DNA of 64,000 nt from Streptomyces albus subsp. chlorinus. Its GTDB lineage: Bacteria; Actinomycetota; Actinomycetes; Streptomycetales; Streptomycetaceae. The stretch covers positions 6,760,463 to 6,824,462 of the forward strand of contig NZ_VJOK01000001.1 of assembly GCF_013302895.1 (NCBI RefSeq), in the 5' to 3' direction. Both the position numbers and the translations under genes were made by a program. Below, in pieces: positions 1 to 64,000 of the stretch; positions within the stretch are counted from its first letter, which is position 1, and each line of letters starts with the position of its first letter. Below the pieces are notes generated by a model, which saw only the letters and a program-made list of their open reading frames with translations, ran no database searches and was not told the origin of the DNA.

Positions 1-942
1 GGCGGCCTGTCCGCCGCCCAGCAGGAGGCAGAACGCGCCCAGCCGGTGCGGGGTCCGCCGCAGCACCCGTGCCGCCTCCGCCACGGTGACCAGCGACAGC
101 CCCATCAGCAGGGCGAGGAAAGGACCGAGCAGGAGTTCGGCGCCCCGGATCACCCCGACCGCGCCGACGCCGACGAGCGCGCCGAGCCCGTACGCCCTCA
201 GCTGGCTCGCGCCGCTGTTGCTGACGTTCTCGACCAGGTACCGGGCGCCGAGGTCGCGGTGCTCGCGAAGCCACGCGCGCACCCCGAGCACCCCGGGCCG
301 CACGCCCGACTGGAGGCAGCCGAACCCCGCGGCCAGCGCGGCGGACGCGCCCCAGGCGAGTACGAACGCGGCGACGCTGCCCACGCGGGCCGCCACCACC
401 ATGGCCGGGACGAGCGCGACGCCCCACACCAGGTCGTTGGCGAACGCCTTCCGCCCGGTGCCCGCGGCGAAGAACGCGAACCGCCAGGCGTCCTGGAGCA
501 GCAGCCCCGGAAGGACGAGACCGAGGCAGGCGAACGCGGTCCCCACCCGCCCGCCGAGAGCCGTCCCGGCCACCAGGCACCCCGCGCCGAGCGCCGTCCC
601 GACGCCGAGCGCGGTGCCCGACGCACGGGCCGCCGCCGTGCGCCAGGACGCGTCCGGCACGCCGCTGAAGCGCACCATGAGCGGGTCCGTGGCCAGTCCG
701 CGGGAGACGTTGAGCACCACGCCGTAGGTCACCCAGGCCAGGCTGAACGCGCCGAACGCGGCCAGCCCGAGCGAGCGTGCCACGTAGATGCCCACCGCGA
801 AGTTGGTCATGCTGGAGGCCGCCTGGTCGGCCAGCCCCCACGACAGCCGGCCGACGACGGCCCGCCTGGCGGCCGTCCGGGCGGGCGCGGCCCCGGCCGC
901 CGCCGCCGTCGTCTTCCCGCCTCCGGTGGCCATCCGCGTCAT
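1..942 (-). CDS. Wzx-like polysaccharide flippase/exporter, C-terminus cut by window edge
   Basis: This is the last gene of the polysaccharide operon in the window and it runs off the left edge after 314 codons. The N-terminus is Ala/Arg-rich, then a segment resembling the first helices of polysaccharide-export (MATE/Wzx-type) proteins, with a GLADQAASSMTNFAVGIYVA stretch. The remaining sequence is dominated by hydrophobic segments. By family such proteins flip lipid-linked repeat units across the membrane, which fits the sugar transferase and Wzy-like genes upstream. The ATG at 942 overlaps the previous stop as ATGA; a second in-frame ATG lies at 933. The flippase call rests on context plus membrane pattern, since the C-terminal half is missing. 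Confidence 0.72.
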   Translation of the reverse strand, partial: MTRMATGGGKTTAAAAGAAPARTAARRAVVGRLSWGLADQAASSMTNFAVGIYVARSLGLAAFGAFSLAWVTYGVVLNVSRGLATDPLMVRFSGVPDASWRTAAARASGTALGVGTALGAGCLVAGTALGGRVGTAFACLGLVLPGLLLQDAWRFAFFAAGTGRKAFANDLVWGVALVPAMVVAARVGSVAAFVLAWGASAALAAGFGCLQSGVRPGVLGVRAWLREHRDLGARYLVENVSNSGASQLRAYGLGALVGVGAVGVIRGAELLLGPFLALLMGLSLVTVAEAARVLRRTPHRLGAFCLLLGGGQAA

Positions 943-2219
943 TCCTTGATGAGCCCGGCGCCGCGCAGGGCGTCGGCCGCGACGGCGACGGTGTCGAACG
1001 GCAGCCCGGACCGCTCCGCGATGTCCAGCAGGCTGTGCTCGCCGTCGGAGAGATTGAGCACCCAGAGCATGGCCATTTGGGCCTGCTGGGTGTCGCTGCG
1101 CCCGCCGAGTGCGTCGTACAGCCCGCGCCGGCCCAGCTGCGGCTCGCCGTAGGGACTGAGGTTGAGGCAGCGCCGGTCGCGGTCGAGAACGGCGAACGCC
1201 TCGCGGCAGACGGCGAGCGTGTCCGCCATCGCCTCCGGGGAGACGAAGTCCAGGCTGTCCGCCGAGGTGTGGTACTCCGGGTAGCCGGCGTACGGGGTCC
1301 GGGTGAGCGAGCCCACGCCCAGATCGAACCCGGGCGAGCAGAACTGCCGCTCGTCGTAGCCGTACGGAGTGAACTTTGTGATGCGGTGCGGGCGTCCGGA
1401 GGCGGCCAGCACGTAGCGCAGCACCCGGTCGATCTCCGCGTCGCCGCGCCTGCTCTGCTTGTACGTCAGGCTGCCCGGGTCGCCGGCGCAGGCCAGCACC
1501 AGCCCGTGCTTGACCCTTCCCCCACGCACCCGTTCCTTGTTGCGGGCCAGCCAGGTGATCGCCCCGATGGTGCCGGGCGCGAAGAGGAACCGGTAGGTGT
1601 AGTACGGCGTCTGCTCCGCCAGCGCCTGGGCCAGGAACGTCGCCACCGCGATGCCGGCCAGGTTGTCGTTGGCCAGCGACGGGTGGCAGACGTGGCAGGA
1701 GACGAGCACCTCGTCGGGGACCTGCCCGGGGACCACGTGCTCGGCGTAGGTGAGGTGGCCGTCCGCGAGGGTGGAGTCGATGCGCACCTCGTACTCGCCG
1801 TCGGGCAGCGCGTCCAGGGTTTCCTGGGCCAGGCAGAACCCCCAGTCCCGCTTGTAGTAGCTGGTGCGGTACGGCACCCAGGACGGGTGGTCCGGCAGGG
1901 TGTGCAGGTGCGCACGCAGCTCGGACAGGGGCATGGTGGCCGACACCGGCACGCTGTAGCCGAGCACGTGCAGGCTGGACTCCGCGAAGTCGACGACGCG
2001 GTTGCCGGCGGGGTCGGCGATGTACGCGTCCCGGATGTTCCACTCCTGCGGCACCGTCCAGTCGAGCACCCGCGTCCCGGTCGGCACCTCGTGCACCTGC
2101 AGCGGAAGGTACTCGTCGACGATCCGCAAGGTGGCGCGCACACCGTCTCCGGTGATGCTCCGGCACAGCGGGTAGAGCCGCTCCACCAGCGCGTACATCT
2201 GCTCGCCGGCCCCGGTCAC
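939..2219 (-). CDS. DUF4910/DUF2172 aminopeptidase-like protein with C-terminal winged helix
   Basis: About 426 residues starting at a GTG whose TGA overlap (GTGA) couples it to the epimerase gene upstream. The sequence matches the DUF4910 family, an M28-like aminopeptidase fold: a metal-site-like motif HVCHPSLANDN at 176-186, the PGTIGAITWLARN segment, YHTSADSLDFV further on, and a C-terminal winged-helix-like tail (LLDIAERSGLPFDTVAVAADAL). Members occur in surface-polysaccharide clusters beside NAD-epimerase, PIG-L and nucleotidyltransferase genes, exactly as here. The substrate is unknown; removing an acyl or aminoacyl group from a sugar intermediate is an inference from company. No signal peptide is seen, so it is probably cytoplasmic. 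Confidence 0.82.
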   Translation of the reverse strand: MTGAGEQMYALVERLYPLCRSITGDGVRATLRIVDEYLPLQVHEVPTGTRVLDWTVPQEWNIRDAYIADPAGNRVVDFAESSLHVLGYSVPVSATMPLSELRAHLHTLPDHPSWVPYRTSYYKRDWGFCLAQETLDALPDGEYEVRIDSTLADGHLTYAEHVVPGQVPDEVLVSCHVCHPSLANDNLAGIAVATFLAQALAEQTPYYTYRFLFAPGTIGAITWLARNKERVRGGRVKHGLVLACAGDPGSLTYKQSRRGDAEIDRVLRYVLAASGRPHRITKFTPYGYDERQFCSPGFDLGVGSLTRTPYAGYPEYHTSADSLDFVSPEAMADTLAVCREAFAVLDRDRRCLNLSPYGEPQLGRRGLYDALGGRSDTQQAQMAMLWVLNLSDGEHSLLDIAERSGLPFDTVAVAADALRGAGLIKE

Positions 2220-3241
2220 CGGCGCCACCGCAGGGTGTCGTCCACGGCACCGGTCTCGGACGCCGCGCGCAGCACGGCCAGCCGGGTGAAGCGCTGCTCG
2301 AAGTCCTCCCGGGTCAGCCCGTGTGTCCGGTAGGCGTCGGCGAGTTCGAGCGCGCCCTGCTTCACCGTCCACGCGCAGTCGAAACCGGGTATCGCGGCGC
2401 GGAACCGGGAGAAGTCCACCCGGTAGGAGCGCGGGTCGGCACCCGTCTCCCCGGTGATCACCACCCGGGATCCGGGCACCGCCTCCGCGACCTGCCCGGC
2501 GATCTCGGCGACCGTGACGTTGTTGGTCTCGCTGCCGATGTTGAAGGCGCGGGCGTGCACCGCCTCGCGCGGGGCGGCCAGCGCGGCCGTGAAGGCCCGC
2601 GCGATGTCGGCGGCGTGCACCAGCGGGCGCCAGGGGGTGCCGTCGGAGAGCACCCGCACCTCGCCGGACAGCAGCGCGTGGCCCACCAGATTGTTCAGCA
2701 CGATGTCGGCGCGCAGCCGGGGCGAGTGGCCGAAGGCGGTGGCGTTCCGCAGGAAGACCGGGCTGAAGTCGCCGTCGGCCAGCGCGTGCAGGTCGTCCTC
2801 CACCCGCACCTTGGACTCCGCGTACGGCGTCACGGGGCGCAGCGGCGCGTCCTCGCCCACCAGATCGTCACCGCCGGCGGCACCGTAGACCGAGCAGGTC
2901 GACGCGTACAGGAAGCGCCGCACCCCGGCGTCGCGGGCCAGCCGGGCCAGCCGTACGGACGCGTGGTGGTTGATCTCGTAGGTGAGGTCCGGGGCCAGCG
3001 CTCCCAGCGGGTCGTTGGAGAGCGCGGCCAGGTGGATCACGGCGTCCACCCCGGCCACGTGGTCGGCGGTGACATCGCGCAGATCCACCTGGTGCCCCGG
3101 CGGGTCGGCGGGTGCCGGGCCGAGGACGCAGCCGGCGAACAGGCCGGCGTCGAGGCCGACGACCTCGTGCCCGGCGGCGGCGAGGACCGGGGCCATGACG
3201 GTGCCCAGGTATCCCTGGTGACCGGTGAGCAGTACGCGCAA
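2216..3241 (-). CDS. NAD-dependent epimerase/dehydratase (extended SDR) of sugar nucleotides
   Basis: A 341-residue extended SDR. The Rossmann motif G7-x2-G10-x2-G13 is at the extreme N-terminus, the Ser region STCSVYG is at 114-120 and the catalytic pair is Y140-x3-K144. These proteins epimerise, dehydrate or reduce nucleotide sugars in the cytoplasm. Only a TTG at 3241 gives a normal N-terminus (MRVLLTGHQGYLG); a run of six G residues just upstream serves as ribosome binding site, and the previous stop is 4 bases away. It sits between PIG-L and DUF4910 genes and probably acts on the nucleotide sugar made by the RfbF-like enzyme. The exact reaction cannot be read from sequence. Confidence 0.88.
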   Translation of the reverse strand: MRVLLTGHQGYLGTVMAPVLAAAGHEVVGLDAGLFAGCVLGPAPADPPGHQVDLRDVTADHVAGVDAVIHLAALSNDPLGALAPDLTYEINHHASVRLARLARDAGVRRFLYASTCSVYGAAGGDDLVGEDAPLRPVTPYAESKVRVEDDLHALADGDFSPVFLRNATAFGHSPRLRADIVLNNLVGHALLSGEVRVLSDGTPWRPLVHAADIARAFTAALAAPREAVHARAFNIGSETNNVTVAEIAGQVAEAVPGSRVVITGETGADPRSYRVDFSRFRAAIPGFDCAWTVKQGALELADAYRTHGLTREDFEQRFTRLAVLRAASETGAVDDTLRWRR

Positions 3242-3245
3242 GGTG

Positions 3246-3893
3246 TCAACCCCCCAGGTTGAGCGTGAGTTTGGTGACGGCGAACGCCTCGGCGTAGCCC
3301 TCGTGGCATTCGATGCCGCGGATCCGCGCGAGGCCGAGAAAGGCCTCACGGTCGTACCAGGGCCGGTGCCGCTGCGAGGGGTAGTGCTCCCGCAGCAGCC
3401 GCACCTTCTCTTCGGCGGTCTGCGGCGTGAGCGGCTGGTAGGCCGCCATACGGCCGAGGTCGCCGTCCCATTTGACGATCTCGTAGCCGAGGACCAGGTG
3501 GTCGCGGAAGGCGGTGGGTATCAGCCGCGCCAGGCCGCGGTGGTCCTGGTGCGCGTCCTCGGTGCGCGGGGCCAGGACCAGCTCCGGGTCGGTGTGCGCA
3601 CGCAGTTCCTCGACCGCGGCCTTGGCCTCTTCCCAGCGCGCGGGCAGCCGGCCGTCCGGCAGTTCGCGCACGGTCAGCCGCAGGTCGGCGCCCGGACAGA
3701 AAGCGGCGAGCGCGGCCCGCTCCTCCCGCTCCCGCTCGCTGCCGGCGCCGGAGAGCACCAGCGCGTCGACACGGATACCCGGCCGTGCGCGGCAGAGCGT
3801 CAGCAGGGTGCCGCCGGCGCCGATGGCGAGGTCGTCGCAGTGCGCGCCCACCGCGACGATCCGGTCCGGGCGCCCGGCCCCGAGCCGGATCAC
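3246..3893 (-). CDS. PIG-L family N-deacetylase
   Basis: A 215-residue protein with the PIG-L/LmbE zinc motifs: AHCDD at 17-21 (family form AHPDD, so the proline is a Cys here) and HQDH at 115-118. The family removes N-acetyl or related acyl groups from sugars such as GlcNAc derivatives. The GTG start at 3893 overlaps the preceding stop as GTGA. Its position in a cassette of nucleotidyltransferase, C-methyltransferase and epimerase genes suggests it unmasks an amino group on the special sugar of the polymer. There is no signal peptide, so it is cytoplasmic. Confidence 0.85.
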   Translation of the reverse strand: MIRLGAGRPDRIVAVGAHCDDLAIGAGGTLLTLCRARPGIRVDALVLSGAGSEREREERAALAAFCPGADLRLTVRELPDGRLPARWEEAKAAVEELRAHTDPELVLAPRTEDAHQDHRGLARLIPTAFRDHLVLGYEIVKWDGDLGRMAAYQPLTPQTAEEKVRLLREHYPSQRHRPWYDREAFLGLARIRGIECHEGYAEAFAVTKLTLNLGG

Positions 3894-4681
3894 GCGCCCA
3901 CCCCGGCGCTGTCCTCCCACACGGCCCACGGGCGGTCGCCCCGGGCGTAGGCGGCATCCAGCGCGGCCCGCTCCTTCACGGTGTCGGTCGGCTTCCAGAA
4001 GCCGCGGTGCCGGTGCGCCACCAGCCGGCCGCGCTTGGCCAGCTGGGCGCACCCGTCGCCCACCAGGTCCCCGTTCTCCGGGATGTGGTCGAAGACCTCC
4101 TGGCGGAGCACGAAGTAGCCGCCGTTCTCCCACAGCGGCAGCTCGCTGACCGCGGTGATGCCGCCCACCAGGCCGTCCTCGGCCAGGTCCACGCAGTGGA
4201 AGGAGGACTGCGGCGGCACCACCATCATCGACGCGCCCGCGTCCCGCCGGGCGAACTGGTCGATCATCTGCGGCAGCGGCGCGTCGGTGAGCACGTCGGC
4301 GTAGTTGGCGAGGAACATCTCGTCGCCGTTCAGGTGCTGCCGCACCCGGCGCAGCCGCTCTCCGATCGGTGACTCGATGCCGGTCTGCACGAACGTGATC
4401 GTCCAGCCGGCGATGTCGGTGGACAGCAGCTCGGTCCGCCCGCCTCGCAGTACGAAGTCGTTGGACGCCGTCTCCTCGTAGGTGAGGAAGAAGTCCTTGA
4501 TGTGGTGCGCCCCGTACCCCAGGCACAGGATGAACTCCGTGTGCCCGAAGTGCGCGTAGTAGCGCATGACGTGCCAGATCAGCGGACGCGGGCCGACCAT
4601 CGCCATCGGCTTGGGGAGGTCGTCGGACGCCCCGCTGCGCATCCGCAGCCCGTAACCGCCGCAGAACAGTACGACCTTCAT
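3890..4681 (-). CDS. RfbF-like sugar-1-phosphate nucleotidyltransferase (glucose-1-phosphate cytidylyltransferase family)
   Basis: A 263-residue nucleotidyltransferase. The N-terminal Gly-rich loop FCGGYGLRM (6-14) and the PKPM motif near 23-26 are the nucleotide-binding signature. The following pattern (PLIWHVMRYYAHFGHTEFIL, then LGYGAHHIK) follows RfbF, glucose-1-phosphate cytidylyltransferase. It should make an NDP-, probably CDP-, activated hexose. It is translationally coupled to the methyltransferase (ATGA overlap) and to the PIG-L gene (GTGA). RfbF is normally followed by a CDP-glucose 4,6-dehydratase; the epimerase two genes on may fill that role, but this is inference. CTP versus dTTP specificity is not decided by sequence alone. 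Confidence 0.85.
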   Translation of the reverse strand: MKVVLFCGGYGLRMRSGASDDLPKPMAMVGPRPLIWHVMRYYAHFGHTEFILCLGYGAHHIKDFFLTYEETASNDFVLRGGRTELLSTDIAGWTITFVQTGIESPIGERLRRVRQHLNGDEMFLANYADVLTDAPLPQMIDQFARRDAGASMMVVPPQSSFHCVDLAEDGLVGGITAVSELPLWENGGYFVLRQEVFDHIPENGDLVGDGCAQLAKRGRLVAHRHRGFWKPTDTVKERAALDAAYARGDRPWAVWEDSAGVGA

Positions 4682-5922
4682 GGCTTGACCTCGACAATGC
4701 TCAGTTCCGGGATGGGAAAGACCAGCCGGCCGCCCCAGGCGTGCACGAAGGAGAGCTGCTCGACCAGTTCGGCCCGCAGGTTCCAGGGGAGGACCAGGAC
4801 GTAGTCCGGTCTGTCGGCGGCTATCCGCTCGGGCGGCAGGACCGGGACGCGGGTGCCCGGGGTGAACCTGCCGTGCTTGTAGGGGTTGCGGTCGACCGTG
4901 TAGGGGAGCAGGTCGGGCCGGATGCCGCAGTGGTTGAGCAGGGTGTTGCCCTTGCCCGGGGCGCCGTAGCCCACGACCGTCTCGCCGCGCTCGGCCGCCT
5001 CGATGAGGAACCGCAGCAGGTCCCGGCGCACCTTGGCCACCCGGGCGGAGAACTCGGTGTACCCGGACAGCTCCCGCAGCCCGGCGGCCTTCTCCCGGTC
5101 GAGCACCTCGGCCACCCGGCGGGACGCCTCGCCGGCCGCCTCGGCAGGGCGGGCCCACAGCCGGATCGAGCCGCCGTGCGTGGGCAGCGGCTCGACGTCC
5201 ACGAGCGCGAGCCCGCCGCTGGCGAGGGCCCGGATCGCGGAGGCGACCGTGTAGTACTGGAAGTGCTCGTGGTAGATCGTGTCGTACTGGTTCTGCTCGA
5301 TCAGGGTCAGCAGGTGCTGCACCTCGATGGAGACCCAGCCGTCGTCGGCGACCAGGGCACGCAGCCCCCGGGTGAACCCGACCACGTCGGGGATGTGCGC
5401 GTACACGTTGTTGGCCACGACCAGGTCGGCCGGGCCGTGCTCCTCGCGGACGGCCGTGCCGGTCGCCGGGGTCAGGAACTGAGTGAGCGTGGGCACGCCC
5501 GCCTCCCGCGCCGCGGCCCCGACGTTCACCGACGGCTCGATGCCGAGGCAGCGGATCCCCCGGTCCACCAGGTGCCGCAGCAGATAGCCGTCGTTGCTCG
5601 CCACCTCGACCACGAAGGCTTCCCTCTCCGCGGGGCCGAGGCCCAACTGCCGGACGGCGTCGCCGACGAAGGTCCGCGCGTGCTCCACCCAGGAGGTCGA
5701 GTACGAGGAGAAATACGCGTACTCCTCGAACGTCTCCTCCGGCGTGATCAGCACAGGGAGCTGCGCGAGCCAGCAGTCGGTGCAGACCCGCAGGTGCAGC
5801 GGGTACGCCGGTTCCGGCTGGTCCAGTTGGTCCGCGGACAGAAAGCTCTCACACGGCGGCGTCGCCCCGAGATCGACGACGCTCGCCATCGCCTCCGAGC
5901 CGCAGAGCCGGCATTGTGTCAT
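4678..5922 (-). CDS. Zinc-binding SAM-dependent sugar C-methyltransferase
   Basis: A 414-residue protein with the three-part architecture of sugar C-methyltransferases. An N-terminal zinc site is formed by C4/C7 and C47/C50, a central SAM Rossmann domain carries VVEVASNDG at 104-112 and the YHEHFQYY motif, and a C-terminal domain contains GYGAPGKGNTLLNH. Relatives such as TylC3 and NovU methylate a ring carbon of a 4-keto nucleotide sugar. That predicts a methyl-branched sugar in this pathway. The start ATG at 5922 overlaps the upstream stop (ATGA). The zinc cysteines and the SAM motif all appear intact. Confidence 0.9.
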   Translation of the reverse strand: MTQCRLCGSEAMASVVDLGATPPCESFLSADQLDQPEPAYPLHLRVCTDCWLAQLPVLITPEETFEEYAYFSSYSTSWVEHARTFVGDAVRQLGLGPAEREAFVVEVASNDGYLLRHLVDRGIRCLGIEPSVNVGAAAREAGVPTLTQFLTPATGTAVREEHGPADLVVANNVYAHIPDVVGFTRGLRALVADDGWVSIEVQHLLTLIEQNQYDTIYHEHFQYYTVASAIRALASGGLALVDVEPLPTHGGSIRLWARPAEAAGEASRRVAEVLDREKAAGLRELSGYTEFSARVAKVRRDLLRFLIEAAERGETVVGYGAPGKGNTLLNHCGIRPDLLPYTVDRNPYKHGRFTPGTRVPVLPPERIAADRPDYVLVLPWNLRAELVEQLSFVHAWGGRLVFPIPELSIVEVKP

Positions 5923-7139
5923 GTAGTGCCCCCCAAAGATTCCGTCCGCCCCGCGAGCGCGGAGCGGTACCCCTCCACCAGGCGCTCCAGCCCGACGGCC
6001 GGACTGAAGCCCTGCTCGTAACGGCGCCGGGCCGCCCGGCCCATCTCCCGGTTGCGGTCGGGCCGGGCGGTGATCCGCCGCAGGCACGCCGCGAGCGAGG
6101 CGGCCTCGCCCGGCCGGTGCAGCAGCCCGGTCACTCCGTCCTCGACGAGTTCGGCGAAGGCGCCGTGCCCCGCGGCGACAGCCGGGACCCCCGCCGCCAT
6201 CGCCTCCACGACCACCAGCCCGAACGCCTCCAGCCATGTCGAGGGAGCCACCACGGCGACCGACCGCGCGAGGGCCTGCCGGCACTCCGCCCCTCCGTAC
6301 AGTCCGGCGTAGCGCACGTCCTCGCGGCCCGCCGCCCACGCGGCCACCTCGGACTCCAGCGGCCCCGCTCCCGCGATGACGAGCGGCACGCCCACACCGC
6401 CGCTCGCCGCGACCTCGTCCCACGCGGCCATCAGCAGCCGCACGCCCTTGGCCTCGGCGAGCCGGCCGAGGAAGAGCAGGTGCGTGCCGGGGCCCGACCG
6501 GCGGGCGTCCGGGTCGGGCACGAAGTTGTGCTTCACCACCAGCCGCTCGGCGGGCATTCCGGCCCCCACCAGCACGTCGCGCTGCGCCGCGGAGATGCAG
6601 AAGAACCGCTCCACGCCGGACCACCACCGCCGCCGGTTGGCCGACAGACTCACCGCGAGGGGCACCGTCGCCAGCCGGGAGCCGCGGTAGCAGCCGTGCC
6701 GGACGGCGGGCAGCGGCGCCGTCCCGACGCACTCGGTGCACGGCCGGCCGTCCCGCTGGAGGGTGCCGGGCGGGCAGACCTGGGTGTAGTTGTGCAGCGT
6801 GGCGACGGCGGGCACGCCCGCGTCGGCGCAGGCGGCCAGCACGGCGGGCGACAGCAGCGGGAAGACGTTGTGGAGGTGCACCACGTCGGGGCGCGAGGTG
6901 CGCAGCCGGGCCGCCAGCTGTGAGCGGACCGCCGGGTTCCACGGCACCAGCAGCGGCACCGCGGCCTTGCCCAGCGGGGACATGCCGGCGATGTCGTCGC
7001 TGCGCCGCTCGAAGACCTCGACCCGGTGCCCGGCCGCGCGCAGCAGCCCCACCTCCTGGTCGACGACCTTGTTCTCCCCGCTCGGCTGCGCCGAGGCGTA
7101 GCGGTTGTGCACCACCAGGACACGCATGCGTGAGGTCAC
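5919..7139 (-). CDS. Glycosyltransferase family 4
   Basis: About 406 residues with GT-B layout. The N-terminal acceptor domain has the SGENKVVDQEV loop and DVVHLHNVFPLLSP. The C-terminal donor domain has LLFLGRLAEAKGV and the PSTWLEAFGLVVVEAMAAG region carrying the GT4 E-x7-E pair. A Cys-containing VCPPGTLQRDGRPCTECVG insertion follows the HNYTQ motif, as in several actinobacterial relatives. It should add one sugar to the lipid-linked repeat unit on the cytoplasmic face. The GTG at 7139 overlaps the polymerase stop as GTGA; an in-frame ATG at 7127 (MRVLVVHNRY) is the alternative start. Donor and acceptor are unknown. Confidence 0.88.
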   Translation of the reverse strand: MTSRMRVLVVHNRYASAQPSGENKVVDQEVGLLRAAGHRVEVFERRSDDIAGMSPLGKAAVPLLVPWNPAVRSQLAARLRTSRPDVVHLHNVFPLLSPAVLAACADAGVPAVATLHNYTQVCPPGTLQRDGRPCTECVGTAPLPAVRHGCYRGSRLATVPLAVSLSANRRRWWSGVERFFCISAAQRDVLVGAGMPAERLVVKHNFVPDPDARRSGPGTHLLFLGRLAEAKGVRLLMAAWDEVAASGGVGVPLVIAGAGPLESEVAAWAAGREDVRYAGLYGGAECRQALARSVAVVAPSTWLEAFGLVVVEAMAAGVPAVAAGHGAFAELVEDGVTGLLHRPGEAASLAACLRRITARPDRNREMGRAARRRYEQGFSPAVGLERLVEGYRSALAGRTESLGGTT

Positions 7140-8434
7140 CTCCGCTCCTGAGTCCGTCGTGGAAGCTGTCGTCGGGGGACCGCGGACGCCGGAAGGGGCG
7201 TGGCGGTGGCGGGGGCGGCCAGCAGCGAGGCGGCCACGGCCAGGTGCAGCAGATACGGCGAGGCGTCGCCGAGCCCGGCCTCGGTGTACGACGCGATCGC
7301 GCAGTAGCTGATCAGGAAGATCGCGCAGGCCCTCGGCAGCGACGGCGGCCGCAGCAGCGCCACGCCACCGAGCACGAGGAAGACCGCCGCGACGAGGGCG
7401 ACACCGCTCCAGCCCTGCTCGTGGTAGACGGCCAGCCAGCTGTTGTCGATCGGCAGCCCGCCGAAGGACTTGTCGCCCAGGCCCACCCCGAACACCTTCT
7501 CCGAGGTCGTCCGGGGGGCCGCCAGCAGGGCGTCCCAGACCTTGGCCCGGCCGGTGAGGCTGGTGAGGTGCTCCTGGCTCTGTCCGCGCAGGAACCAGGC
7601 CCGCAGCGCGGAGGCGAACCCCACGGCGGCGACCGCGGCGACCAGCGCGGCCCAGGCGAAGAAGCGGCGCGCGGCGGCACTGGTGAGCACGAGCGAGCCG
7701 ATCGCCGGCGTCAGCCCGATGAGCAGGCCGAGCGTGGCCGTCCGGGTGTGGGTCAGCGCGAGCAGGACGAGCGAGGGGACGAGGACGACGGCCGCACCGG
7801 CCTTGTCGGTCCGGCGGCCCAGGACGAGGAGCACGGTGAGCCCGCTGATCACCGCGGCGTACTGTCCGATCTGCGGCGGGGTGAGCGGCCACAGCGCGCC
7901 GACCAGCCGCCCGCCGTACAGCTCGGGCATGGCCGTGCCCGGGGAGACGACCGCGCCTGCGGCGACCGACCCCAGCACCGCGAAGTACGTCCGGACGTGG
8001 TGCCTCACGAAGGTCAGGCCGCCGTCCCACCAGCGGGTGAGCAGCCACAGCGTGCCGACGAACAGAGCCAGCCGGACGCAGCGGAACAGGGCGCCGAACC
8101 CGGACTCCAGGTGCAGGCTGGACAGGACGCTCGGCACCAGCAGCAGGGTGAGCAGGAAGACGAGGGCGCCGGCCCGGACGCGCAGCCGGAGATTGAGCAC
8201 CAGCGCCAGCGCGAACGCGCCGGCCAGCGCGCCCATGGTGACCATCTGGATGAGGGAGCGGGGGAGCGGGACGAGGGTCTTCGCCCCCGCGGAACCGAGC
8301 GTGTTGAGGACCAGCAGCCCCCACACGATCCCGACCGCCCTCGGCGTGGCGGCGGGCTGCGGTTCGGTTCCGGGTGGCGTGCCCGCCGTCTCCGCTCCGC
8401 CCGGCACCCCGCCGCGCCGCAGCTCCTCGCTCAT
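7136..8434 (-). CDS. Wzy-like polysaccharide polymerase / O-antigen ligase family membrane protein
   Basis: About 432 residues with roughly ten to twelve hydrophobic segments and, before the last helices, a long hydrophilic loop containing SLTGRAKVWDALLAA and GVGLGDKSF. This loop resembles the Wzy_C signature region of the O-antigen ligase/polymerase family. It probably polymerises flipped repeat units outside the membrane. The chosen ATG at 8434 lies one base after the upstream stop; an in-frame GTG at 8443 is possible. Its place between a GT4 gene and the beta-helix gene, with a flippase at the operon end and two Wzz-like proteins upstream, completes a Wzx/Wzy-type set. Confidence 0.83.
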   Translation of the reverse strand: MSEELRRGGVPGGAETAGTPPGTEPQPAATPRAVGIVWGLLVLNTLGSAGAKTLVPLPRSLIQMVTMGALAGAFALALVLNLRLRVRAGALVFLLTLLLVPSVLSSLHLESGFGALFRCVRLALFVGTLWLLTRWWDGGLTFVRHHVRTYFAVLGSVAAGAVVSPGTAMPELYGGRLVGALWPLTPPQIGQYAAVISGLTVLLVLGRRTDKAGAAVVLVPSLVLLALTHTRTATLGLLIGLTPAIGSLVLTSAAARRFFAWAALVAAVAAVGFASALRAWFLRGQSQEHLTSLTGRAKVWDALLAAPRTTSEKVFGVGLGDKSFGGLPIDNSWLAVYHEQGWSGVALVAAVFLVLGGVALLRPPSLPRACAIFLISYCAIASYTEAGLGDASPYLLHLAVAASLLAAPATATPLPASAVPRRQLPRRTQERR

Positions 8435-8435
8435 C

Positions 8436-9968
8436 TCAACCACCGGCCCGCGGGTCGAGGGTGCTGTCCGCGTCCTGCTGGTAGGGCGTGCCGCGCCACT
8501 GCCCGAAGTCGAGCACCCGGCTCGGGTCGTGGGCGACGAACTCCCACGGCCCGAGGTAGACGTTGTCGTGCCAGCGGTTGCGCTGGTCGTGGGTGATCGC
8601 CTCGGCCACCCGCTCGCCCTGGTACGGCGACCAGTCCGGATAGGTGCCGTAGTTGGCCAGCACCGCCATGCGGCCGCACTTGACCGTGCACTTGACGGCG
8701 GACTTGTCCAGGACGAAGCGGTTGTCGTGGATGTCCACCCGCTGGGTCTTCCACCGGCAGTCGGAGTAGAGCGGCGCCGTGGCGATCGCCGGCCGCGCGC
8801 AGCGGCCGGCGTCCCGCACCAGCAGTGTGCAGTCGCCCAAGGAGGTGTTGGCCGGGCTGTTGCAGAACCGGTCGGCGTTCTCCCACAGGGTGATCCCGGA
8901 CCAGTTGTTCTCCAGCACGTTCCGGTAGACCTCGATCTTGTCCGTGCGGGCTCTCACCCGTGGTTCGCCGCCGGACTCGGACAGGTAGAGCGTCGCGAAC
9001 GGGAAGCTGTCGCCCCGGTCGGCGTACCGGCGGCCCTCGACCCGGTTGTTCCGCCGGATCGTGTTCTTGCGGATGACCGCGTTGTAGCTCGTCTCATAGA
9101 TCAGCGCGGCGCCGTCGTTGGCGTCGAGCACGTTCTCCTCGATGCGGAAGTCGTTGTTGTTGGTGTCCGCCCACAACCCGGCCCCGCGGTTGTCGTGCAC
9201 CCAGTTGCCGCGTACGTCGGCGCCGTCGACGGCCCAGAACTTCACGCCTGCGGTGCAGCCGCAGCCCTTCCGCCGCCGCTCCCAGTCGCCGGTGTTGTTG
9301 CCCGCGATCTCGTTGCCCTCGACCACCAGGTCGCGGAGGGGGCCGCCGTCCTTGTAGGCGTTCATGCCGTACTGCCCGTTGCCGCGCAGGCAGCTGGCGC
9401 GGACCCGCTGGCGCGAGCCGGCCATCAGCCCGGCGCCCGAGTTGTGCTGGATCGTCGCGTGCTCGACCAGCCACCCGTCGGCCGAGTCGTGGTTGACCAC
9501 GCCCTCGTTGTGCGGCGCGACGAACCTCTGCACGGTCAGATGGCGGATGGTGACGTCGCGGGCACCGCCGCCGAACGCGTACTGGTTGGTCCGCCGGCCG
9601 TCGAGCACCGCGCCCGGCGCGCCGAGGTAGCGGTTCCCCTTCTTGGGCACGACCTGGGAGTAGCGGTCCGCCTTCAGCCGGTGCCTGCCCGGCCGGAGCC
9701 AGAACGTGGTGTGCGCGGGGCTGCTCCGGGTCTTCGCGGCCAGGTCACCGACCACCGCGGGATCGACCGTCACCGCGCCCGCCGGCGCCTTCACGGGTCC
9801 CGCCGCCGGCTGGGCGCACACCCGGGCCACGGACCGGGCCGCGGTCGGGGAGGGCGCCGCGCTCGGTTCCCCCGGGGCGCCCGGCGTGCCCACACAGCCG
9901 GCCACCCCCAGCAGGGCCAGCGCCAACGCCACCACCGCTAACGCCCGGTTCCGCCTCCTGATCCCCAC
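8436..9968 (-). CDS. Right-handed parallel beta-helix lipoprotein (polysaccharide lyase/epimerase-like)
   Basis: A 510-residue protein from a GTG with a run of six G upstream. It has a lipoprotein signal: Arg-rich start, hydrophobic core and lipobox GVAGC with Cys25. The body is a repeated pattern of short strands with Asn/Asp turns (for example VEGNEIAGNNTGDW, IEENVLDANDGAALIYETS), typical of PbH1 parallel beta-helix proteins such as mannuronan C5-epimerases and pectate-lyase-like enzymes. Several extra Cys pairs (GCGC, CTVKC) may form disulfides outside the membrane. It may epimerise, cleave or bind the exported polymer. The catalytic residues cannot be assigned from this view. It follows the heparinase-like gene by 8 bases. 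Confidence 0.82.
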   Translation of the reverse strand: MGIRRRNRALAVVALALALLGVAGCVGTPGAPGEPSAAPSPTAARSVARVCAQPAAGPVKAPAGAVTVDPAVVGDLAAKTRSSPAHTTFWLRPGRHRLKADRYSQVVPKKGNRYLGAPGAVLDGRRTNQYAFGGGARDVTIRHLTVQRFVAPHNEGVVNHDSADGWLVEHATIQHNSGAGLMAGSRQRVRASCLRGNGQYGMNAYKDGGPLRDLVVEGNEIAGNNTGDWERRRKGCGCTAGVKFWAVDGADVRGNWVHDNRGAGLWADTNNNDFRIEENVLDANDGAALIYETSYNAVIRKNTIRRNNRVEGRRYADRGDSFPFATLYLSESGGEPRVRARTDKIEVYRNVLENNWSGITLWENADRFCNSPANTSLGDCTLLVRDAGRCARPAIATAPLYSDCRWKTQRVDIHDNRFVLDKSAVKCTVKCGRMAVLANYGTYPDWSPYQGERVAEAITHDQRNRWHDNVYLGPWEFVAHDPSRVLDFGQWRGTPYQQDADSTLDPRAGG

Positions 9969-9976
9969 GCGCCCCC

Positions 9977-12103
9977 CTAGCCGTGGAACCTGAGTACGGT
10001 GGTGAACCCCTCCGCGCCGCCGGCGAATCCGGTGCCGACCAGCGTGGTGCTGGGCTCCTTGCGTCCGAAGCCGGGGGAGTACCAGCCCAGCACGGGGTAT
10101 CCCCCGCTCGAAGGGTGCGGGGAAGGGGCGGTCTCGCCGCGATGCGCCCGCCAGCGCAACCGTCCGGGCAGGTCGAGGACGGCGGACCGCTCCTCGCCGT
10201 CCCGGGTCCAGGTGAGCCGCGCCCGGTGCTCCACCAGGTCCGCCGTGATCGCCGGCCCGAGGTGGAACGCCAGCCGCGCGGCCCGGCGCGGGCCGCGCAC
10301 CTCGTCCACCACGCGCAGCTCCCGGCGCCCGGCGGTCAGCTCCACCCGGCGGCGGTGCACGGTGCCCTGGTAGCCGTCGTGCTCGGCGCACCAGCGGGCC
10401 GTGCCCTCGTCGGGGACGTCCGCGAGCAGCACCCGGGTGCGGGCGTGCCGTGTCCACAGGAACGGGCCGCCGGAGAGGGACTGGTCGCGGTCGTCGAGCT
10501 GCAGGGTGTTGTGGCCGAGGGTCGAGCGGAAGTACCGCCGCCACTCGCGCTGCCCGTGGTAGCAGTAGGTCCCCGGATCCGCGAGGACGTCGACGCCGTC
10601 GTGCCGGACCTCCACGGACAGCGCGTCCGCGTGGGCGTGCGCGGCGATGGACCCGAAGCCGTGCGGACCCCCGTCGCAGCGGCACCAGATGCCCTCCGGA
10701 CCGCGCAGGATGGTCATGCCCGCGTCCGCGAAGTGGTCCGGCCGCCGTGCCGGGCGGGCCACGGCCGGTGCGGTTCCGCTCCTGGCGCCGGTTCCCCTCA
10801 CGGAGTCGGGCCCTCGCTCCGAGCGCGCTCCCTGCGCGGGGGCGGGTCGTCCCTGCTCCGGGCCCGGTCCTTGGTCCGGGTCCGGGCCGTGCTCCGGGCC
10901 CGGTCCCCGCCTCGCGTACGGCCGGACGAGTGCGGCCAGCAGCGGGGTGCGCACATCCGTGGCGGTCACGGCCGGCCACCAGGCGAGCCGGCCGAACACG
11001 GCGTCCCCCGTGGAAAGCAGCGAGGCCCAGCGGTCGGTGCCCGCGCCGTCCAGGACCAGACCGTACCCGTCGTCCGCGTCCCCCTGGCGCGGTGGTCGCA
11101 GCCGGCTGTCCACGACGGCCGCGAGCGCGTCGGTCATGCGCAGCAGTACGAGGCGGACCGTCGCGGGGACCGGCACACCGGCGGCGTCCGCCTCGGCGAC
11201 CGCGGCCAGGCCCAGCTCCAGGACGAGCCCGTGGTATTCGGTGGCCATCTCCCGGTTGAGGCCCGAGGGGAAGGTGTTGGCGCGCAGTTGCCGCTCCAGC
11301 GACCGCAGCGCGGCGGACCGCCAACGCGCCGAGGAGGGGAACCAGTCGAACGCGCAGGCCGCGGCGGACTGCCCGGCGGCCTCCGCGATGACATGGTTGT
11401 TCGCCGACGAGCCCCGGCTGGGGAAGGCGGCCAGCCAGCGCTGGTGGTGCCATATCTGGTGCAGCGCCACCGGGTTGTCCTCGAACAGTCCGGCCGCGCC
11501 CGGCCAGCCGTCCAGCAGCCGGCGGATCCACACCCACGACAGCAGCCGGATGCCCAGCTCGATGCCGCTGATCCAGTGCACGCCGCGCAGCGGTGGGTTG
11601 GCCGCCCACCACGACCGCAGGTGCTCGGCCACCCGCTCGGCGTACCGCTCGTTCCCGGTGACCGCGTAGGCCGCGGCGAGCCGGGTGAGGTGCTGGTGCC
11701 GGGAGGGCTCCCAGATCTGCTTGATGTCTCCGACCGCCTCCTCGTCCCGGTACGGCACGTCGAAGGCGTAACCCCACGGGGCCCGGCGGCCGGTCCTCGG
11801 GTCGTAGGACCAGTCCGGGTCGGCCATGTCGTCGCGCTCCACCCCGAAGTACACGGCGTGCCCGGCCATCAGCCGGTCCGCCTCGGCGACGAGACGTTTC
11901 ACGGCGTCCGGCGGCACCGCCTCCAGCGCCCCGGCGGGCAGGACGGCGGTGAACCGGGCGCCGGCCACGCGTGGGCACCGCGGCCGCGCCGACCGCCACC
12001 GCCGCCTGCGCACCGCGTCGCCCACCCGGCCCGCGACCTCCCCCGGTTCCATCCGGGACAGCCGCCGCAGGTACCAGCCCGTACTGGTCGGACCCGCGGT
12101 CAT
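9977..12103 (-). CDS. Heparinase II/III family protein (alginate-lyase-like), with low-complexity insert
   Basis: A 708-residue protein. The N-terminal half is an alpha/alpha toroid with GVHWISGIELGIRLLSW at 174-190, NNHVIAE at 235-241 and ATEYHGLVLE near 287-296. The C-terminal half is a beta-sandwich with AHAHADALSVEV at 488-499 and LADPGTYCYHG near 507-517. These match Hepar_II_III polysaccharide lyases that act on uronic-acid polymers. Between them, residues about 399-455 form a Gly/Pro/Arg-rich insert with GPGPE-type repeats. No signal peptide is apparent, although members beside bi-domain oxidoreductases often lack one. The ATG at 12103 overlaps the upstream stop (ATGA). Lyase activity on the cluster's polymer is inference. 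Confidence 0.86.
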   Translation of the reverse strand: MTAGPTSTGWYLRRLSRMEPGEVAGRVGDAVRRRRWRSARPRCPRVAGARFTAVLPAGALEAVPPDAVKRLVAEADRLMAGHAVYFGVERDDMADPDWSYDPRTGRRAPWGYAFDVPYRDEEAVGDIKQIWEPSRHQHLTRLAAAYAVTGNERYAERVAEHLRSWWAANPPLRGVHWISGIELGIRLLSWVWIRRLLDGWPGAAGLFEDNPVALHQIWHHQRWLAAFPSRGSSANNHVIAEAAGQSAAACAFDWFPSSARWRSAALRSLERQLRANTFPSGLNREMATEYHGLVLELGLAAVAEADAAGVPVPATVRLVLLRMTDALAAVVDSRLRPPRQGDADDGYGLVLDGAGTDRWASLLSTGDAVFGRLAWWPAVTATDVRTPLLAALVRPYARRGPGPEHGPDPDQGPGPEQGRPAPAQGARSERGPDSVRGTGARSGTAPAVARPARRPDHFADAGMTILRGPEGIWCRCDGGPHGFGSIAAHAHADALSVEVRHDGVDVLADPGTYCYHGQREWRRYFRSTLGHNTLQLDDRDQSLSGGPFLWTRHARTRVLLADVPDEGTARWCAEHDGYQGTVHRRRVELTAGRRELRVVDEVRGPRRAARLAFHLGPAITADLVEHRARLTWTRDGEERSAVLDLPGRLRWRAHRGETAPSPHPSSGGYPVLGWYSPGFGRKEPSTTLVGTGFAGGAEGFTTVLRFHG

Positions 12104-14298
12104 CGCACCCCCGCCAGTGTCACCGGCGCACCGCAGGCAAGACCGGCCGGCACGGCGAGGGTGGCCGCCGTGGTGGCGGCCAGCGACCTGAGCGGCACCG
12201 GCATCGGCCCGCCGCTCCGCACGGCCTTGACGAACGCGGCCAGCTCGGCGTTCTGCCCCTTGTTCCGGGCCTTGGGCAGCCGCGGACCGACCCACCGCTT
12301 GCGGCGGCCGTCGTAGACAGTGGCGCGGACGAAGTCGTCGAGCCGCAGCGCCTTGCCGTCCGCGACCAGGTCCAGGGTCTCCTTGGGGAAGGCGGCCGGG
12401 CCGGTGGTGACGTAGCCGATGGTGGCGGTGGAGCCGTCCGGGTAGCGCAGCACGATCTGGAGGTCCTCGTTGCCGGACGGGGCGACCGCGTACACCGAGA
12501 CCGGGTCGGCCCCCAGCAGCCAGCTCGCCGTGTCGATGAAGTGCCCGCCCTCGCCGGCGAACCGCGAGCCCTCGGTGGCCTGGCGCAGGTACCAGCTGCC
12601 GTGGTCGAGGCGGCCCGCGTTGACCAGGTAGCGGAGGCTCGCCGGGCCGGTCCTGGCGCCGAAGACCTGCCGGGCTTCCCGCAGCAGCGGCGCGAACCGC
12701 CGGTTGAAGCCCACCTGCAGCCGGTCGTTGCCGGACTCCTCCACCGCCGCGAGGACGCCGGCCAGCTCCTCCTCGGTGAGGGCCAGCGGCTTCTCCACGA
12801 ACACGGCCTTGCCGGCCAGCAGTGCCTTGCGGGTCAGTTCGGCGTGCGAGCTGTGCCGGGTGACCACGAAGACCGCGTCGATGGACGAGTCGCCGAGCAC
12901 GGCGTCGAGATCGGTGGTCGCCCGGGAGAAGCCGAACTTCCGCTGCGCGTTGGCTCCCGAGAGCGCCGTCGTGGTGACGACCGTGGACAGCTCGACCCCG
13001 TCGCGCTGTGCCAGGTGCGGCAGCAGCATCGATGTCGCGTAGTTCCCCGCGCCGGCGAACGCGAGCCGCACCGGCGTCCTGGCTGCCCTGGCCGGGACGG
13101 ACACCCCGCCGCCACCCCGCCGCACGGCGGGCACGGACACCACCGGGGGCTCCGCGCCCGGGGCCTCCCCGCCGGGCGCGGGATACCGGAACAGCACGGC
13201 CACGGCCTTCATCTCGCCGTCCTTGAGGCGCTGGTAGGTCCCGACGGCGTCGTCGAAGTCCGCGATGTGGGAGATCAGCGGTTCGACGTCGACGCTGCCG
13301 CGGGCGAGGAGGTCGAGGAAGCAGGCGAGATTGCGGCGCTCGGTCCACCGCACGTGGCCGACCGGGTAGTCGCGCCCCTCCAGCTCGTACTCCGGGTCGT
13401 AGCGCCCGGGGCCGTAACTGCGGGAGAACCGGACGTCCAGCTCCTTCTCGTAGTAGGCGTTCCACGGCAGGTCCAGGCGGCACTTGCCGATGTCGACGAC
13501 CCGGCCGCGGTCCCGGCTCAGCCGGGCGGCCAGCTCGACGGGCTGGTTGCTGTCGCCGCCCGCGGCCAGATACACCTGGTCCACGCCCAGGCCGCCGGTG
13601 AGGCGGGCGACGGCCGTCTCCACGGCCGCGGAGGCGGGATCGCCGCAGGAGGCGGCGCCCAGGCGCTCGGCCAGCTCGCAGCGCACCGGGTCGGGGTCGG
13701 CGCCGACGACGCGGACCCCGGAGGCGGTGAGGAGCCGCGCCACCAGCTGTCCGATCAGGCCGAGGCCGATGACCAGCGCCACCTCACCGAGCTGCGGCCG
13801 GCCCTGCCGGACGCCCTGCAGCGCGATCGAGCCGACGGTGCCGAAGGCCGCGTGCCGCGGTGCGAGGCCGTCCGGCACCTGGGCGTAGAGGTTCTTCGGC
13901 ACCCAGTTCAGCTCGGCGTGCAAGGCGTGCTCGTTGCCGGCGCAGGCCACGAGGTCGCCCGCCTTCACGTCGTCGATCCCGGCGCCGACCTGCTCGACCA
14001 CCCCGCACAGCGAGTAGCCCAGCGGCGTGTAGGAGTCCAGTTTGCCCATCACCTTGCGGTAGGTGGCGGGCACTCCGTTGGTGGCCACGCTCCGCATGAC
14101 CTTGGCCACCTGGTCGGGACGGGAGCGGGCCTTGCCCACCATCGACATCCCGGCCTCGGACACCTTCATCAGCTCGGTACCGGTGGAGATCAGCGAGTAG
14201 GTGCTCCGCACCAGTACGCCGCCGGGCTTGCACCCGGGCGCCGGCACGTCGAGCAGCGCCAGTTCGCCGCTCTTGTAGTTCTGCACAACCTGTTTCAC
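12100..14298 (-). CDS. Bi-domain oxidoreductase: zinc-type alcohol dehydrogenase (MDR) fused to Gfo/Idh/MocA
   Basis: A 732-residue fusion starting at GTG 14298, with GAGGAC just upstream. Residues 1 to about 350 form an MDR dehydrogenase (STYSLISTGTEL, the Rossmann VALVIGLGLIGQLVARLL, YLAAGGDSNQPVELAARL). After a Gly/Pro linker, residues about 370-732 form a Gfo/Idh/MocA oxidoreductase (LAFAGAGNYATSMLLPHL, then VFVEKPLAL with the EKP motif). The fused form is usually found beside heparinase II/III genes in surface-polysaccharide clusters, as here. It should carry out NAD(P)-linked oxidation and reduction at two positions of a sugar or inositol-like substrate. The 4-base overlap with the heparinase-like gene suggests a joint pathway. 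The substrate is unknown. Confidence 0.9.
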   Translation of the reverse strand: MKQVVQNYKSGELALLDVPAPGCKPGGVLVRSTYSLISTGTELMKVSEAGMSMVGKARSRPDQVAKVMRSVATNGVPATYRKVMGKLDSYTPLGYSLCGVVEQVGAGIDDVKAGDLVACAGNEHALHAELNWVPKNLYAQVPDGLAPRHAAFGTVGSIALQGVRQGRPQLGEVALVIGLGLIGQLVARLLTASGVRVVGADPDPVRCELAERLGAASCGDPASAAVETAVARLTGGLGVDQVYLAAGGDSNQPVELAARLSRDRGRVVDIGKCRLDLPWNAYYEKELDVRFSRSYGPGRYDPEYELEGRDYPVGHVRWTERRNLACFLDLLARGSVDVEPLISHIADFDDAVGTYQRLKDGEMKAVAVLFRYPAPGGEAPGAEPPVVSVPAVRRGGGGVSVPARAARTPVRLAFAGAGNYATSMLLPHLAQRDGVELSTVVTTTALSGANAQRKFGFSRATTDLDAVLGDSSIDAVFVVTRHSSHAELTRKALLAGKAVFVEKPLALTEEELAGVLAAVEESGNDRLQVGFNRRFAPLLREARQVFGARTGPASLRYLVNAGRLDHGSWYLRQATEGSRFAGEGGHFIDTASWLLGADPVSVYAVAPSGNEDLQIVLRYPDGSTATIGYVTTGPAAFPKETLDLVADGKALRLDDFVRATVYDGRRKRWVGPRLPKARNKGQNAELAAFVKAVRSGGPMPVPLRSLAATTAATLAVPAGLACGAPVTLAGVR

Positions 14299-14315
14299 CC
14301 GAAGTCCTCTTGTCT

Positions 14316-16250
14316 CTACGCCGTGATCGGTGAGTTCCGGCCGGACCCGCAGGTCGCGCCGCGATACCAGTACTCGAGGGTCAGCACGTGCCACAGATGC
14401 TTGGAGTAGTCCCGCTGCCCGGCCGCGTCCTCGGCCACGAGCCGCGCCAGCGCGTCGCGGCGCAGGAACCCGGAACGCACCAGCTCGCCGTCCTCGGCCA
14501 CCTCGCGCACCAGCGGTGCCAGGTCCCGGCTCATCCAGGCCCGCAGCGGAGCGCTGAAGAGGCCCTTGGGCCGGTAGACGATCTCCCGGGGCAGGACCGA
14601 GGCGGCCGCCTCCTTGAGGACGGCCTTGCCCTGCCGCCCGACGATCTTGCGATCGCCGGGCACGGCGAACGCCGCCTTCACCACCTCGACGTCCACGTAC
14701 GGCACCCGCACCTCGGTCGACGCGGCCATGCTCGACCGGTCCGTATAGGCGAGGTTGAGGCCCGGCAGGAACATCCGGGCGTCGCCCAGGCACATGCGGT
14801 TGACGAAGTCGTCCAGGTCGTTGTCCTGGTAGATGTCCGCGTGCTCGCCCAGCACGTCCTCGACCGCCGGGGCCAGGTCCGGATCGAGCAGGGCGAGCAG
14901 CTCCGCCCGGTCGTACATGGTGTAACTGCGCCGGAACGCCGTCTCCTCCGGCAGCTCCGCGAAGGAGAGGAACCGCTTCGCGAAGCGCACCGACCGGAAC
15001 CCGCGCCGGGAGGTGGCGACCGGCAGCCGGTCCACGGCCCGGGACAGGCCGCGCCGCAGCGGCCCGGGGACGCGCTGGTAGCGCAGCGCGAGCAGATTGG
15101 CCAGGTGCTTGCGGTACCCGGCGAACAGCTCGTCGGCGCCCATCCCCGAGAGCATCACCTTGACCCCGGCCTCCCGCGCCGCCGAGCAGATCAGGAAGGT
15201 GTTGATCGCGGCCGGGTCACCGATCGGCTCGTCCAGGTGGTACGTCATCCGCGGCAGCAGGTCCAGCACGTCGGGAGCGATCTCGATCTCGTGCAGGTCG
15301 ACGCCGAACCGCTCGGCCACCTGCCGCGCGTAGCGCAGGTCGTCGGGCATCGCCTCGAACCTGGCGTCCTGGGCGCGGAACCCGATCGTGTACGCGGAGA
15401 TCCCGGGCCGGTGGCGGGCCGCCAGCGCGGTCAGATAGCTGGAGTCCAGGCCGCCCGAGAGGAAGGCCGCCACCGGTACGTCGGAGAGCAGGTGCCGCCG
15501 GGTCGACTCCTCGATGAGGGCCGCCAGATCGGGGAGTTCGCCGCTGCGGGCCCGCTCCCGGCCCTCGGCGGCGACGTCCCTCAGCTTCCAGTACCGGCCG
15601 CGCTCCACCCGGCCGTCGGGACGGCACCGCAGCCAGCTCCCCGGCGGCAGCTTCTCCGCCTCGCGGAACGCGCAGCGCGAGTCCGGCACCCAGTAGTACA
15701 GCAGCGAGGCCACCAGTGCCGCGTGGTCCACCCGCAGCGACCCACCGGCCACCGCGGCGAGCGCCTTCAGCTCGGAGGCGAACACCAGGCCCTCGCCGCG
15801 CCGCAGCAGGAACAGCGGCTTGATGCCGAGCTGGTCGCGGGCCAGCACCAGCTCGCCGGTCCGCTCGTCGAAGACGGCGAACGCGAACATGCCGCGCAGC
15901 CGGGGCAGGCAGTCGGTGCCCCAGCGCCGCCAGCACTCCAGCAGCACCTCGGTGTCGGAGGTGCCGCGGAAGCGCACCCCGGCTGCCGCCAGTTCGGCAC
16001 GCAGCTCGGGCGCGTTGTACAGCTCGCCGTTGTACGTCAGGCAGAGGCCGCCGGAGGCCATCGGCTGGGCGCCGGCCTGGGACAGGTCGATGACGGCCAG
16101 CCTGCGGTGCCCGAGGTGCACTTCGCCGTCCCCGGCCGGGTGGCTGTAGCGGCCCGCCCCGTCCGGGCCGCGGTGGGCCAGGAGACCGGTGAGCCGGTCG
16201 GCCACGGCTTCTCCGTCCGGCCATCGGTAAGCGCCTGCGATGCCACACAT
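14316..16250 (-). CDS. Asparagine synthase (glutamine-hydrolysing) family amidotransferase
   Basis: A 644-residue AsnB-type enzyme. Cys2 after the initiator Met is the glutaminase nucleophile, followed by HRGPDG at 26-31 and the TYNGELYN loop near 72-79. The synthetase domain has the PP-loop SGGLDSS at 265-271 and SGMGADELFAGYRKH further on. In polysaccharide clusters such enzymes transfer ammonia to a carboxylate, turning uronic acids into uronamides (as proposed for WbpS-type proteins), rather than making asparagine. The AlgD-like dehydrogenase in the same operon would supply the uronic acid. The ATG has AGGAGG about 12 bases upstream, inside the end of the preceding gene. Confidence 0.92.
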   Translation of the reverse strand: MCGIAGAYRWPDGEAVADRLTGLLAHRGPDGAGRYSHPAGDGEVHLGHRRLAVIDLSQAGAQPMASGGLCLTYNGELYNAPELRAELAAAGVRFRGTSDTEVLLECWRRWGTDCLPRLRGMFAFAVFDERTGELVLARDQLGIKPLFLLRRGEGLVFASELKALAAVAGGSLRVDHAALVASLLYYWVPDSRCAFREAEKLPPGSWLRCRPDGRVERGRYWKLRDVAAEGRERARSGELPDLAALIEESTRRHLLSDVPVAAFLSGGLDSSYLTALAARHRPGISAYTIGFRAQDARFEAMPDDLRYARQVAERFGVDLHEIEIAPDVLDLLPRMTYHLDEPIGDPAAINTFLICSAAREAGVKVMLSGMGADELFAGYRKHLANLLALRYQRVPGPLRRGLSRAVDRLPVATSRRGFRSVRFAKRFLSFAELPEETAFRRSYTMYDRAELLALLDPDLAPAVEDVLGEHADIYQDNDLDDFVNRMCLGDARMFLPGLNLAYTDRSSMAASTEVRVPYVDVEVVKAAFAVPGDRKIVGRQGKAVLKEAAASVLPREIVYRPKGLFSAPLRAWMSRDLAPLVREVAEDGELVRSGFLRRDALARLVAEDAAGQRDYSKHLWHVLTLEYWYRGATCGSGRNSPITA

Positions 16251-16253
16251 GTC

Positions 16254-17816
16254 CTACCGCGCCTCCTGGTCGTTGTCCGGGCCCTGTTGTACGGCCCACA
16301 TCGGCAGCCGCTCCGCCGGCAGCCGGCCCTCTCCCACTGCCTGAACGGTGTGGGAGGTACCCCGGCCGTTCCGCCGGGCCGGCTGCTCGCCCCGGCCGCG
16401 CGGGGCGGGCGGGCCGTCCCAGAGCGTGCCGTCGGTCCGGTCCCGTGGATCGGGGTCGACCAGCACGACGCCGAGCACCGCAATGTTCTGGTCCGCGAGC
16501 TGCCGCGCCACGGTGTGCAGCCACGCGGCGCTGCCGCTCCCGGCACGCACGACGAGCACGGTCCTGCTGCCGAGGTACCGCAGGTCGGTCCACGCCGTGC
16601 CGGGCGCGACCGAGCCGACGCCGATCCGGCGCACCGGGGAGGCGACGGTCCCGGCCTGCTCGACGCCGACCACGTCCGGGCCCTCCGGCTGCCGGCTCAG
16701 GCCGGCGAGACGCGGGCCGGGCAGCCCGTCGACGACCACCACCGGCCCGTCCTGTGCCAGTGCTTCCGCGAGACGCAGGGCGAGCACGCCGGTGGTGCGC
16801 GCACAGCCCAGTTCCAGCAGCGACACCCCGTCCGCGCAGCCGCGCACGGTGCGGGCCAGGGTCGCGGTGAGCCGCTCGTGCGCCACCCGGGCCCGCCGGT
16901 GCCGCCACGGCCCGGCCGTCCGGCGGGGCGCGCGGCGCAGTTCCGCGATGACCGAGGCGCCCAGGTCCGCCGCGACCTCCCGGCGCAGCACCGGGCGGTC
17001 CGCCACCACCGCGCCGACCGCGGCCACCGCGAGCCCGAGCACGAGTCCGAGGACGCACCCGATCGCCGCGTCGGTGACAGCGGTCCTGGCCAGGGAGTGC
17101 CGCACCGCGCGGGGCGCGTCCACGATCTGCGTCCCGGCGACGAGTTCGGGCGCACCGGTGCGCGCATCCGCTGCGCGCTGGTCGAAGTCGGCGATCCTCG
17201 AGGTGAGTTCGGCCCGCCGGGCGAAGAGCGACTCGACGCCGGCCGACGCTTCCGGGCCGCGTCCGGGCGAGCGGCCCGAGATGGCCTTGTTGACCTCGGT
17301 GAGTTCGTCCCGCATCCGGTCACGCTGGTCGAGCAGCGCCTTCGCCTCGGCTTTCGCGGTCTGCCGCATCCGCCTCACATGGTCCGCGACGAACGCGTCG
17401 GCCAGCGCCCGGGCCCGGGCCACCGCCTGCGCGTCGCTGCCGCCCGTCACCTCGATCTGGAGCAGGTTGTTGGTCAGGCCGGTGCCCCGGTAGTCCGCCA
17501 TGAAGTCCTCGGGTTCCTCTGTGGACCCGAGGGACCGCAGGGCCTTGCCGGCGATGCGCGTGGTGCCCAGCAGCGCGACATCGGTGCGGATCAGCGTTCC
17601 GGTGTCGTTGGGCTGGTCCTCCTTGTGTGTGACCAGCACCTTGGTCACCGCGGTCGGCGGGGGCGGCAGCAGGACCGCCACCGCCGCCCCGGCCAGCAGC
17701 CCCAGCAGCGCCATGGCGCACCACAGGCGCCGCCGCCTGCGCACCGCGACCACCAGCGCCCGCAGGTCCAGCAGGGGAGTGGGGGCCGGCGTCTGGGCGG
17801 TCGTGCTCGTCGTCAC
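16254..17816 (-). CDS. Wzz-like chain-length/co-polymerase protein with degenerate kinase-like tail
   Basis: A 520-residue protein. It has a first transmembrane helix (WCAMALLGLLAGAAVAVLL), an extracytoplasmic Wzz domain with a central coiled-coil region rich in Arg, Glu and Ala, a second helix (IGCVLGLVLGLAVAAVGAVV), and a cytoplasmic Rossmann-like domain. In BY-kinases that last domain would start with a Walker A motif; here the matching segment (LLELGCARTTGVLALRLAEA) has no GKS/T lysine and no Tyr cluster follows. It probably helps set polymer length with its partner encoded immediately upstream. The GTG at 17816 overlaps that gene's stop (GTGA). An ATP-binding role seems lost. Confidence 0.82.
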   Translation of the reverse strand: MTTSTTAQTPAPTPLLDLRALVVAVRRRRRLWCAMALLGLLAGAAVAVLLPPPPTAVTKVLVTHKEDQPNDTGTLIRTDVALLGTTRIAGKALRSLGSTEEPEDFMADYRGTGLTNNLLQIEVTGGSDAQAVARARALADAFVADHVRRMRQTAKAEAKALLDQRDRMRDELTEVNKAISGRSPGRGPEASAGVESLFARRAELTSRIADFDQRAADARTGAPELVAGTQIVDAPRAVRHSLARTAVTDAAIGCVLGLVLGLAVAAVGAVVADRPVLRREVAADLGASVIAELRRAPRRTAGPWRHRRARVAHERLTATLARTVRGCADGVSLLELGCARTTGVLALRLAEALAQDGPVVVVDGLPGPRLAGLSRQPEGPDVVGVEQAGTVASPVRRIGVGSVAPGTAWTDLRYLGSRTVLVVRAGSGSAAWLHTVARQLADQNIAVLGVVLVDPDPRDRTDGTLWDGPPAPRGRGEQPARRNGRGTSHTVQAVGEGRLPAERLPMWAVQQGPDNDQEAR

Positions 17817-19210
17817 GATGGACCTCCCGTCGCCCGGCCGCCGGCCGCGAGCGCCGGGGCGGCGTCCTGCCTGGGCGAGCCGGCGGCCCGCGCCGGACCG
17901 GCCTCGACCTGGCCGGCGACGACCACGCCGACGACCTCGTGCCCGCCGTCCGCACACGCCCCCGCGACACCGGCCAGCTCCTCCGCCGTCCACCTGCCCG
18001 CGCTGACGACGACCAGGGCACCGGACTCGGTACCGCGGTCCGGCACCACCGGCCGCGGCACCGGAACACCCACCACCCGCAGCACGGGGCACGCCCCGTT
18101 CGCCAAGGTGGGGGAAGGAGCACTCCCGGCCTCGGCGGCGAGGTGCCCGGCGGCCCGGCGGGCGATCTCGTCGCCGTCCGGTACGACGACGAGCAACCGC
18201 CGGGCGGCCGGCGCCTGGTCCCGGAGGCGGGCGCACACCCGCCGGTAGCGGATCCGCCTGCCGGCCTCGTCGCCGGACCTCGGCGGCGGCGGCACGTCCC
18301 ACCGCACATCGACACCCAGCAGCCGGCGCAGCCGGGCCCCCGGGCCGCGTCCGTCGGGGCCTCGCGCGCGCCGTTCGCCGGGCACGTCGACGGTGCCCAG
18401 CACCACCGAACCCAGCGCCGTGGCGATCTCCGGTTCGGCGCGCAGGCGGCGGTTCACCCGTGCGGCGACCAGATGGCCGACGACCGCGAGCAGGAAGGAC
18501 AGCAGCGCCCCGGAGAGGACGAGCTGCACCCGCGTCGGCGGCGCCTCCCCGGTCGGCCGGGCCGCGGGCCCCATGACGACCGGGCCGGCCTTCTCGCCCG
18601 CCGGGTCGGCCTGGTCCAGCTTCTTCATGGACTCTTCCAGCGAGGTGCGCAGCTTCTCCAGCGTGGTGCGGGCCTGCACGCTCTCCACCGTCCGCCCCGG
18701 ATCGGCCGCGTCGGCCAGTTCGGTGATGCGGCGGTTGGTCTCCGCCACCTTCTTGCGCAGCGTCTCCTGGCCCGTGACGGCTTCGGGGTCGGTGGTGCCG
18801 CCCGCGATCCGCGTGGCGAAGGCGACGAACTGCTGGGCCACCAGGTCGGACAGCCGCTGTGCGCGCTCAGGGGTCGTCGCCGTCCCCGAGACGCGGATGA
18901 TGTTCCCGTCGGAGGCATCGGCGCTCACCCTGTCCCGCAGCTCGCCGCCGCTGACGTCCGGCCGGCCGAGTGCGGCGGCGGCGCGGTCCAGCACCGCCGA
19001 ACTGGTCGCGATCTGCGCCTGGGTCAGCAGCTCGCGCTCCTCCCACTGCCCCGGCAGCAGAACCGACGCCGACGCCGTGTAGCGAGGCGGGAACAGCACC
19101 GAGGCGCCGTAGCCGACGAGCGCGCCCACCACGGTGAGGACGGCCAGCAGCCGCCAGCGCCGGCGGAGGATCCGTCCGATCGTGACCAGGCGTATGGTGT
19201 CATCGCTCAA
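17813..19210 (-). CDS. Second Wzz-like polysaccharide chain-length protein
   Basis: A 465-residue Wzz-type protein: N-terminal helix (LLAVLTVVGALVGYGASVLF) followed by the typical PPRYTASASVLL, a periplasmic-type domain with Arg/Glu-rich helices, a second helix (VLSGALLSFLLAVVGHLVAA), and a cytoplasmic tail containing LLVVVPDGDEIARRAAGHLA and SGALVVVSAGRWTAEELAG. That tail resembles the BY-kinase fold but lacks a P-loop. The start is a TTG at 19210 that overlaps the glycosyltransferase stop as TTGA; no ATG or GTG gives a better N-terminus. With the gene downstream it forms a two-component co-polymerase, and no active tyrosine kinase is visible nearby. Confidence 0.82.
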   Translation of the reverse strand: MSDDTIRLVTIGRILRRRWRLLAVLTVVGALVGYGASVLFPPRYTASASVLLPGQWEERELLTQAQIATSSAVLDRAAAALGRPDVSGGELRDRVSADASDGNIIRVSGTATTPERAQRLSDLVAQQFVAFATRIAGGTTDPEAVTGQETLRKKVAETNRRITELADAADPGRTVESVQARTTLEKLRTSLEESMKKLDQADPAGEKAGPVVMGPAARPTGEAPPTRVQLVLSGALLSFLLAVVGHLVAARVNRRLRAEPEIATALGSVVLGTVDVPGERRARGPDGRGPGARLRRLLGVDVRWDVPPPPRSGDEAGRRIRYRRVCARLRDQAPAARRLLVVVPDGDEIARRAAGHLAAEAGSAPSPTLANGACPVLRVVGVPVPRPVVPDRGTESGALVVVSAGRWTAEELAGVAGACADGGHEVVGVVVAGQVEAGPARAAGSPRQDAAPALAAGGRATGGPS

Positions 19211-20481
19211 CGGCGGGGCCTCCTCCCCGGCCGGACCGGGGCGCCCTCCGCCACGGGCGCGCGGCCGCGGCAGGCGGCGGCGTAGGCGGCGAGCAGCGCC
19301 CGCTGGGAGTTCCGCCAGGAGAGCTGCCCGCCGATCCGCTCCTGGCCGATCCTGCCCATCCGGGCCCGCTTGCCGGGATCGTCCAGCAACACCGCGATGA
19401 GCTTCGCGAACTGCGCCTCGTCGTTGGCGGGCGCGTAGACGGCGGCGTCACCGGCGGAGACCCGCGCCTCCTTCAGGTCGAACGAGACGATCGGCCGGCC
19501 CATCGCCATGTACTCCAGGACCTTGTTCATGGTCGACACGTCGTTGAGCGGATTGCGCGGGTCGGGGGAGAGGCACACGTCCGCGGTGGACAGGTAGCGC
19601 ACCAGGTCGGCGTCCGGTACGCGCCCGGTGAACCGCACCTGGTCACGCAGCCCGAGCCGCCGCGACAGCTCCACCATCGCGTCGAAGGCGTCACCGGAGC
19701 CGACGAACACCGCGTGCCAGTCGGTACGCCCGACCTCGTCACGCAGCTTCGCGAGGGCGCGCAGGGCGTAGTCGACGCCGTCCTGCGGGCCCATGACGCC
19801 GAGGTAGCACAGCAGATGGGGCTTGCCCCGCTTCAGCTCCGGCTCCGGCGGCACCGGTTGGAACCGCTCGATCGCGGGCGCGCTGCGCACCACGAAGACG
19901 TCCTCGGCGCGTTTGCCGCCCCGGCGCGTCGCGACGTCCCGGTAGCTCTCGTTCGTGGCGAGCACGACGTCCGCCGCCCGGTAGGTCAGCCGCTCCAGCG
20001 CGCACACGGCACGGTGGAGCAGGTCCTCACCCCGGCCGAACCGGGAGAGGTACAGCTCGGGCACCAGGTCGTGCTGGTCGAAGACGAACCGCGCGCCGCG
20101 CCGCTTGAGCCACAGTGCCGGCAGGAACAGCAGGTCGGGCGGGTTGCAGGCGTGGACCACATCAACCGGGCCGACCCTGCGGGCCAGCCGGGCCGTGTGC
20201 CACAACGCCGAGCCGTACTCCCGCAGATAGCCGGCCGGCCCTCCGGTGGCCGCGCGCAACGGGTAGCGGTGGATCCGCACCCCGTCGATCTCCGCCTCCG
20301 GCTCCGTGTCCCGCTTGGTCCCGCGGGGGCAGATGACGTGCACCGTCCATCCCGCGTCGCGCAGCGTCGTGCACTCCTGCCACACCCGCCGGTCGAACGG
20401 CACCGACAGGTTCTCCACCAGGATCAGCGCGCGCCGCCCCGGCCGCCCGCCGCCCGCCGCGTCACCAGGCAAGGCCCACAT
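19207..20481 (-). CDS. Glycosyltransferase family 4
   Basis: A 424-residue GT-B glycosyltransferase. It opens with LILVENLSVPFDRRVWQECTTL, typical of GT4/WbuB-like enzymes, then FDQHDLVPELYLSRFG. The donor domain contains LLCYLGVMGPQDGVDYALRA, the ADVCLSPDPRNPLNDVSTMN segment and the EYMAMGRPIVSFDLKEARV region. It probably adds the second sugar after the polyprenyl-phosphate sugar transferase. The ATG at 20481 lies inside the end of the dehydrogenase gene (20-base overlap); an in-frame TTG at 20472 is an alternative. The sugar donor is unknown, but GDP-mannuronate made by the neighbouring enzyme is a reasonable candidate. Confidence 0.88.
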   Translation of the reverse strand: MWALPGDAAGGGRPGRRALILVENLSVPFDRRVWQECTTLRDAGWTVHVICPRGTKRDTEPEAEIDGVRIHRYPLRAATGGPAGYLREYGSALWHTARLARRVGPVDVVHACNPPDLLFLPALWLKRRGARFVFDQHDLVPELYLSRFGRGEDLLHRAVCALERLTYRAADVVLATNESYRDVATRRGGKRAEDVFVVRSAPAIERFQPVPPEPELKRGKPHLLCYLGVMGPQDGVDYALRALAKLRDEVGRTDWHAVFVGSGDAFDAMVELSRRLGLRDQVRFTGRVPDADLVRYLSTADVCLSPDPRNPLNDVSTMNKVLEYMAMGRPIVSFDLKEARVSAGDAAVYAPANDEAQFAKLIAVLLDDPGKRARMGRIGQERIGGQLSWRNSQRALLAAYAAACRGRAPVAEGAPVRPGRRPRR

Positions 20482-21778
20482 ACCCCGGCTCGGCCCGGCG
20501 CGCCTCGGCGTCGGGAAGGCGGACGAGGTCGATCAGCACCGGGCCGCCGCCATGGGGCAGCGCCGCGAGCACGCCGGGATCCCTGGTGCCGATCAGGCAC
20601 ACCTCGGCGTGTTCGAGGACCTCGTCCACGGAGTCCGCGAGCAGTTGCGTCAGGTGCGGCAGCCGGGTCTCGATGTACTCCCGGTTCGCGCCGAGCAGCC
20701 GGGAGAGGCTCACGTTCGCGTCGTAGATCTTCAGGTCGTACCCCTTGCCGAAGAGCCTCTCCGCCAGCTCGACGAGCGGGCTCTCACGGAGGTCGTCGGT
20801 GCCGGGTTTGAAGGACAGCCCCAGCAGGCCCGCCCGGCGTTTGCCGGTGCGCTCGACCAGCTCCACCGCGCGCTGCAGATGCGCGGAGTTGGACGGCAGC
20901 ACGTGGGCGAGGATGGGCACCGAGACATCGGCCCGCTGCGCCGCGTGGACCAGGCTGCGCAGGTCCTTGGGCAGGCACGAGCCGCCGAAGGCGAAGCCGG
21001 GCCGCAGATAGGCGGAGCTGATGTTCAGCTTGCGGTCGGCCAGGAACACGTCCATCACCTGGTGCGAGTCCACCCCGAGCGCCTGGCACACCGCGCCCAG
21101 CTCGTTCGCGAAGCCGATCTTGAGGCCGTGGAACGCGTTGTCCGCGTACTTGATCGCCTCGGCCGTCGGGACCGGCACCCGGAAGACCTCACCGGGCAGT
21201 CCGTCGTACAGCGCCCTCACCGCGTCACCGCTCGCCGCGTCCAGCTCCCCGATGACGGTCTTGGGCGGGTCGAAGAAGTCCCGCACGCTGGTGCCCTCGC
21301 GCAGGAACTCCGGGTTGACCGCGACCCCGACGTCCACCCCGGCCGTCCCGCCGACGTACTTCTCCAGGATCGGCACCAGCAGGTTCAGGCAGGTGCCCGG
21401 CAGCATGGTGCTGCGGAACACGACGGTGTGCCGCCCGCCCCGCTCGGCCAGCGCCGCGCCGATCTGCTCGGTGACCCGCTCCAGATACGCGGTGCACAGG
21501 CTGCCGTTGGGCTCCGACGGCGTGCCCACGCAGACCAGCGACACCTGGCTGTCCGCGAGCGCCTCCCGGACGTCACCGGTGGCCCGTAACGCCCCGGTCC
21601 GCACCACCTCGGTGATCAGCTCGCCGATCCGCTCCTCCACCACCGGGGCCCTGCCCTCGTTGACCAGGTCGACCTTCACCTGGTTCACGTCCACCCCGAC
21701 GACCTCGTGCCCCATGCCGGCCAGGCACGCGGCCGACACACAGCCCACGTAGCCGAGCCCGAAAACGCTGACCCTCAT
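20462..21778 (-). CDS. AlgD-like GDP-mannose 6-dehydrogenase (nucleotide-sugar dehydrogenase)
   Basis: A 438-residue UDP-glucose/GDP-mannose dehydrogenase. The NAD site G7-x-G9-x2-G12 sits in FGLGYVG. NPEFLREG is at 155-162, K210/N214 are in the EAIKYADNAFHGLKIGF region, and the thioester Cys is C268 in FAFGGSCLPKD. Compared from memory with Pseudomonas AlgD, residue numbering is identical around K210, N214 and C268, and the C-terminal REYIETRLPHLTQLL segment also follows AlgD rather than UDP-glucose dehydrogenase. The reaction would be GDP-mannose to GDP-mannuronate with two NAD+. It supplies an acidic sugar for the polymer. UDP-glucose as substrate is not excluded by sequence alone. Confidence 0.88.
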   Translation of the reverse strand: MRVSVFGLGYVGCVSAACLAGMGHEVVGVDVNQVKVDLVNEGRAPVVEERIGELITEVVRTGALRATGDVREALADSQVSLVCVGTPSEPNGSLCTAYLERVTEQIGAALAERGGRHTVVFRSTMLPGTCLNLLVPILEKYVGGTAGVDVGVAVNPEFLREGTSVRDFFDPPKTVIGELDAASGDAVRALYDGLPGEVFRVPVPTAEAIKYADNAFHGLKIGFANELGAVCQALGVDSHQVMDVFLADRKLNISSAYLRPGFAFGGSCLPKDLRSLVHAAQRADVSVPILAHVLPSNSAHLQRAVELVERTGKRRAGLLGLSFKPGTDDLRESPLVELAERLFGKGYDLKIYDANVSLSRLLGANREYIETRLPHLTQLLADSVDEVLEHAEVCLIGTRDPGVLAALPHGGGPVLIDLVRLPDAEARRAEPGYVGLAW

Positions 21779-21851
21779 GACCCGTCCCTCCCCCCGGGCA
21801 GGCCCTTGTGGCCTGCCGCCCCTGCTCCGGCCGGACGACGATCTCCGCGCA

Positions 21852-23267
21852 TCAATAGGCCCCCTGTCCCTGGAGCACCGCCCGCAGCGTCTTCCACAAG
21901 ATCACCGTGTCCAGGGCGAGCGACCAGTCCTCCACGTACCGCAGGTCCAGGCGGACCGCCTCCTCCCACGGCAGATCGCTGCGTCCGCTGATCTGCCACA
22001 GGCCCGTGAGCCCTGGCTTGACCAGCAGGCGCCGCCGGATGTCCGGACCGTAGGCGGCGGACTCCTCCGGCAGCGGAGGCCGCGGACCCACCAGCGACAT
22101 GGACCCGGTGAGTACGTTGAAGAGCTGCGGCAGTTCGTCGAGCGAATAGCGGCGCAGCACGGCTCCCACCCGGGTCACCCTGGGGTCCCGGCGGAGCTTG
22201 AACAGCAGACCTGCGCCCTCGTTGCGGTCGGCCAGTTCGGCGCGCGCCCGGTCGGCCCCGGCGACCATGGTGCGGAACTTGAAGAGGGTGAACTCGCGGC
22301 CGCCCTTGCCGACCCTGCGCTGGCGGTAGAACGCCCCGCCCCGGCTGTCGGCCAGCACGAGCAGCCCGACCAGCACCATCAGCGGCGCGAACAGCACCAG
22401 CAGGATCGCCGCGCCCAACCGGTCGACCACCTCCTTGACCGCCCGGCGGACCCCGGTGAAGGCGGGCATGCTGACCCGCAGCAGCGGTATCCCGAGCACC
22501 GCGTCGACATGCAGCCGCGGTCCTGCCACCTCCATCAGCACGGGGGCCACCACCATCTCCGCCTCGCTGCCCTCCAGATTCCAGGCCAGCCGCTGCAACT
22601 GCTCCGGTGACCAGTGCGGGTCCGGTGTGACCGCGACGACGCGGTAGCCGTCGCGGCGCACGTGCCCGGCCAGGTCGGCCAGCCGGCCGACGACCGGCAC
22701 CCCGTCCAGCTGGTCGCCGTCGAGTCCGCGGCCGTCCGGCGTGCACACCGCCTCCACCCGCCAGCCCAGGTGCGGGAACTTGCGGACCCGGGTGATCAGG
22801 TCCCGCACGGTGCCCGGGCTCCCGGCGGCGAGCACCGGTCTCAGACACCGCCCTTCCTTCCGCTGCCTGTGCAGCCGAAGGCGCAGCAGATAGCGCGCGG
22901 TCATGGTGATGAGTGCGATCGCGGGGATCGCGACGAAGATCCAGAGCTTGATGTTGCGCGAGGTGAGGGCGATCCCGCCGAGCGCCAGCACCACGGCCGC
23001 CATGAACAGCGAGCGCCCGAGCCGGCGGAACTCCTCGGCGCCCTGGCCCAGCACGGCCGGCACCCACGCCCGGCTCACCGCCAGCGCGCCCAGCACCAGC
23101 AGTTCGGTGCCGATCGCGAGAATGCCCCACTTCTCATGCCAGTTGGCCGCGTCACGGGCCCCGAAGAAGATGCCTGTCGCCGCCACCACGAAGGCGGTGA
23201 CCAGGGTGTCACTGGTGATCACGGTACGGCGGTACCGCTGCTCCCAGTCGTTCGCGGTGCGGTTCAT
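21852..23267 (-). CDS. Polyprenyl glycosylphosphotransferase (initiating sugar transferase)
   Basis: A 471-residue protein and the first gene of the operon. Several N-terminal helices lead into a CoA-binding-like domain, then a membrane helix (LGAAILLVLFAPLMVLVGLL) and the bacterial sugar transferase domain with FTLFKFRTMV, SLDELPQLFNVL, SLVGPRPPLPEE and KPGLTGLWQISGRS. It loads the first sugar-1-phosphate on polyprenyl phosphate and so starts repeat-unit assembly. The ATG at 23267 is preceded by GGACAGGGCG. The frame stays open upstream to ATGs at 23492 and 23525 through an Arg/Gly/Pro-rich, in-frame repeated segment, and a GTG at 23330 is also possible, so the start is uncertain. The next gene begins 73 bases on. 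Confidence 0.88.
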   Translation of the reverse strand: MNRTANDWEQRYRRTVITSDTLVTAFVVAATGIFFGARDAANWHEKWGILAIGTELLVLGALAVSRAWVPAVLGQGAEEFRRLGRSLFMAAVVLALGGIALTSRNIKLWIFVAIPAIALITMTARYLLRLRLHRQRKEGRCLRPVLAAGSPGTVRDLITRVRKFPHLGWRVEAVCTPDGRGLDGDQLDGVPVVGRLADLAGHVRRDGYRVVAVTPDPHWSPEQLQRLAWNLEGSEAEMVVAPVLMEVAGPRLHVDAVLGIPLLRVSMPAFTGVRRAVKEVVDRLGAAILLVLFAPLMVLVGLLVLADSRGGAFYRQRRVGKGGREFTLFKFRTMVAGADRARAELADRNEGAGLLFKLRRDPRVTRVGAVLRRYSLDELPQLFNVLTGSMSLVGPRPPLPEESAAYGPDIRRRLLVKPGLTGLWQISGRSDLPWEEAVRLDLRYVEDWSLALDTVILWKTLRAVLQGQGAY

Positions 23268-24219
23268 CGCCCTGTCCGCCAGACGTTTGTCCGCCGACGG
23301 TAACGGGCTGACTAACCCCCCCTTTTGCACGGCACCCCCCGTACCGGAAGTGGTGCGACATGTGCGCCCAGCACTGTTCCTCCCCCCGGGGAGGCCCCCG
23401 CCCCCCGCAGCGTTCCTCCCCACGGGGGGCCTCCGCCCCCGCGCCGCGCTGTTCCTCCCCGGCGGAACGCCCACGCCCCCCGCGCACGACATCCCGGATC
23501 CGCCGACGCCACGTGGACAGCCCACCCCGGCGGCAGGGCATGCGCATGCCCCGCCGGTTCTCCCAAGGTGCTCGCACCCGTCGAAACCCCGGTGCTCCCC
23601 GCACCCGAGGCCCCTCCGGGCTCCGAGAAGCGATCACGCCACGTGTGGTGACCGGGGTGTGACCGCTGGCTGTTCGTAGCGCTGGACCTGAAGATCAATG
23701 GTGGTCGCTTCGGGCCCGAACGGCTGAAGCACGGTCAATCTAGACCATCGGGACCGGTATGAAGAGAGTATGTGTGGAATTTGTGCCCAAGCTTTGGGAG
23801 TTGTTTCATCGAATGATGACCATCCGCGGACGCCCCGGCACCGCCCGGCACCCCGACGGCCCACCCGTCGCGGCGGTGACCCCCGCCGTTCGCGCAGTAC
23901 GGAGGGCTGATCCGCGCGCCATACGGTGACCCCGGCCCAGGCACGGGGGAAGAGGCACGGGCGGGCCAGCCGGTGATCACCACTCGGACCGACCTGCTCG
24001 ATCCTGTGCGGCTCACACGCCGCCCCGCCCCCAGAGCGCCGGGTCCGAGCCGCGCGTCGCGCCCCTGCTGAGGCGGCAGTCAGCCGTCCCGAGGGGGCGT
24101 TCCGGGGTCACCGGGCCGTCTCGTCGAGTGACAGCACTCCGCGGCTGACGCAGGGTCCGACCGACTGAGCACGCACCACTACGGCAGCTGTCGGACGCGA
24201 GTGCGACACTCACCGTTCC
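23268..24219. promoter_or_regulatory. Leader/promoter region of the polysaccharide operon, no confident gene
   Basis: This 950-base stretch lies between the leftward operon and a rightward hypothetical gene. Positions about 23690-23830 are clearly less GC-rich than their surroundings and include TTGACC on the minus strand near 23737, so the operon promoter is probably here; no convincing -10 could be paired with it. Short open frames exist but none shows family features. Positions 23376-23487 hold the repeat listed separately. Confidence 0.4.
23376..23487. repeat. Three-unit imperfect tandem repeat, period 36-39 bases
   Basis: Units begin at 23376, 23412 and 23451, each with GTTCCTCCCC followed by a G-run and a C-rich tail. 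Unit lengths of 36 and 39 bases are multiples of three, and on the minus strand they are in frame with the sugar transferase, encoding repeated PPGRNSA-like peptides. The units also contain self-complementary CCCC/GGGG tracts that could fold in a leader RNA. Confidence 0.7.
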
Positions 24220-25110
24220 ATGACGACAACACCGCGCTGGACCGACGACCTGTTCCCCTTCCCGACCCCGCCCGCACTCGCCACGGTGATCGATGTCGCC
24301 TGGGAGGAGGGATTCCTCGAGACGGACCTGTACGAGGAGGGCCTGTACGACGCGTTCCGTGTGCAGACCAGCTCCGCCCTGCCGTTCGACCTGTGTGAGG
24401 CACCCCTCGCGCCCCAGGGGTGGGAGGACTGCTACGCGGGGGAGGTGTTCCGTCGGCACCACGTACCGTTCATGTCAGTACCGGAACTTCTCCCCTTCGC
24501 GGACCTGGGCAACGGCACCTGCGTCGGATGGGTGGTCCCCGCGCCGGAGCTCGGGCGCACCGACCATCCCGTGGCCTCCTTCGGCCACAAGGACCCGGGC
24601 ATCATAGGCCGGAACACCCTGGACGGCCTCACCTTCCTGCTCGCCCTCGCCCTGCGCAACGGGGGAGAGCGCCGCCGCGCCCAGGTGGCACGGCTGTCCG
24701 CCGTGCTCGGCGTCCATCCCACCCCGGACCACGGGGTGGGCCCCGACGGCGGCGACGTGGAGGTTCCGCTCGATCTGGCGACGCCGGCCGGCTGGCGCCA
24801 CGAGCCCGACCCGTCCGGCACCGGCATCGGCGTCCTCGCACCGGATGACGCCTTCGCCGGCGAGTACCCGGCCTTCACCGGGGAGACGGACACCATCCTG
24901 GCCGACGCCTCCCGGATGCTCGACGCGGGCCACCCTGCGAGCGCCCTTCTGGGGCTCACCGCCGCCTACCACGAGGACGAGCAGCGCCTTCCCGCACTCC
25001 ACCCCCTGTGGGCCCGCGCCTACGACGATCTCGGCCGTACGCTGCTCCGCGATCGTCTCGACGCCATGCTGGAGGACCATCGACGCCGGAGTGCGCTCCA
25101 CCGCGGCTGA
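24220..25110 (+). CDS. Hypothetical protein, weakly SUKH (SMI1/KNR4)-like
   Basis: A 296-residue soluble protein with strong GC codon bias, so probably a real gene. It is acidic at the N-terminus (VAWEEGFLETDLYEEGLYD). A central segment, LPFADLGNGTCVGWVVP, then a polar loop and NTLDGLTFLLALAL, resembles the strand-turn-helix order of SUKH proteins, but the match is too weak to assign. A C-terminal helical part (ADASRMLDAGHPASALLGL) looks tetratricopeptide-like. No signal peptide or membrane segment is seen. Its 3' end overlaps the convergent AraC remnant by 91 bases. The function is unknown. Confidence 0.6.
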   Translation: MTTTPRWTDDLFPFPTPPALATVIDVAWEEGFLETDLYEEGLYDAFRVQTSSALPFDLCEAPLAPQGWEDCYAGEVFRRHHVPFMSVPELLPFADLGNGTCVGWVVPAPELGRTDHPVASFGHKDPGIIGRNTLDGLTFLLALALRNGGERRRAQVARLSAVLGVHPTPDHGVGPDGGDVEVPLDLATPAGWRHEPDPSGTGIGVLAPDDAFAGEYPAFTGETDTILADASRMLDAGHPASALLGLTAAYHEDEQRLPALHPLWARAYDDLGRTLLRDRLDAMLEDHRRRSALHRG

Positions 25111-25924
25111 GTTCGATGTTCCGTGGGACGGGAGGGAGAGCCCTCAAGGTCACTCTCCCGCATCGCGCGGGCCCGGGGACTGCCCGCGGACGCTTTCGGG
25201 CGAAGGATCCCCGACGGGGTGCGGCCTGCGTGGGTCCGCGCCGTGCGCGTGAGGTGCGCCTGGTCGGCGAAGCCCGCGAAAGCGGCCGCACAGGCCGCGG
25301 ATTCGGCCGGTGGTTCGGCCATGGCGGCGTGTAGCACGGCCCACAGGGGCAGCCGTGGAAGGGGTACCTCCACCCCGTCACGGACGGGCATGCGCAACCG
25401 CGACGGGGAGAGCCCTACCCGGACGGCGACCGCGCCGACCCTGGGGGTGGATCCGGCGCGGGTGACCTGCCGTACCGCGTGGGCGACCCGGGGATCGAGC
25501 GGGGCGCTCCCTCCGGCGAGCCTCCTCAGCTCGGCACGGGCCGCGTCCAGGTCGGCGCCGGGACCGGGGCGACCGAGAGCCGCGAGCACGCGCCTGGGCG
25601 CGGTCTCGTCCAGGGCCGCTGGGCCGGTGCCGAGCGCCCGTTCCCACGGGTCCAGGAAGAGGACGACGTAGGCCGGGGACACGGTGCAGGTGTGTGCCGG
25701 CTGCGGCGGCACGACCACACCGGTCGCGGCGGCGGTGCGGTCACCCACGTAGCCGACCTCGGCACCGCCGCCGGGTGCGAGCACGATCTTCCAGCCGGGT
25801 GCCGGTGGGGGTGCAGCCGGAAGGAGCATGACTCGGCGAACTTCGTCGCCGCCGGGCCGGTTGCGAAGTGCAGACGGCGATCGTTTCGTTCAAGCGTCCA
25901 CGCCCCGGTCGGCGGCACCGTCAT
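25020..25924 (-). pseudogene. AraC-family regulator, apparently frameshifted
   Basis: Two reading frames together give one AraC regulator. From ATG 25924 the first frame encodes a cupin-type sensor start (TERNDRR-like, ending LHPHRHPA). From about 25795 the sense continues in another frame as WKIVLAPGG, VVVPPQPAHTC and LFLDPWERAL, then a C-terminal helix-turn-helix part (AVAVRVGLSPSRLR, GFADQAHLTRTARTHAGRTPSGI). One missing base near 25794-25797 in the CCAGCCGGG stretch explains the split. The second frame alone is open from ATG 25829. The C-terminal frame also lacks a stop where the family normally ends and runs 91 bases into the convergent gene. Decay or a base-calling error are both possible. 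Confidence 0.6.
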
Positions 25925-25927
25925 GGC

Positions 25928-26361
25928 GTGAAGGCTACGGCGGCCGTCGCACTGGCGGCCTTCCTGGTGTGCACCGGTGCCGGGCACTTCGTGTGCGCGG
26001 ACCACGTCCGCGGGCTGGTCCCTTCCTGGTCGGATCACGCACGAGCGCTGGTCGCTGCGGGCGGGGTCGCCCTGATCGTCGACAGCGTGCTCCTCTCCTC
26101 GTCGCACCGCCGAGCCGAGCGGCAGGCGGATGGATCGCCGCGGTGATGATCCCGGCCTTCGTCGTCGCGCACCTCAACGGGCCGGCCCGGGCCGTGCGCG
26201 ACCCGGCCCGACGACCGCTCCACGAAAGGCCGTCCGCGCGACCGAGCCCGCGTCGGCCTGTGGGCGGAACGGCTCGATGCCGAAGAAACCGCTGGCGGCA
26301 AGTACTCGGCGGATGCGCGTTGCGGATCCCGTCGAGCGAGTGGCGCGCTGCTCAGACGTGA
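25928..26361 (+). pseudogene. DoxX-like membrane protein remnant, frame-split
   Basis: From a GTG at 25928 one frame encodes a helix and FLVCTGAGHFVCADHVRGLV, then LVAAGGVALIVDSVLL, resembling the GxxHFxxP and SG-helix pattern of small DoxX-type membrane proteins. It stops at about 26146. A last helix of the expected kind (GGWIAAVMIPAFVVAHLN) continues in a different frame from about 26115. The tail after 26200 looks non-coding. The start is only 3 bases from the divergent AraC start. The assignment is weak, and the stretch from about 26200 to 26455 holds no other gene. Confidence 0.35.
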
Positions 26362-26455
26362 CCGGCAGGGGCTCCGACGGATGAGAAGGGGGGCCGACGA
26401 GGGGCGGGTGCTGCCGGAGCCGGTGCCGAGGGTGGGGGCGAGGCCGGGGGAACCG

Positions 26456-26920
26456 TCACGGTTCGGTCCGCAGCAGTTTGCCGAGGAGGTCCGAGAGCTG
26501 CCGGCGCTCGGCAGGGCTGAGGGCATGGAAGGTGCCGTCGAGGAACTCGGGCACGGCGTCTTCCGCCTGGGCGAGGAGCCGGCGGCCGGAATCGGTGAGG
26601 GGGACGGCGTAGGCGCGGCGGTCCGCGACGTCTCGTTCGCGGCGTACGTGGCCCGCCTGTTCGAGACCGTCGCAGATGCCCACCATCACGGTGCGGTCGA
26701 TGCGCGACTCGTCGCTCAGGACGCGCTGCGAGCAGGGGCCGACCTCGGGGAGCATCTTCAGCACCAGGTGCTGGCCGACGCCCAGTCCGAGGGCCCCGGC
26801 GTGGGCGTCCGCGGCCCTCGCGACCGTGGCTGAGGCCCGGCACAGGGCGATGTCCAAGCGCTCCGCGGCAAGCCGGGGGAAGTAGGCGGTGCTCGCGCGG
26901 TCCGTGGTCCTGGACGGCAT
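26456..26920 (-). CDS. MarR-family transcriptional regulator
   Basis: A 154-residue winged-helix protein. The order is an N-terminal dimerisation helix, VLKMLPEVGPCSQRVLSDES, the recognition-helix region RIDRTVMVGICDGLEQAGHV, and the wing RRERDVADRRAYAVPLTDSGRRLL, which is the usual MarR DRR wing. The ATG at 26920 has GGAGG upstream, which decides it over an in-frame start at 26983. MarR proteins are dimeric repressors often relieved by small phenolic ligands. No clear target is adjacent: upstream lies the hairpin terminator of the lipoprotein gene, so it is probably transcribed alone. Confidence 0.88.
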   Translation of the reverse strand: MPSRTTDRASTAYFPRLAAERLDIALCRASATVARAADAHAGALGLGVGQHLVLKMLPEVGPCSQRVLSDESRIDRTVMVGICDGLEQAGHVRRERDVADRRAYAVPLTDSGRRLLAQAEDAVPEFLDGTFHALSPAERRQLSDLLGKLLRTEP

Positions 26921-27005
26921 GTTGTCTCCCTCCTGAGTCGGCGCCATTGGGGGGAGAGAGAAAGGCCGTTCGAAGGCGGCCATGGCCGGCGAAGGCAGTC
27001 ATGAC

Positions 27006-27045
27006 CGCGGCGGTGGAACCACCTCCGGGTGGCTCCACCGCCGCG
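27006..27045. terminator. Strong hairpin downstream of the lipoprotein gene
   Basis: CGCGGCGGTGGA at 27006-27017 pairs with its complement at 27034-27045, and an inner CCACC/GGTGG stem closes a TCCG loop, with a single mismatch between the two stems. It lies 16 bases past the lipoprotein stop on the minus strand and upstream of the MarR gene, so it should insulate the two. Confidence 0.75.
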
Positions 27046-27060
27046 TGACCGGGCAAGTGC

Positions 27061-27738
27061 TTACGCGTGGGCGCTGATCACGCCGCCGCTGCTGAGCACG
27101 ATGTAGACACCGTTGGCGTTGAGCCCGGCGTCGTGCCCGTTGGTCTTCAGCGTGGCGGCCACCCCGTCGTTCCCGATGATCTGCGCCTGGTAGCGCAGCT
27201 CACCGAGCTTCTTGACCTTGGCGGTCCAGCCGCCCGCGAGCTGGAAGGTGCCCGGCCCCTGGTGCCCGCCGCCCATCCAGGAGTGCACCTCGCCGCCCAG
27301 CGTCAGCACGACGAACATGTCGTTGGCGTCGAGCCCGGCGTCGTGCCCCTTCGTCTCCATGGTGGCCAGGACCGAACCACCGTTGACGATCTTGGCGCGG
27401 TAGTGCTGCTCACCGAGCTTCTGGATCTTGGCCGTGCTGCCGTCCACCAGCTTCTGGGTACGGGTCGAACCCTTCTTGGCGGTGGTCTTCGGAGCGCCGG
27501 CGTTGGCGGGCGACCCGCTCTGCTCGCGGATCTGGTCCTTGCCCGCTGCGGTCCGGGCGCCTTCGCTCTTCGTACCACCGCTGCCGGTGGTGGAAGCGGC
27601 CGTGGAGGCGGCGGAGTCCTTCTTCTCCATGGCCGCTTCCTTGCCCCCGCTCTGGCAGGCGGTCAGCGAGAGCGCCGCGGCGACGGCGGCGGCCACCAGG
27701 CCGGCGGAACGGACGGTGCGACGAGTACGAACGGTCAT
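27061..27738 (-). CDS. Lipoprotein with a 70-residue internal duplication
   Basis: A 225-residue exported protein. The signal ends in lipobox LTAC with Cys28. A Ser/Thr/Lys-rich linker (about 29-95) follows. Then come two copies of one domain with an exact 70-residue offset: KLGE at 107-110 and 177-180, GHDAGLDAND at 131-140 and GHDAGLNANG at 201-210, each ending in a hydrophobic strand and a Gly-Gly turn. The repeats look like small beta-rich domains on the cell surface. The family function is not known to me. The ATG at 27738 has GGGGGGAAT upstream. It is a single-gene unit with a strong terminator. Confidence 0.82.
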   Translation of the reverse strand: MTVRTRRTVRSAGLVAAAVAAALSLTACQSGGKEAAMEKKDSAASTAASTTGSGGTKSEGARTAAGKDQIREQSGSPANAGAPKTTAKKGSTRTQKLVDGSTAKIQKLGEQHYRAKIVNGGSVLATMETKGHDAGLDANDMFVVLTLGGEVHSWMGGGHQGPGTFQLAGGWTAKVKKLGELRYQAQIIGNDGVAATLKTNGHDAGLNANGVYIVLSSGGVISAHA

Positions 27739-28020
27739 GATGCGTATTCCCCCCAAGGGTGTCGGAATCCGGCACCGACGCTCAACCGCGGGTACCGGTC
27801 GCAGCTCCTGTTCGCTGCACCCCGTGAGATGGCACCCGAGCACAAGTTGTTCACCGGTTTGTGTCCGCACTTGGTAACAACGGCCACTACCGTCGCCACC
27901 CGCCACGAAGAGCCCGAGTCGGCCTGGGTGTCCGATCCGCGTCCGTCATGGGCGCGGCCCTGCCGCGATGACTCCGAGATCATCTCCCGGATTTCTCCCA
28001 GGTGGCCCTCAAGAAGCGGC

Positions 28021-28055
28021 GAGGGCGGGTCTCCCGTATCGGGAAACCCGCCCTC
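28021..28055. terminator. Perfect hairpin beside the tRNA remnant
   Basis: GAGGGCGGGT at 28021-28030 pairs with ACCCGCCCTC at 28046-28055, and an inner TCCCG/CGGGA stem closes a TAT loop. On the minus strand it follows the tRNA-Pro remnant at the same relative position as the hairpin after the intact tRNA-Pro gene. It could also end leftward transcription from the SDR pair. Confidence 0.7.
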
Positions 28056-28072
28056 ACCTGCTCTTTCACCGC

Positions 28073-28110
28073 TCGGGACGGCGGGGTGTGGACCCACGCC
28101 CCTTGACCCC
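28073..28110 (-). pseudogene. Degenerate 3' half of tRNA-Pro(GGG), possible attachment-site remnant
   Basis: These 38 bases align with the 3' half of the intact tRNA-Pro gene at 37216-37254 with 35 identities and one single-base gap, in the same orientation. Acceptor 3' strand and T-stem are retained; the T-loop is altered; the 5' half of a tRNA is absent and no CCA follows. It cannot be a working tRNA. A tRNA 3'-end copy in direct orientation is the usual footprint of tRNA-targeted integration. Confidence 0.7.
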
Positions 28111-28288
28111 ACCACGGAGAAGGGTGCGGCCTGGAGAGAGCCGCGGACTCGGCCGCCGGCGCTCCGGGCGCTGGCGAGGGGAGTCGTCGATGAGCGACCC
28201 GGTCGTCTTGCGGCCGGATGCCGGATGCCGGAGGCCGGGCGGCACGGTGGCAGAGCTGGCCGAGGCGGTCGGCCGGGCACTCTCCTCG

Positions 28289-28981
28289 TCAGCGCAGGAC
28301 GAGCAGCGGATGGTCGCGCCGGGTGTGGAGCTGCCACAGTTGTCCGGCCACCGCATCCGGTTCGTGCCGTGCCCCGGGGCCGATGGGTCCGACGACCGTG
28401 AGCTGCGCGGCGTACACGCCCTCGTCGCCGAGCGCGTCGTGGAGCATGCGGACGTAGGCCGACTCGGCCGCGTAGGCGATCCCGGACACCGCGCGGTCGC
28501 GGTGCGGTTCGACGGCGGCGCCGCCGGTGGTGAACAACAGCGTGCCACGGCCGTGGCGGCGCATGTCCGCGGCCGCCGTGCGGACCACCGCCGTGGCGGC
28601 GACGACGCTGAGCGCCAGCGCGTTCGCGACGTCCTGCGGCTCGGTGTCCAGTACCGGTTTGATCCACTCCAGACTCGGTCGCGGGCTGAAGAGCACCACC
28701 TCGATGGGGCCGAGCCGCTCGCGCAGCGCGCCGAGCGCGGCGGCCAGCTCGTCCGGATCGGTCACGTCCGCGGTCGCGGTGGCCGGGGCGGCGACCGGCG
28801 CCGGGATCTCGCGGGCCAGGTCGGCGGCCATCCGCTCCAGGCGCTCCGCGTCGCGTGCGACCAGCCCGACCGGATGCCCCTCCCGGCCGAACCGGCGTGC
28901 CGCGGCGGCCCCCAGCCCAGGGCCGGCACCGATCACCACGAACGCCCCACGGGGCATGGCGGTGTTCTTACCCGCGGTCAC
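28289..28981 (-). CDS. SDR-family oxidoreductase, atypical active site
   Basis: A 230-residue short-chain dehydrogenase-like protein. The nucleotide-binding motif is GAGPGLGAA near 18-26, followed by VGLVARDAERLERM. In the place of the catalytic Y-x3-K the sequence reads YAAESAYVRM, with no Lys at the expected position, so the usual proton relay appears altered. The second half keeps the SDR order of strands and a substrate loop (VGPIGPGARHEPDAVAG). The GTG at 28981 overlaps the stop of the upstream SDR as GTGA, so the two are co-translated and probably controlled by the divergent MmyB-type regulator. The substrate is unknown. Confidence 0.82.
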   Translation of the reverse strand: MTAGKNTAMPRGAFVVIGAGPGLGAAAARRFGREGHPVGLVARDAERLERMAADLAREIPAPVAAPATATADVTDPDELAAALGALRERLGPIEVVLFSPRPSLEWIKPVLDTEPQDVANALALSVVAATAVVRTAAADMRRHGRGTLLFTTGGAAVEPHRDRAVSGIAYAAESAYVRMLHDALGDEGVYAAQLTVVGPIGPGARHEPDAVAGQLWQLHTRRDHPLLVLR

Positions 28982-29877
28982 GCTGCCGCCCCTGATGCCG
29001 GCTCCAGGTCCGCGCTCCTGGTCAGTGTCTCGTTCGCGTCGATCTCGCTTCGCAGGCGTTCCAGGCGGGCGCGGGCGCCGGCGAGCGCGTCCGAGCCGAG
29101 CAGGAGCCGCAGCGGCGGTGTCTCGGCGTCGACGGCGGCGGCGATCGCCGCGGCGGCGCGGACCGGGTCGCCGGGCTGGCGGCCGGAGACGGCAAAGGTG
29201 GTCTCACGGCGCTTGCCGGCGGTCTGCTCGTAGTCGTCCAGGCGTATGGGGGACTGCTGCATGGAACTCCCCGCCCACCGGGTGCGCAGGCCGCCCGGCT
29301 CGGCGAGGGTGACCGCGATGCCGAGCGGGGCGACCTCCGCGGCCAGCGACTCGGACAGTCCTTCGAGCGCGAACTTGGTGGCGTGGTAGTAGCCGGTCGC
29401 GGCGAACGCCGCGAGACCGCCGAAGGAGGAGACATTCACGATGCGCCCCGAACGGCGGGCCCGCATACCGGGCAGCACCGCCTTCAGGACGGTGACCACG
29501 CCGTGCACATTGGTGTCGTACAGGTCCCGGACCGCGGCGTCCTCTCCTTCCTCGATGGCAGCCAGGTAGCCGTAGCCGGCGTTGTTGACCAGGACGTCCA
29601 CACGCCCGAACTCCTTCTCGCACGCCTCGACGGCCGCGGTCACCGACGCCGGGTCGGTGACGTCCAGCCGCAGGGCCAGCGCCCGGTCACCATGGGCGGT
29701 GGCGAGGTCCCGGACGCTCGCCACGTCGCGAGCGGTCACCGCGACGCGGTCGCCGCGTGACAGCGCGTGCTCGGCCAGGGCGCGGCCAAGACCGCTCGAA
29801 CATCCGGTGATCAGCCAGACCGGCGCCCCCTCGGCGCCGCCCGCCGGTTCCTCTGCTGTGACAACTTCATTCGTCAT
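28978..29877 (-). CDS. Classical SDR-family NAD(P)-dependent oxidoreductase
   Basis: A 299-residue classical SDR with ITGCSSGLGRALAEHAL near the N-terminus, LDVTDPASV, VLVNNAGYGYLAAIEE, the catalytic Ser region NVSSFGGLAAF and YYHATKFALEGLSESL (Y-x3-K). It should reduce or oxidise a small carbonyl/alcohol substrate with NAD(P). ATG 29877 has AAGG just upstream and is preferred; an in-frame ATG at 29913 would add 12 residues. It is the first gene of a two-SDR unit, divergent from the XRE regulator with about 120 bases between them. Such regulator-SDR pairs are frequent in streptomycetes and the regulator usually represses the SDR. Confidence 0.9.
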   Translation of the reverse strand: MTNEVVTAEEPAGGAEGAPVWLITGCSSGLGRALAEHALSRGDRVAVTARDVASVRDLATAHGDRALALRLDVTDPASVTAAVEACEKEFGRVDVLVNNAGYGYLAAIEEGEDAAVRDLYDTNVHGVVTVLKAVLPGMRARRSGRIVNVSSFGGLAAFAATGYYHATKFALEGLSESLAAEVAPLGIAVTLAEPGGLRTRWAGSSMQQSPIRLDDYEQTAGKRRETTFAVSGRQPGDPVRAAAAIAAAVDAETPPLRLLLGSDALAGARARLERLRSEIDANETLTRSADLEPASGAAA

Positions 29878-29998
29878 GCCTTGATTACAACGGGACTCCG
29901 GCGCGGGTGCCACGCCCCTCCGAGGGTGGCTCCCGGAGGGTCAGCTTCGGCGGTGCCTGCCGCGCCGGGGGCAGGCGGCGTCCGTAGAATCCGGCTGG

Positions 29999-30859
29999 AT
30001 GACTCGTGACAACAACCAGAACGACAACCGCCTCGGCTCCTTCCTGCGCAGCCGCCGGGAACGCGTCGACCCCGCCTCCGCCGGAGTCGTCGACAACACA
30101 CGACGGCGGGTCAAGGGTCTGCGCCGCGAGGAACTGGCGCTGCTCGCCGGTGTCAGCCCCTCCTACTACACCCGCATCGAACAGGGCCGCGACCGGCACC
30201 CCTCCCGCGAGATCCTCGAAGCCCTGGCCGGTGTGCTGCGCCTGGACGACACCGAGCGGACCTATCTGTGGTCCCTGGTGGCGCCGTCGCTCGCACCGGC
30301 GGCCGGCAGCGGCGCGGAGCCGGTCGACGCCGTGCGGCCGGGGGTGCTGGTACTGCTCGAACGGTGGGCCGACCTGCCCGCCTTCGTCGTCGGTCCCCGT
30401 CGCGACGTCCTGGCCGGTACCGCCCTCGCGGCCCGGGTCAACCCGGCGTGGAGCCCAGGGCACAACCTGATCGAGTTCACCTTCCTCGACCCCCGTGCCC
30501 CCAGGGTGTACCCCGACTGGGAGGACATCGCCGTCCAGGCCGTCGCCGGCCTGCGTACCACCGTGGCGGGCCGGCCCGCGGAGCTGGACGAGTTCGTGGC
30601 GAGCATGCGGGAGCGCAGCGACACGTTCCGCGCCCTGTGGGACTCGCACGATGTGTACGACCGCGTGACCGGCCGGAAGCGGCTCGCGGTCGAGGACGCC
30701 GGCATCCTCTCCCTCGACTTCGAAACCTTCGCACTCGCCGGCCCCGAGGGGCATGTGCTGTACGTGTACTTCCCGCAGCCCGGCAGCAAGGACGACACGG
30801 CACTGCGGCTCCTCGCGGGAGAGGAGCGTGCGGGGAGGAAGGACGGGGCTCAGCCGTAG
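29999..30859 (+). CDS. XRE-family regulator with MmyB-like ligand-binding domain
   Basis: A 286-residue regulator. The N-terminal helix-turn-helix is GSFLRSRRERVDPASAG, then VKGLRREELALLAGVSPSYY and TRIEQGRDRHPSREILEALA, a hallmark of this family. The C-terminal part is the MmyB-type (PAS-like, fatty-acid-binding) domain with LAARVNPAWSPGHNLIEFTF and WDSHDVYDRVTGRKRL. It probably represses the divergent SDR pair and responds to a hydrophobic ligand. The start ATG at 29999 is only about 120 bases from the SDR start, leaving one shared operator region. The assignment is firm; the regulated genes are inferred from position. Confidence 0.92.
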   Translation: MTRDNNQNDNRLGSFLRSRRERVDPASAGVVDNTRRRVKGLRREELALLAGVSPSYYTRIEQGRDRHPSREILEALAGVLRLDDTERTYLWSLVAPSLAPAAGSGAEPVDAVRPGVLVLLERWADLPAFVVGPRRDVLAGTALAARVNPAWSPGHNLIEFTFLDPRAPRVYPDWEDIAVQAVAGLRTTVAGRPAELDEFVASMRERSDTFRALWDSHDVYDRVTGRKRLAVEDAGILSLDFETFALAGPEGHVLYVYFPQPGSKDDTALRLLAGEERAGRKDGAQP

Positions 30860-31004
30860 CGGTCGCTCATCGCGCGCCTGCACGGCGTGTGCGGTGCCGT
30901 CCGGGGAGGGGAGCGGCCGGTAGCGGTCCAAGTCGCGGCGGACTCCTCGGTACTGGTGCGGCCGCCTCGCTGCCGCGCCGGGCTGAGTGGCGACGGCCGG
31001 CGGC

Positions 31005-33473
31005 TCAGTGGCGCGGCCCGGGCCCCTTGCCGTCCCGGGCGGCCGCATCGGCGTGGCGCTGGATACGGTCCCTGGCCTCCGCGGGCCGTACGCGGGCCGT
31101 GATCAGCTCACCCAGTACGGGACCGATCCTGTTGCGGCACAGCCCGGGATGCCAGTCGGGGAGACGGGGGTTGAGGACATGGCGTCCGGCCCGGGCCAGG
31201 GCACGCGCGGCGGAGGCCGCACCGGAAGGCAGGTCCCGCGCGTGCTCGGCACGGTCGACGGTGGTGAGGCTCCCGGTCAGTTCGGTGAAGCGCCGGGCCG
31301 AGGTGCGGCCGAGCATGATGCGGAGGAGTTCCATCCCGCCCTTTGGGTTCCGTGCCTTGCGCGGGACGAAGAAGGGCCTCGAGGGCAGGTGCCACATCGT
31401 GGGGAACGGCAGCGCGTCCGAGGCGTCCAGCGTGGGAGTGGGGGCGACCGCCATCTCGTCGTAGGTCCCGGGAGCCGAGGCCATCTCCTCCTCCAGCCAG
31501 CTGCCGTTGGGGAGAAAGAGCGCTTTCCCGTCGAGCCAGGCCGCCTGGGAGGACAGGTGGCTCCAACTCGCGCTGCGCGGATGCACGTACCCCTTCGCCC
31601 CCAGTTCGTAGACCGCCTCGAAGGCGTCCCGCACCGCCTCGTGGTGCCATGCGCCGCTGTCCAGGTTGTCGATGGCCTCCAGCGCGCCGCGTCCGCCCGC
31701 TTTACCGATGAGAGGCAGGACGAGATAGAGCAGGTACGAGGGGTAGCTGCCGGCGAACGCCCACCCCGCGAGGCCCTGTTTCTTCGCGGCGGCGCACAAT
31801 TCCAGCATCGCGTCCCAGGTGTGCGGGTACTCCCAGCCGAACTCCTCGAACAGCTCGGGGATGTACCAGATGCCGAGCACCAGGCTCGCGTACCGCAGCA
31901 CATACACGGAGGAGCCGCCCGCACCCTCCCGCGCAAGGGTGCCCGGGCGGAGGGTCTCCCGGACGGTCGTTCCCGGCGCGTCGGGCGACGGCGCGTCCAG
32001 CAGTGGTCCCAGGTCCGTCAGTTCCCCGTCCCGGATCAGCGCGTGCAGGTCGAGCGGTGAGGAGCCCGAGTTCTGCACCAGGTCCGGGGGTGGGGCCGAG
32101 GCGTGGAGCCGGGCCAGCACGGTCTTGGCGATGTTCTCGGTGGCGCGGTGCGAGACGTGGCTTCCCTGGAAGGCACGCCGATAGCGTTCTTCCGCCTCTT
32201 GGAGGTACGCGTCGCCGAACCCGCCCGCTCCCTTCTTGAAGGCGACGACGGACAGTTCGTCCTGGGCCGTCACCCCGAGCGGGTTGGGGCGCTTTCCCCT
32301 GTCTCTCGCCTGGGGGCGCAGCGTCCAGGCGAGTCCGCCCGCCGCCGCGGCCGCGGCGCCGGAGAATCCGATCAGCGTGCCGCGCCGGGTAAGGCCCCGC
32401 CGGCTCGGCCGGGGGCCGAGGGTGAGGGGACGGGTCCGTGCCGTCTGGGTGGGCGCCTCGTGCGGCGACCGGGTGCGGGGAAGGAGCGCTGTCCCGTCGG
32501 CTGCTGCCTTGCCTCCGGTGCCGTCGGCTGCCGGGCCGGACGACGGCCGGTCCGGCGACGGTTCGGCACCCGCATCCGGCAGCGGCGGGCCGTCCGCCTC
32601 CATGACGCGCCCGGCCAGTTCGAGCAGGCTGTGCGTGACAGGTGCGGGGAGCCAGTCCCCGTACGGGCCCGCCGGGCCCAGTCTCTCGCGCAACCACGCG
32701 ATGCCGGGGCGGTCGCGCGGGTTCCCGGCCAGGCACGCGGCAGCCGCTTCACGAAGCGCGGCGGGGACCCGGTCCAGACGGGGCCGCTCGTGCACCGTCC
32801 GGTACATCAGGACCTGTGGCTCGGCGCTGCCGAAGGGGCCGTGTCCCGTCGACGCGAAGGTGAGCACCCCGCCCAGCGCGAACACATCGGTCGCGCCCGT
32901 CACAGCGGGCCCCGCCGAACTCACCTGTTCGGGCGCCATGAACCCCGGTGTCCCGATGACCATGCCCGTATGGGTCAACGCGGTGGCCGCGGCGGCGTAG
33001 GCGATGCCGAAGTCGATGACGCGAGGCCCCTCGGCGGTCAGCAGCACGTTCGACGGCTTGAGGTCGCGGTGCACGATGCCCGCCGCGTGGATCGAGGCCA
33101 GTGCTTCCACGAGTCCGGCGGCCAGCATTCCCGCGGCACGCTCGGGCAGTGGCCCGTGCGCCAGTACGGCGTCCGTCAGGGAGATGCCCGGCAGGTAGGC
33201 CGTCGCCATCCAGGGGGCCGCCCCCTCCGGGTCCGCCGCCACGACCGGAGCGACGAAGGGGCCTTCCACCTGCCGTGCGGCGGCCACCTCGCGGGCGAAC
33301 CGGACCCGGAAGTGCTCGTCATCGGCCAGCTCGGCGCGGGCCGCCTTCACCGCGACCGTACGGCCTTCTGCCGAGCGGCCCAGATAGACCCGGCCCATCC
33401 CCCCGCCCCCGAGTACACCGACGAGCCGGAACGGCCCGATCCGTCGCGGATCGGCAGCAGCCAGTGGCTTCAC
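31005..33473 (-). CDS. Receptor-like Ser/Thr kinase fused to an NgcE-like sugar-binding ABC domain
   Basis: An 822-residue fusion. Residues about 12-270 are a complete PknB-type kinase: the Gly-rich loop GVLGGGGMGRVYLG, Lys43 in VAVKA, HRDLKPSN with Asp137, DFG with Asp154, and MAPEQ. A Pro/Ser linker leads to one membrane helix at about 365-386. Residues about 405-800 are an extracellular solute-binding domain of the NgcE (N-acetylglucosamine/chitobiose-binding) type: AFKKGAGGFGDAYLQEAEERY, WEYPHTWDAMLELCAAAKKQG, AIDNLDSGAWHHEAVRDAF, FLPNGSWLEEEM. GTG 33473 has GGAGGAG upstream. The layout suggests a sensor that binds a sugar outside and phosphorylates proteins inside. No ABC transporter genes are adjacent. 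Confidence 0.9.
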   Translation of the reverse strand: MKPLAAADPRRIGPFRLVGVLGGGGMGRVYLGRSAEGRTVAVKAARAELADDEHFRVRFAREVAAARQVEGPFVAPVVAADPEGAAPWMATAYLPGISLTDAVLAHGPLPERAAGMLAAGLVEALASIHAAGIVHRDLKPSNVLLTAEGPRVIDFGIAYAAAATALTHTGMVIGTPGFMAPEQVSSAGPAVTGATDVFALGGVLTFASTGHGPFGSAEPQVLMYRTVHERPRLDRVPAALREAAAACLAGNPRDRPGIAWLRERLGPAGPYGDWLPAPVTHSLLELAGRVMEADGPPLPDAGAEPSPDRPSSGPAADGTGGKAAADGTALLPRTRSPHEAPTQTARTRPLTLGPRPSRRGLTRRGTLIGFSGAAAAAAGGLAWTLRPQARDRGKRPNPLGVTAQDELSVVAFKKGAGGFGDAYLQEAEERYRRAFQGSHVSHRATENIAKTVLARLHASAPPPDLVQNSGSSPLDLHALIRDGELTDLGPLLDAPSPDAPGTTVRETLRPGTLAREGAGGSSVYVLRYASLVLGIWYIPELFEEFGWEYPHTWDAMLELCAAAKKQGLAGWAFAGSYPSYLLYLVLPLIGKAGGRGALEAIDNLDSGAWHHEAVRDAFEAVYELGAKGYVHPRSASWSHLSSQAAWLDGKALFLPNGSWLEEEMASAPGTYDEMAVAPTPTLDASDALPFPTMWHLPSRPFFVPRKARNPKGGMELLRIMLGRTSARRFTELTGSLTTVDRAEHARDLPSGAASAARALARAGRHVLNPRLPDWHPGLCRNRIGPVLGELITARVRPAEARDRIQRHADAAARDGKGPGPRH

Positions 33474-34076
33474 CCGGATCTCCTCCCCCCAAGACACCTC
33501 GCACATGCTCCGGTGCGCGGCGCCAGTATCACCCTTCCCGGCCGGACGTGCCGCCGGACCGCCCCTGGAGTCGTGGTCACCGCCGTCGCGCGAACGGGGC
33601 GGGAAGGTTGGCGCGGGCCGGTGGGTCGCCGCTGCGCCCGCGGGTGTCCACTGCCCCTGGGAGCGCCGGCGGGGCCCTGCCCGCCCTCGGCGAGAAGAGG
33701 CACACTCCGCCGCTGCTGAGCGAAGGCGTCCACGGGATGCCCCAGCAGTCGGCGGCGGTTTCGGCAGCGCGCGCCGCGTCGAAGAGCTGCGGCTGGACGG
33801 GCTCCGCCCGCCGGTGCGCACAGCGACGTGCTGAGCGTGGCGTTCGCGCCCATCCCACGGGAACACGAAAAAGGGCTGCTGGTCCGCTACTTCGAGGTCA
33901 CGCGGTGCACTCTCCCCTTCGAGCGAGCGGCCGCCTGGATGCGGGACGGGACCGCTCTTCTGGAGGAGGTGATGTCCACCGGCCACCGCTGCTCGTACGA
34001 CATCACCCTGACCGGCTCGCGCGGCTCCACCGGATGCACGGACATGACGGCGGCCTGGGGCTCACCCTCGGCGGGC
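33474..34076. other. Intergenic region with a possible decayed coding fragment
   Basis: No confident gene is found in these 600 bases. A plus-strand frame from a GTG at 33828 to about 34010 has strong codon bias and a plausible protein-like start (LSVAFAPIPREHEKGLLVRY). It then loses its character and runs antisense through the membrane-protein gene. Just upstream, a different plus frame (ARRVEELRLDGLRPPVR) ends at about 33834. Together they could be a broken gene; no family is recognised. Confidence 0.3.
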
Positions 34077-34511
34077 TCATCGGGCACTTTCGTCGAACGT
34101 CCTGGCTGCCTGGCGGTGGGCCTGTCGCACGAGCGCGCTGAACACCAGGAACACCGGCAGTGCGACTCCCGTCCTCAGCGTGCCTCCCCAAAACTCCTCG
34201 TCCATGACGAACAACCAGACACACACCGCGACCGGCATCAGCACCGACAGCAGCGTCCATACGATGTTCAGCAGCCCCCAGCCGAACTGGGCCATGTCCG
34301 CGTGAACGGTGCTGCCTCCCGGCGCCAGTTGCCGGAATCCGGCCGCCGCTGTCAGCGCGAGCAGCGCACTCAGCCCGGCGATCGCGGCGAAGACGGTCCC
34401 AAGCGGCCCGCCCCACAGGGCACACACCGTTCCCAGGGCGGCAAACCCCGCACCGAGACCCGCATAGGTCCGCGCCACCGCCCGCCGGCCTTCCGCGTCG
34501 AAGCCCCCCAC
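34077..34511 (-). CDS. Small membrane protein of unknown function
   Basis: A 144-residue protein with four hydrophobic segments: AGLGAGFAALGTVCALWGG, LGTVFAAIAGLSALLALTA, the long GLLNIVWTLLSVLMPVAVCV, and a last one around VALPVFLVFSALV, followed by a basic tail. The GTG at 34511 has GAGGGAGGGG upstream and is preferred to the ATG at 34541. No family is recognised. It is transcribed away from the endonuclease-like gene and toward the possible coding remnant, probably as a single gene. Confidence 0.65.
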   Translation of the reverse strand: MGGFDAEGRRAVARTYAGLGAGFAALGTVCALWGGPLGTVFAAIAGLSALLALTAAAGFRQLAPGGSTVHADMAQFGWGLLNIVWTLLSVLMPVAVCVWLFVMDEEFWGGTLRTGVALPVFLVFSALVRQAHRQAARTFDESAR

Positions 34512-34819
34512 GCGGCCCCCCTCCCTCGGCCTCTGCCTCACGCTACGACCCGCCGCACGTCGTGACCAGACTCGCCGACGGGGAGAGGAGTTCCTCTTCC
34601 CCCTCTGGGACCGCTGGTGTCACAGGGGCGCCCTTCGGATGACGGAAACTCGGGGACCGCTGGTCCCAGAGGGTGTCCTTCGATCGGCGGAAGCTCGTGG
34701 CCCGTCCACACGGCATCGGAGGACGCGGGGCATATCCATGTCATCGCCCGGGGAGCCGCCCCGGGACGAAGAGGGCCGAAGGCCAACGGCTGCGCCCCGT
34801 CGAGCGACCGGAGTCCACG
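34512..34819. promoter_or_regulatory. Divergent region between the membrane protein and the nuclease-like gene
   Basis: These 308 bases contain no supported gene. They hold the two-unit tandem repeat at 34607-34697 with embedded dyads, described separately, and the GGAG ribosome binding site of the rightward gene. No confident promoter boxes could be picked. Confidence 0.45.
34607..34697. repeat. Two-unit tandem repeat (46 + 45 bases) with inverted repeats
   Basis: Unit 1 is 34607-34652 and unit 2 is 34653-34697. Both start GGGACCGCTGGT, share a central CCTTCG, and end with GGAAACTCG or GGAAGCTCG. In unit 2 the start is a perfect dyad GGGACC-GCT-GGTCCC (34653-34667), and CTCTGGGACC at 34604-34613 is complementary to GGTCCCAGAG ending at 34671. 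This could be operator DNA or a foldable leader of the gene starting at 34820. Confidence 0.75.
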
Positions 34820-36442
34820 ATGCCGAACCGGATCAGCCTCTGCACGAGCGAGCCGCTGCGGCCCGGAGCGGATATCCCCGTCTTCTACGAGGTGGAGGCG
34901 GCGGGCGACAACCGCGTCGCCCTCTACCGGGACCCGGACGCGGCCCCGCCCCCGGAAACGGAGCCGGACCGGGACACGAACCCGCACGTGGACGCGAGCC
35001 AGGACACGGAAGAGGAGTGCGTCACCTTCGAGTACGCACCGGGCAGGGCCGGGGTCGTGTGGTTCTCCGGCCTGTCCACCGACCCCGGCGAGGACGACGC
35101 CATCTCGCCCGGCTCCTACGTCCTCAAGCTCCAGCAGGCCGCCGGGACCGGCCACGCCCGGGCCGGCGGGAGCGACCGAGCAGGTGAGGGCGTCATCGAC
35201 CTGGCCGAGCCGCTCCCCTTCGAGCTGACCTCGGAACCGTACTTCCTGGTCGGCTCCTTCACCACCGCCAACGTGCTGATCGGGCAGCCCGTCTGCGTGC
35301 CGCTGGCCGGGCTGCTGCGGTCCTTCGGCCGGCCCGTCGTCTTCACCGGGCACAGCGGGGACGACTGGCTGTCGGTCTCACCGGCCGGCGAGGTGACGGG
35401 CGTCGCCCCGGAGGGAACGGCGGGCCGCTACGGGCACCTCGTGGTCACCGCCCACGACGCCGAGGACCCCGGCGCCCGCCCCGCGACCATCGCCGTCCGC
35501 ATCCCGGTACGGGCCGGAACCGACCCGGTGACCGACCGGCTCCGGGTGGCCACCTGGAACATGTGGTACGACGCCACGCGCGTCCTCAACGGGGAGGACA
35601 AGGTCCTGCGCGTCCTGCTGGAAAGCGGCATCGACCTCGTCGCCCTCCAGGAGGTCCACCGCTATCAGGAACCCGGCACGGTCCGACGCCTGGCCGAGCG
35701 TCTGGGCTGGTACTACCACCAGTACCCCCGCCTGAACGACGACCCGGTCGACGACAAGGACGTGGGCGTCCTCTCGCGGTACCCCATCGACCCCGACGCC
35801 GGCGGCTTCGGCCAGCACTACCTGCGCACCGCCGTCGTCGTCGGCGCGGTGACGGTGCAGGTGTGCACCGTCCACCTCGACCACACCTGCTACGGCCCCG
35901 ACAAAGCCCCGCCCGGCACGCGCCGCTTCACACCCGCCGTACAGGCACAGGAGGGCGCCTCGGCCCGGGCCGAGGAGATGGAGGAACACATCCTCGCGCC
36001 GCTCGCCCCCTACACGGCCCGGGCGGACGACCAGCCGGTGATCATCCTGGGCGACTTCAACAGCCCCTCCCACCTCGACTGGACCAGCGAGGTCTTGACA
36101 CCGCCCGTCAACTGGCCGGCCACCCTGCTGCTCGAAGACGCGGCCTTCACCGACTCCTACCGCGCCGTCCACCCCGATCCCTCGGCGAACCCGGGCCTGA
36201 CCTGGTCGCCGGTCACCCTGTGGCGCGAGGAGCTGCAACGCGTCGAGCCGCTGGACCGCATCGACTTCATCTTCCACAAGGGCAGGCGGCTGCGTGCCCT
36301 CGACTCGCACACGCTCACGGCCGGCGCCCCGGCCCCCGCCGAGGACCACCCCGCCTGGGAGGACCACCCCCGCTACCGCTACAACGCCTGGCCCTCCGAC
36401 CATGCCGCCGTGGTCACCACCTACGAGATCCGACGTCCCTGA
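34820..36442 (+). CDS. Endonuclease/exonuclease/phosphatase family protein with N-terminal beta domain
   Basis: A 540-residue protein. Residues 1 to about 235 form a beta-rich region of unknown type, with a Glu/Asp-rich linker at 45-65. The C-terminal part is an EEP hydrolase: RVATWNMWYD with N247, LVALQEVH with E278, VHLDH with H352, ILGDFNSPSHLD with D412 and N414, and a closing SDHAAVV. This is the metal-dependent DNase I/sphingomyelinase/phosphatase fold, acting on a phosphodiester or phosphomonoester. No signal peptide is seen. ATG 34820 has GGAG at a good distance. It is followed 56 bases on by a small secreted protein. The substrate is not predictable. Confidence 0.9.
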   Translation: MPNRISLCTSEPLRPGADIPVFYEVEAAGDNRVALYRDPDAAPPPETEPDRDTNPHVDASQDTEEECVTFEYAPGRAGVVWFSGLSTDPGEDDAISPGSYVLKLQQAAGTGHARAGGSDRAGEGVIDLAEPLPFELTSEPYFLVGSFTTANVLIGQPVCVPLAGLLRSFGRPVVFTGHSGDDWLSVSPAGEVTGVAPEGTAGRYGHLVVTAHDAEDPGARPATIAVRIPVRAGTDPVTDRLRVATWNMWYDATRVLNGEDKVLRVLLESGIDLVALQEVHRYQEPGTVRRLAERLGWYYHQYPRLNDDPVDDKDVGVLSRYPIDPDAGGFGQHYLRTAVVVGAVTVQVCTVHLDHTCYGPDKAPPGTRRFTPAVQAQEGASARAEEMEEHILAPLAPYTARADDQPVIILGDFNSPSHLDWTSEVLTPPVNWPATLLLEDAAFTDSYRAVHPDPSANPGLTWSPVTLWREELQRVEPLDRIDFIFHKGRRLRALDSHTLTAGAPAPAEDHPAWEDHPRYRYNAWPSDHAAVVTTYEIRRP

Positions 36443-36498
36443 CCCGCCACCCGGGCCGGCCGGCCCGGGGCCCACACCCAGCCGAACGGAGTCCTCTC

Positions 36499-36843
36499 GT
36501 GCGCCGTACGACGACCATCCTGTGCGCCGCGGCCCTCTTCACCGCACTCACAGCGGCCGCGCCGCCCGCCACCCAGGCCGAGGCACCCTACTTCGCCTAC
36601 TCGACCTCCACCGACGGCAGCAACCCGAACAAGTTCCACAACCCGAAGAAGGGCCAGTGCTGGCCCGTGGGGAAGGGGAACTGGGCCAACAACCAGAGCG
36701 GGCTGTACGCACACCTCTACACCGCCACCAAGTGCAAGGTCTCCACGTTCTTCCTGACGATGGAAGACGGCGACTACACCCCCTTCGGCACCGCGGCCAC
36801 CTTCAACAGCGTGAAGTTCACGGAGAAGAAGGACGAGCACTGA
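36499..36843 (+). CDS. Small secreted protein, unknown function
   Basis: A 114-residue protein with a Sec signal (basic start, hydrophobic ILCAAALFTALTAAA, cleavage likely after the TQAEA region). The mature part of about 85 residues is aromatic- and Asn-rich (PYFAYSTSTDGSNPNKFHNP) and has two Cys (in GQCWPVG and TKCKVS) that could form a disulfide. No family is recognised. The GTG at 36499 is preceded by GGAG. It follows the EEP protein by 56 bases that contain a perfect 18-base dyad (36451-36468), so the two are probably co-transcribed. Confidence 0.75.
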   Translation: MRRTTTILCAAALFTALTAAAPPATQAEAPYFAYSTSTDGSNPNKFHNPKKGQCWPVGKGNWANNQSGLYAHLYTATKCKVSTFFLTMEDGDYTPFGTAATFNSVKFTEKKDEH

Positions 36844-37164
36844 GCGCGTGCTTCCGCTTCCCCGTTCCGAGCAGCCTCGAAGCCCTGCGCTTGCGCGGTC
36901 GCCCAGCTCCAAGCATGTACGCGCCGGGTGCGGCGGCCGCTCCTCGCGGGCCGCGCGGCACTCGGCCCTCTCCGCCACCGCGAACCTCCACGCTTATGTG
37001 CCCCAGCGCACGGCCGGCCACGCCGTCGACGCCATGCCGCACTCGACCGAGGGGAGCAAGTCCGCGACCACGCCACGACCACCAGGCCGTACGCCGCTGC
37101 GATATCGGGGCCCGCACATCTGTCCCGTACCGATGGCGACCACTCAACGTCCGCAAAACACGGA
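36844..37164. other. Intergenic region before the tRNA terminator
   Basis: About 320 bases between the secreted-protein gene and the tRNA-Pro terminator. I see no gene with coding features, no clear promoter and no repeat; open frames here have no recognisable content. Confidence 0.5.
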
Positions 37165-37196
37165 AGGCCGTTCCCACCTCTCGGTGGAAACGGCCT
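37165..37196 (-). terminator. Terminator of tRNA-Pro
   Basis: AGGCCGTTCCCACC at 37165-37178 pairs with GGTGGAAACGGCCT at 37183-37196 with one mismatch and a 4-base loop. It lies 16 bases past the 3' end of the tRNA on the minus strand and could also stop rightward transcription from the secreted-protein gene. Confidence 0.8.
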
Positions 37197-37212
37197 CCGA
37201 CCAGCTACAACC

Positions 37213-37289
<77 letters not shown>

Positions 37290-37630
37290 GTGCTCGTTCG
37301 GTCCGGGGTTTTGCCCCGTCCCGCTCGCGCACAAAGAACAATACAGCACTTCAGGGGGTGCTCGCTCCCACCCCCCTCCATCGGGCCGGCCCTCCCGGCG
37401 GGCCTCCTCCGGGCGGTCCGGGGGAGGACCCGGACCGTGGCTCGGGTGCGCCGGGCGCACCGGGGGAGTGGGCGCCCCCAGGGAAGCGGGGGAGGGGAAG
37501 GCTCGGCCCCCGGGAGCGTGGGCTCACCGGAGTTTGTCCGGGAGGTGCGCGGGAACTCCGGCTCTTCTGCGACACATGGCCGGAGTTGCCAGGTGGCTCC
37601 GGCCCCGCTCCCGGGGAGGAGGTCTCGGCT
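37290..37630. other. Region between tRNA-Pro and the NDH-2 gene
   Basis: About 340 bases, G-run rich on the plus strand from 37380 to 37530, with no supported gene. It should carry the tRNA promoter (minus strand) and the NDH-2 promoter (plus strand). The AGAACAATAC pocket near 37336-37345 is the only AT-richer spot. The NDH-2 ribosome binding site GGAGG lies at 37616-37621. Confidence 0.4.
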
Positions 37631-38980
37631 GTGAGCCGGTCCCGCATTGTGATCGTCGGAGCTGGATTCGCCGGATACCAGGCGGCGCGAACTCTTTCAC
37701 GTACGCTCCCGCGCACGCTCCGTGGCGCCGTGGAGATCGTGCTGGTGAACCCCAACGACTACTTCCTCTATCTGCCGCTGCTTCCCGAGGTCGCCTCCGG
37801 CGTGCTGGAGCCGCGGCGGGTCTCCGTCTCGCTGGCGGGCACCCTGCCAGGCGTACGGCTCGTACTCGGCGAGGTGGGAGAGGTCGACTTCGACCGCCGC
37901 CGGCTGCGGTACGTGGACCCCGAGGGGCGCTCGGGAGAGCTGGGCTACGACAGGCTCCTGCTGACGGTCGGCAGCGTCAACAAGCTGCTGCCGATTCCCG
38001 GGGTCGCCGAACACGCGCACGGTTTCCGCGGCATGCCCGAGGCCCTGTATCTGCGGGACCACATCAACCGGCAGCTCGCCTTGGCGGCGGCCTGTGACGA
38101 CCCGGAGGAGGCCGCGGCGCGCCGCACTTTCGTCGTCGTGGGCGCCGGCTACACGGGCACCGAGGTCGCGGCGCACGGCCAGATGTTCACCGACTCGCTG
38201 GCCCGGCAGCACAGCCGCGGCGCACGCCGGTCCGAGGCGGATGGCGCCCACGCCGACGGGACACCCCGCTGGATGCTGCTCGACCTCGCCCCGCGCGTCC
38301 TTCCTGAGCTGGACAAACGCCTGTCCGACACCGCTCACCGGGTGCTGCGGAAACGCGGTGTGGACGTACGGACCCAGATGTCGGTGAAGGAGGCGACCAG
38401 CGAGGGTGTGCTCCTCAGTGACGGTGAGTTCATCCCCACTCGCTCGCTGATCTGGTGCGTGGGCGTGCGCCCGGACCCGCTGGTGAAGGACCTGGGGCTG
38501 GAGACCCAGCAGGGGCGGCTCATGGTCGACGAGTACCTGCGGGTGCCCGGCCGGCCGGACGTCATGGCCTGCGGTGACGCGGCGGCGGTGCCCGACCTGA
38601 CGCGGCCGGGAGAGATCACTCCCATGACCGCCCAGCATGCGGTGCGGCAGGGGAAGGTCGCGGGACGCAACCTCGCGGCTTCCCTCGGTTACGGCGCGTC
38701 CCGTCCCTACAAGCATCACGATCTCGGCTTCATGGTCGACCTCGGTGGCGTGCAGGCTGCCGCGAACCCGCTGCGCGTGCCCCTCTCCGGGCCGCTCGCC
38801 AACCTGGTGACGCGCGGCTATCACCTCGCCTCCATGCCGGGGAACCGGATCCGCGTGCTGGCGGACTGGGCGCTGGACGCGGTGCTGCCGAGGCAGGCGG
38901 CCCAGCTGGGGCTGGTGCGTTCCTGGTCCGTACCGCTGGAGTCGTCGTCCCCCGAGGTGGCGCGGACACCCGTGCCGTGA
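37631..38980 (+). CDS. NAD(P)/FAD-dependent oxidoreductase, type II NADH dehydrogenase family
   Basis: A 449-residue flavoprotein. The FAD-binding motif is IVIVGAGFAGYQAARTL at the N-terminus, then VNPNDYFLYLPLLPEVASG, typical of NDH-2. The NAD-binding motif is FVVVGAGYTGTEVAAHG, and the flavin motif is VMACGDAAAVPDL followed by MTAQHAVRQGKVAGRNL. It has a C-terminal membrane-contact region. It should pass electrons from NADH to menaquinone without proton pumping. GTG 37631 follows a GGAGGAGG site and gives the correct N-terminus. It is a monocistronic unit starting just right of the tRNA-Pro gene. Confidence 0.92.
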   Translation: MSRSRIVIVGAGFAGYQAARTLSRTLPRTLRGAVEIVLVNPNDYFLYLPLLPEVASGVLEPRRVSVSLAGTLPGVRLVLGEVGEVDFDRRRLRYVDPEGRSGELGYDRLLLTVGSVNKLLPIPGVAEHAHGFRGMPEALYLRDHINRQLALAAACDDPEEAAARRTFVVVGAGYTGTEVAAHGQMFTDSLARQHSRGARRSEADGAHADGTPRWMLLDLAPRVLPELDKRLSDTAHRVLRKRGVDVRTQMSVKEATSEGVLLSDGEFIPTRSLIWCVGVRPDPLVKDLGLETQQGRLMVDEYLRVPGRPDVMACGDAAAVPDLTRPGEITPMTAQHAVRQGKVAGRNLAASLGYGASRPYKHHDLGFMVDLGGVQAAANPLRVPLSGPLANLVTRGYHLASMPGNRIRVLADWALDAVLPRQAAQLGLVRSWSVPLESSSPEVARTPVP

Positions 38981-39318
38981 ACCGGCGAACGCGCCCGCGC
39001 TCCGCGGCCCCATGGCCGCCGGCAATCCGACTCCAGGGACGGAACAGGCGGAACCGGAACAGGCGCAGCCGGCAGCGGGGTGGACGGAACGGGTGGTGGC
39101 GTCCCTACGGGACTGCCGGGGCGTTGTCGGGGGATTGTCGACGGTGGTCAGTGGTCTGTCGGTGATCTGTCGACAGCGGACGGGAGAGTGGAACTCGTCG
39201 GCGCCGGACAACACGGCGCCGGCCAGCACCGACGCATCGTCCCGACGTACTGGAACGGCGCTCCCGGCGGGAACCGCCAGGCGCCCGCCCAGGGGGCCAG
39301 GATCAGGAAGAAAGTCCC
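38981..39318. promoter_or_regulatory. Upstream region of the monooxygenase gene with phased TGTCG sites
   Basis: No gene is seen in these 338 bases. TGTCG occurs at 39125, 39136, 39157 and 39168, that is two pairs each 11 bases apart with 32 bases between pairs. The last copy sits in a perfect dyad CTGTCGACAG at 39167-39176. This phased layout looks like a regulator binding region for the gene starting at 39319; the regulator is unknown. Confidence 0.5.
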
Positions 39319-40449
39319 ATGACCACTGATGTCACCATCATCGGCGCCGGGCTCGGCGGCCTCACGCTCGCCCGCGTCCTGCACCTCCACGGCATATCGG
39401 CCACGGTCTACGAGGCCGAGTCGTCACCGACGGCCCGTTCGCAGGGCGGGATGTTCGACATCCACGACTACAACGGGCACATCGCCCTCGAAGCCGCCGG
39501 CCTGATGGACGAGTTCCGTGGTCTCATTCTCGAGGGCCGCCAGGCACTGCGGGTCCTCGACCCGGACGGGACGCTCCTGTTCGAGCAGGCCGACGACGGC
39601 ACAGGGGGACGTCCCGAGGTGCTGCGCGGCGAGCTGCGACAGGTCCTGCTCGACTCGCTCCCGGCCGGCACCGTCCGGTGGGGGCACAAGGTCAGCGGTA
39701 CCCGTGGCCTCGGAAACGGGCGTCATGAGGTGACTTTCGCCGACGGCTCCACGCTCACCACCGGCCTGCTGGTCGGCGCGGACGGCGCGTGGTCGCGCGT
39801 CCGGCCGCTGCTCTCCGGCGTCACACCCGAGTACGTCGGCAAGTCGGTTGTCGAGACCTATCTCTTCGACGCCGACACCCGGCACCCGGCCGTCGCGAAG
39901 GTGGTCGGAAGCGGGGCGATGATCGCGCAGAAGGAGGGCAGGGAGATCTTCGCTCACCGGGAGCGGGGGGACACTCTGCACACCTATGTCGGGCTGGCGG
40001 AGCCTCGGGAGTGGTTCGCCGCCATCGATTTCGACGATGCCGCCGAGGCCGCCGCGCGGGTCGCGAAGGAGTTCGAGGGCTGGGCACCGGAACTCACCGC
40101 GCTGATCACCGACGGCGACGTCCCGCCGGTCCTGCGCCCTCTCTACGCCCTGCCGGCCGGGCACCGGTGGGACCGGGTGCCCGGGGTGACCCTGCTCGGT
40201 GACGCGGCCCACCTGGCGGCCCCGAACGGTGAAGGCGCCAACCTGGCCATGCTCGACGGCGCCGAACTCGGCAAAGCTCTCGCGGCGCACCCCGGCGACG
40301 TCGAGGCCGCGCTCACCGCACACGAGCAGGCCATGTTCCTCCGTTGCGCCGAGGTCGCCCTCGAAACTGTCGAGGGCCATGGGACCGACTCCGACAAGAC
40401 GGCCCAGGGCCTGATCGCCGCGGTCGGCCGGGACGAGCAGTCGCGCTAG
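39319..40449 (+). CDS. FAD-dependent monooxygenase, TetX/PHBH-like
   Basis: A 376-residue flavin monooxygenase of the p-hydroxybenzoate hydroxylase fold. It has VTIIGAGLGGLTLARVLHLHG (GxGxxG), the second dinucleotide motif GLLVGADGAWSRVRPLL, and the flavin motif LLGDAAHLAAPNGEGANLAML. The latter and GGMFDIHDYNG at 44-54 match TetX-like proteins. Members hydroxylate aromatic compounds or inactivate tetracyclines; the substrate here is unknown. A weak AAGAAAG precedes the ATG. It stands alone with a repeated TGTCG region upstream and a small hairpin at 40462-40482 downstream. Confidence 0.9.
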   Translation: MTTDVTIIGAGLGGLTLARVLHLHGISATVYEAESSPTARSQGGMFDIHDYNGHIALEAAGLMDEFRGLILEGRQALRVLDPDGTLLFEQADDGTGGRPEVLRGELRQVLLDSLPAGTVRWGHKVSGTRGLGNGRHEVTFADGSTLTTGLLVGADGAWSRVRPLLSGVTPEYVGKSVVETYLFDADTRHPAVAKVVGSGAMIAQKEGREIFAHRERGDTLHTYVGLAEPREWFAAIDFDDAAEAAARVAKEFEGWAPELTALITDGDVPPVLRPLYALPAGHRWDRVPGVTLLGDAAHLAAPNGEGANLAMLDGAELGKALAAHPGDVEAALTAHEQAMFLRCAEVALETVEGHGTDSDKTAQGLIAAVGRDEQSR

Positions 40450-40461
40450 GGGACTGACGAG

Positions 40462-40482
40462 CAGCCCCGGTCAGGGGGGCTG
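40462..40482 (+). terminator. Short hairpin after the monooxygenase gene
   Basis: CAGCCCC at 40462-40468 pairs with GGGGCTG at 40476-40482 across a 7-base loop, 12 bases after the stop codon. TGACGAG is also repeated at 40455, 40481 and 40504. The stem is short, so terminator function is tentative. Confidence 0.45.
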
Positions 40483-40581
40483 ACGAGTGGTCCCGCTAGT
40501 GCGTGACGAGTGGTTCCGGCAGGGCGTTCGCCGGAGCTGTTCGTCACCTGGCGGGCTTCGGGGCATCGGCGGCGCCCGGTC

Positions 40582-42033
40582 TCACCAGGAGCGTCCGCCG
40601 TACTGCCCCGTGACGCGGACTGGCGGCAGGTACTCGCGCACGAACGTGCGGTGCCACCAGGCGCCCGTCCGCCGCCGCTCCTCCCGCGTCGTGAAGCGGT
40701 AGCGGTACAGGAGGGCACGCACGTGTGTGGGCGGCTGCTGCGGGAAGGGGTTGGTGCGCAGCAGCCGCAGGGTGGCCCGGTCGTTGACCAGGAGCCGTTC
40801 CAGCAGGGGTTCGAACCAGCCGCGGGTGTAGGCGGGGGAGAGCGCGGCGAACCACATCTGCCAGTCCAGACGCAGGTGGTAGGGCGCGAACTGGCGCGGC
40901 AGCCGCCTCACGTCACCCGGCTTGCCCTTGAACTCGTACTCGTGCCACACAGTCTCAGGGGTGAGCCGTTCCTCGTCCGTGCCCTCCAGGACGATCTCCT
41001 GGCGCACGCGGGTCACGCTCCCGAAGGCGCCGTAGGTGTTGACGAGGTGGAGGGAGTTGAACGAGCGGTTCATCTGCTGCGTCCTGCTGACCAGGTTCCG
41101 TGCGGGCCAGTAGCTCAGTACGGCGACCAGGAGGCAGGCCGCGCAGACGACGACGCCGAACCACAGCGGGGCGGGGTCGAGGGCGGGGGTGCCGGCGAGC
41201 GGCGAGAGGTCCACGGCCGCGAACGCGAGGACGATGGTCAGCCAGTTGAGCCAGGAGAAGTTGCCCGACAGCACGAGCCACAGCTGCGTCACGATGATCA
41301 GTCCCGCCGCGATGCTCGCCACGGGCTGCGGGAAGAAGAGCCCGAACGGGACGATGAGCTGGGCCACATGGTTGGCGGCCACCTCCACCCGGTGCAGCGG
41401 CTTGGGGAGGTGGTGGAAGAACCAGCTGAGCGGGCCGGGCATCGGCTGAGTCTCGTGGTGGTAGTAGAGACAGGTCAGATCGCGCCAGCAAGCGTCACCG
41501 CGCCACTTGATCAGTCCCGCGCCGAACTCCACCCGGAACAGCAGCCAGCGCATCAGCCACAGCGTCAGCACGGGCGGGCTCGTCTCCGCGTTGCCCAGGA
41601 AGACCGCGAGGAAGCCCGCCTCCAGCAGCAGCGACTCCCAGCCGAAGCTGTAGAAGATCTGCCCCACGTTGACGAACGAGAGGTAGAGGAACCACAGCAG
41701 CGCCCACATCACCATCGACGCCCACAGCGGGACGGCGTCCGCGGCCCCCGCCACCACCGCGGCGGACAGGACGACGCCCGCCCAGGCACAGGCTCCCGTG
41801 ACCCGGTCGTCGCACCGCCAGTGGAAGAGGCTCGGGGAGGCACGGAACGGCACGCGCCGCACGAAGGCGGTTGCCGGCAGCAGTCCGTGCTCGCCGAGCA
41901 GCGGACGGAACTGCGTCGCCGCGGAGAGGAAGGCGACGAGATAGACGACGGCCAGCGCCCGCTGGAGGACCAGTCGGCTCAGTTCGTACCCGGGGGCCGA
42001 GAACCACGGCGTGAACCACTCCATGGCGGCCAT
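40582..42033 (-). CDS. Lipase maturation factor family membrane protein
   Basis: About 483 residues with multiple helices and the lipase maturation factor signatures: EHGLLPA, YLSFVNVGQIFYSFGWESLLLE, RWLLFRVEFGAGLIKWRGD (a nearly invariant block), YYHHETQPMPGPLSWFFH and HEYEFKGKPGD. The eukaryotic LMF1 helps lipases fold in the ER; bacterial homologues are of unknown role. The frame is open to 42069, but ATG 42033 (or 42024, MEWFTPWF) gives the family N-terminus. It is divergent from the response regulator and convergent with the monooxygenase. Confidence 0.9.
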   Translation of the reverse strand: MAAMEWFTPWFSAPGYELSRLVLQRALAVVYLVAFLSAATQFRPLLGEHGLLPATAFVRRVPFRASPSLFHWRCDDRVTGACAWAGVVLSAAVVAGAADAVPLWASMVMWALLWFLYLSFVNVGQIFYSFGWESLLLEAGFLAVFLGNAETSPPVLTLWLMRWLLFRVEFGAGLIKWRGDACWRDLTCLYYHHETQPMPGPLSWFFHHLPKPLHRVEVAANHVAQLIVPFGLFFPQPVASIAAGLIIVTQLWLVLSGNFSWLNWLTIVLAFAAVDLSPLAGTPALDPAPLWFGVVVCAACLLVAVLSYWPARNLVSRTQQMNRSFNSLHLVNTYGAFGSVTRVRQEIVLEGTDEERLTPETVWHEYEFKGKPGDVRRLPRQFAPYHLRLDWQMWFAALSPAYTRGWFEPLLERLLVNDRATLRLLRTNPFPQQPPTHVRALLYRYRFTTREERRRTGAWWHRTFVREYLPPVRVTGQYGGRSW

Positions 42034-42214
42034 GGGTACCACCCGCGACCCGTCCGCACACCGCCGCACGCTCCCGTCAGAGGGCAGGAGAGAGGGGAGG
42101 GCAGATGAGTGCCACGGCGGGGAGGGGAGCGCCGTGGCCGGGGGGGTGAGCCGCCGCGGCTGGTTTCCGCGGGCTCGGCGGAGGGGCGCGTGGCGGGCTG
42201 GCTACGGTAGGCGC

Positions 42215-42892
42215 ATGACCATCCGTGTGCTCCTCGTCGACGACGACGCCCTGGTACGCGCCGGGCTCAGGCTGATGCTCGACGGCACCCCGGACATCAC
42301 GATCGTGGGCGAGGCGGCGGACGGCGGCCAGGTGGTGCCGCTGGCCGACGAGCACCGCCCGGACGTCGTCCTGATGGACATCCGGATGCCGACCGTGGAC
42401 GGCCTCACCGCCACCGAGACCCTCCGCCGGCGCGAGCGGGCACCCGAGGTCGTCGTGCTGACCACCTTCCATGCCGACGCTCACGTGCTGCGCGCACTGC
42501 GGGCCGGAGCCGCCGGGTTCCTGCTGAAGGACACGCCCCCGGCCGAGATCCTCTCCGCCGTACGGAAGGTGGCGTCGGGGGAGCCCGTCCTCTCGCCCGC
42601 CGTCACCCGGCAGCTCATCCAGCACGTCACACCCGCCGGGTACGACAGCCGCCGCGCCCGTGCCCGGGACGCCCTCGCCGTGCTCGGCGAACGGGAACGC
42701 GAGGTCGCTCTCGGCGTGGGGCGCGGCCGGACCAACGCCGAGATCGGGGCGTCGCTCTACATGAGCGTGCCGACCGTCAAGACGCACGTCTCCCGCATCC
42801 TGACCAAGCTGGACCTCAACAACCGGGTCCAGATCGCGCTCCTCGTCCACGACGCGGGCCTGCTGGAGGAAGCCGGGGCGGGCGAGGACTGA
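42215..42892 (+). CDS. NarL/LuxR-type response regulator, orphan
   Basis: A 225-residue two-component regulator. The receiver domain has the acidic pair in LLVDDDALVRAGL, the phospho-acceptor Asp in VVLMDIRMPTVDG, the Thr in VVVLTTF and the Lys in GFLLKDTPP. The LuxR DNA-binding domain is LGEREREVALGVGRGRTNAEIGASLYMSVPTVKTHVSRILTKL. All phosphorelay residues are present. ATG 42215 starts MTIRVLLVDDD. No sensor kinase gene is adjacent, so its partner lies elsewhere. Downstream, 42897-42962 is a degenerate GGCCCACCGG-rich stretch. Confidence 0.95.
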   Translation: MTIRVLLVDDDALVRAGLRLMLDGTPDITIVGEAADGGQVVPLADEHRPDVVLMDIRMPTVDGLTATETLRRRERAPEVVVLTTFHADAHVLRALRAGAAGFLLKDTPPAEILSAVRKVASGEPVLSPAVTRQLIQHVTPAGYDSRRARARDALAVLGEREREVALGVGRGRTNAEIGASLYMSVPTVKTHVSRILTKLDLNNRVQIALLVHDAGLLEEAGAGED

Positions 42893-43003
42893 GACTGCCC
42901 ATCGGCCCGGCGACCCACTGGCCCACCGGCTCGGCGGCCCACCGGCCTGTCGGCCCGTCCGGCCGCACGGGAATCCATGGCGCTGTGAGACGTTGCACCA
43001 GGT

Positions 43004-44068
43004 GTGACTTCCACACGTCGGTTCCCGGTACCTCTCTCCATCCTCGACCGGTCGCTCACTCGTGAGGGTGAGCACCCCGGCCAGGCGCTGCGTGAGACGG
43101 TCCGCTTCGCGCAGCAGGCGGAGGAACTGGGGTACCTCCGCTTCTGGGTCTCCGAGCACCACGCCGTCCCCGGCATCGCGGGGTCCGCGCCGACCGTCCT
43201 GGCGGCGGCGGTGGCCTCCGCCACGTCACGTATCCGGGTCGGCACCGGCGGTGTGATGCTCCCCAACCACCAGCCGCTGGTGGTCGCGGAGCAGTTCGGC
43301 GTGCTGGAGTCGCTGTTCCCGGGACGGATCGACATGGGCCTCGGGCGTTCCGTCGGCTTCACCGACGGCATACGCAAGGCGCTGCGGGTCGGCAAGGACG
43401 CGGCGGACGGGTTCAGCGACCAGATCGCGGAACTGCTCGGCTACTTCGCCGGTACGGGCCTCGTCCACGCCCGCCCCGCGGAGGGCCTGCGGGTACCGCC
43501 GTTCGTCCTCGCGGTCGGCTCCGGCGCGTCCGTGGCCGCCGCGCACGGGCTCCCCCTGGTCATCGGTGCCGCGCGCGACGAGCGGCGGACACGTGAGGCC
43601 GTCGAGACCTACCGCGCCGCCTTCCGGCCGCGCGGGGCCCACGAGACCGGCCTGCCGGGCACGGGCGTCCCTCCCGCCGGCTCGCCGTACGTCGTCGTCG
43701 CGGTGAACGCCGCCGCCGCCGCGACCCGGGAGGAGGCCGAGCTGCTCCAGCTCCCCGAGGCCTGGTCCACGGCCGTCTCCCGTACCAGGGGGACCTTCAC
43801 GCCGCTTCTGCCGCCCGAACAGGTTCTCGGACGCACGATGAGCGAGAAGGAGCGTGCCGCCTTCGACGAGGCCCGGCAGTCGCAGCTGCGCGGCACAGCG
43901 GCGGAGGTGACCGAGGCGCTGGCGGGGCTCGTGGAGCGCACGGGCGCCGACGAGGTGCTGCTGACGCTCAACACCTACGACCCCGCACAGCGCCTCGACT
44001 CGTATCGCCGCCTGGCCGAAGCCACCGGTCCGGCCGAGAACCGCCCCACCCCGGCGCCCGCCTCCTGA
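43004..44068 (+). CDS. LLM-class flavin-dependent oxidoreductase
   Basis: A 354-residue luciferase-like monooxygenase of the subfamily without F420-type features: VPLSILDRSLTREGEHPGQA, FWVSEHHAVPGIAGSAPTVL, RIRVGTGGVMLPNHQPLVVAEQFG, LFPGRIDMGLGRSVG and ADEVLLTLNTYDPAQRLDSY at the C-terminus. These TIM-barrel enzymes use reduced FMN, and most members lack a known substrate. It starts at GTG 43004. It is convergent with matB, the stop codons being about 25 bases apart. Confidence 0.9.
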   Translation: MTSTRRFPVPLSILDRSLTREGEHPGQALRETVRFAQQAEELGYLRFWVSEHHAVPGIAGSAPTVLAAAVASATSRIRVGTGGVMLPNHQPLVVAEQFGVLESLFPGRIDMGLGRSVGFTDGIRKALRVGKDAADGFSDQIAELLGYFAGTGLVHARPAEGLRVPPFVLAVGSGASVAAAHGLPLVIGAARDERRTREAVETYRAAFRPRGAHETGLPGTGVPPAGSPYVVVAVNAAAAATREEAELLQLPEAWSTAVSRTRGTFTPLLPPEQVLGRTMSEKERAAFDEARQSQLRGTAAEVTEALAGLVERTGADEVLLTLNTYDPAQRLDSYRRLAEATGPAENRPTPAPAS

Positions 44069-44093
44069 AGCCGTGCCGGGCGGACCGCGGTCC

Positions 44094-45551
44094 TCATCCC
44101 TGCCGGCCCGGCAGCTGCCGCTTCAGGATCTTGCCCATGTCGTTGCGCGGCATGGCGTCCAGGAACCGCACCTCGCGGGGGCGCTTGTGCGGGGCGAGCC
44201 GGGCCGCGACCAGCTCCGCCAGCTCCTGCTGCGTCGGAGGCTGCTGCCCGGAGGCCGGGACGATCCACGCGACGACGCGCTCTCCGAGGTCGTCGTCGGG
44301 CTCGCCGGCCACGGCCGCCTCGGCGACCGCCGGATGGCCGAGGAGCACGTTCTCGATCTCCCCCGCGCCGATCTTGTAGCCGCCGCTCTTGATCAGGTCG
44401 GTGGCCTTCCGGCCGACGAGGCGCACGGAGCCGTCGGTGTCCCACGTGGCCATGTCACCGGTACGGAACCAGCCCCCGTCGAAGGCCTCGGTGGTGGCGT
44501 CGGGGCGGTTGAGGTACTCGGTGAACAGGTTCGGCCCCCGCACCTGCAGCTCACCGACCGTCTCGGTGTCCTCGGCGGGGACGCGCTGCCCCGCGTCGTC
44601 CACCAGACGGATATCCACGTCGCGCAGCGGTACCCCGACCGTGCCCGGCCGGGAGCTTCCCCCAGGGCGCACGCTGGTGTTCATCAGGGTCTCGGTCATC
44701 CCGTACCGCTCGATCACCCGCTGGCCGGTGGCCGCCGTGATCCTTTCGTGGTCATGGAGCGGCAGCGCGGCCGAGCCGGAGACCAGCAGCCGCGCGGCCG
44801 CCAGCGCCCGCACCAGATCGGGGTCGCTCGCACACGCGTCCGCGAGCCGGTGGTACATCGTCGGCACCCCGAACAGCATCGTGCCGCCGCTCGCCAGCTC
44901 CCGTGCCACACCCTGCGGGGTGAAGCGGCCCAGGTGGCGCAGGGTGCCGCCGCGGCGCAGCGGACCGAGCACGCCCAGGATCAGCCCGTGGACATGGAAC
45001 AGCGGCAGGCCGTGCACCAGGACGTCGTCCGCCGTCCACTGCCAGGCCTCCTCCAGCGCGTCCAGATTGCTGGCCAGGGCGCGGCGGGAGAGCACCACGC
45101 CCTTGGGCGGGCCGGTGGTGCCGGAGGTGTAGACGATGAGCGCGGCCGTTTCCGCATTGGGCTCGGTCGGCAGGAGCCCGGCCTCCGGCACCGGTTCGGC
45201 GGACAGGCCGATGTCCGTGCGCGGCAGCGGCGCCAGCTGCTCCGGAAGCTCCACGCCGGGCTCGGCCAGCACCATCCCGGGCGCGCTGTCCGTGATGATG
45301 TGCGCCAGCTCGCTCTCGCCGCTCTTCGGGTTGACCGGGACGACGGGCACACCGGCCAGCAGCCCGGCCACCACGCCGACCGCGGTCTCCAGGCTGGGCG
45401 TCGCCCAGACCGCCACCGGGGCCGCGCGCTCCAGCCGGGCGGCCACACCGGTCGCGGCGGCGGCCAGCTCACGGTAGCTGAGCGCCCGGTCACCGAAGCG
45501 CAGAGCCGTGTGCGAGGACGCGCTGTGCAGGGCGGGGAAGAGCAGGGACAC
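44094..45551 (-). CDS. matB: Malonyl-CoA synthetase (acyl-CoA ligase)
   Basis: A 485-residue ANL-family ligase that follows the Streptomyces coelicolor MatB sequence closely as I remember it: LFPAL start, ALRFGDRALSYRELAAAA, VAVWATPSLET, VPVNPKSGESELAHI, YTSGTTGPPKGVVLSRRAL, GLPLFHVHGLILG, FGVPTMYHRLADA, RYGMTETLMNTSVR, LFTEYLNRPDATT, GRKATDLIKSGGYKIGAGEIENVLL and PRNDMGKILKRQL with the adenylation Lys. It converts malonate (and methylmalonate) plus CoA and ATP to the CoA ester, feeding polyketide or fatty-acid synthesis. GTG 45551 has GAAGGAG upstream, so the open frame beyond it is not translated. No matA decarboxylase gene is in view. Confidence 0.9.
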   Translation of the reverse strand: MSLLFPALHSASSHTALRFGDRALSYRELAAAATGVAARLERAAPVAVWATPSLETAVGVVAGLLAGVPVVPVNPKSGESELAHIITDSAPGMVLAEPGVELPEQLAPLPRTDIGLSAEPVPEAGLLPTEPNAETAALIVYTSGTTGPPKGVVLSRRALASNLDALEEAWQWTADDVLVHGLPLFHVHGLILGVLGPLRRGGTLRHLGRFTPQGVARELASGGTMLFGVPTMYHRLADACASDPDLVRALAAARLLVSGSAALPLHDHERITAATGQRVIERYGMTETLMNTSVRPGGSSRPGTVGVPLRDVDIRLVDDAGQRVPAEDTETVGELQVRGPNLFTEYLNRPDATTEAFDGGWFRTGDMATWDTDGSVRLVGRKATDLIKSGGYKIGAGEIENVLLGHPAVAEAAVAGEPDDDLGERVVAWIVPASGQQPPTQQELAELVAARLAPHKRPREVRFLDAMPRNDMGKILKRQLPGRQG

Positions 45552-45640
45552 CCGGACTCCTTCGTGATCTTCGGCCTCTCGGACCGCCAGCATCTCACCC
45601 GGCCCCGGGCCGGCGGGGGTGGCGGGGGCGGGGTGGGGCG

Positions 45641-45676
45641 GAGAGGAGAGGAAAGGAGAGGAGAGGAGAGGAGAGG
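45641..45676. repeat. GAGAG pentanucleotide microsatellite
   Basis: Seven tandem copies of GAGAG (one reads GAAAG) form an uninterrupted 36-base purine strand about 90 bases upstream of the matB start. Such a tract can slip during replication or form triplex DNA; an effect on matB is possible. Confidence 0.9.
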
Positions 45677-45767
45677 CGCGAGGAGCGGTGCCGGAGACAA
45701 CGACGGAGCCCGTCCCGGGATCGGCACTCAAGACGCCGCTGCCTCCGGGAATGCCGCCCCGAGACGC

Positions 45768-45802
45768 GCAAGCCGCTGGAATGTCGCATTCCAGCGGCTT
45801 GC
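45768..45802 (-). terminator. Perfect 16-bp hairpin after the DUF4239 gene
   Basis: Bases 45768-45783 (GCAAGCCGCTGGAATG) are perfectly complementary to 45787-45802, with a TCG loop. It lies about 60 bases past the DUF4239 stop on the minus strand and is the strongest hairpin in the window. Confidence 0.85.
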
Positions 45803-45863
45803 CCGCTTCCGGTCCTCCGGGGAGTACGAAGGAGCGGCCGGGGGACGGCGCGTGTTGTCACAC

Positions 45864-46628
45864 CTACGAGCCCGTGGCGCGCGGGAACAGGGAGGTGAAC
45901 GCGGAGACCGGGTCGTCCAGGCCCCGGGCGAAGGGCGCGTCGAAGTGCCACACCAGGAAGAGCAGGAAGGCGATCAGCGCGCTGAAGATCCAGGCCAGCA
46001 CCAACTCCCTTCCCGAGCGCTGGATCTGCAGGGCGAAGAGCATGCCGATCGAGACGACGGCCCCCGCGTACAGTCCGATCCACACCACGCCCGGCATCGT
46101 CGGCTCCGCGCTCTCCCCACGCGCCGTGCGCGCGGTGTCGGCCTCGGCTACCTGATCGACCAGGGCTTGGTACGACTGGGCCTGCCGCGTGGTCTTCGGC
46201 TCGTATGACGTCACGTCCTCGCGCACCCGGGCGAGCATCTTCGCGCCCCGGTCGGTGAGTTCGCCGTGGTCGACCATGTGGGGCCACTCGGTCTTCACGG
46301 TGTAGCGCACGTACGCGTCGATGTCGTCACGCACCCGCTTCCGCTCCTCGGCGGGGTACACCTGCACGCGTTCCCTCACCTCGTGCAGTGCCTGGGCCTC
46401 CTGCGTCACGGCGGCGTCCGCGGAGTTGCGCGCCTCCCACACTCCCGCGATGGCGAGGCCCAGCACGATGGCGTAGACCACACCGATCATCATCGTCATG
46501 TACTCGATCACGTCCGGCGTCTCGGACGGATCCTCGCCACCGGAGCGCCGGCGTCTGAGAACGACCACGGAGAGGACCACCAGACAGGCGGCGACCAGAA
46601 CGAGGACCAGCACGAGCCATTCGGACAA
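45864..46628 (-). CDS. DUF4239 membrane protein
   Basis: A 254-residue protein with the DUF4239 (bestrophin-like) layout: N-terminal helix (WLVLVLVLVAACLVVLSVVVL), a second helix with MTMMIGVVYAIVLGLAIAGVWE, a soluble helical middle (TQEAQALHEVRERVQVYP to RQAQSYQALVDQVAEADTAR), and two C-terminal helices (GLYAGAVVSIGMLFAL, LVLAWIFSALIAFLLFLVWHFD). The function is unknown; channel activity has been suggested from fold similarity only. A TTG start at 46628 has GGAGG eight bases upstream; no ATG fits. It is monocistronic with a strong terminator. Confidence 0.88.
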   Translation of the reverse strand: MSEWLVLVLVLVAACLVVLSVVVLRRRRSGGEDPSETPDVIEYMTMMIGVVYAIVLGLAIAGVWEARNSADAAVTQEAQALHEVRERVQVYPAEERKRVRDDIDAYVRYTVKTEWPHMVDHGELTDRGAKMLARVREDVTSYEPKTTRQAQSYQALVDQVAEADTARTARGESAEPTMPGVVWIGLYAGAVVSIGMLFALQIQRSGRELVLAWIFSALIAFLLFLVWHFDAPFARGLDDPVSAFTSLFPRATGS

Positions 46629-46816
46629 CGGGGCCTCCAGAGAACACGAGAGACGGATGGGGAATGGGGGATGGGATGAGGGATGGGAAGCGGGGCGGGG
46701 ACGCGGGCGGGACGGCAGTGCCGCGCGGCGCGGACGGCGGCGGACCCGGTCCGGCCCCGATGAACGGTGGACGATGGACGGCCGGGTGGTGCGCGTCCGG
46801 GCGAGGCGGGGCCGGG

Positions 46817-47800
46817 TCAGCCGCCCGTGCCCGGGGCTTCACCGGATGCTCCGGACGCCGCCGACCGCCCAGTGCTCGAACGCGGTCGCAGCGCGGCAGC
46901 CGCCAGCACGGCGGGGGCGACGATCAACAGCGTGCGCGTGACCATCGACATGCTGCCGTCCGGCTGTTGCCGCTCGGGCGTCGGCTGGTGCGGAGCCGCC
47001 AGGAGGCTGCGGGACGGTGAGGGCGAAGGCTCCGGTGAGGAGGGCGAGGGCTTCTGCGCGGGAGGCCGAGCCGATGGCCGCTCCGGGCGCGGAGGGCGAT
47101 GCGGCGCGTCCCGTACGGGCGCCGGCTCCGGTGCCGCCGGTGCGGGGGCGATGGACGGACCGGGCGCGGAGCCGGAGGGTGAAGGCGGCGGGGGAGCGGG
47201 CTTTGAAGGCGTCGGTGTCGGGGACGGCGTCGGCGTCGGTTCCGGCGGCGTGGGTGTGGGAGTCGGTGTGGGGCTGGGGGGCGGTGTCGGGTGCGGAGGA
47301 GGGGGTGGGCACGGCCAGTGCCCGTCGGAGAGGTGCACGATGACGCCGTCCGCGGTCGCAACGTCCAGCGTGGCACCCCGGCAGCAGTGGTGGTGGCCGG
47401 CCGCGGCCTCCACATGCGCGCCGTCCGCGTGCGCGGACAGATGTGCCCCCTCGCCGGAGCCCGGCCGCCGAGCGGCACCGGCCGGACTGGGTCCCTGTTC
47501 GCCGGCACGGCGCGGAGTCGCGGCTGACGTGGCCGACGAGTCGGATGCGACGGACCCGGTGGGTGCGAGTGAGGCCGCGCCGTCCACAGCTGATCGCGCG
47601 GGGGCGTCGGCTGCCGCGAGCGACGAGGAGCCGTACTGGTCCGACGCGGGCACGGCAGCGGAGGACATGCCGAGCGCCGCGCCGGCCCCCGTCGTGCCGA
47701 GAGCGGCACAGACGGCCGCCGCCGCTGTCAGCGTCCGCCGTCCGGCACGCCTTCTGGGCTGCCCGCTGTCCCGTTGTCGCTCGCGGTCCCGTTGCTGCAC
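46817..47800 (-). CDS. Proline-rich exported protein with C-terminal anchor helix
   Basis: A 327-residue protein. A Gln/Arg-rich start leads to a signal-like segment (TLTAAAAVCAALGTTGAGAAL). A Ser/Ala-rich region and a short motif with GHHHCCRGATLDVATADGVIV follow, then a long Pro/Thr/Ser stalk (about 165-265) and a final helix (RTLLIVAPAVLAAAALRPR) with a basic end. This is the layout of a surface protein held by a C-terminal anchor. The His/Cys cluster could bind metal, but no family is recognised. The strand choice rests on the signal peptide, terminal helix and in-frame Pro-Thr repeat; the antisense frame is also open. Confidence 0.62.
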   Translation of the reverse strand: MQQRDRERQRDSGQPRRRAGRRTLTAAAAVCAALGTTGAGAALGMSSAAVPASDQYGSSSLAAADAPARSAVDGAASLAPTGSVASDSSATSAATPRRAGEQGPSPAGAARRPGSGEGAHLSAHADGAHVEAAAGHHHCCRGATLDVATADGVIVHLSDGHWPCPPPPPHPTPPPSPTPTPTPTPPEPTPTPSPTPTPSKPAPPPPSPSGSAPGPSIAPAPAAPEPAPVRDAPHRPPRPERPSARPPAQKPSPSSPEPSPSPSRSLLAAPHQPTPERQQPDGSMSMVTRTLLIVAPAVLAAAALRPRSSTGRSAASGASGEAPGTGG

Positions 47801-48091
47801 ATGCCGAGCATGAGGGGCCTGTGCCCTGGACAGAAGCCTTCTGGCCGGTAGTCACACGATGGGCTGAAGTGTTTGCGTACTCGGTCGGGTGTACGCGCGA
47901 ACACCGTTGCGGCGGGCCGGTGTTGGCGGGCTCGCCACGTCTCGTGGTCCGGGCGTTGCCGACCCCTCGGCTTCGGGCGGGTCAGGCGGGTGCCCGCGCG
48001 GATCCCGGGCGGGCGCGGGCCTCGGTCAGGCGAGTGTCGAGAGTGCCCGGCTGCGGGACAGGCCCGGGATCCGCCGGCGCGGTCGGCCGTC

Positions 48092-48748
48092 TCACTGGGC
48101 CTTGACGAACTCCATGTAACGTGCCCAGTCCCAACCCGGCCCGGGGTCGGTGTGATCGGCGCCCGGCACCTCGTTGTGGCCGATGATGTGCTGACGGTCC
48201 ACCGGGATGCCGTGGCGGCGGCAGACGTCCGCGGTCAGGGCGGCGGATGCCTCGTACATGGCGTCCGTGAACCACGTGTCGGGATCGTCGATCCAGCCCT
48301 CGTGCTCGATGCCGACGCTGCGGGTGTTGTAGTTCCAGTTGCCCGCGTGCCAGGCCACGTTCTTCTCGCGCACGACCTGGGCGACGTGGCCGTCCACGGA
48401 CCGTACGACGTAGTGGGAGGAGACGGCCTTGGCGGGGTTCTGGAAGATGGCGAGCGTGTCGTCGTAGTACTCCTGTGTGACGTGGACGACCACGAAGTCG
48501 ATCGGGTACTGCGTCGGGCGGTCCGCGACCGTGTAGTTGGACCGCGAAGCCGGTACCCACTCCGCCTCGGGGTAGTCGACCGCGAGCGGTCTTCTGGAGC
48601 CCGCCGTAGCGGGGTTGCCCGCCATGAGGGAGGCGCCTGTGAGTCCTGCCGCGAGCGTGAGGCCCGCGCCGCCGCGCAGCAGAGTGCGGCGCGAGGGGAG
48701 CGAAGGGCGCGCGGACGGGGACACGGTGTGCTGGCGTGCTGAGTCCAT
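48092..48748 (-). CDS. Tat-exported N-acetylmuramoyl-L-alanine amidase (Amidase_2/PGRP)
   Basis: A 218-residue protein with a twin-arginine signal (SRRTLLRGGAGLTLAAGLTGA). The mature domain is a type 2 amidase: zinc-site His in FVVVHVTQEYY, SSHYVVRSVDGHVAQVVREKNVAWHAGNWNYNTRSVGIEHEGW and HIIGHNEVPGADHTDPGPGWDW. It hydrolyses the MurNAc-L-Ala bond of peptidoglycan. Length is close to the minimal PGRP domain, with no extra cell-wall-binding module. ATG 48748 has GGGAG upstream. It is followed by no gene on the same strand within 290 bases, so it is likely a single-gene unit. Confidence 0.93.
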   Translation of the reverse strand: MDSARQHTVSPSARPSLPSRRTLLRGGAGLTLAAGLTGASLMAGNPATAGSRRPLAVDYPEAEWVPASRSNYTVADRPTQYPIDFVVVHVTQEYYDDTLAIFQNPAKAVSSHYVVRSVDGHVAQVVREKNVAWHAGNWNYNTRSVGIEHEGWIDDPDTWFTDAMYEASAALTADVCRRHGIPVDRQHIIGHNEVPGADHTDPGPGWDWARYMEFVKAQ

Positions 48749-49003
48749 CGGGTCTCCCAGTGGGGGGAAGAGGGTGGGGTCAATGGGGGCACGAACATGA
48801 CAACCTGACGTGCGTCGCCGATGCTTGACGCGCGTTGATGATGGCAGTCGCCGGAAGGGCTGCCAAGAGTCGTCGGAGAGTGCCATTGGAGCGACCTGTG
48901 ACCGGGTGAGGGCATGAGCGGCCCGAGCCCGCGGGACGGAGACCGGGCGGCGCCGGACGGTCCCGGCCGAGGTGTGCCGGGCGGGCCGTGCGGGTACGTG
49001 CAC

Positions 49004-50389
49004 TCATCCCACGGTGGTGCCCGCGTAGGACAGCGGATCGTCCAGTACCACGCGGACGGCGGCATGGGCGGCGCCCAGCAGCGGACCGTCCGCGCCCAGT
49101 CCGGAGACCAGCAGCGCGGGCGGCTCCCCGGGAGCGGCCGTACGCTCGGTCAGCTCCCTCTCCAGGGCCGGGCGCAGCCAGGGGGCGAAGCGGGCCAGCG
49201 CTCCCCCGAGGACCAGGGCGCCGGGATCGAGCAGACTGACCGCCCCGGCCAGCGCGATGCCCAGAGCCGTGCCCGCCTCTTCCAGCGCCGCTCTCGCTCC
49301 GGTGCCTCCGTGCGCGGCCTGCTCCGAGAGCGCCGCGAGGGCGGCGTGCCTGGGGCTCTCAGGAGCGATCCCGGCGGCGCGCAGCAGGGCCACCTCACCC
49401 GCGTACTGTTCCAGGCAGCCGCTCCCTCCGCAGGCGCAGTCCGGGCCCTCCGGACGCACCGGCACATGACCGAGTTCGCCCGCGAAGCCACGGTTCCCGC
49501 GCAGGAGTTCGCCTTCCAGTACCACGGCGGCACCGATGCCGACCTCGGCGGAGACGTGCACGAAGTCACGGGGCACCCGGTCGCTGTCCAGCCACAGTTC
49601 CGCGAGGGCGCCGAGGTTCGCCTCGTTGTCCACGGTCAGCGGCAGGGGCGCCGCCCCCTCCGCCACCCCCGCGCCCTGGAGAGCGGGGGCGAGGTCGATG
49701 TCGTACCAGCCGAGGTTCGGCGCCCGGACGACCGTGGTGGTCCCCCGGGCGACCAGGCCCGGCACCGCCACGGCGAGCCCGGCCGGGTGCAACCCGAGCG
49801 CGCGGGCCCGCGCGGCCACCTCGTCCACCAGGGCCCGCAGCCGGGCGAGGACCTGACCTGGTGAGATGCCCAGCCTGTGGGTAATCGCGGTGCAGTTCCG
49901 CCCATGGGAAACCGCGGTGCTGTTCCGCCGGTGGGCATCTGATGCACCGTTCCGTCCCTGCGAAACCGCACCACCGTCCCGTCCGAGGGAATCCGGCGTA
50001 TCGCCTCGCCCTTCCGCACCCGGTGCGCCGGTCCGGTCGTCGGACTCCAGCCGGACGCGTGCGCGCACCTGACCGCGCGTGTCGACGGCGCAGACGGCGA
50101 GATGGTCCACGCCGATCTCCGCCCCGAGCCCGCACGGCCCGCTGTCCGTCAGCGCCAGTGCGGTACCGGGGCGGCCGGGGCCGCCGCCGGGCGGCGTGGG
50201 GCCCTGCTCGGTCAGCAGACCGGCGTGCAGCAGTTCGTCCACGAGGGTGGACACCGCGGCACGGGTCAGACCCAGCCGCACGGCGACGGCCGCCCGGGAA
50301 GACGGCCCCTGTTCCGCGATCGCGTACAGCACGCGGGACAGGTTGCGCTTGCGTATCTCCCTTTGCGAACCGGGCGCGTGACCTGCCAT
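49004..50389 (-). CDS. ROK-family transcriptional regulator of the xylose genes (XylR-like), with internal repeat
   Basis: A 461-residue ROK repressor. The winged helix is at about 10-65 (RKRNLSRVLYAIAEQG, AVRLGLTRAAVSTLVDEL). The sugar-binding ROK domain has LAVAVPGLV, VDNEANLGALAEL, GIGAAVVLEGELLRG and the zinc motif CACGGSGCLEQY. Compared with usual lengths near 400, extra residues at about 118-170 include four tandem 9-residue repeats (133-168, such as VSQGRNGAS, DAHRRNSTA, VSHGRNCTA). It is 125 bases downstream of xylB on the same strand and near xylA, so xylose-responsive control of both is the likely role. ATG 50389 is the natural start. Confidence 0.92.
   Translation of the reverse strand: MAGHAPGSQREIRKRNLSRVLYAIAEQGPSSRAAVAVRLGLTRAAVSTLVDELLHAGLLTEQGPTPPGGGPGRPGTALALTDSGPCGLGAEIGVDHLAVCAVDTRGQVRARVRLESDDRTGAPGAEGRGDTPDSLGRDGGAVSQGRNGASDAHRRNSTAVSHGRNCTAITHRLGISPGQVLARLRALVDEVAARARALGLHPAGLAVAVPGLVARGTTTVVRAPNLGWYDIDLAPALQGAGVAEGAAPLPLTVDNEANLGALAELWLDSDRVPRDFVHVSAEVGIGAAVVLEGELLRGNRGFAGELGHVPVRPEGPDCACGGSGCLEQYAGEVALLRAAGIAPESPRHAALAALSEQAAHGGTGARAALEEAGTALGIALAGAVSLLDPGALVLGGALARFAPWLRPALERELTERTAAPGEPPALLVSGLGADGPLLGAAHAAVRVVLDDPLSYAGTTVG
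49887..49994. repeat. 27-bp tandem repeat, four units, inside the ROK gene
   Basis: Units are 49887-49913, 49914-49940, 49941-49967 and 49968-49994. Each has the core GTTCCGCC or GTCCCGTC at the same offset and three end in GAAACC or GAATCC. The 27-base period keeps the frame and inserts four 9-residue copies in the protein, between the DNA-binding and sugar-binding parts. Confidence 0.9.
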
Positions 50390-50514
50390 GGAGCGGGCTC
50401 CTTCGGTGCGAACAGGTGCCGTCCCGGCCGTCGGGTCGTTGCGGTGCCTGTATGCGCCGAGTGGGGTGCGGCGGGGGCGGTCGGTGTGCGGGACGGGGGT
50501 GGCGGCTCGGAGGG

Positions 50515-51957
50515 TCAGTGCGGTCGGGCCAGCAGCGTCCGTGCCCCGTCGAGCGTGTCGGAGAGGCGGGCGAGCGCTGCCTCGTCCCGTTCGACGGGTT
50601 CGTACGAGGAACCGTCGGCGGTGCGCCAGCGCCGGGCCACGGCGGACGGGTCCTCACCGAGCAGCAGTCCCGCGGCCTGGGCCGCGGCCCCCAAGGCCAC
50701 CAGTTCCTGGGCCCGCGGCACCTGGACGGCGCGCCCGGACAGCCGTCGCACGGTCTCCCTCCAGGCCACTCCCTTGGCACCGCCGCCGATCAGGAGCAGC
50801 GGTGCGTCACCGGGGCTCTCTCCCGTCTCGGCCAGCACGAGATCGAGCGCCCGCAGGAGCGCGAACACGGCGCCGTCATAGGCGGCCTGGAGCACCTGGC
50901 CACCCGTGGTGGCGTGCTGCAGCCCGGTCAGCAGTCCCGTCGCGTAAGGGAGGTCGGGAGTGCGCTCACCGTCCAGGAAGGGCAGCGCGGTGACCCGGCC
51001 GCCCGGCTCCACGTCTTCCCGGTCACGGGAGAGCAGCGCGGCCATCCGGTCCACGGCCAGGGTGCAGTTGAGCGTGCAGGCCAGCGGCAGCCATCCCGTG
51101 CGGGCGTCGGCGAACCCCGCAACGGTCCCGGTCGGATCGGTTGGGCGGCGTGTGGAGACCGCGTACACCGTGCCCGAGGTGCCGAGGCTGACGACGGGCT
51201 GGCCGGGCAGCAGGCCCAGACCGAGTGCCGCCGCCATGTTGTCACCGGTACCGGTGGCCACGAGCGTTCCCGGGGTGAGGAAACCGTCCTCCGCCTCCCG
51301 CACGGTGCCCGCGGCCTCGCCCGCCGACATGACCGGGGGCAGCAGCGCGGGATCGAGCCCGGCGAGCCGCAGGATCTCCTTGTCGTAGGACTCGGTCGAA
51401 GAGGCCCACCAACCGGTGCCCGACGCGTCGCCCCGGTCCGTGCACGCACGTCCTGTCAGCCGCTCGGTCAGGAAGTCGTGCGGCAGCCGGACCGCGGCCG
51501 TGGCCCGGGCCGACTCCGGCTCGTTCTCGCGCAGCCACGCCCACTTGGTGACGGTGAAGGCCGGCGGGGGCACGCTGCCCACGCGCCGGGCCCACGCCTC
51601 GGGACCACCGAGGTCGGCCACCAGGCGGTCGCGCTGCGGTGCGGAGCGTACGTCGTTCCACAGCAGGGCTTCCCGCACGGGACGGCCGTCCGCGTCCAGC
51701 GTCACCAGGCCGTGCTGCTGTCCGGCGACGGAGACGGCGGCGGCCTCACCGGCGGCCCGTCCGCACTGTCCCACCGCCGTACGGAGCGCCTGCCACCACT
51801 CCTCGGGGTCCGACTCGCGGCGGTCGCCGGGGGAGACGGTGTGGGGTGCCTGTCCCCGGGCGACCACCTGGCCCGTCGCGGCGTCCACCACGAGAGCCTT
51901 GGTGGACTGCGTGGAGCTGTCGACTCCGATGACGAGCGGCCCTTCCGGTGCGGCCAT
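50515..51957 (-). CDS. xylB: Xylulokinase
   Basis: A 480-residue FGGY-family sugar kinase. It begins with VIGVDSSTQSTKALVVD (phosphate 1 motif), then AVSVAGQQHGLV, LLWNDVRS, VTKWAWLRENEPE, PHDFLTERLTGR, DRGDASGTGWW, ATGTGDNMAAALGLGL, VSLGTSGTVYAV and LLLIGGGAKGVAWRE. The GQQHG and DASGT motifs are typical of xylulokinase. It phosphorylates D-xylulose to xylulose-5-phosphate for the pentose phosphate pathway. It is divergent from xylA and upstream of the ROK regulator, the classical streptomycete xylose locus. Confidence 0.95.
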   Translation of the reverse strand: MAAPEGPLVIGVDSSTQSTKALVVDAATGQVVARGQAPHTVSPGDRRESDPEEWWQALRTAVGQCGRAAGEAAAVSVAGQQHGLVTLDADGRPVREALLWNDVRSAPQRDRLVADLGGPEAWARRVGSVPPPAFTVTKWAWLRENEPESARATAAVRLPHDFLTERLTGRACTDRGDASGTGWWASSTESYDKEILRLAGLDPALLPPVMSAGEAAGTVREAEDGFLTPGTLVATGTGDNMAAALGLGLLPGQPVVSLGTSGTVYAVSTRRPTDPTGTVAGFADARTGWLPLACTLNCTLAVDRMAALLSRDREDVEPGGRVTALPFLDGERTPDLPYATGLLTGLQHATTGGQVLQAAYDGAVFALLRALDLVLAETGESPGDAPLLLIGGGAKGVAWRETVRRLSGRAVQVPRAQELVALGAAAQAAGLLLGEDPSAVARRWRTADGSSYEPVERDEAALARLSDTLDGARTLLARPH

Positions 51958-52000
51958 GGGCTGCCGATCCCTTCCCTCGCTGCCGGTGCTGCGCGCATAC

Positions 52001-52027
52001 TAATTTGTCAACGGCCATGACGAATAG
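52001..52027. promoter_or_regulatory. Dyad in the xylB-xylA intergenic region, candidate ROK operator
   Basis: TAATTTGTC at 52001-52009 faces GACGAATAG at 52019-52027 (six of nine positions complementary) around a 9-base centre, in an AT-rich pocket 44-70 bases upstream of the xylB start. It overlaps TTGACA on the minus strand at 52006-52011. It resembles the TTTGTT-type half-sites bound by XylR repressors. Binding is inferred. Confidence 0.5.
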
Positions 52028-52060
52028 CTCCGCGCGGTCTCCTACAGGCGTCCGACCGGA

Positions 52061-52140
52061 CGGTGACACGTCTGCCCGGACAGTGACACGTCCGCCTGAG
52101 CGGTGACGCGTCCGCCCAGGCGGTGTCGCGGTCGGCCGCG
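52061..52140. repeat. 20-bp tandem repeat, three good units and one degenerate, upstream of xylA
   Basis: Units 52061-52080, 52081-52100 and 52101-52120 share GGTGACACGTCCGCC with one or two changes each; 52121-52140 is a weaker fourth copy. The period is exactly 20 bases, just under two helical turns. The array ends 71 bases before the xylA start, so it lies in the promoter or leader region. Confidence 0.85.
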
Positions 52141-52211
52141 GCAGCGGCAGTCGCTCCCTGAGAGAGGCACGAGGACACCGGCGGGGCACAGCGCGCGGGA
52201 GAGGACAGCAG

Positions 52212-53378
52212 ATGAGCTACGAGCCCGTACCGGCGGACAAGTTCAGCTTCGGCCTGTGGACGGTGGGCTGGCAGGGCCGTGACCCGTTCGGCGACGCCAC
52301 CCGGGCCCCCCTCGACCCCGTCGAGTCGGTGCACCGCCTCTCCGAGCTGGGGGCGTACGGAGTGACGTTCCACGACGACGACCTCATTCCGTTCGGAGCC
52401 CCCGAAGGCGAGCGGGAAGCGCACGTCAAGCGGTTCCGTCAGGCCCTCGACGCGACCGGCATGACGGTTCCCATGGCGACGACCAACCTGTTCACCCACC
52501 CCGTCTTCAAGGACGGCGCCTTCACCGCCAACGACCGCGACGTACGGCGCTTCGCCCTGCGCAAGACGATGCGGAACATCGACCTGGCCGCCGGACTGGG
52601 CGCCCGCACCTACGTGGCCTGGGGCGGCAGGGAAGGCGCCGAATCCGGGGCCGCCAAGGACGTGAGGGCCGCCCTCGACCGGATGAAGGAAGCCTTCGAC
52701 CTGCTCGCCCAGTACGTCACCGAGCAGGGCTACGACCTGCGTTTCGCGCTGGAGCCCAAGCCCAACGAGCCGCGCGGCGACATCCTGCTGCCGACCGTCG
52801 GCCATGCGCTGGCCTTCATCGAACGCCTGGAGCGCCCCGAACTCTTCGGCGTCAACCCGGAGGTGGGGCACGAGCAGATGGCGGGGCTCAACTACCCGCA
52901 CGGGATCGCCCAAGCACTGTGGGCGGGCAAGCTCTTCCACCTGGACCTCAACGGCCAGTCCGGCATCAAGTACGACCAGGACCTGCGCTTCGGCGCGGGT
53001 GACCTGCGTGCTGCCTTCTGGCTGGTCGACCTGCTGGAGAGCAGCGACTACGACGGGCCGCGCCACTTCGACTTCAAGCCTCCGCGCACGGAGGACACCG
53101 ACGGGGTATGGGCTTCCGCCGCGGGATGCATGCGCAACTACCTCATCCTGCGCGAGCGTGCGGCAGCCTTCCGTGCCGACCCGGCCGTGCGGGAAGCACT
53201 GCGGGCCTCGCGACTCGACGAGCTGGCGCGACCCACCCTCGATCCCGGTGAGACCCCCGGCGCGCTGCTGGCCGACCGCGGCGCCTACGAGGACTTCGAC
53301 GTCGCGGCGGCGGCCGGCCGCGGCATGGCCTTCGAGCACCTCGATCAGCTGGCCATGGACCACCTGCTGGGTGTCTGA
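52212..53378 (+). CDS. xylA: Xylose isomerase
   Basis: A 388-residue xylose (glucose) isomerase of the class I actinobacterial type: [21 protein letters not shown], the catalytic His region [101 protein letters not shown] and [11 protein letters not shown]. It converts D-xylose to D-xylulose in the cytoplasm with Mg2+. The ATG at 52212 has GGAGAGGA upstream. It is divergent from xylB and probably repressed by the ROK regulator in the absence of xylose. A strong terminator follows. Confidence 0.97.
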
Positions 53379-53398
53379 AGCCCTGCTCCGGCCGACCG

Positions 53399-53431
53399 GG
53401 AGGGCCCGCCCACACGGGAAGCGGGCCCTCC
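53399..53431 (+). terminator. Terminator of xylA
   Basis: GGAGGGCCCGC at 53399-53409 pairs perfectly with GCGGGCCCTCC at 53421-53431 around an 11-base loop, 20 bases after the xylA stop. It is convergent with the sigma-factor gene and may serve both. Confidence 0.85.
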
Positions 53432-53487
53432 GGCTCCCACAGGGAGCACGAGGTTCCGGCGGCGCCGGCAGCCATGGAGGCCGCGGC

Positions 53488-54528
53488 TCAGCGCCGTGCG
53501 GCGGCCTCCTCCGCGCCGACCACCACGGGAAGCCCGAATTTCTCGAAGAGCGCGTCCCCGAAGAACGCGCCGACGTGGGCGACCTGGCCGTCCCGCAGAG
53601 TGAGCACCTGGAGGTGGAACGGCCGGTAGGTGCCGTCCTCCCGCAGGTTGTACAGGCCGAACGCCGGCTGGCCGTTGGCCGAGGCCGGCAGCATGAGGCC
53701 CTCGTCGCGTCCGATGGGGCACTGGGCGCCGATGAGGCGCACGATGTCCTCCCGGCCGCGGAACCACTGCTCGAACGGAGGCATCTCCCAGACGGCGTCC
53801 TCCTTGAAGAGGTCGATGATCGCGGTCACGTCCGAGCGCTCGAACGCCGCCGCGTACCGGTCCAGCAGCTCCCGTGAGGCCGGATCGGTGGGCTCCGCCA
53901 GCTCCTCCTCCACCGGCGCGACCCGCTCCAACTGGGCGCGGGCCCGTTGCAGCGCGCTGTTGACGCTCGCCGTCGTCGTGTCGAGCAGCTCGGCGACCTC
54001 GGCCGCCCGCCACTTGAGCACATCACGCAGCAGCAGGACGGCGCGCTGCCGGGCGGGGAGGTGCTGGAGCGCGGCCACCAGCGCCAGCCGCATGGACGAG
54101 CGGTCCACCACGACCGAAGCCGGATCGCTCGGGGCCGACGCGCCCGAGAACATCGCGTCCGGGATCGGCTCCAGCCAGGGCACCTCCGGGGCCTGCGTCA
54201 CCGGGCGTTCCGGGTCGTCGCTGGGCGCGCCCAGACCGGAGGGCATCGGGCGCCGGCCCCGCTGCTCGATGGCGGTCAGACAGGCGTTGGTGGCGATGCG
54301 GTACAGCCAGGTGCGCAGGGAGGACCTGCCCTCGAAGCGGTCGCCGGACCGCCACGCCCTCAGGTAGGTGTCCTGCACCAGGTCCTCGGCGTCGTGCACC
54401 GAGCCCATCATTCGGTAGCAGTGCGCCAGCAGTTCGTTGCGGTACGGCTTCGCCTGCTCCAGCAGTTCCTCCGCGGTGCCGGGGGTCCGGCCCGCGGGAG
54501 CGTCCGCCGTGCGGGGGCTGTCTGCCAT
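53488..54528 (-). CDS. ECF-type sigma-70 factor with C-terminal SnoaL-like domain
   Basis: A 346-residue sigma factor of the SigG/TIGR02960-like group. Region 2 is LLEQAKPYRNELLAHCYRMMGSVHDAEDLVQDTYLRAWR followed by LRTWLYRIATNACL. Region 4 is ALQHLPARQRAVLLLRDVLKWRAAEVAELLDTTTASVNSALQRAR. Residues about 225-340 are a SnoaL-like domain (DRYAAAFERSDVTAIIDLFKEDAVWEMPPF), which in such sigma factors modulates activity without a separate anti-sigma factor. No anti-sigma gene is adjacent, in agreement. The signal sensed is unknown. It starts at ATG 54528. Confidence 0.94.
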   Translation of the reverse strand: MADSPRTADAPAGRTPGTAEELLEQAKPYRNELLAHCYRMMGSVHDAEDLVQDTYLRAWRSGDRFEGRSSLRTWLYRIATNACLTAIEQRGRRPMPSGLGAPSDDPERPVTQAPEVPWLEPIPDAMFSGASAPSDPASVVVDRSSMRLALVAALQHLPARQRAVLLLRDVLKWRAAEVAELLDTTTASVNSALQRARAQLERVAPVEEELAEPTDPASRELLDRYAAAFERSDVTAIIDLFKEDAVWEMPPFEQWFRGREDIVRLIGAQCPIGRDEGLMLPASANGQPAFGLYNLREDGTYRPFHLQVLTLRDGQVAHVGAFFGDALFEKFGLPVVVGAEEAAARR

Positions 54529-54702
54529 CGTCGTTGCCTTTCGTCTGCTCCGGCCACCCGGCGGCGCCGGCGAACACGCGAAGTCGGTGAGACCTACGAA
54601 TGTAGAGGGAGGGTCTGACAGCCTGCCCTCTCGACGGCAGCGGACGGAGGCATTCCCCCGCGACGGCCCCAGGACGACTCCTCGTAGGGGCCACCCCGGC
54701 CC

Positions 54703-55581
54703 CTACGGCGGCCCCTCCAGCGGCGCCGAGGGGGACTCCGGCGCCGGAGACCCCTCCAGGACGTCCGCCGCGGCCGGATCCAGCACCCGGGCGAGGAAGG
54801 CCCGGGTCCGCGCGTGACTCGGATCGACCACGACCCGTTCGGGCGGCCCCTCTTCGACGACGACACCCCCGTCCATGAAGATGACCCGGTCGGCGACCTC
54901 CCGGGCGAAGCTCATCTCGTGGGTGACCACCAGCATGGTCATCCCCTCGTCCGCCAGCGCGCGCATCACCGCGAGCACGTCGCCGACCAGCTCAGGGTCC
55001 AGCGCCGAGGTCGGCTCGTCGAACAGCATCAGCTCAGGCCCCATGGACAGGGCACGGGCTATCGCCACCCGCTGCTGCTGCCCGCCGGACAGCTGCGCGG
55101 GGTAGCTGTCCGCCTTCTCCGTCAGTCCGACGCGGCGGAGGTTGCGCCGGGCCACCTCCTCCGCCTCCGCCTTGCCGCGTCCCAGGACGCGGCGCTGCGC
55201 GATGGTCAGGTTCCCCAGCGCGGTCAGGTGCGGAAAGAGGTTGAACGCCTGGAAGACCATGCCGATACGGCGCCGTACCCGGTCGATGTCCACCTCCGGG
55301 TCGGTCACCTCCGTCCCGGCGACCCGCACCCGGCCCGAGGTGGGCTCCTCCAGGAGGTTCACACAGCGCAGCAGCGTGGACTTCCCCGACCCCGACGGGC
55401 CGATGACGCAGACCACCTCGCCGCGCCGCACGGTGATGTCGATGCCGCGGAGCACCTCCAGCGCACCGAAGGACTTGCGCAGCCCCTCGATCTCGATGGC
55501 CGCCGTGCCGTCCTGGGGAGACCTCCCGGCCACCTTCGCACCGGTCGGGCCGTCACCGGTCGTACCGCTCATGCCGCTCAC
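54703..55581 (-). CDS. Polar amino-acid ABC transporter ATP-binding protein (GlnQ-type)
   Basis: A 292-residue ABC ATPase: Walker [11 protein letters not shown]-loop [16 protein letters not shown], signature [15 protein letters not shown], Walker [15 protein letters not shown] and switch VVTHEM. The order [15 protein letters not shown] and [13 protein letters not shown] is the GlnQ/HisP amino-acid type. About 25 residues of Gly-rich extension precede the domain. GTG 55581 overlaps the permease stop (GTGA); ATG 55572 is the alternative. It energises uptake with the next two genes. Confidence 0.95.
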
Positions 55582-56357
55582 CTCGCCCTCGCCGTACGGG
55601 CTTCCAGGCGCCGCACCAGGTGGCCCAGGGGCAGCGTGATGACCAGGTAGAAAAGCCCCGCTATCAGGATGGGTGTGAGGCTGTGGTGCTGATTGAGCGC
55701 GTCCCGGCCGAACTTGGCCAGCTCGTACTGGTCCATCGACAGTCCCAGCAGGTAGACGAGAGAGGAGTCCTTGGTGAGCAGGATGAGTTCGTTGGCCAGC
55801 GGCGGCAGCACGATGCGGAACGCCTGCGGGATGACGATGGAGACCATGGCGCGGGAGGACGACATGCCCAGCGAGCGGGCTGCCTCCGTCTGCCCCTTGG
55901 GGACGGCCTGGATGCCCGCCCGGATGGTCTCCGCCATGTAGGCCGCTCCCACCAGCCCGAGCGCCAGCATGACCGTCACGTACTGGTCGATGGAGACCTC
56001 GAAGGCCAGCGGGACGCCGAAGCCCAGAGCGATGAACACCAGCAGCGCCGGCACGCCGCGGAAGAACTCGATATAGGCGATCGCCAGCCAGCGGTAGGGC
56101 GGTACCCGCGACAGCCGCATCAACGCCAGCAGCAGGCCCAGAGCCAGCCCGAAGGTGAAGCCGAGCACGGTGTAGACAACCGTGTTGACCAACGCCGTCG
56201 TCACGACGTCCGGGAACTGTTCCTTGGCCACCTCGACGTCGAAGAACGCGCGCCGCAGCTCGCCCCAGTCCGCCGCGAACGCGACGACGAGGACCAGGAG
56301 GACCAGAACGCCGTACTGCGCGGAGCGGACAGCACGGGCACGGCCGGTGCGGCTCAC
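55578..56357 (-). CDS. Polar amino-acid ABC transporter permease
   Basis: A 259-residue HisM/GlnP-type permease with five or six helices. It has [46 protein letters not shown], and the EAA loop [68 protein letters not shown]. The GTG at 56357 overlaps the binding-protein stop (GTGA) and the gene overlaps the ATPase downstream in the same way. A single permease gene suggests a homodimeric channel. Confidence 0.94.
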
Positions 56358-57181
56358 TTCGCCGGCTCCTTGCCGAACCACTTCTTGTAGATCCGGTCGT
56401 ACCGCCCGTCGGCCCTGGCCTTCTTGAGCGTCTTGTTGATCTGTTCGCGCAGTGCGTCGTTGCCGGTGCGCACGCCGATGCCGTACTGCTCTCCGGTGTC
56501 GAACTCGGTGGTCACCCGGGTGTCCGGGTTCTTCTTGGCGTAGTCGTACAGCACGCCGTTGTCGTTGATGCCCGCGTCCACCTTGCCGGTCTTGACGGCG
56601 GTCAGGAGGAGGCCGAGATCCTCGTACTGGCGGGTCTTGACGCCCTTGGCGTGCTTCTTGGCGTACTCCTCGCCGGTCGTCGACTGCTGGACGCCCAGCT
56701 CCTTGCCCTTGAGGTCGTCGAGCGAGTCGTAGCCTTTGCCCTTCTTGACCAGCAGAGCCTGGGTGGCCTCGAAGTAGGAATGGGAGAAATCGAGGTTCTT
56801 CTCCCGCACCGGCGTGATCGTCATCCCGGCGGCGGCAAGGTCGCACTTGCCCGTGTTCAGATCCTCTCCGGACTGGATGCCCTCGAAGGGCGTGTCCACG
56901 ATCTCCTGCTCGACCTTGAGGTCCTTGGCGACCAGATCCACGAGGTCCACGTCGAACCCGACAACCTCTTTGCCCTTCTTGAACTGGAAGGGCATGTAGG
57001 GAAGGTGGGTGCAGGTGGTCAGTTTCCCCGAGTGGGCCAACTGCACCTTGCCACCGCTGCCACCGGAGGTCTTGGTGCTGGAACAGGCGGTGGCCGCGGT
57101 CAGTACGGCGGCAGCCAGAGCGGCTGTCAGAGAGATGCGGGAAATCCCGTGCTGTCGCTTACGCGCGGATCGTGCGGACAC
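56354..57181 (-). CDS. Amino-acid ABC transporter substrate-binding lipoprotein
   Basis: A 275-residue family 3 solute-binding protein. The signal ends at the lipobox region TAATAC with Cys near 33, then [87 protein letters not shown] and [19 protein letters not shown]. It captures a polar amino acid at the cell surface and delivers it to the permease encoded next. GTG 57181 has GGAGG upstream. The ligand (glutamine, glutamate or another) cannot be fixed by sequence. Confidence 0.95.
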
Positions 57182-57308
57182 AGCGCCTCCACGAGGGACA
57201 GGTCGGCAATGGAGCCCGATCTTGGCCGGTAAATGCCGTGCATCCTGCCATCGGCGGGAGGCGCTGTCAGCGGTGCGTACCGTCTCGGTTGTCCTTCGGT
57301 GTCCGCCG

Positions 57309-57830
57309 TCAGTTGTGTGTCCTGTGGCATTCCAGCTCGGCCCACACAGCGTGCCCCGTCACCGCGTCGGAGCCGCCCGTGCGGGCCTTGCGTATGCCCC
57401 AGTCGTCGGCGAGCACGCTCACCAGCAGGAGGCCCCTCCCGCTTTCGCCCTCGTCGTCTCCCAGGCGGGCACAGGCGGGGTTGTCGACGCGCATCGCGGA
57501 GCCGCCCCCGCCCTCATCGGTGACCTCGAGGCGCAGGCGCACTCCGATGACCCACAGCTCGCAGCTGACCTTTTCGCTGTCCGTGTGCCGAACGGCATTG
57601 GTGAACAGCTCCGACATCAACAGCTGTGCGTCGGCGCTGGATTCCTCGTCCACATACCATTCGCGGAGTCTCTCCAGCACACGCGCGCGGGCGACGGCGA
57701 CAGAGGTGTTCCGAGCCGGCAGATGGAACGCGTCACGCAGCGGGCGGGTCTTCGGCGCGCCGGCAGGCCGGTGTTCTAAAGGCAGGGCGTCATGGGGGGC
57801 AGCCACAGGCTCCACTATGCGGTTCGCCAC
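57309..57830 (-). CDS. HATPase-domain regulator (anti-sigma/SpoIIAB-like)
   Basis: A 173-residue GHKL ATP-binding protein: ARNTSVAVARARVLERL, N-box LLMSELFTNAVRHTDS, LRLEVTDEGGGGSAM, and SGRGLLLVSVLADDWGI as G2 box, ending in AVWAELE. Streptomyces have many such proteins beside XRE/DUF397 pairs (AbaA/WhiJ-type clusters), exactly as here. They are thought to tune developmental or sigma-factor activity. The start is unsure: GTG 57830 lacks a good ribosome binding site, and GTG 57815 is another option. It is divergent from the XRE gene, with an AT-richer 115-base gap between them. Confidence 0.88.
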   Translation of the reverse strand: MANRIVEPVAAPHDALPLEHRPAGAPKTRPLRDAFHLPARNTSVAVARARVLERLREWYVDEESSADAQLLMSELFTNAVRHTDSEKVSCELWVIGVRLRLEVTDEGGGGSAMRVDNPACARLGDDEGESGRGLLLVSVLADDWGIRKARTGGSDAVTGHAVWAELECHRTHN

Positions 57831-57944
57831 TCGCGTATGGCAAGGATCAATCTGTAAATTGCAGAAGTACGATTGACAGGGTGTGCACGTGGGATGCCCC
57901 GTGCCAAACTTCCCTCTGTCGATGTCAGTTGGAGGGGAGCGACT

Positions 57945-58817
57945 GTGGCGGACTCGCGGACGGGTGGCGGAGCGCCCACCGTGCTGCGCGTGGTGCTGGG
58001 CAAGAGGCTTCAGCACCTGCGGGAGAGTGCCGGAGTGACGTTCGAGCAGGCGGCAAGGGCCCTCGACGTCACCCATGCCACCATCCGCCGGATGGAGAAG
58101 GCCGAGGTCGGTCTGAAAGTCCCCTACGTGGAGAAGCTCCTGCGCACCTACGGGGTGACCGAACAGGGGGAGATCGACGGCTTCGTCTCGCTCGCGCGCG
58201 AGGCGAACCAGCCCGGCTGGTGGCACCGCTACCGCGACGTGCTGCCCGAGTGGTTCAGCGTCTTCGTGAGCCTGGAGAGCGAGTCGGAGGTCATCCGCTC
58301 CTACGAGCCGCATTACGTTCCCGGGCTGCTGCAGACCGAGAGCTATGCCAGGGCGGTGCTGCGCGCCGGTATGCCGCATGCCGCCGAGAGCGAGATCAAA
58401 CGCGGTGTCGCACTGCGCATGGAACGCCAGACGGTGCTCACCAGGGAGACGAACCCGCCGCTGCTGTGGTCCGTCATCGACGAGACCGTCCTGCGCCGCC
58501 CCCTCGGCGGCCCCGATGTCATGCGCGAACAGATCGACTACCTGCTCCAGGCCATGGAACGGCCGAACGTGGCGCTGCAGATCATGCCGTTCAGCGCGGG
58601 CCCCCACCCGGCCATGTACGGCCCCTTCCACCTCTTCCGGTTCCCCCTCGACGAGCTGCCCGACATGGTCTGCGCCGAGAGCCTTGTCGGCGCGGTCTAC
58701 TTCGACCAGCGCGACGACGTCAGCATGTTCCTCGAGGCGCTGGACCGGATGAGCGCCCAGGCCGTGCCCCTGGCGCGGACCCGGGCGGTCCTGAGTGCAC
58801 TGCGCAAGGAGATCTGA
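57945..58817 (+). CDS. XRE-family regulator with DUF5753 domain (WhiJ-like)
   Basis: A 290-residue regulator. The helix-turn-helix is LGKRLQHLRESAGVTFEQAARALDVTHATIRRMEKAEVGLK; the rest is the DUF5753 domain (LESESEVIRSYEPHYVPGLLQTESYARAVL, RMERQTVLTRETNPPLLWSVIDETVLRRP, ALQIMPFSAGPHPAMYGPFHLFRFP, VYFDQRDDVSMFLEALDRM). This is the WhiJ/BldB-partner type of streptomycetes. GTG 57945 has GGAGGGGAG upstream and is preferred to the longer start at 57873. The DUF397 gene begins 3 bases after its stop; the pair probably acts together as a repressor-modulator module. Confidence 0.94.
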   Translation: MADSRTGGGAPTVLRVVLGKRLQHLRESAGVTFEQAARALDVTHATIRRMEKAEVGLKVPYVEKLLRTYGVTEQGEIDGFVSLAREANQPGWWHRYRDVLPEWFSVFVSLESESEVIRSYEPHYVPGLLQTESYARAVLRAGMPHAAESEIKRGVALRMERQTVLTRETNPPLLWSVIDETVLRRPLGGPDVMREQIDYLLQAMERPNVALQIMPFSAGPHPAMYGPFHLFRFPLDELPDMVCAESLVGAVYFDQRDDVSMFLEALDRMSAQAVPLARTRAVLSALRKEI

Positions 58818-58820
58818 ACC

Positions 58821-59057
58821 ATGGGTCGTATCTACAACGGGATGCCTGCCGCACACCTGGGCAGCGAGGGCTGGCGCAAGCCCTGGAGCGGGGGGAACGG
58901 GGGCAGCTGCGTGGAAGCGCTGGAGCTGGCCGACGGACGTGTCGCACTGCGCCAGTCCACCGACCCCGACGGCCCCGCACTCATCTGCAGCCGGAGCGAC
59001 ATATCAGGCTTCATCCGAGCAGCCAAGGCGGGCGAGGCCGACTTCCTGGTCGCCTGA
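58821..59057 (+). CDS. DUF397 small protein
   Basis: A 78-residue protein with the DUF397 pattern: WRKPWSGGNGGSCVEALELADGRVALRQSTDPDGPALICS, ending SGFIRAAKAGEADFLV. DUF397 proteins accompany XRE-DUF5753 regulators and are believed to relieve or modify their repression. It starts 3 bases after the regulator's stop, so translation is coupled. The length is normal. Confidence 0.95.
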   Translation: MGRIYNGMPAAHLGSEGWRKPWSGGNGGSCVEALELADGRVALRQSTDPDGPALICSRSDISGFIRAAKAGEADFLVA

Positions 59058-59111
59058 CCGCACCTCCGGACCGCACACCAGACCGAACAGACCGACGAGA
59101 CGGAGAAGAGC

Positions 59112-59921
59112 GTGTCGGAGGCCGGCTTCAGCCCGGAACAGATTGACACCAACAGGCCGCACCCGGCCCGGATGTACGACTACTACCTGGGAGGAAAGGA
59201 CAACTACGAGGCCGACAGGGACGCTGCGGCCAGGATTCTCGCCACCCTGCCGGACGTGGGGATCACGGCCCGCAGCAACCGCGACTTCATGCACCGTGCC
59301 GTGCGGGCGGTGGTCGAGCGGGGCGTCCGCCAGATCATCGACATCGGCACCGGCATCCCCACCTCGCCCAACACCCACGAGGTGGCTCGTGCCGTCGATC
59401 CCAAGGTCCGCGTCGCCTACGTGGACAACGACCCGATCGTGGCCGCCTACGCGGGAGCCAAGCTGATCAACTCCGGCAACGCCGGCTTCGTGCTCGGAGA
59501 CATCCGCGATCCCCAGGGCATCCTCGACCACCCGGTCACCCAGGAGCTCATCGACTTCGACCAGCCGGTCGCCCTGATGCTCCTCGCGGTGTTGCACTTC
59601 GTCACCGACGCCGAGGACGCGGTCGGTATCGTGCGCGCCCTGACCGAACGGCTGCCAGAGGGAAGCCACCTCGTCCTCAGCCACGGCACCGCGGACTTCA
59701 ACGACAACAAGGGCTTCGGCCAGGTCGCGCGGGTCTACAACGAGGAGTCGACCGCCAGCGCCCAGTGGCGGACCGGCGAGGAGATCGCGGTCTTCTTCGA
59801 GGGGTTCGACCTGCTGGAACCCGGCCTGGTGCAGCTCCCCCTGTGGCGGCCCGACGGGCCCGTGCCCGGTGGCGAGGAACTCACCCGTCACATGGGCTAC
59901 GGCGGCGTCGGCGTCAAATGA
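59112..59921 (+). CDS. SAM-dependent methyltransferase, Methyltransf_19 (DUF574) family
   Basis: A 269-residue protein with the diagnostic NRPHPARMYDYYLGGKDNYEADRDAA start. The SAM site is IIDIGTGIPTSPNTHEVA with VAYVDNDPIVAAYAGAKL, then FVLGDIRDPQGILDHP and LMLLAVLHFVTDAEDA. The family is very abundant in streptomycetes and often sits beside XRE/DUF397 modules; its substrate is unknown. GTG 59112 follows a GGAGAAG site. It is 54 bases after the DUF397 gene on the same strand, so probably co-transcribed. A GC-rich hairpin terminator follows. Confidence 0.94.
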   Translation: MSEAGFSPEQIDTNRPHPARMYDYYLGGKDNYEADRDAAARILATLPDVGITARSNRDFMHRAVRAVVERGVRQIIDIGTGIPTSPNTHEVARAVDPKVRVAYVDNDPIVAAYAGAKLINSGNAGFVLGDIRDPQGILDHPVTQELIDFDQPVALMLLAVLHFVTDAEDAVGIVRALTERLPEGSHLVLSHGTADFNDNKGFGQVARVYNEESTASAQWRTGEEIAVFFEGFDLLEPGLVQLPLWRPDGPVPGGEELTRHMGYGGVGVK

Positions 59922-59974
59922 GGCGTTCCCCGGGCCATCGGAGGCTCTGTCCTCGCCGGCCTTGAGCCTTCCTG

Positions 59975-60000
59975 TGCGGGCCGGGTCGCCCCGGCCCGCA
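59975..60000. terminator. Bidirectional terminator between methyltransferase and beta-galactosidase genes
   Basis: TGCGGGCCGGG at 59975-59985 pairs perfectly with CCCGGCCCGCA at 59990-60000 around TCGC. The two flanking genes are convergent, so this hairpin can end both transcripts. Confidence 0.85.
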
Positions 60001-60043
60001 GTACATCAGCTGCCCTGGCGTCGGCCGGGGCACCTTCGACGGA

Positions 60044-64000
<3,957 letters not shown>

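Follow-up and report, generated by a model that had tools for sequence, protein, structure and literature searches.

Related kinases and binding proteins

Kinases that carry a solute-binding domain of the ABC type in the same chain have been recorded before. The available text of Krupa and Srinivasan 2005 (PMC1262709) lists, for Streptomyces coelicolor, a 'Kinase + bacterial extracellular solute binding protein' (gi|21223285) whose binding domain is of Glu/Gln type, and for Nostoc a kinase joined to an ANF-receptor domain. The kinase-NgcE fusion described here likewise combines kinase and ABC-type solute-binding domain in one chain, but going by the descriptions in that text, and not by sequence, the domains of the S. 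coelicolor and Nostoc proteins are of amino-acid type, whereas that of the fusion is of the NgcE sugar type. The Streptomyces cadmiisoli protein WP_112443064.1 goes by the product name 'bifunctional serine/threonine-protein kinase/ABC transporter substrate-binding protein'. It resembles the fusion in kinase clade, layout and RR-hydrophobic element, but its outer domain is Peripla_BP_6, a different binding-protein family from the NgcE type. A plasmid of S. cadmiisoli (L087, 2989-6783) contains two adjoining genes annotated as kinase/ABC substrate-binding fusions; a domain scan of the first gave Peripla_BP_6.

An earlier note on this DNA, made from the sequence, knew of no described pathway with such an architecture. 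The S. coelicolor entry of 2005, as given in the available text (PMC1262709), and WP_112443064.1 speak against this. Because of the S. coelicolor and Nostoc list in that text and the S. cadmiisoli record, the class of kinase plus solute-binding architecture is already known, and the NgcE-type sugar ectodomain is its new part. No sugar-type kinase fusion was recognised in the literature among titles and beginnings of abstracts, a scope outside which most subscription journals and preprints fall.

More distant comparisons concern systems of separate proteins or other domains. In mycobacteria the separate binding protein GlnH is proposed, in the available text of PMC6069109, to control PknG through GlnX. 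There, as in the fusion, a solute-binding protein would govern a Ser/Thr kinase, but through three separate proteins, with an amino-acid ligand and a soluble kinase side, whereas the fusion is one chain. For PASTA kinases the accessible part of PMC6213207 describes dimerisation driven by ligand. NgcE proteins bind GlcNAc and (GlcNAc)2 according to the available text of PMC6167110. With NgcE of NgcEFG (TIGR03851) the fusion domain has the family fold and many conserved columns in common; it differs in standing behind a kinase, without lipobox and without permease genes alongside.

The fusion is probably a receptor kinase in a single protein, whose ligand would be an amino-sugar oligosaccharide of the GlcNAc/chitobiose class outside the cell, a reading to which we give moderate confidence. 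Its kinase motifs, kinase clade, NgcE profile and fold are observed, as are the lack of near permease genes and a separate permease-linked ngcE.

Gene structure

Coordinates refer to the window, i.e. the whole analysed stretch of 64,000 nucleotides of Streptomyces albus subsp. chlorinus. The fusion gene comprises the following:

31005..33473, minus strand: whole gene, 822 residues plus stop, GTG start (open frame, codon-position GC)
33481..33490, minus strand: ribosome-binding site GGGGGGAGGA, just before the GTG (sequence reading)

GC content amounts to 0.746, 0.575 and 0.870 at codon positions 1, 2 and 3, and open frame, Pfam and NCBIfam agree on kinase and solute-binding domain in one uninterrupted chain. 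The gene is located inside a 7.54-Mb contig. The locus proposed at 31005-33473 is a real gene, found on the minus strand.

Kinase domain

The N-terminal half contains two features:

32697..33425, minus strand: Ser/Thr kinase domain, residues 17-259 (Pfam PF00069, 121.3 bits; motifs; AfsK-like clade, 100/100)
32967..32975, minus strand: activation-loop Thr-His-Thr, residues 167-169 (sequence motif)

Lys43, Asp137 (HRD) and Asp154 (DFG), previously described as intact, are each present at these positions, together with the glycine loop and the APE motif, so that the catalytic motifs are complete. Thr-His-Thr at residues 167-169 is presumably the counterpart of the PknB phosphorylation sites.

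In a kinase-domain tree of 22 rows the fusion kinase belongs to a clade of nine with AfsK-like kinases (100/100), including L004 (PQQ propeller), L003 (FKBP) and the S. cadmiisoli kinase (Peripla_BP_6). Its nearest row within the clade is L011 (97/93), and it sits on a short branch of 0.22 changes per site. The tree is free of L007 and its longer copy L086, L009, L071 and L076, which have masked letters in the domain, and also of two L084 frames, L082 and L001, the duplicate row of the fusion gene itself; masked letters aside, the rows dropped were two additional short frames and duplicates. The best NCBIfam kinase model is AfsK (NF053615), with 302.5 bits over residues 2-330, far below the 1300 bits of the equivalog cutoff. 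C-terminal PQQ repeats belong to AfsK (PMC1262709, available text).

The AfsK-clade chassis thus bears propeller, FKBP or Peripla_BP_6 domains elsewhere. To judge from the sequences, the outer domains of the clade look exchangeable, since L003 and L004 of the same genome carry FKBP_C and PQQ-propeller domains, respectively, behind a common SRR-hydrophobic element. Such exchange could supply Streptomyces with new receptor specificities. Besides the fusion, the genome has 26 kinase places, 20 of which were scanned with Pfam. None of the 20 showed a solute-binding domain, but nine contain masked letters and could therefore still hide one.

Binding domain

The C-terminal half is occupied by a single domain:

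31008..32300, minus strand: NgcE-type sugar-binding domain, residues 392-822 (TIGR03851, AlphaFold2 fold, structural matches)

Residues 392-814 pass the cutoff of NCBIfam TIGR03851 (chitin_NgcE) with 411.7 against 399.65 bits, which upholds the assignment of the outer half to the GlcNAc/chitobiose-binding type; the score is near the cutoff, with five free NgcE proteins at 494.7-640.2. The AlphaFold2 model of the domain (alignment with 33 relatives) has a pLDDT of 89.2 and a pTM of 0.87. Its top structural match is a Bifidobacterium fucosylated lacto-N-biose binding protein (Z of 36.4 and rmsd of 3.8 over 390 aligned residues), followed by 7eho, a protein for chitin oligosaccharides (Z of 35.6 and rmsd of 2.9 over 391 residues), the ligands of the top matches being lacto-N-biose/galacto-N-biose and chitin oligosaccharides. 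Among the matches listed, free NgcE proteins of the genus are 44-50% identical to the fusion domain, and a more distant group about 31-42%.

Of the 177 columns with at least 95% conservation among 28 free NgcE proteins, the fusion keeps 134, about as many as the permease-linked ngcE of its own genome (137), which argues against a decaying binding domain. The orphan paralogs L034, L062 and L061, described below, keep 154, 145 and 139 of the same columns. The 43 columns altered in the fusion include D413K with an insertion, D467Q, Y533L and E699R, and the domain may therefore bind another ligand or none. The positions of interest for the pocket are as follows, with NagB1 contacts from the available part of PMC8233162 transferred by manual count on printed alignments:

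31497..31499, minus strand: Trp659, at the place of the NagB1 ligand-contact Trp292 (alignments; PMC8233162)
31734-31736, minus strand: Tyr580, at the place of NagB1 Trp213 (alignments; PMC8233162)
31557-31559, minus strand: His639, at the place of NagB1 Tyr272 (alignments; PMC8233162)
32214..32237, minus strand: changed N-lobe loop, residues 413-420, D to K plus a three-residue insertion relative to free NgcE (alignment)
31374..31394, minus strand: changed loop, residues 694-700, WHLPSRP versus WASGGEP in most free NgcE rows (alignment)

Y580, H639 and W659 are identical in free NgcE, and NagB1 D401 falls at D773 of the fusion or one column off. The loop 694-700 includes the place of NagB1 S330/N331. 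A sugar ligand, with GlcNAc and chitobiose as candidates, is likely for the predicted binding domain because the C-lobe contact places are kept, within the limit set by several altered N-lobe and loop positions. The sensing of chitin breakdown, suggested earlier as an example, is plausible on the same terms: the C-lobe positions speak for it, the altered N-lobe and loop positions against it.

In the tree of binding domains the fused domain sits on a long branch (2.11) with weak placement (82/67). Taking its position as proof of ancestry was dropped on account of this support and the long branches. An ngcF match was found in 8 of the 11 NgcE regions that were read more widely; the three without are those of G182, G002 and G302. 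They harbour the orphan NgcE paralogs L060/L034 (G182), L061 (G002) and L062 (G302), with no ngcF match in 12-14 kb, and the orphans form a group of their own in the tree (100/99). L061 and L062, which are two of the three paralogs closest to the fused domain in this tree of weak support (82/67), have frames that open without signal peptide, which would suggest cytoplasmic NgcE-like proteins.

Linker and hydrophobic stretch

Kinase and binding domain are connected by two segments:

32403..32696, minus strand: linker, residues 260-357, probably on the cytoplasmic side (AlphaFold2 confidence low from 296 on)
32319..32402, minus strand: arginine-flanked hydrophobic stretch RRGLTRRGTLIGFSGAAAAAAGGLAWTL, probable Tat-like signal anchor, residues 358-385 (RR-hydrophobic element in sister kinases)

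A membrane helix had been proposed at about 365-386. The hydrophobic stretch itself is present, with 21 uncharged, Ala/Gly-rich residues within 358-385 that are preceded by RR. As a membrane helix it is weakly backed: the best 17-residue Kyte-Doolittle mean of 365-385 is 1.44, compared to 1.62 in residues 1-340 and 1.38 in 396-822, and the full-length AlphaFold2 model shows no helix there, with 296-393 unstructured. This model was used as a caution only, because its pTM is 0.53 and its 15-row alignment shallow and mixed. The anchors of L003 and L004 are more hydrophobic (2.08 and 2.63). Free NgcE N-termini range from 1.42 to 2.01 and bear RR and lipobox in 45 of the 45 examined, a set without L026 (whose frame opens without signal), the Clostridium row, both fusion copies and the orphan L062. 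The fusion has no Cys in residues 341-420 and, with its kinase N-terminal, no Tat signal and lipobox of its own.

Residues 358-385 are a probable membrane anchor, because L003, L004 and the S. cadmiisoli kinase have an RR plus hydrophobic element at the same place, and because of the RR of the fusion, its charge balance, and the Tat export of the S. lividans ortholog of NgcE-Sco reported in the available text of PMC6167110. Within 20 residues of the stretch there are 7 K/R and no D/E on the N side, and 5 K/R and 2 D/E on the C side, a balance that favours a kinase inside the cell. A chain that never crosses the membrane, whose NgcE-like half reads imported amino sugars inside and controls the kinase, is unlikely. 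The weak hydrophobicity of 365-385, its lack of a helix in the AlphaFold2 model and the signal-less paralogs L061 and L062 would suit such a cytoplasmic sensor, but an uncharged stretch of 21 residues behind RR, where the sister kinases bear their hydrophobic element, would not, nor would the RR, lipobox and hydrophobicity common to the 45 free NgcE N-termini.

The origin of the anchor was compared across 46 free NgcE N-terminal regions and three kinase anchors. The top z (4.49) belongs to one NgcE, followed by the S. cadmiisoli kinase (4.36); the other two kinases reach 2.77 and 2.21, and the NgcE median is 1.83. Naming NgcE or kinase as the parent was rejected, 4.49 and 4.36 failing to separate the two.

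Permease genes and proposed function

The earlier note had taken the absence of adjacent permease genes as support for sensing over transport. Such genes are indeed absent: the nearest ABC permease gene is found at 55590-56150, about 22 kb off, and the genome has 85 BPD_transp_1 places. It is part of a minus-strand segment with ABC permease and ATPase genes (54703-56846), the permease of which seems, to judge by its sequence, to be of amino-acid type. A separate ngcE followed by permease genes is present in the same genome, about 0.83 Mb from the fusion. Since the kinase is intact, its outer half of NgcE type stands without neighbouring permease genes and the genome has another, permease-linked ngcE, sensing is more likely than transport, as had been proposed.

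The outer domain could also dock to the NgcF/NgcG permease of the genome, with the kinase reading transport instead of free ligand. The genome does have permease genes behind its ngcE, and the fusion domain keeps most family-conserved columns, but identity between this domain and the permease-linked ngcE is no higher than 37-38% and the two genes lie about 0.83 Mb apart, which makes a flux sensor of this kind improbable.

For the preferred reading, a receptor for extracellular ligand, we infer membrane topology, ligand, ligand-controlled kinase activity and physiological output. The AfsK-clade kinase would reside in the cytoplasm, residues 358-385 would fix the protein in the membrane, and outside the cell the clamshell derived from NgcE would bind an amino-sugar oligosaccharide. 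Ligand would shut the clamshell and thereby pair or rearrange the kinase domains, whereupon the Thr-His-Thr loop might be phosphorylated in trans and the signal passed to cytoplasmic targets. More tentatively, the protein may be a species-specific Ser/Thr receptor kinase in which an NgcE-type domain on an AfsK-clade chassis directly senses extracellular amino-sugar oligosaccharides, from chitin or other glycans, apart from their uptake.

In S. coelicolor (GlcNAc)2 uptake is essential for chitinase induction (PMC6167110, available text), and outside sensing is therefore unneeded there, as far as that text goes. A working receptor would open a route independent of import beside (GlcNAc)2 uptake. 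The stimuli of bacterial Ser/Thr kinases are called an outstanding question in the accessible part of PMC6069109. The outer domain comes from a family whose sugar ligands have been measured and whose binding is simple to assay, so that the ligand, the closing of the clamshell and the output of the kinase could be tested in one protein.

Distribution of related proteins

The binding domain has matches in 47 of 61 relatives at a limit of 1e-40, in 369 of 392 genus genomes at 1e-60 and in 182 of 197 order genomes at 1e-70, own genome included in each of these overlapping samples. Best identities beyond the own genome are 48%, 50% and 49%, respectively, for the latter two samples among the matches listed. 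The matching frames listed are mostly about 500 residues long, some much longer; the long frame L030 (1879) is a free NgcE with a normal signal. No second kinase-NgcE fusion occurs among the matches listed, best first, from the 392 genus and 197 order genomes, in a binding-domain scan that could miss fusions with a strongly diverged binding domain. Viral contigs contain no relatives. The genome-contig scan with residues 367-822, from which near-own records were possibly excluded, yielded one relative, a free Clostridium binding protein. Four plasmid records hold a relative of the binding domain, and no place in plasmid records covers 80% of the whole fusion protein.

A non-functional chimera, i.e. 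a recent chance fusion or mis-assembly, is very improbable. In its favour, the fusion is confined to one species among the matches listed from the scanned genomes, a neighbouring ORF is likewise restricted to the own genome among 61, and the binding domain has its long branch (2.11), but the gene is a single frame without stops, with ribosome-binding site and coding-type codon-position GC, both its domains are intact, and it lies inside its contig of 7.54 Mb.

Genomic neighbourhood

The fusion gene appears to stand alone. Upstream of it follow an ORF of 154 aa (34077-34541, minus strand) without Pfam match and then an endonuclease/exonuclease/phosphatase gene. The former occurs in 1 of 61 genomes, the own one only; the latter in 13 of 41, with one copy in the own genome and 12 matches elsewhere that are partial, at 38-51% identity. 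No empty site is definable by synteny. On the other side, an MmyB-type regulator (29999-30859, plus strand) points at the end of the fusion gene; divergent from this regulator is a pair of short-chain dehydrogenase genes on the minus strand (28289-29913).

The window scan detected no DasR-like box near the fusion within 26670-36074. DasR control was rejected as a candidate, the box core with at most three mismatches giving 17 matches in the whole window versus a chance expectation of 14.6.

Further genes of the window are a GH2 beta-galactosidase with LacZ-type domains (60044-63388, minus strand) and a glycosyltransferase gene that adjoins a UDP-glucose/GDP-mannose dehydrogenase gene (19207-21778, minus strand).
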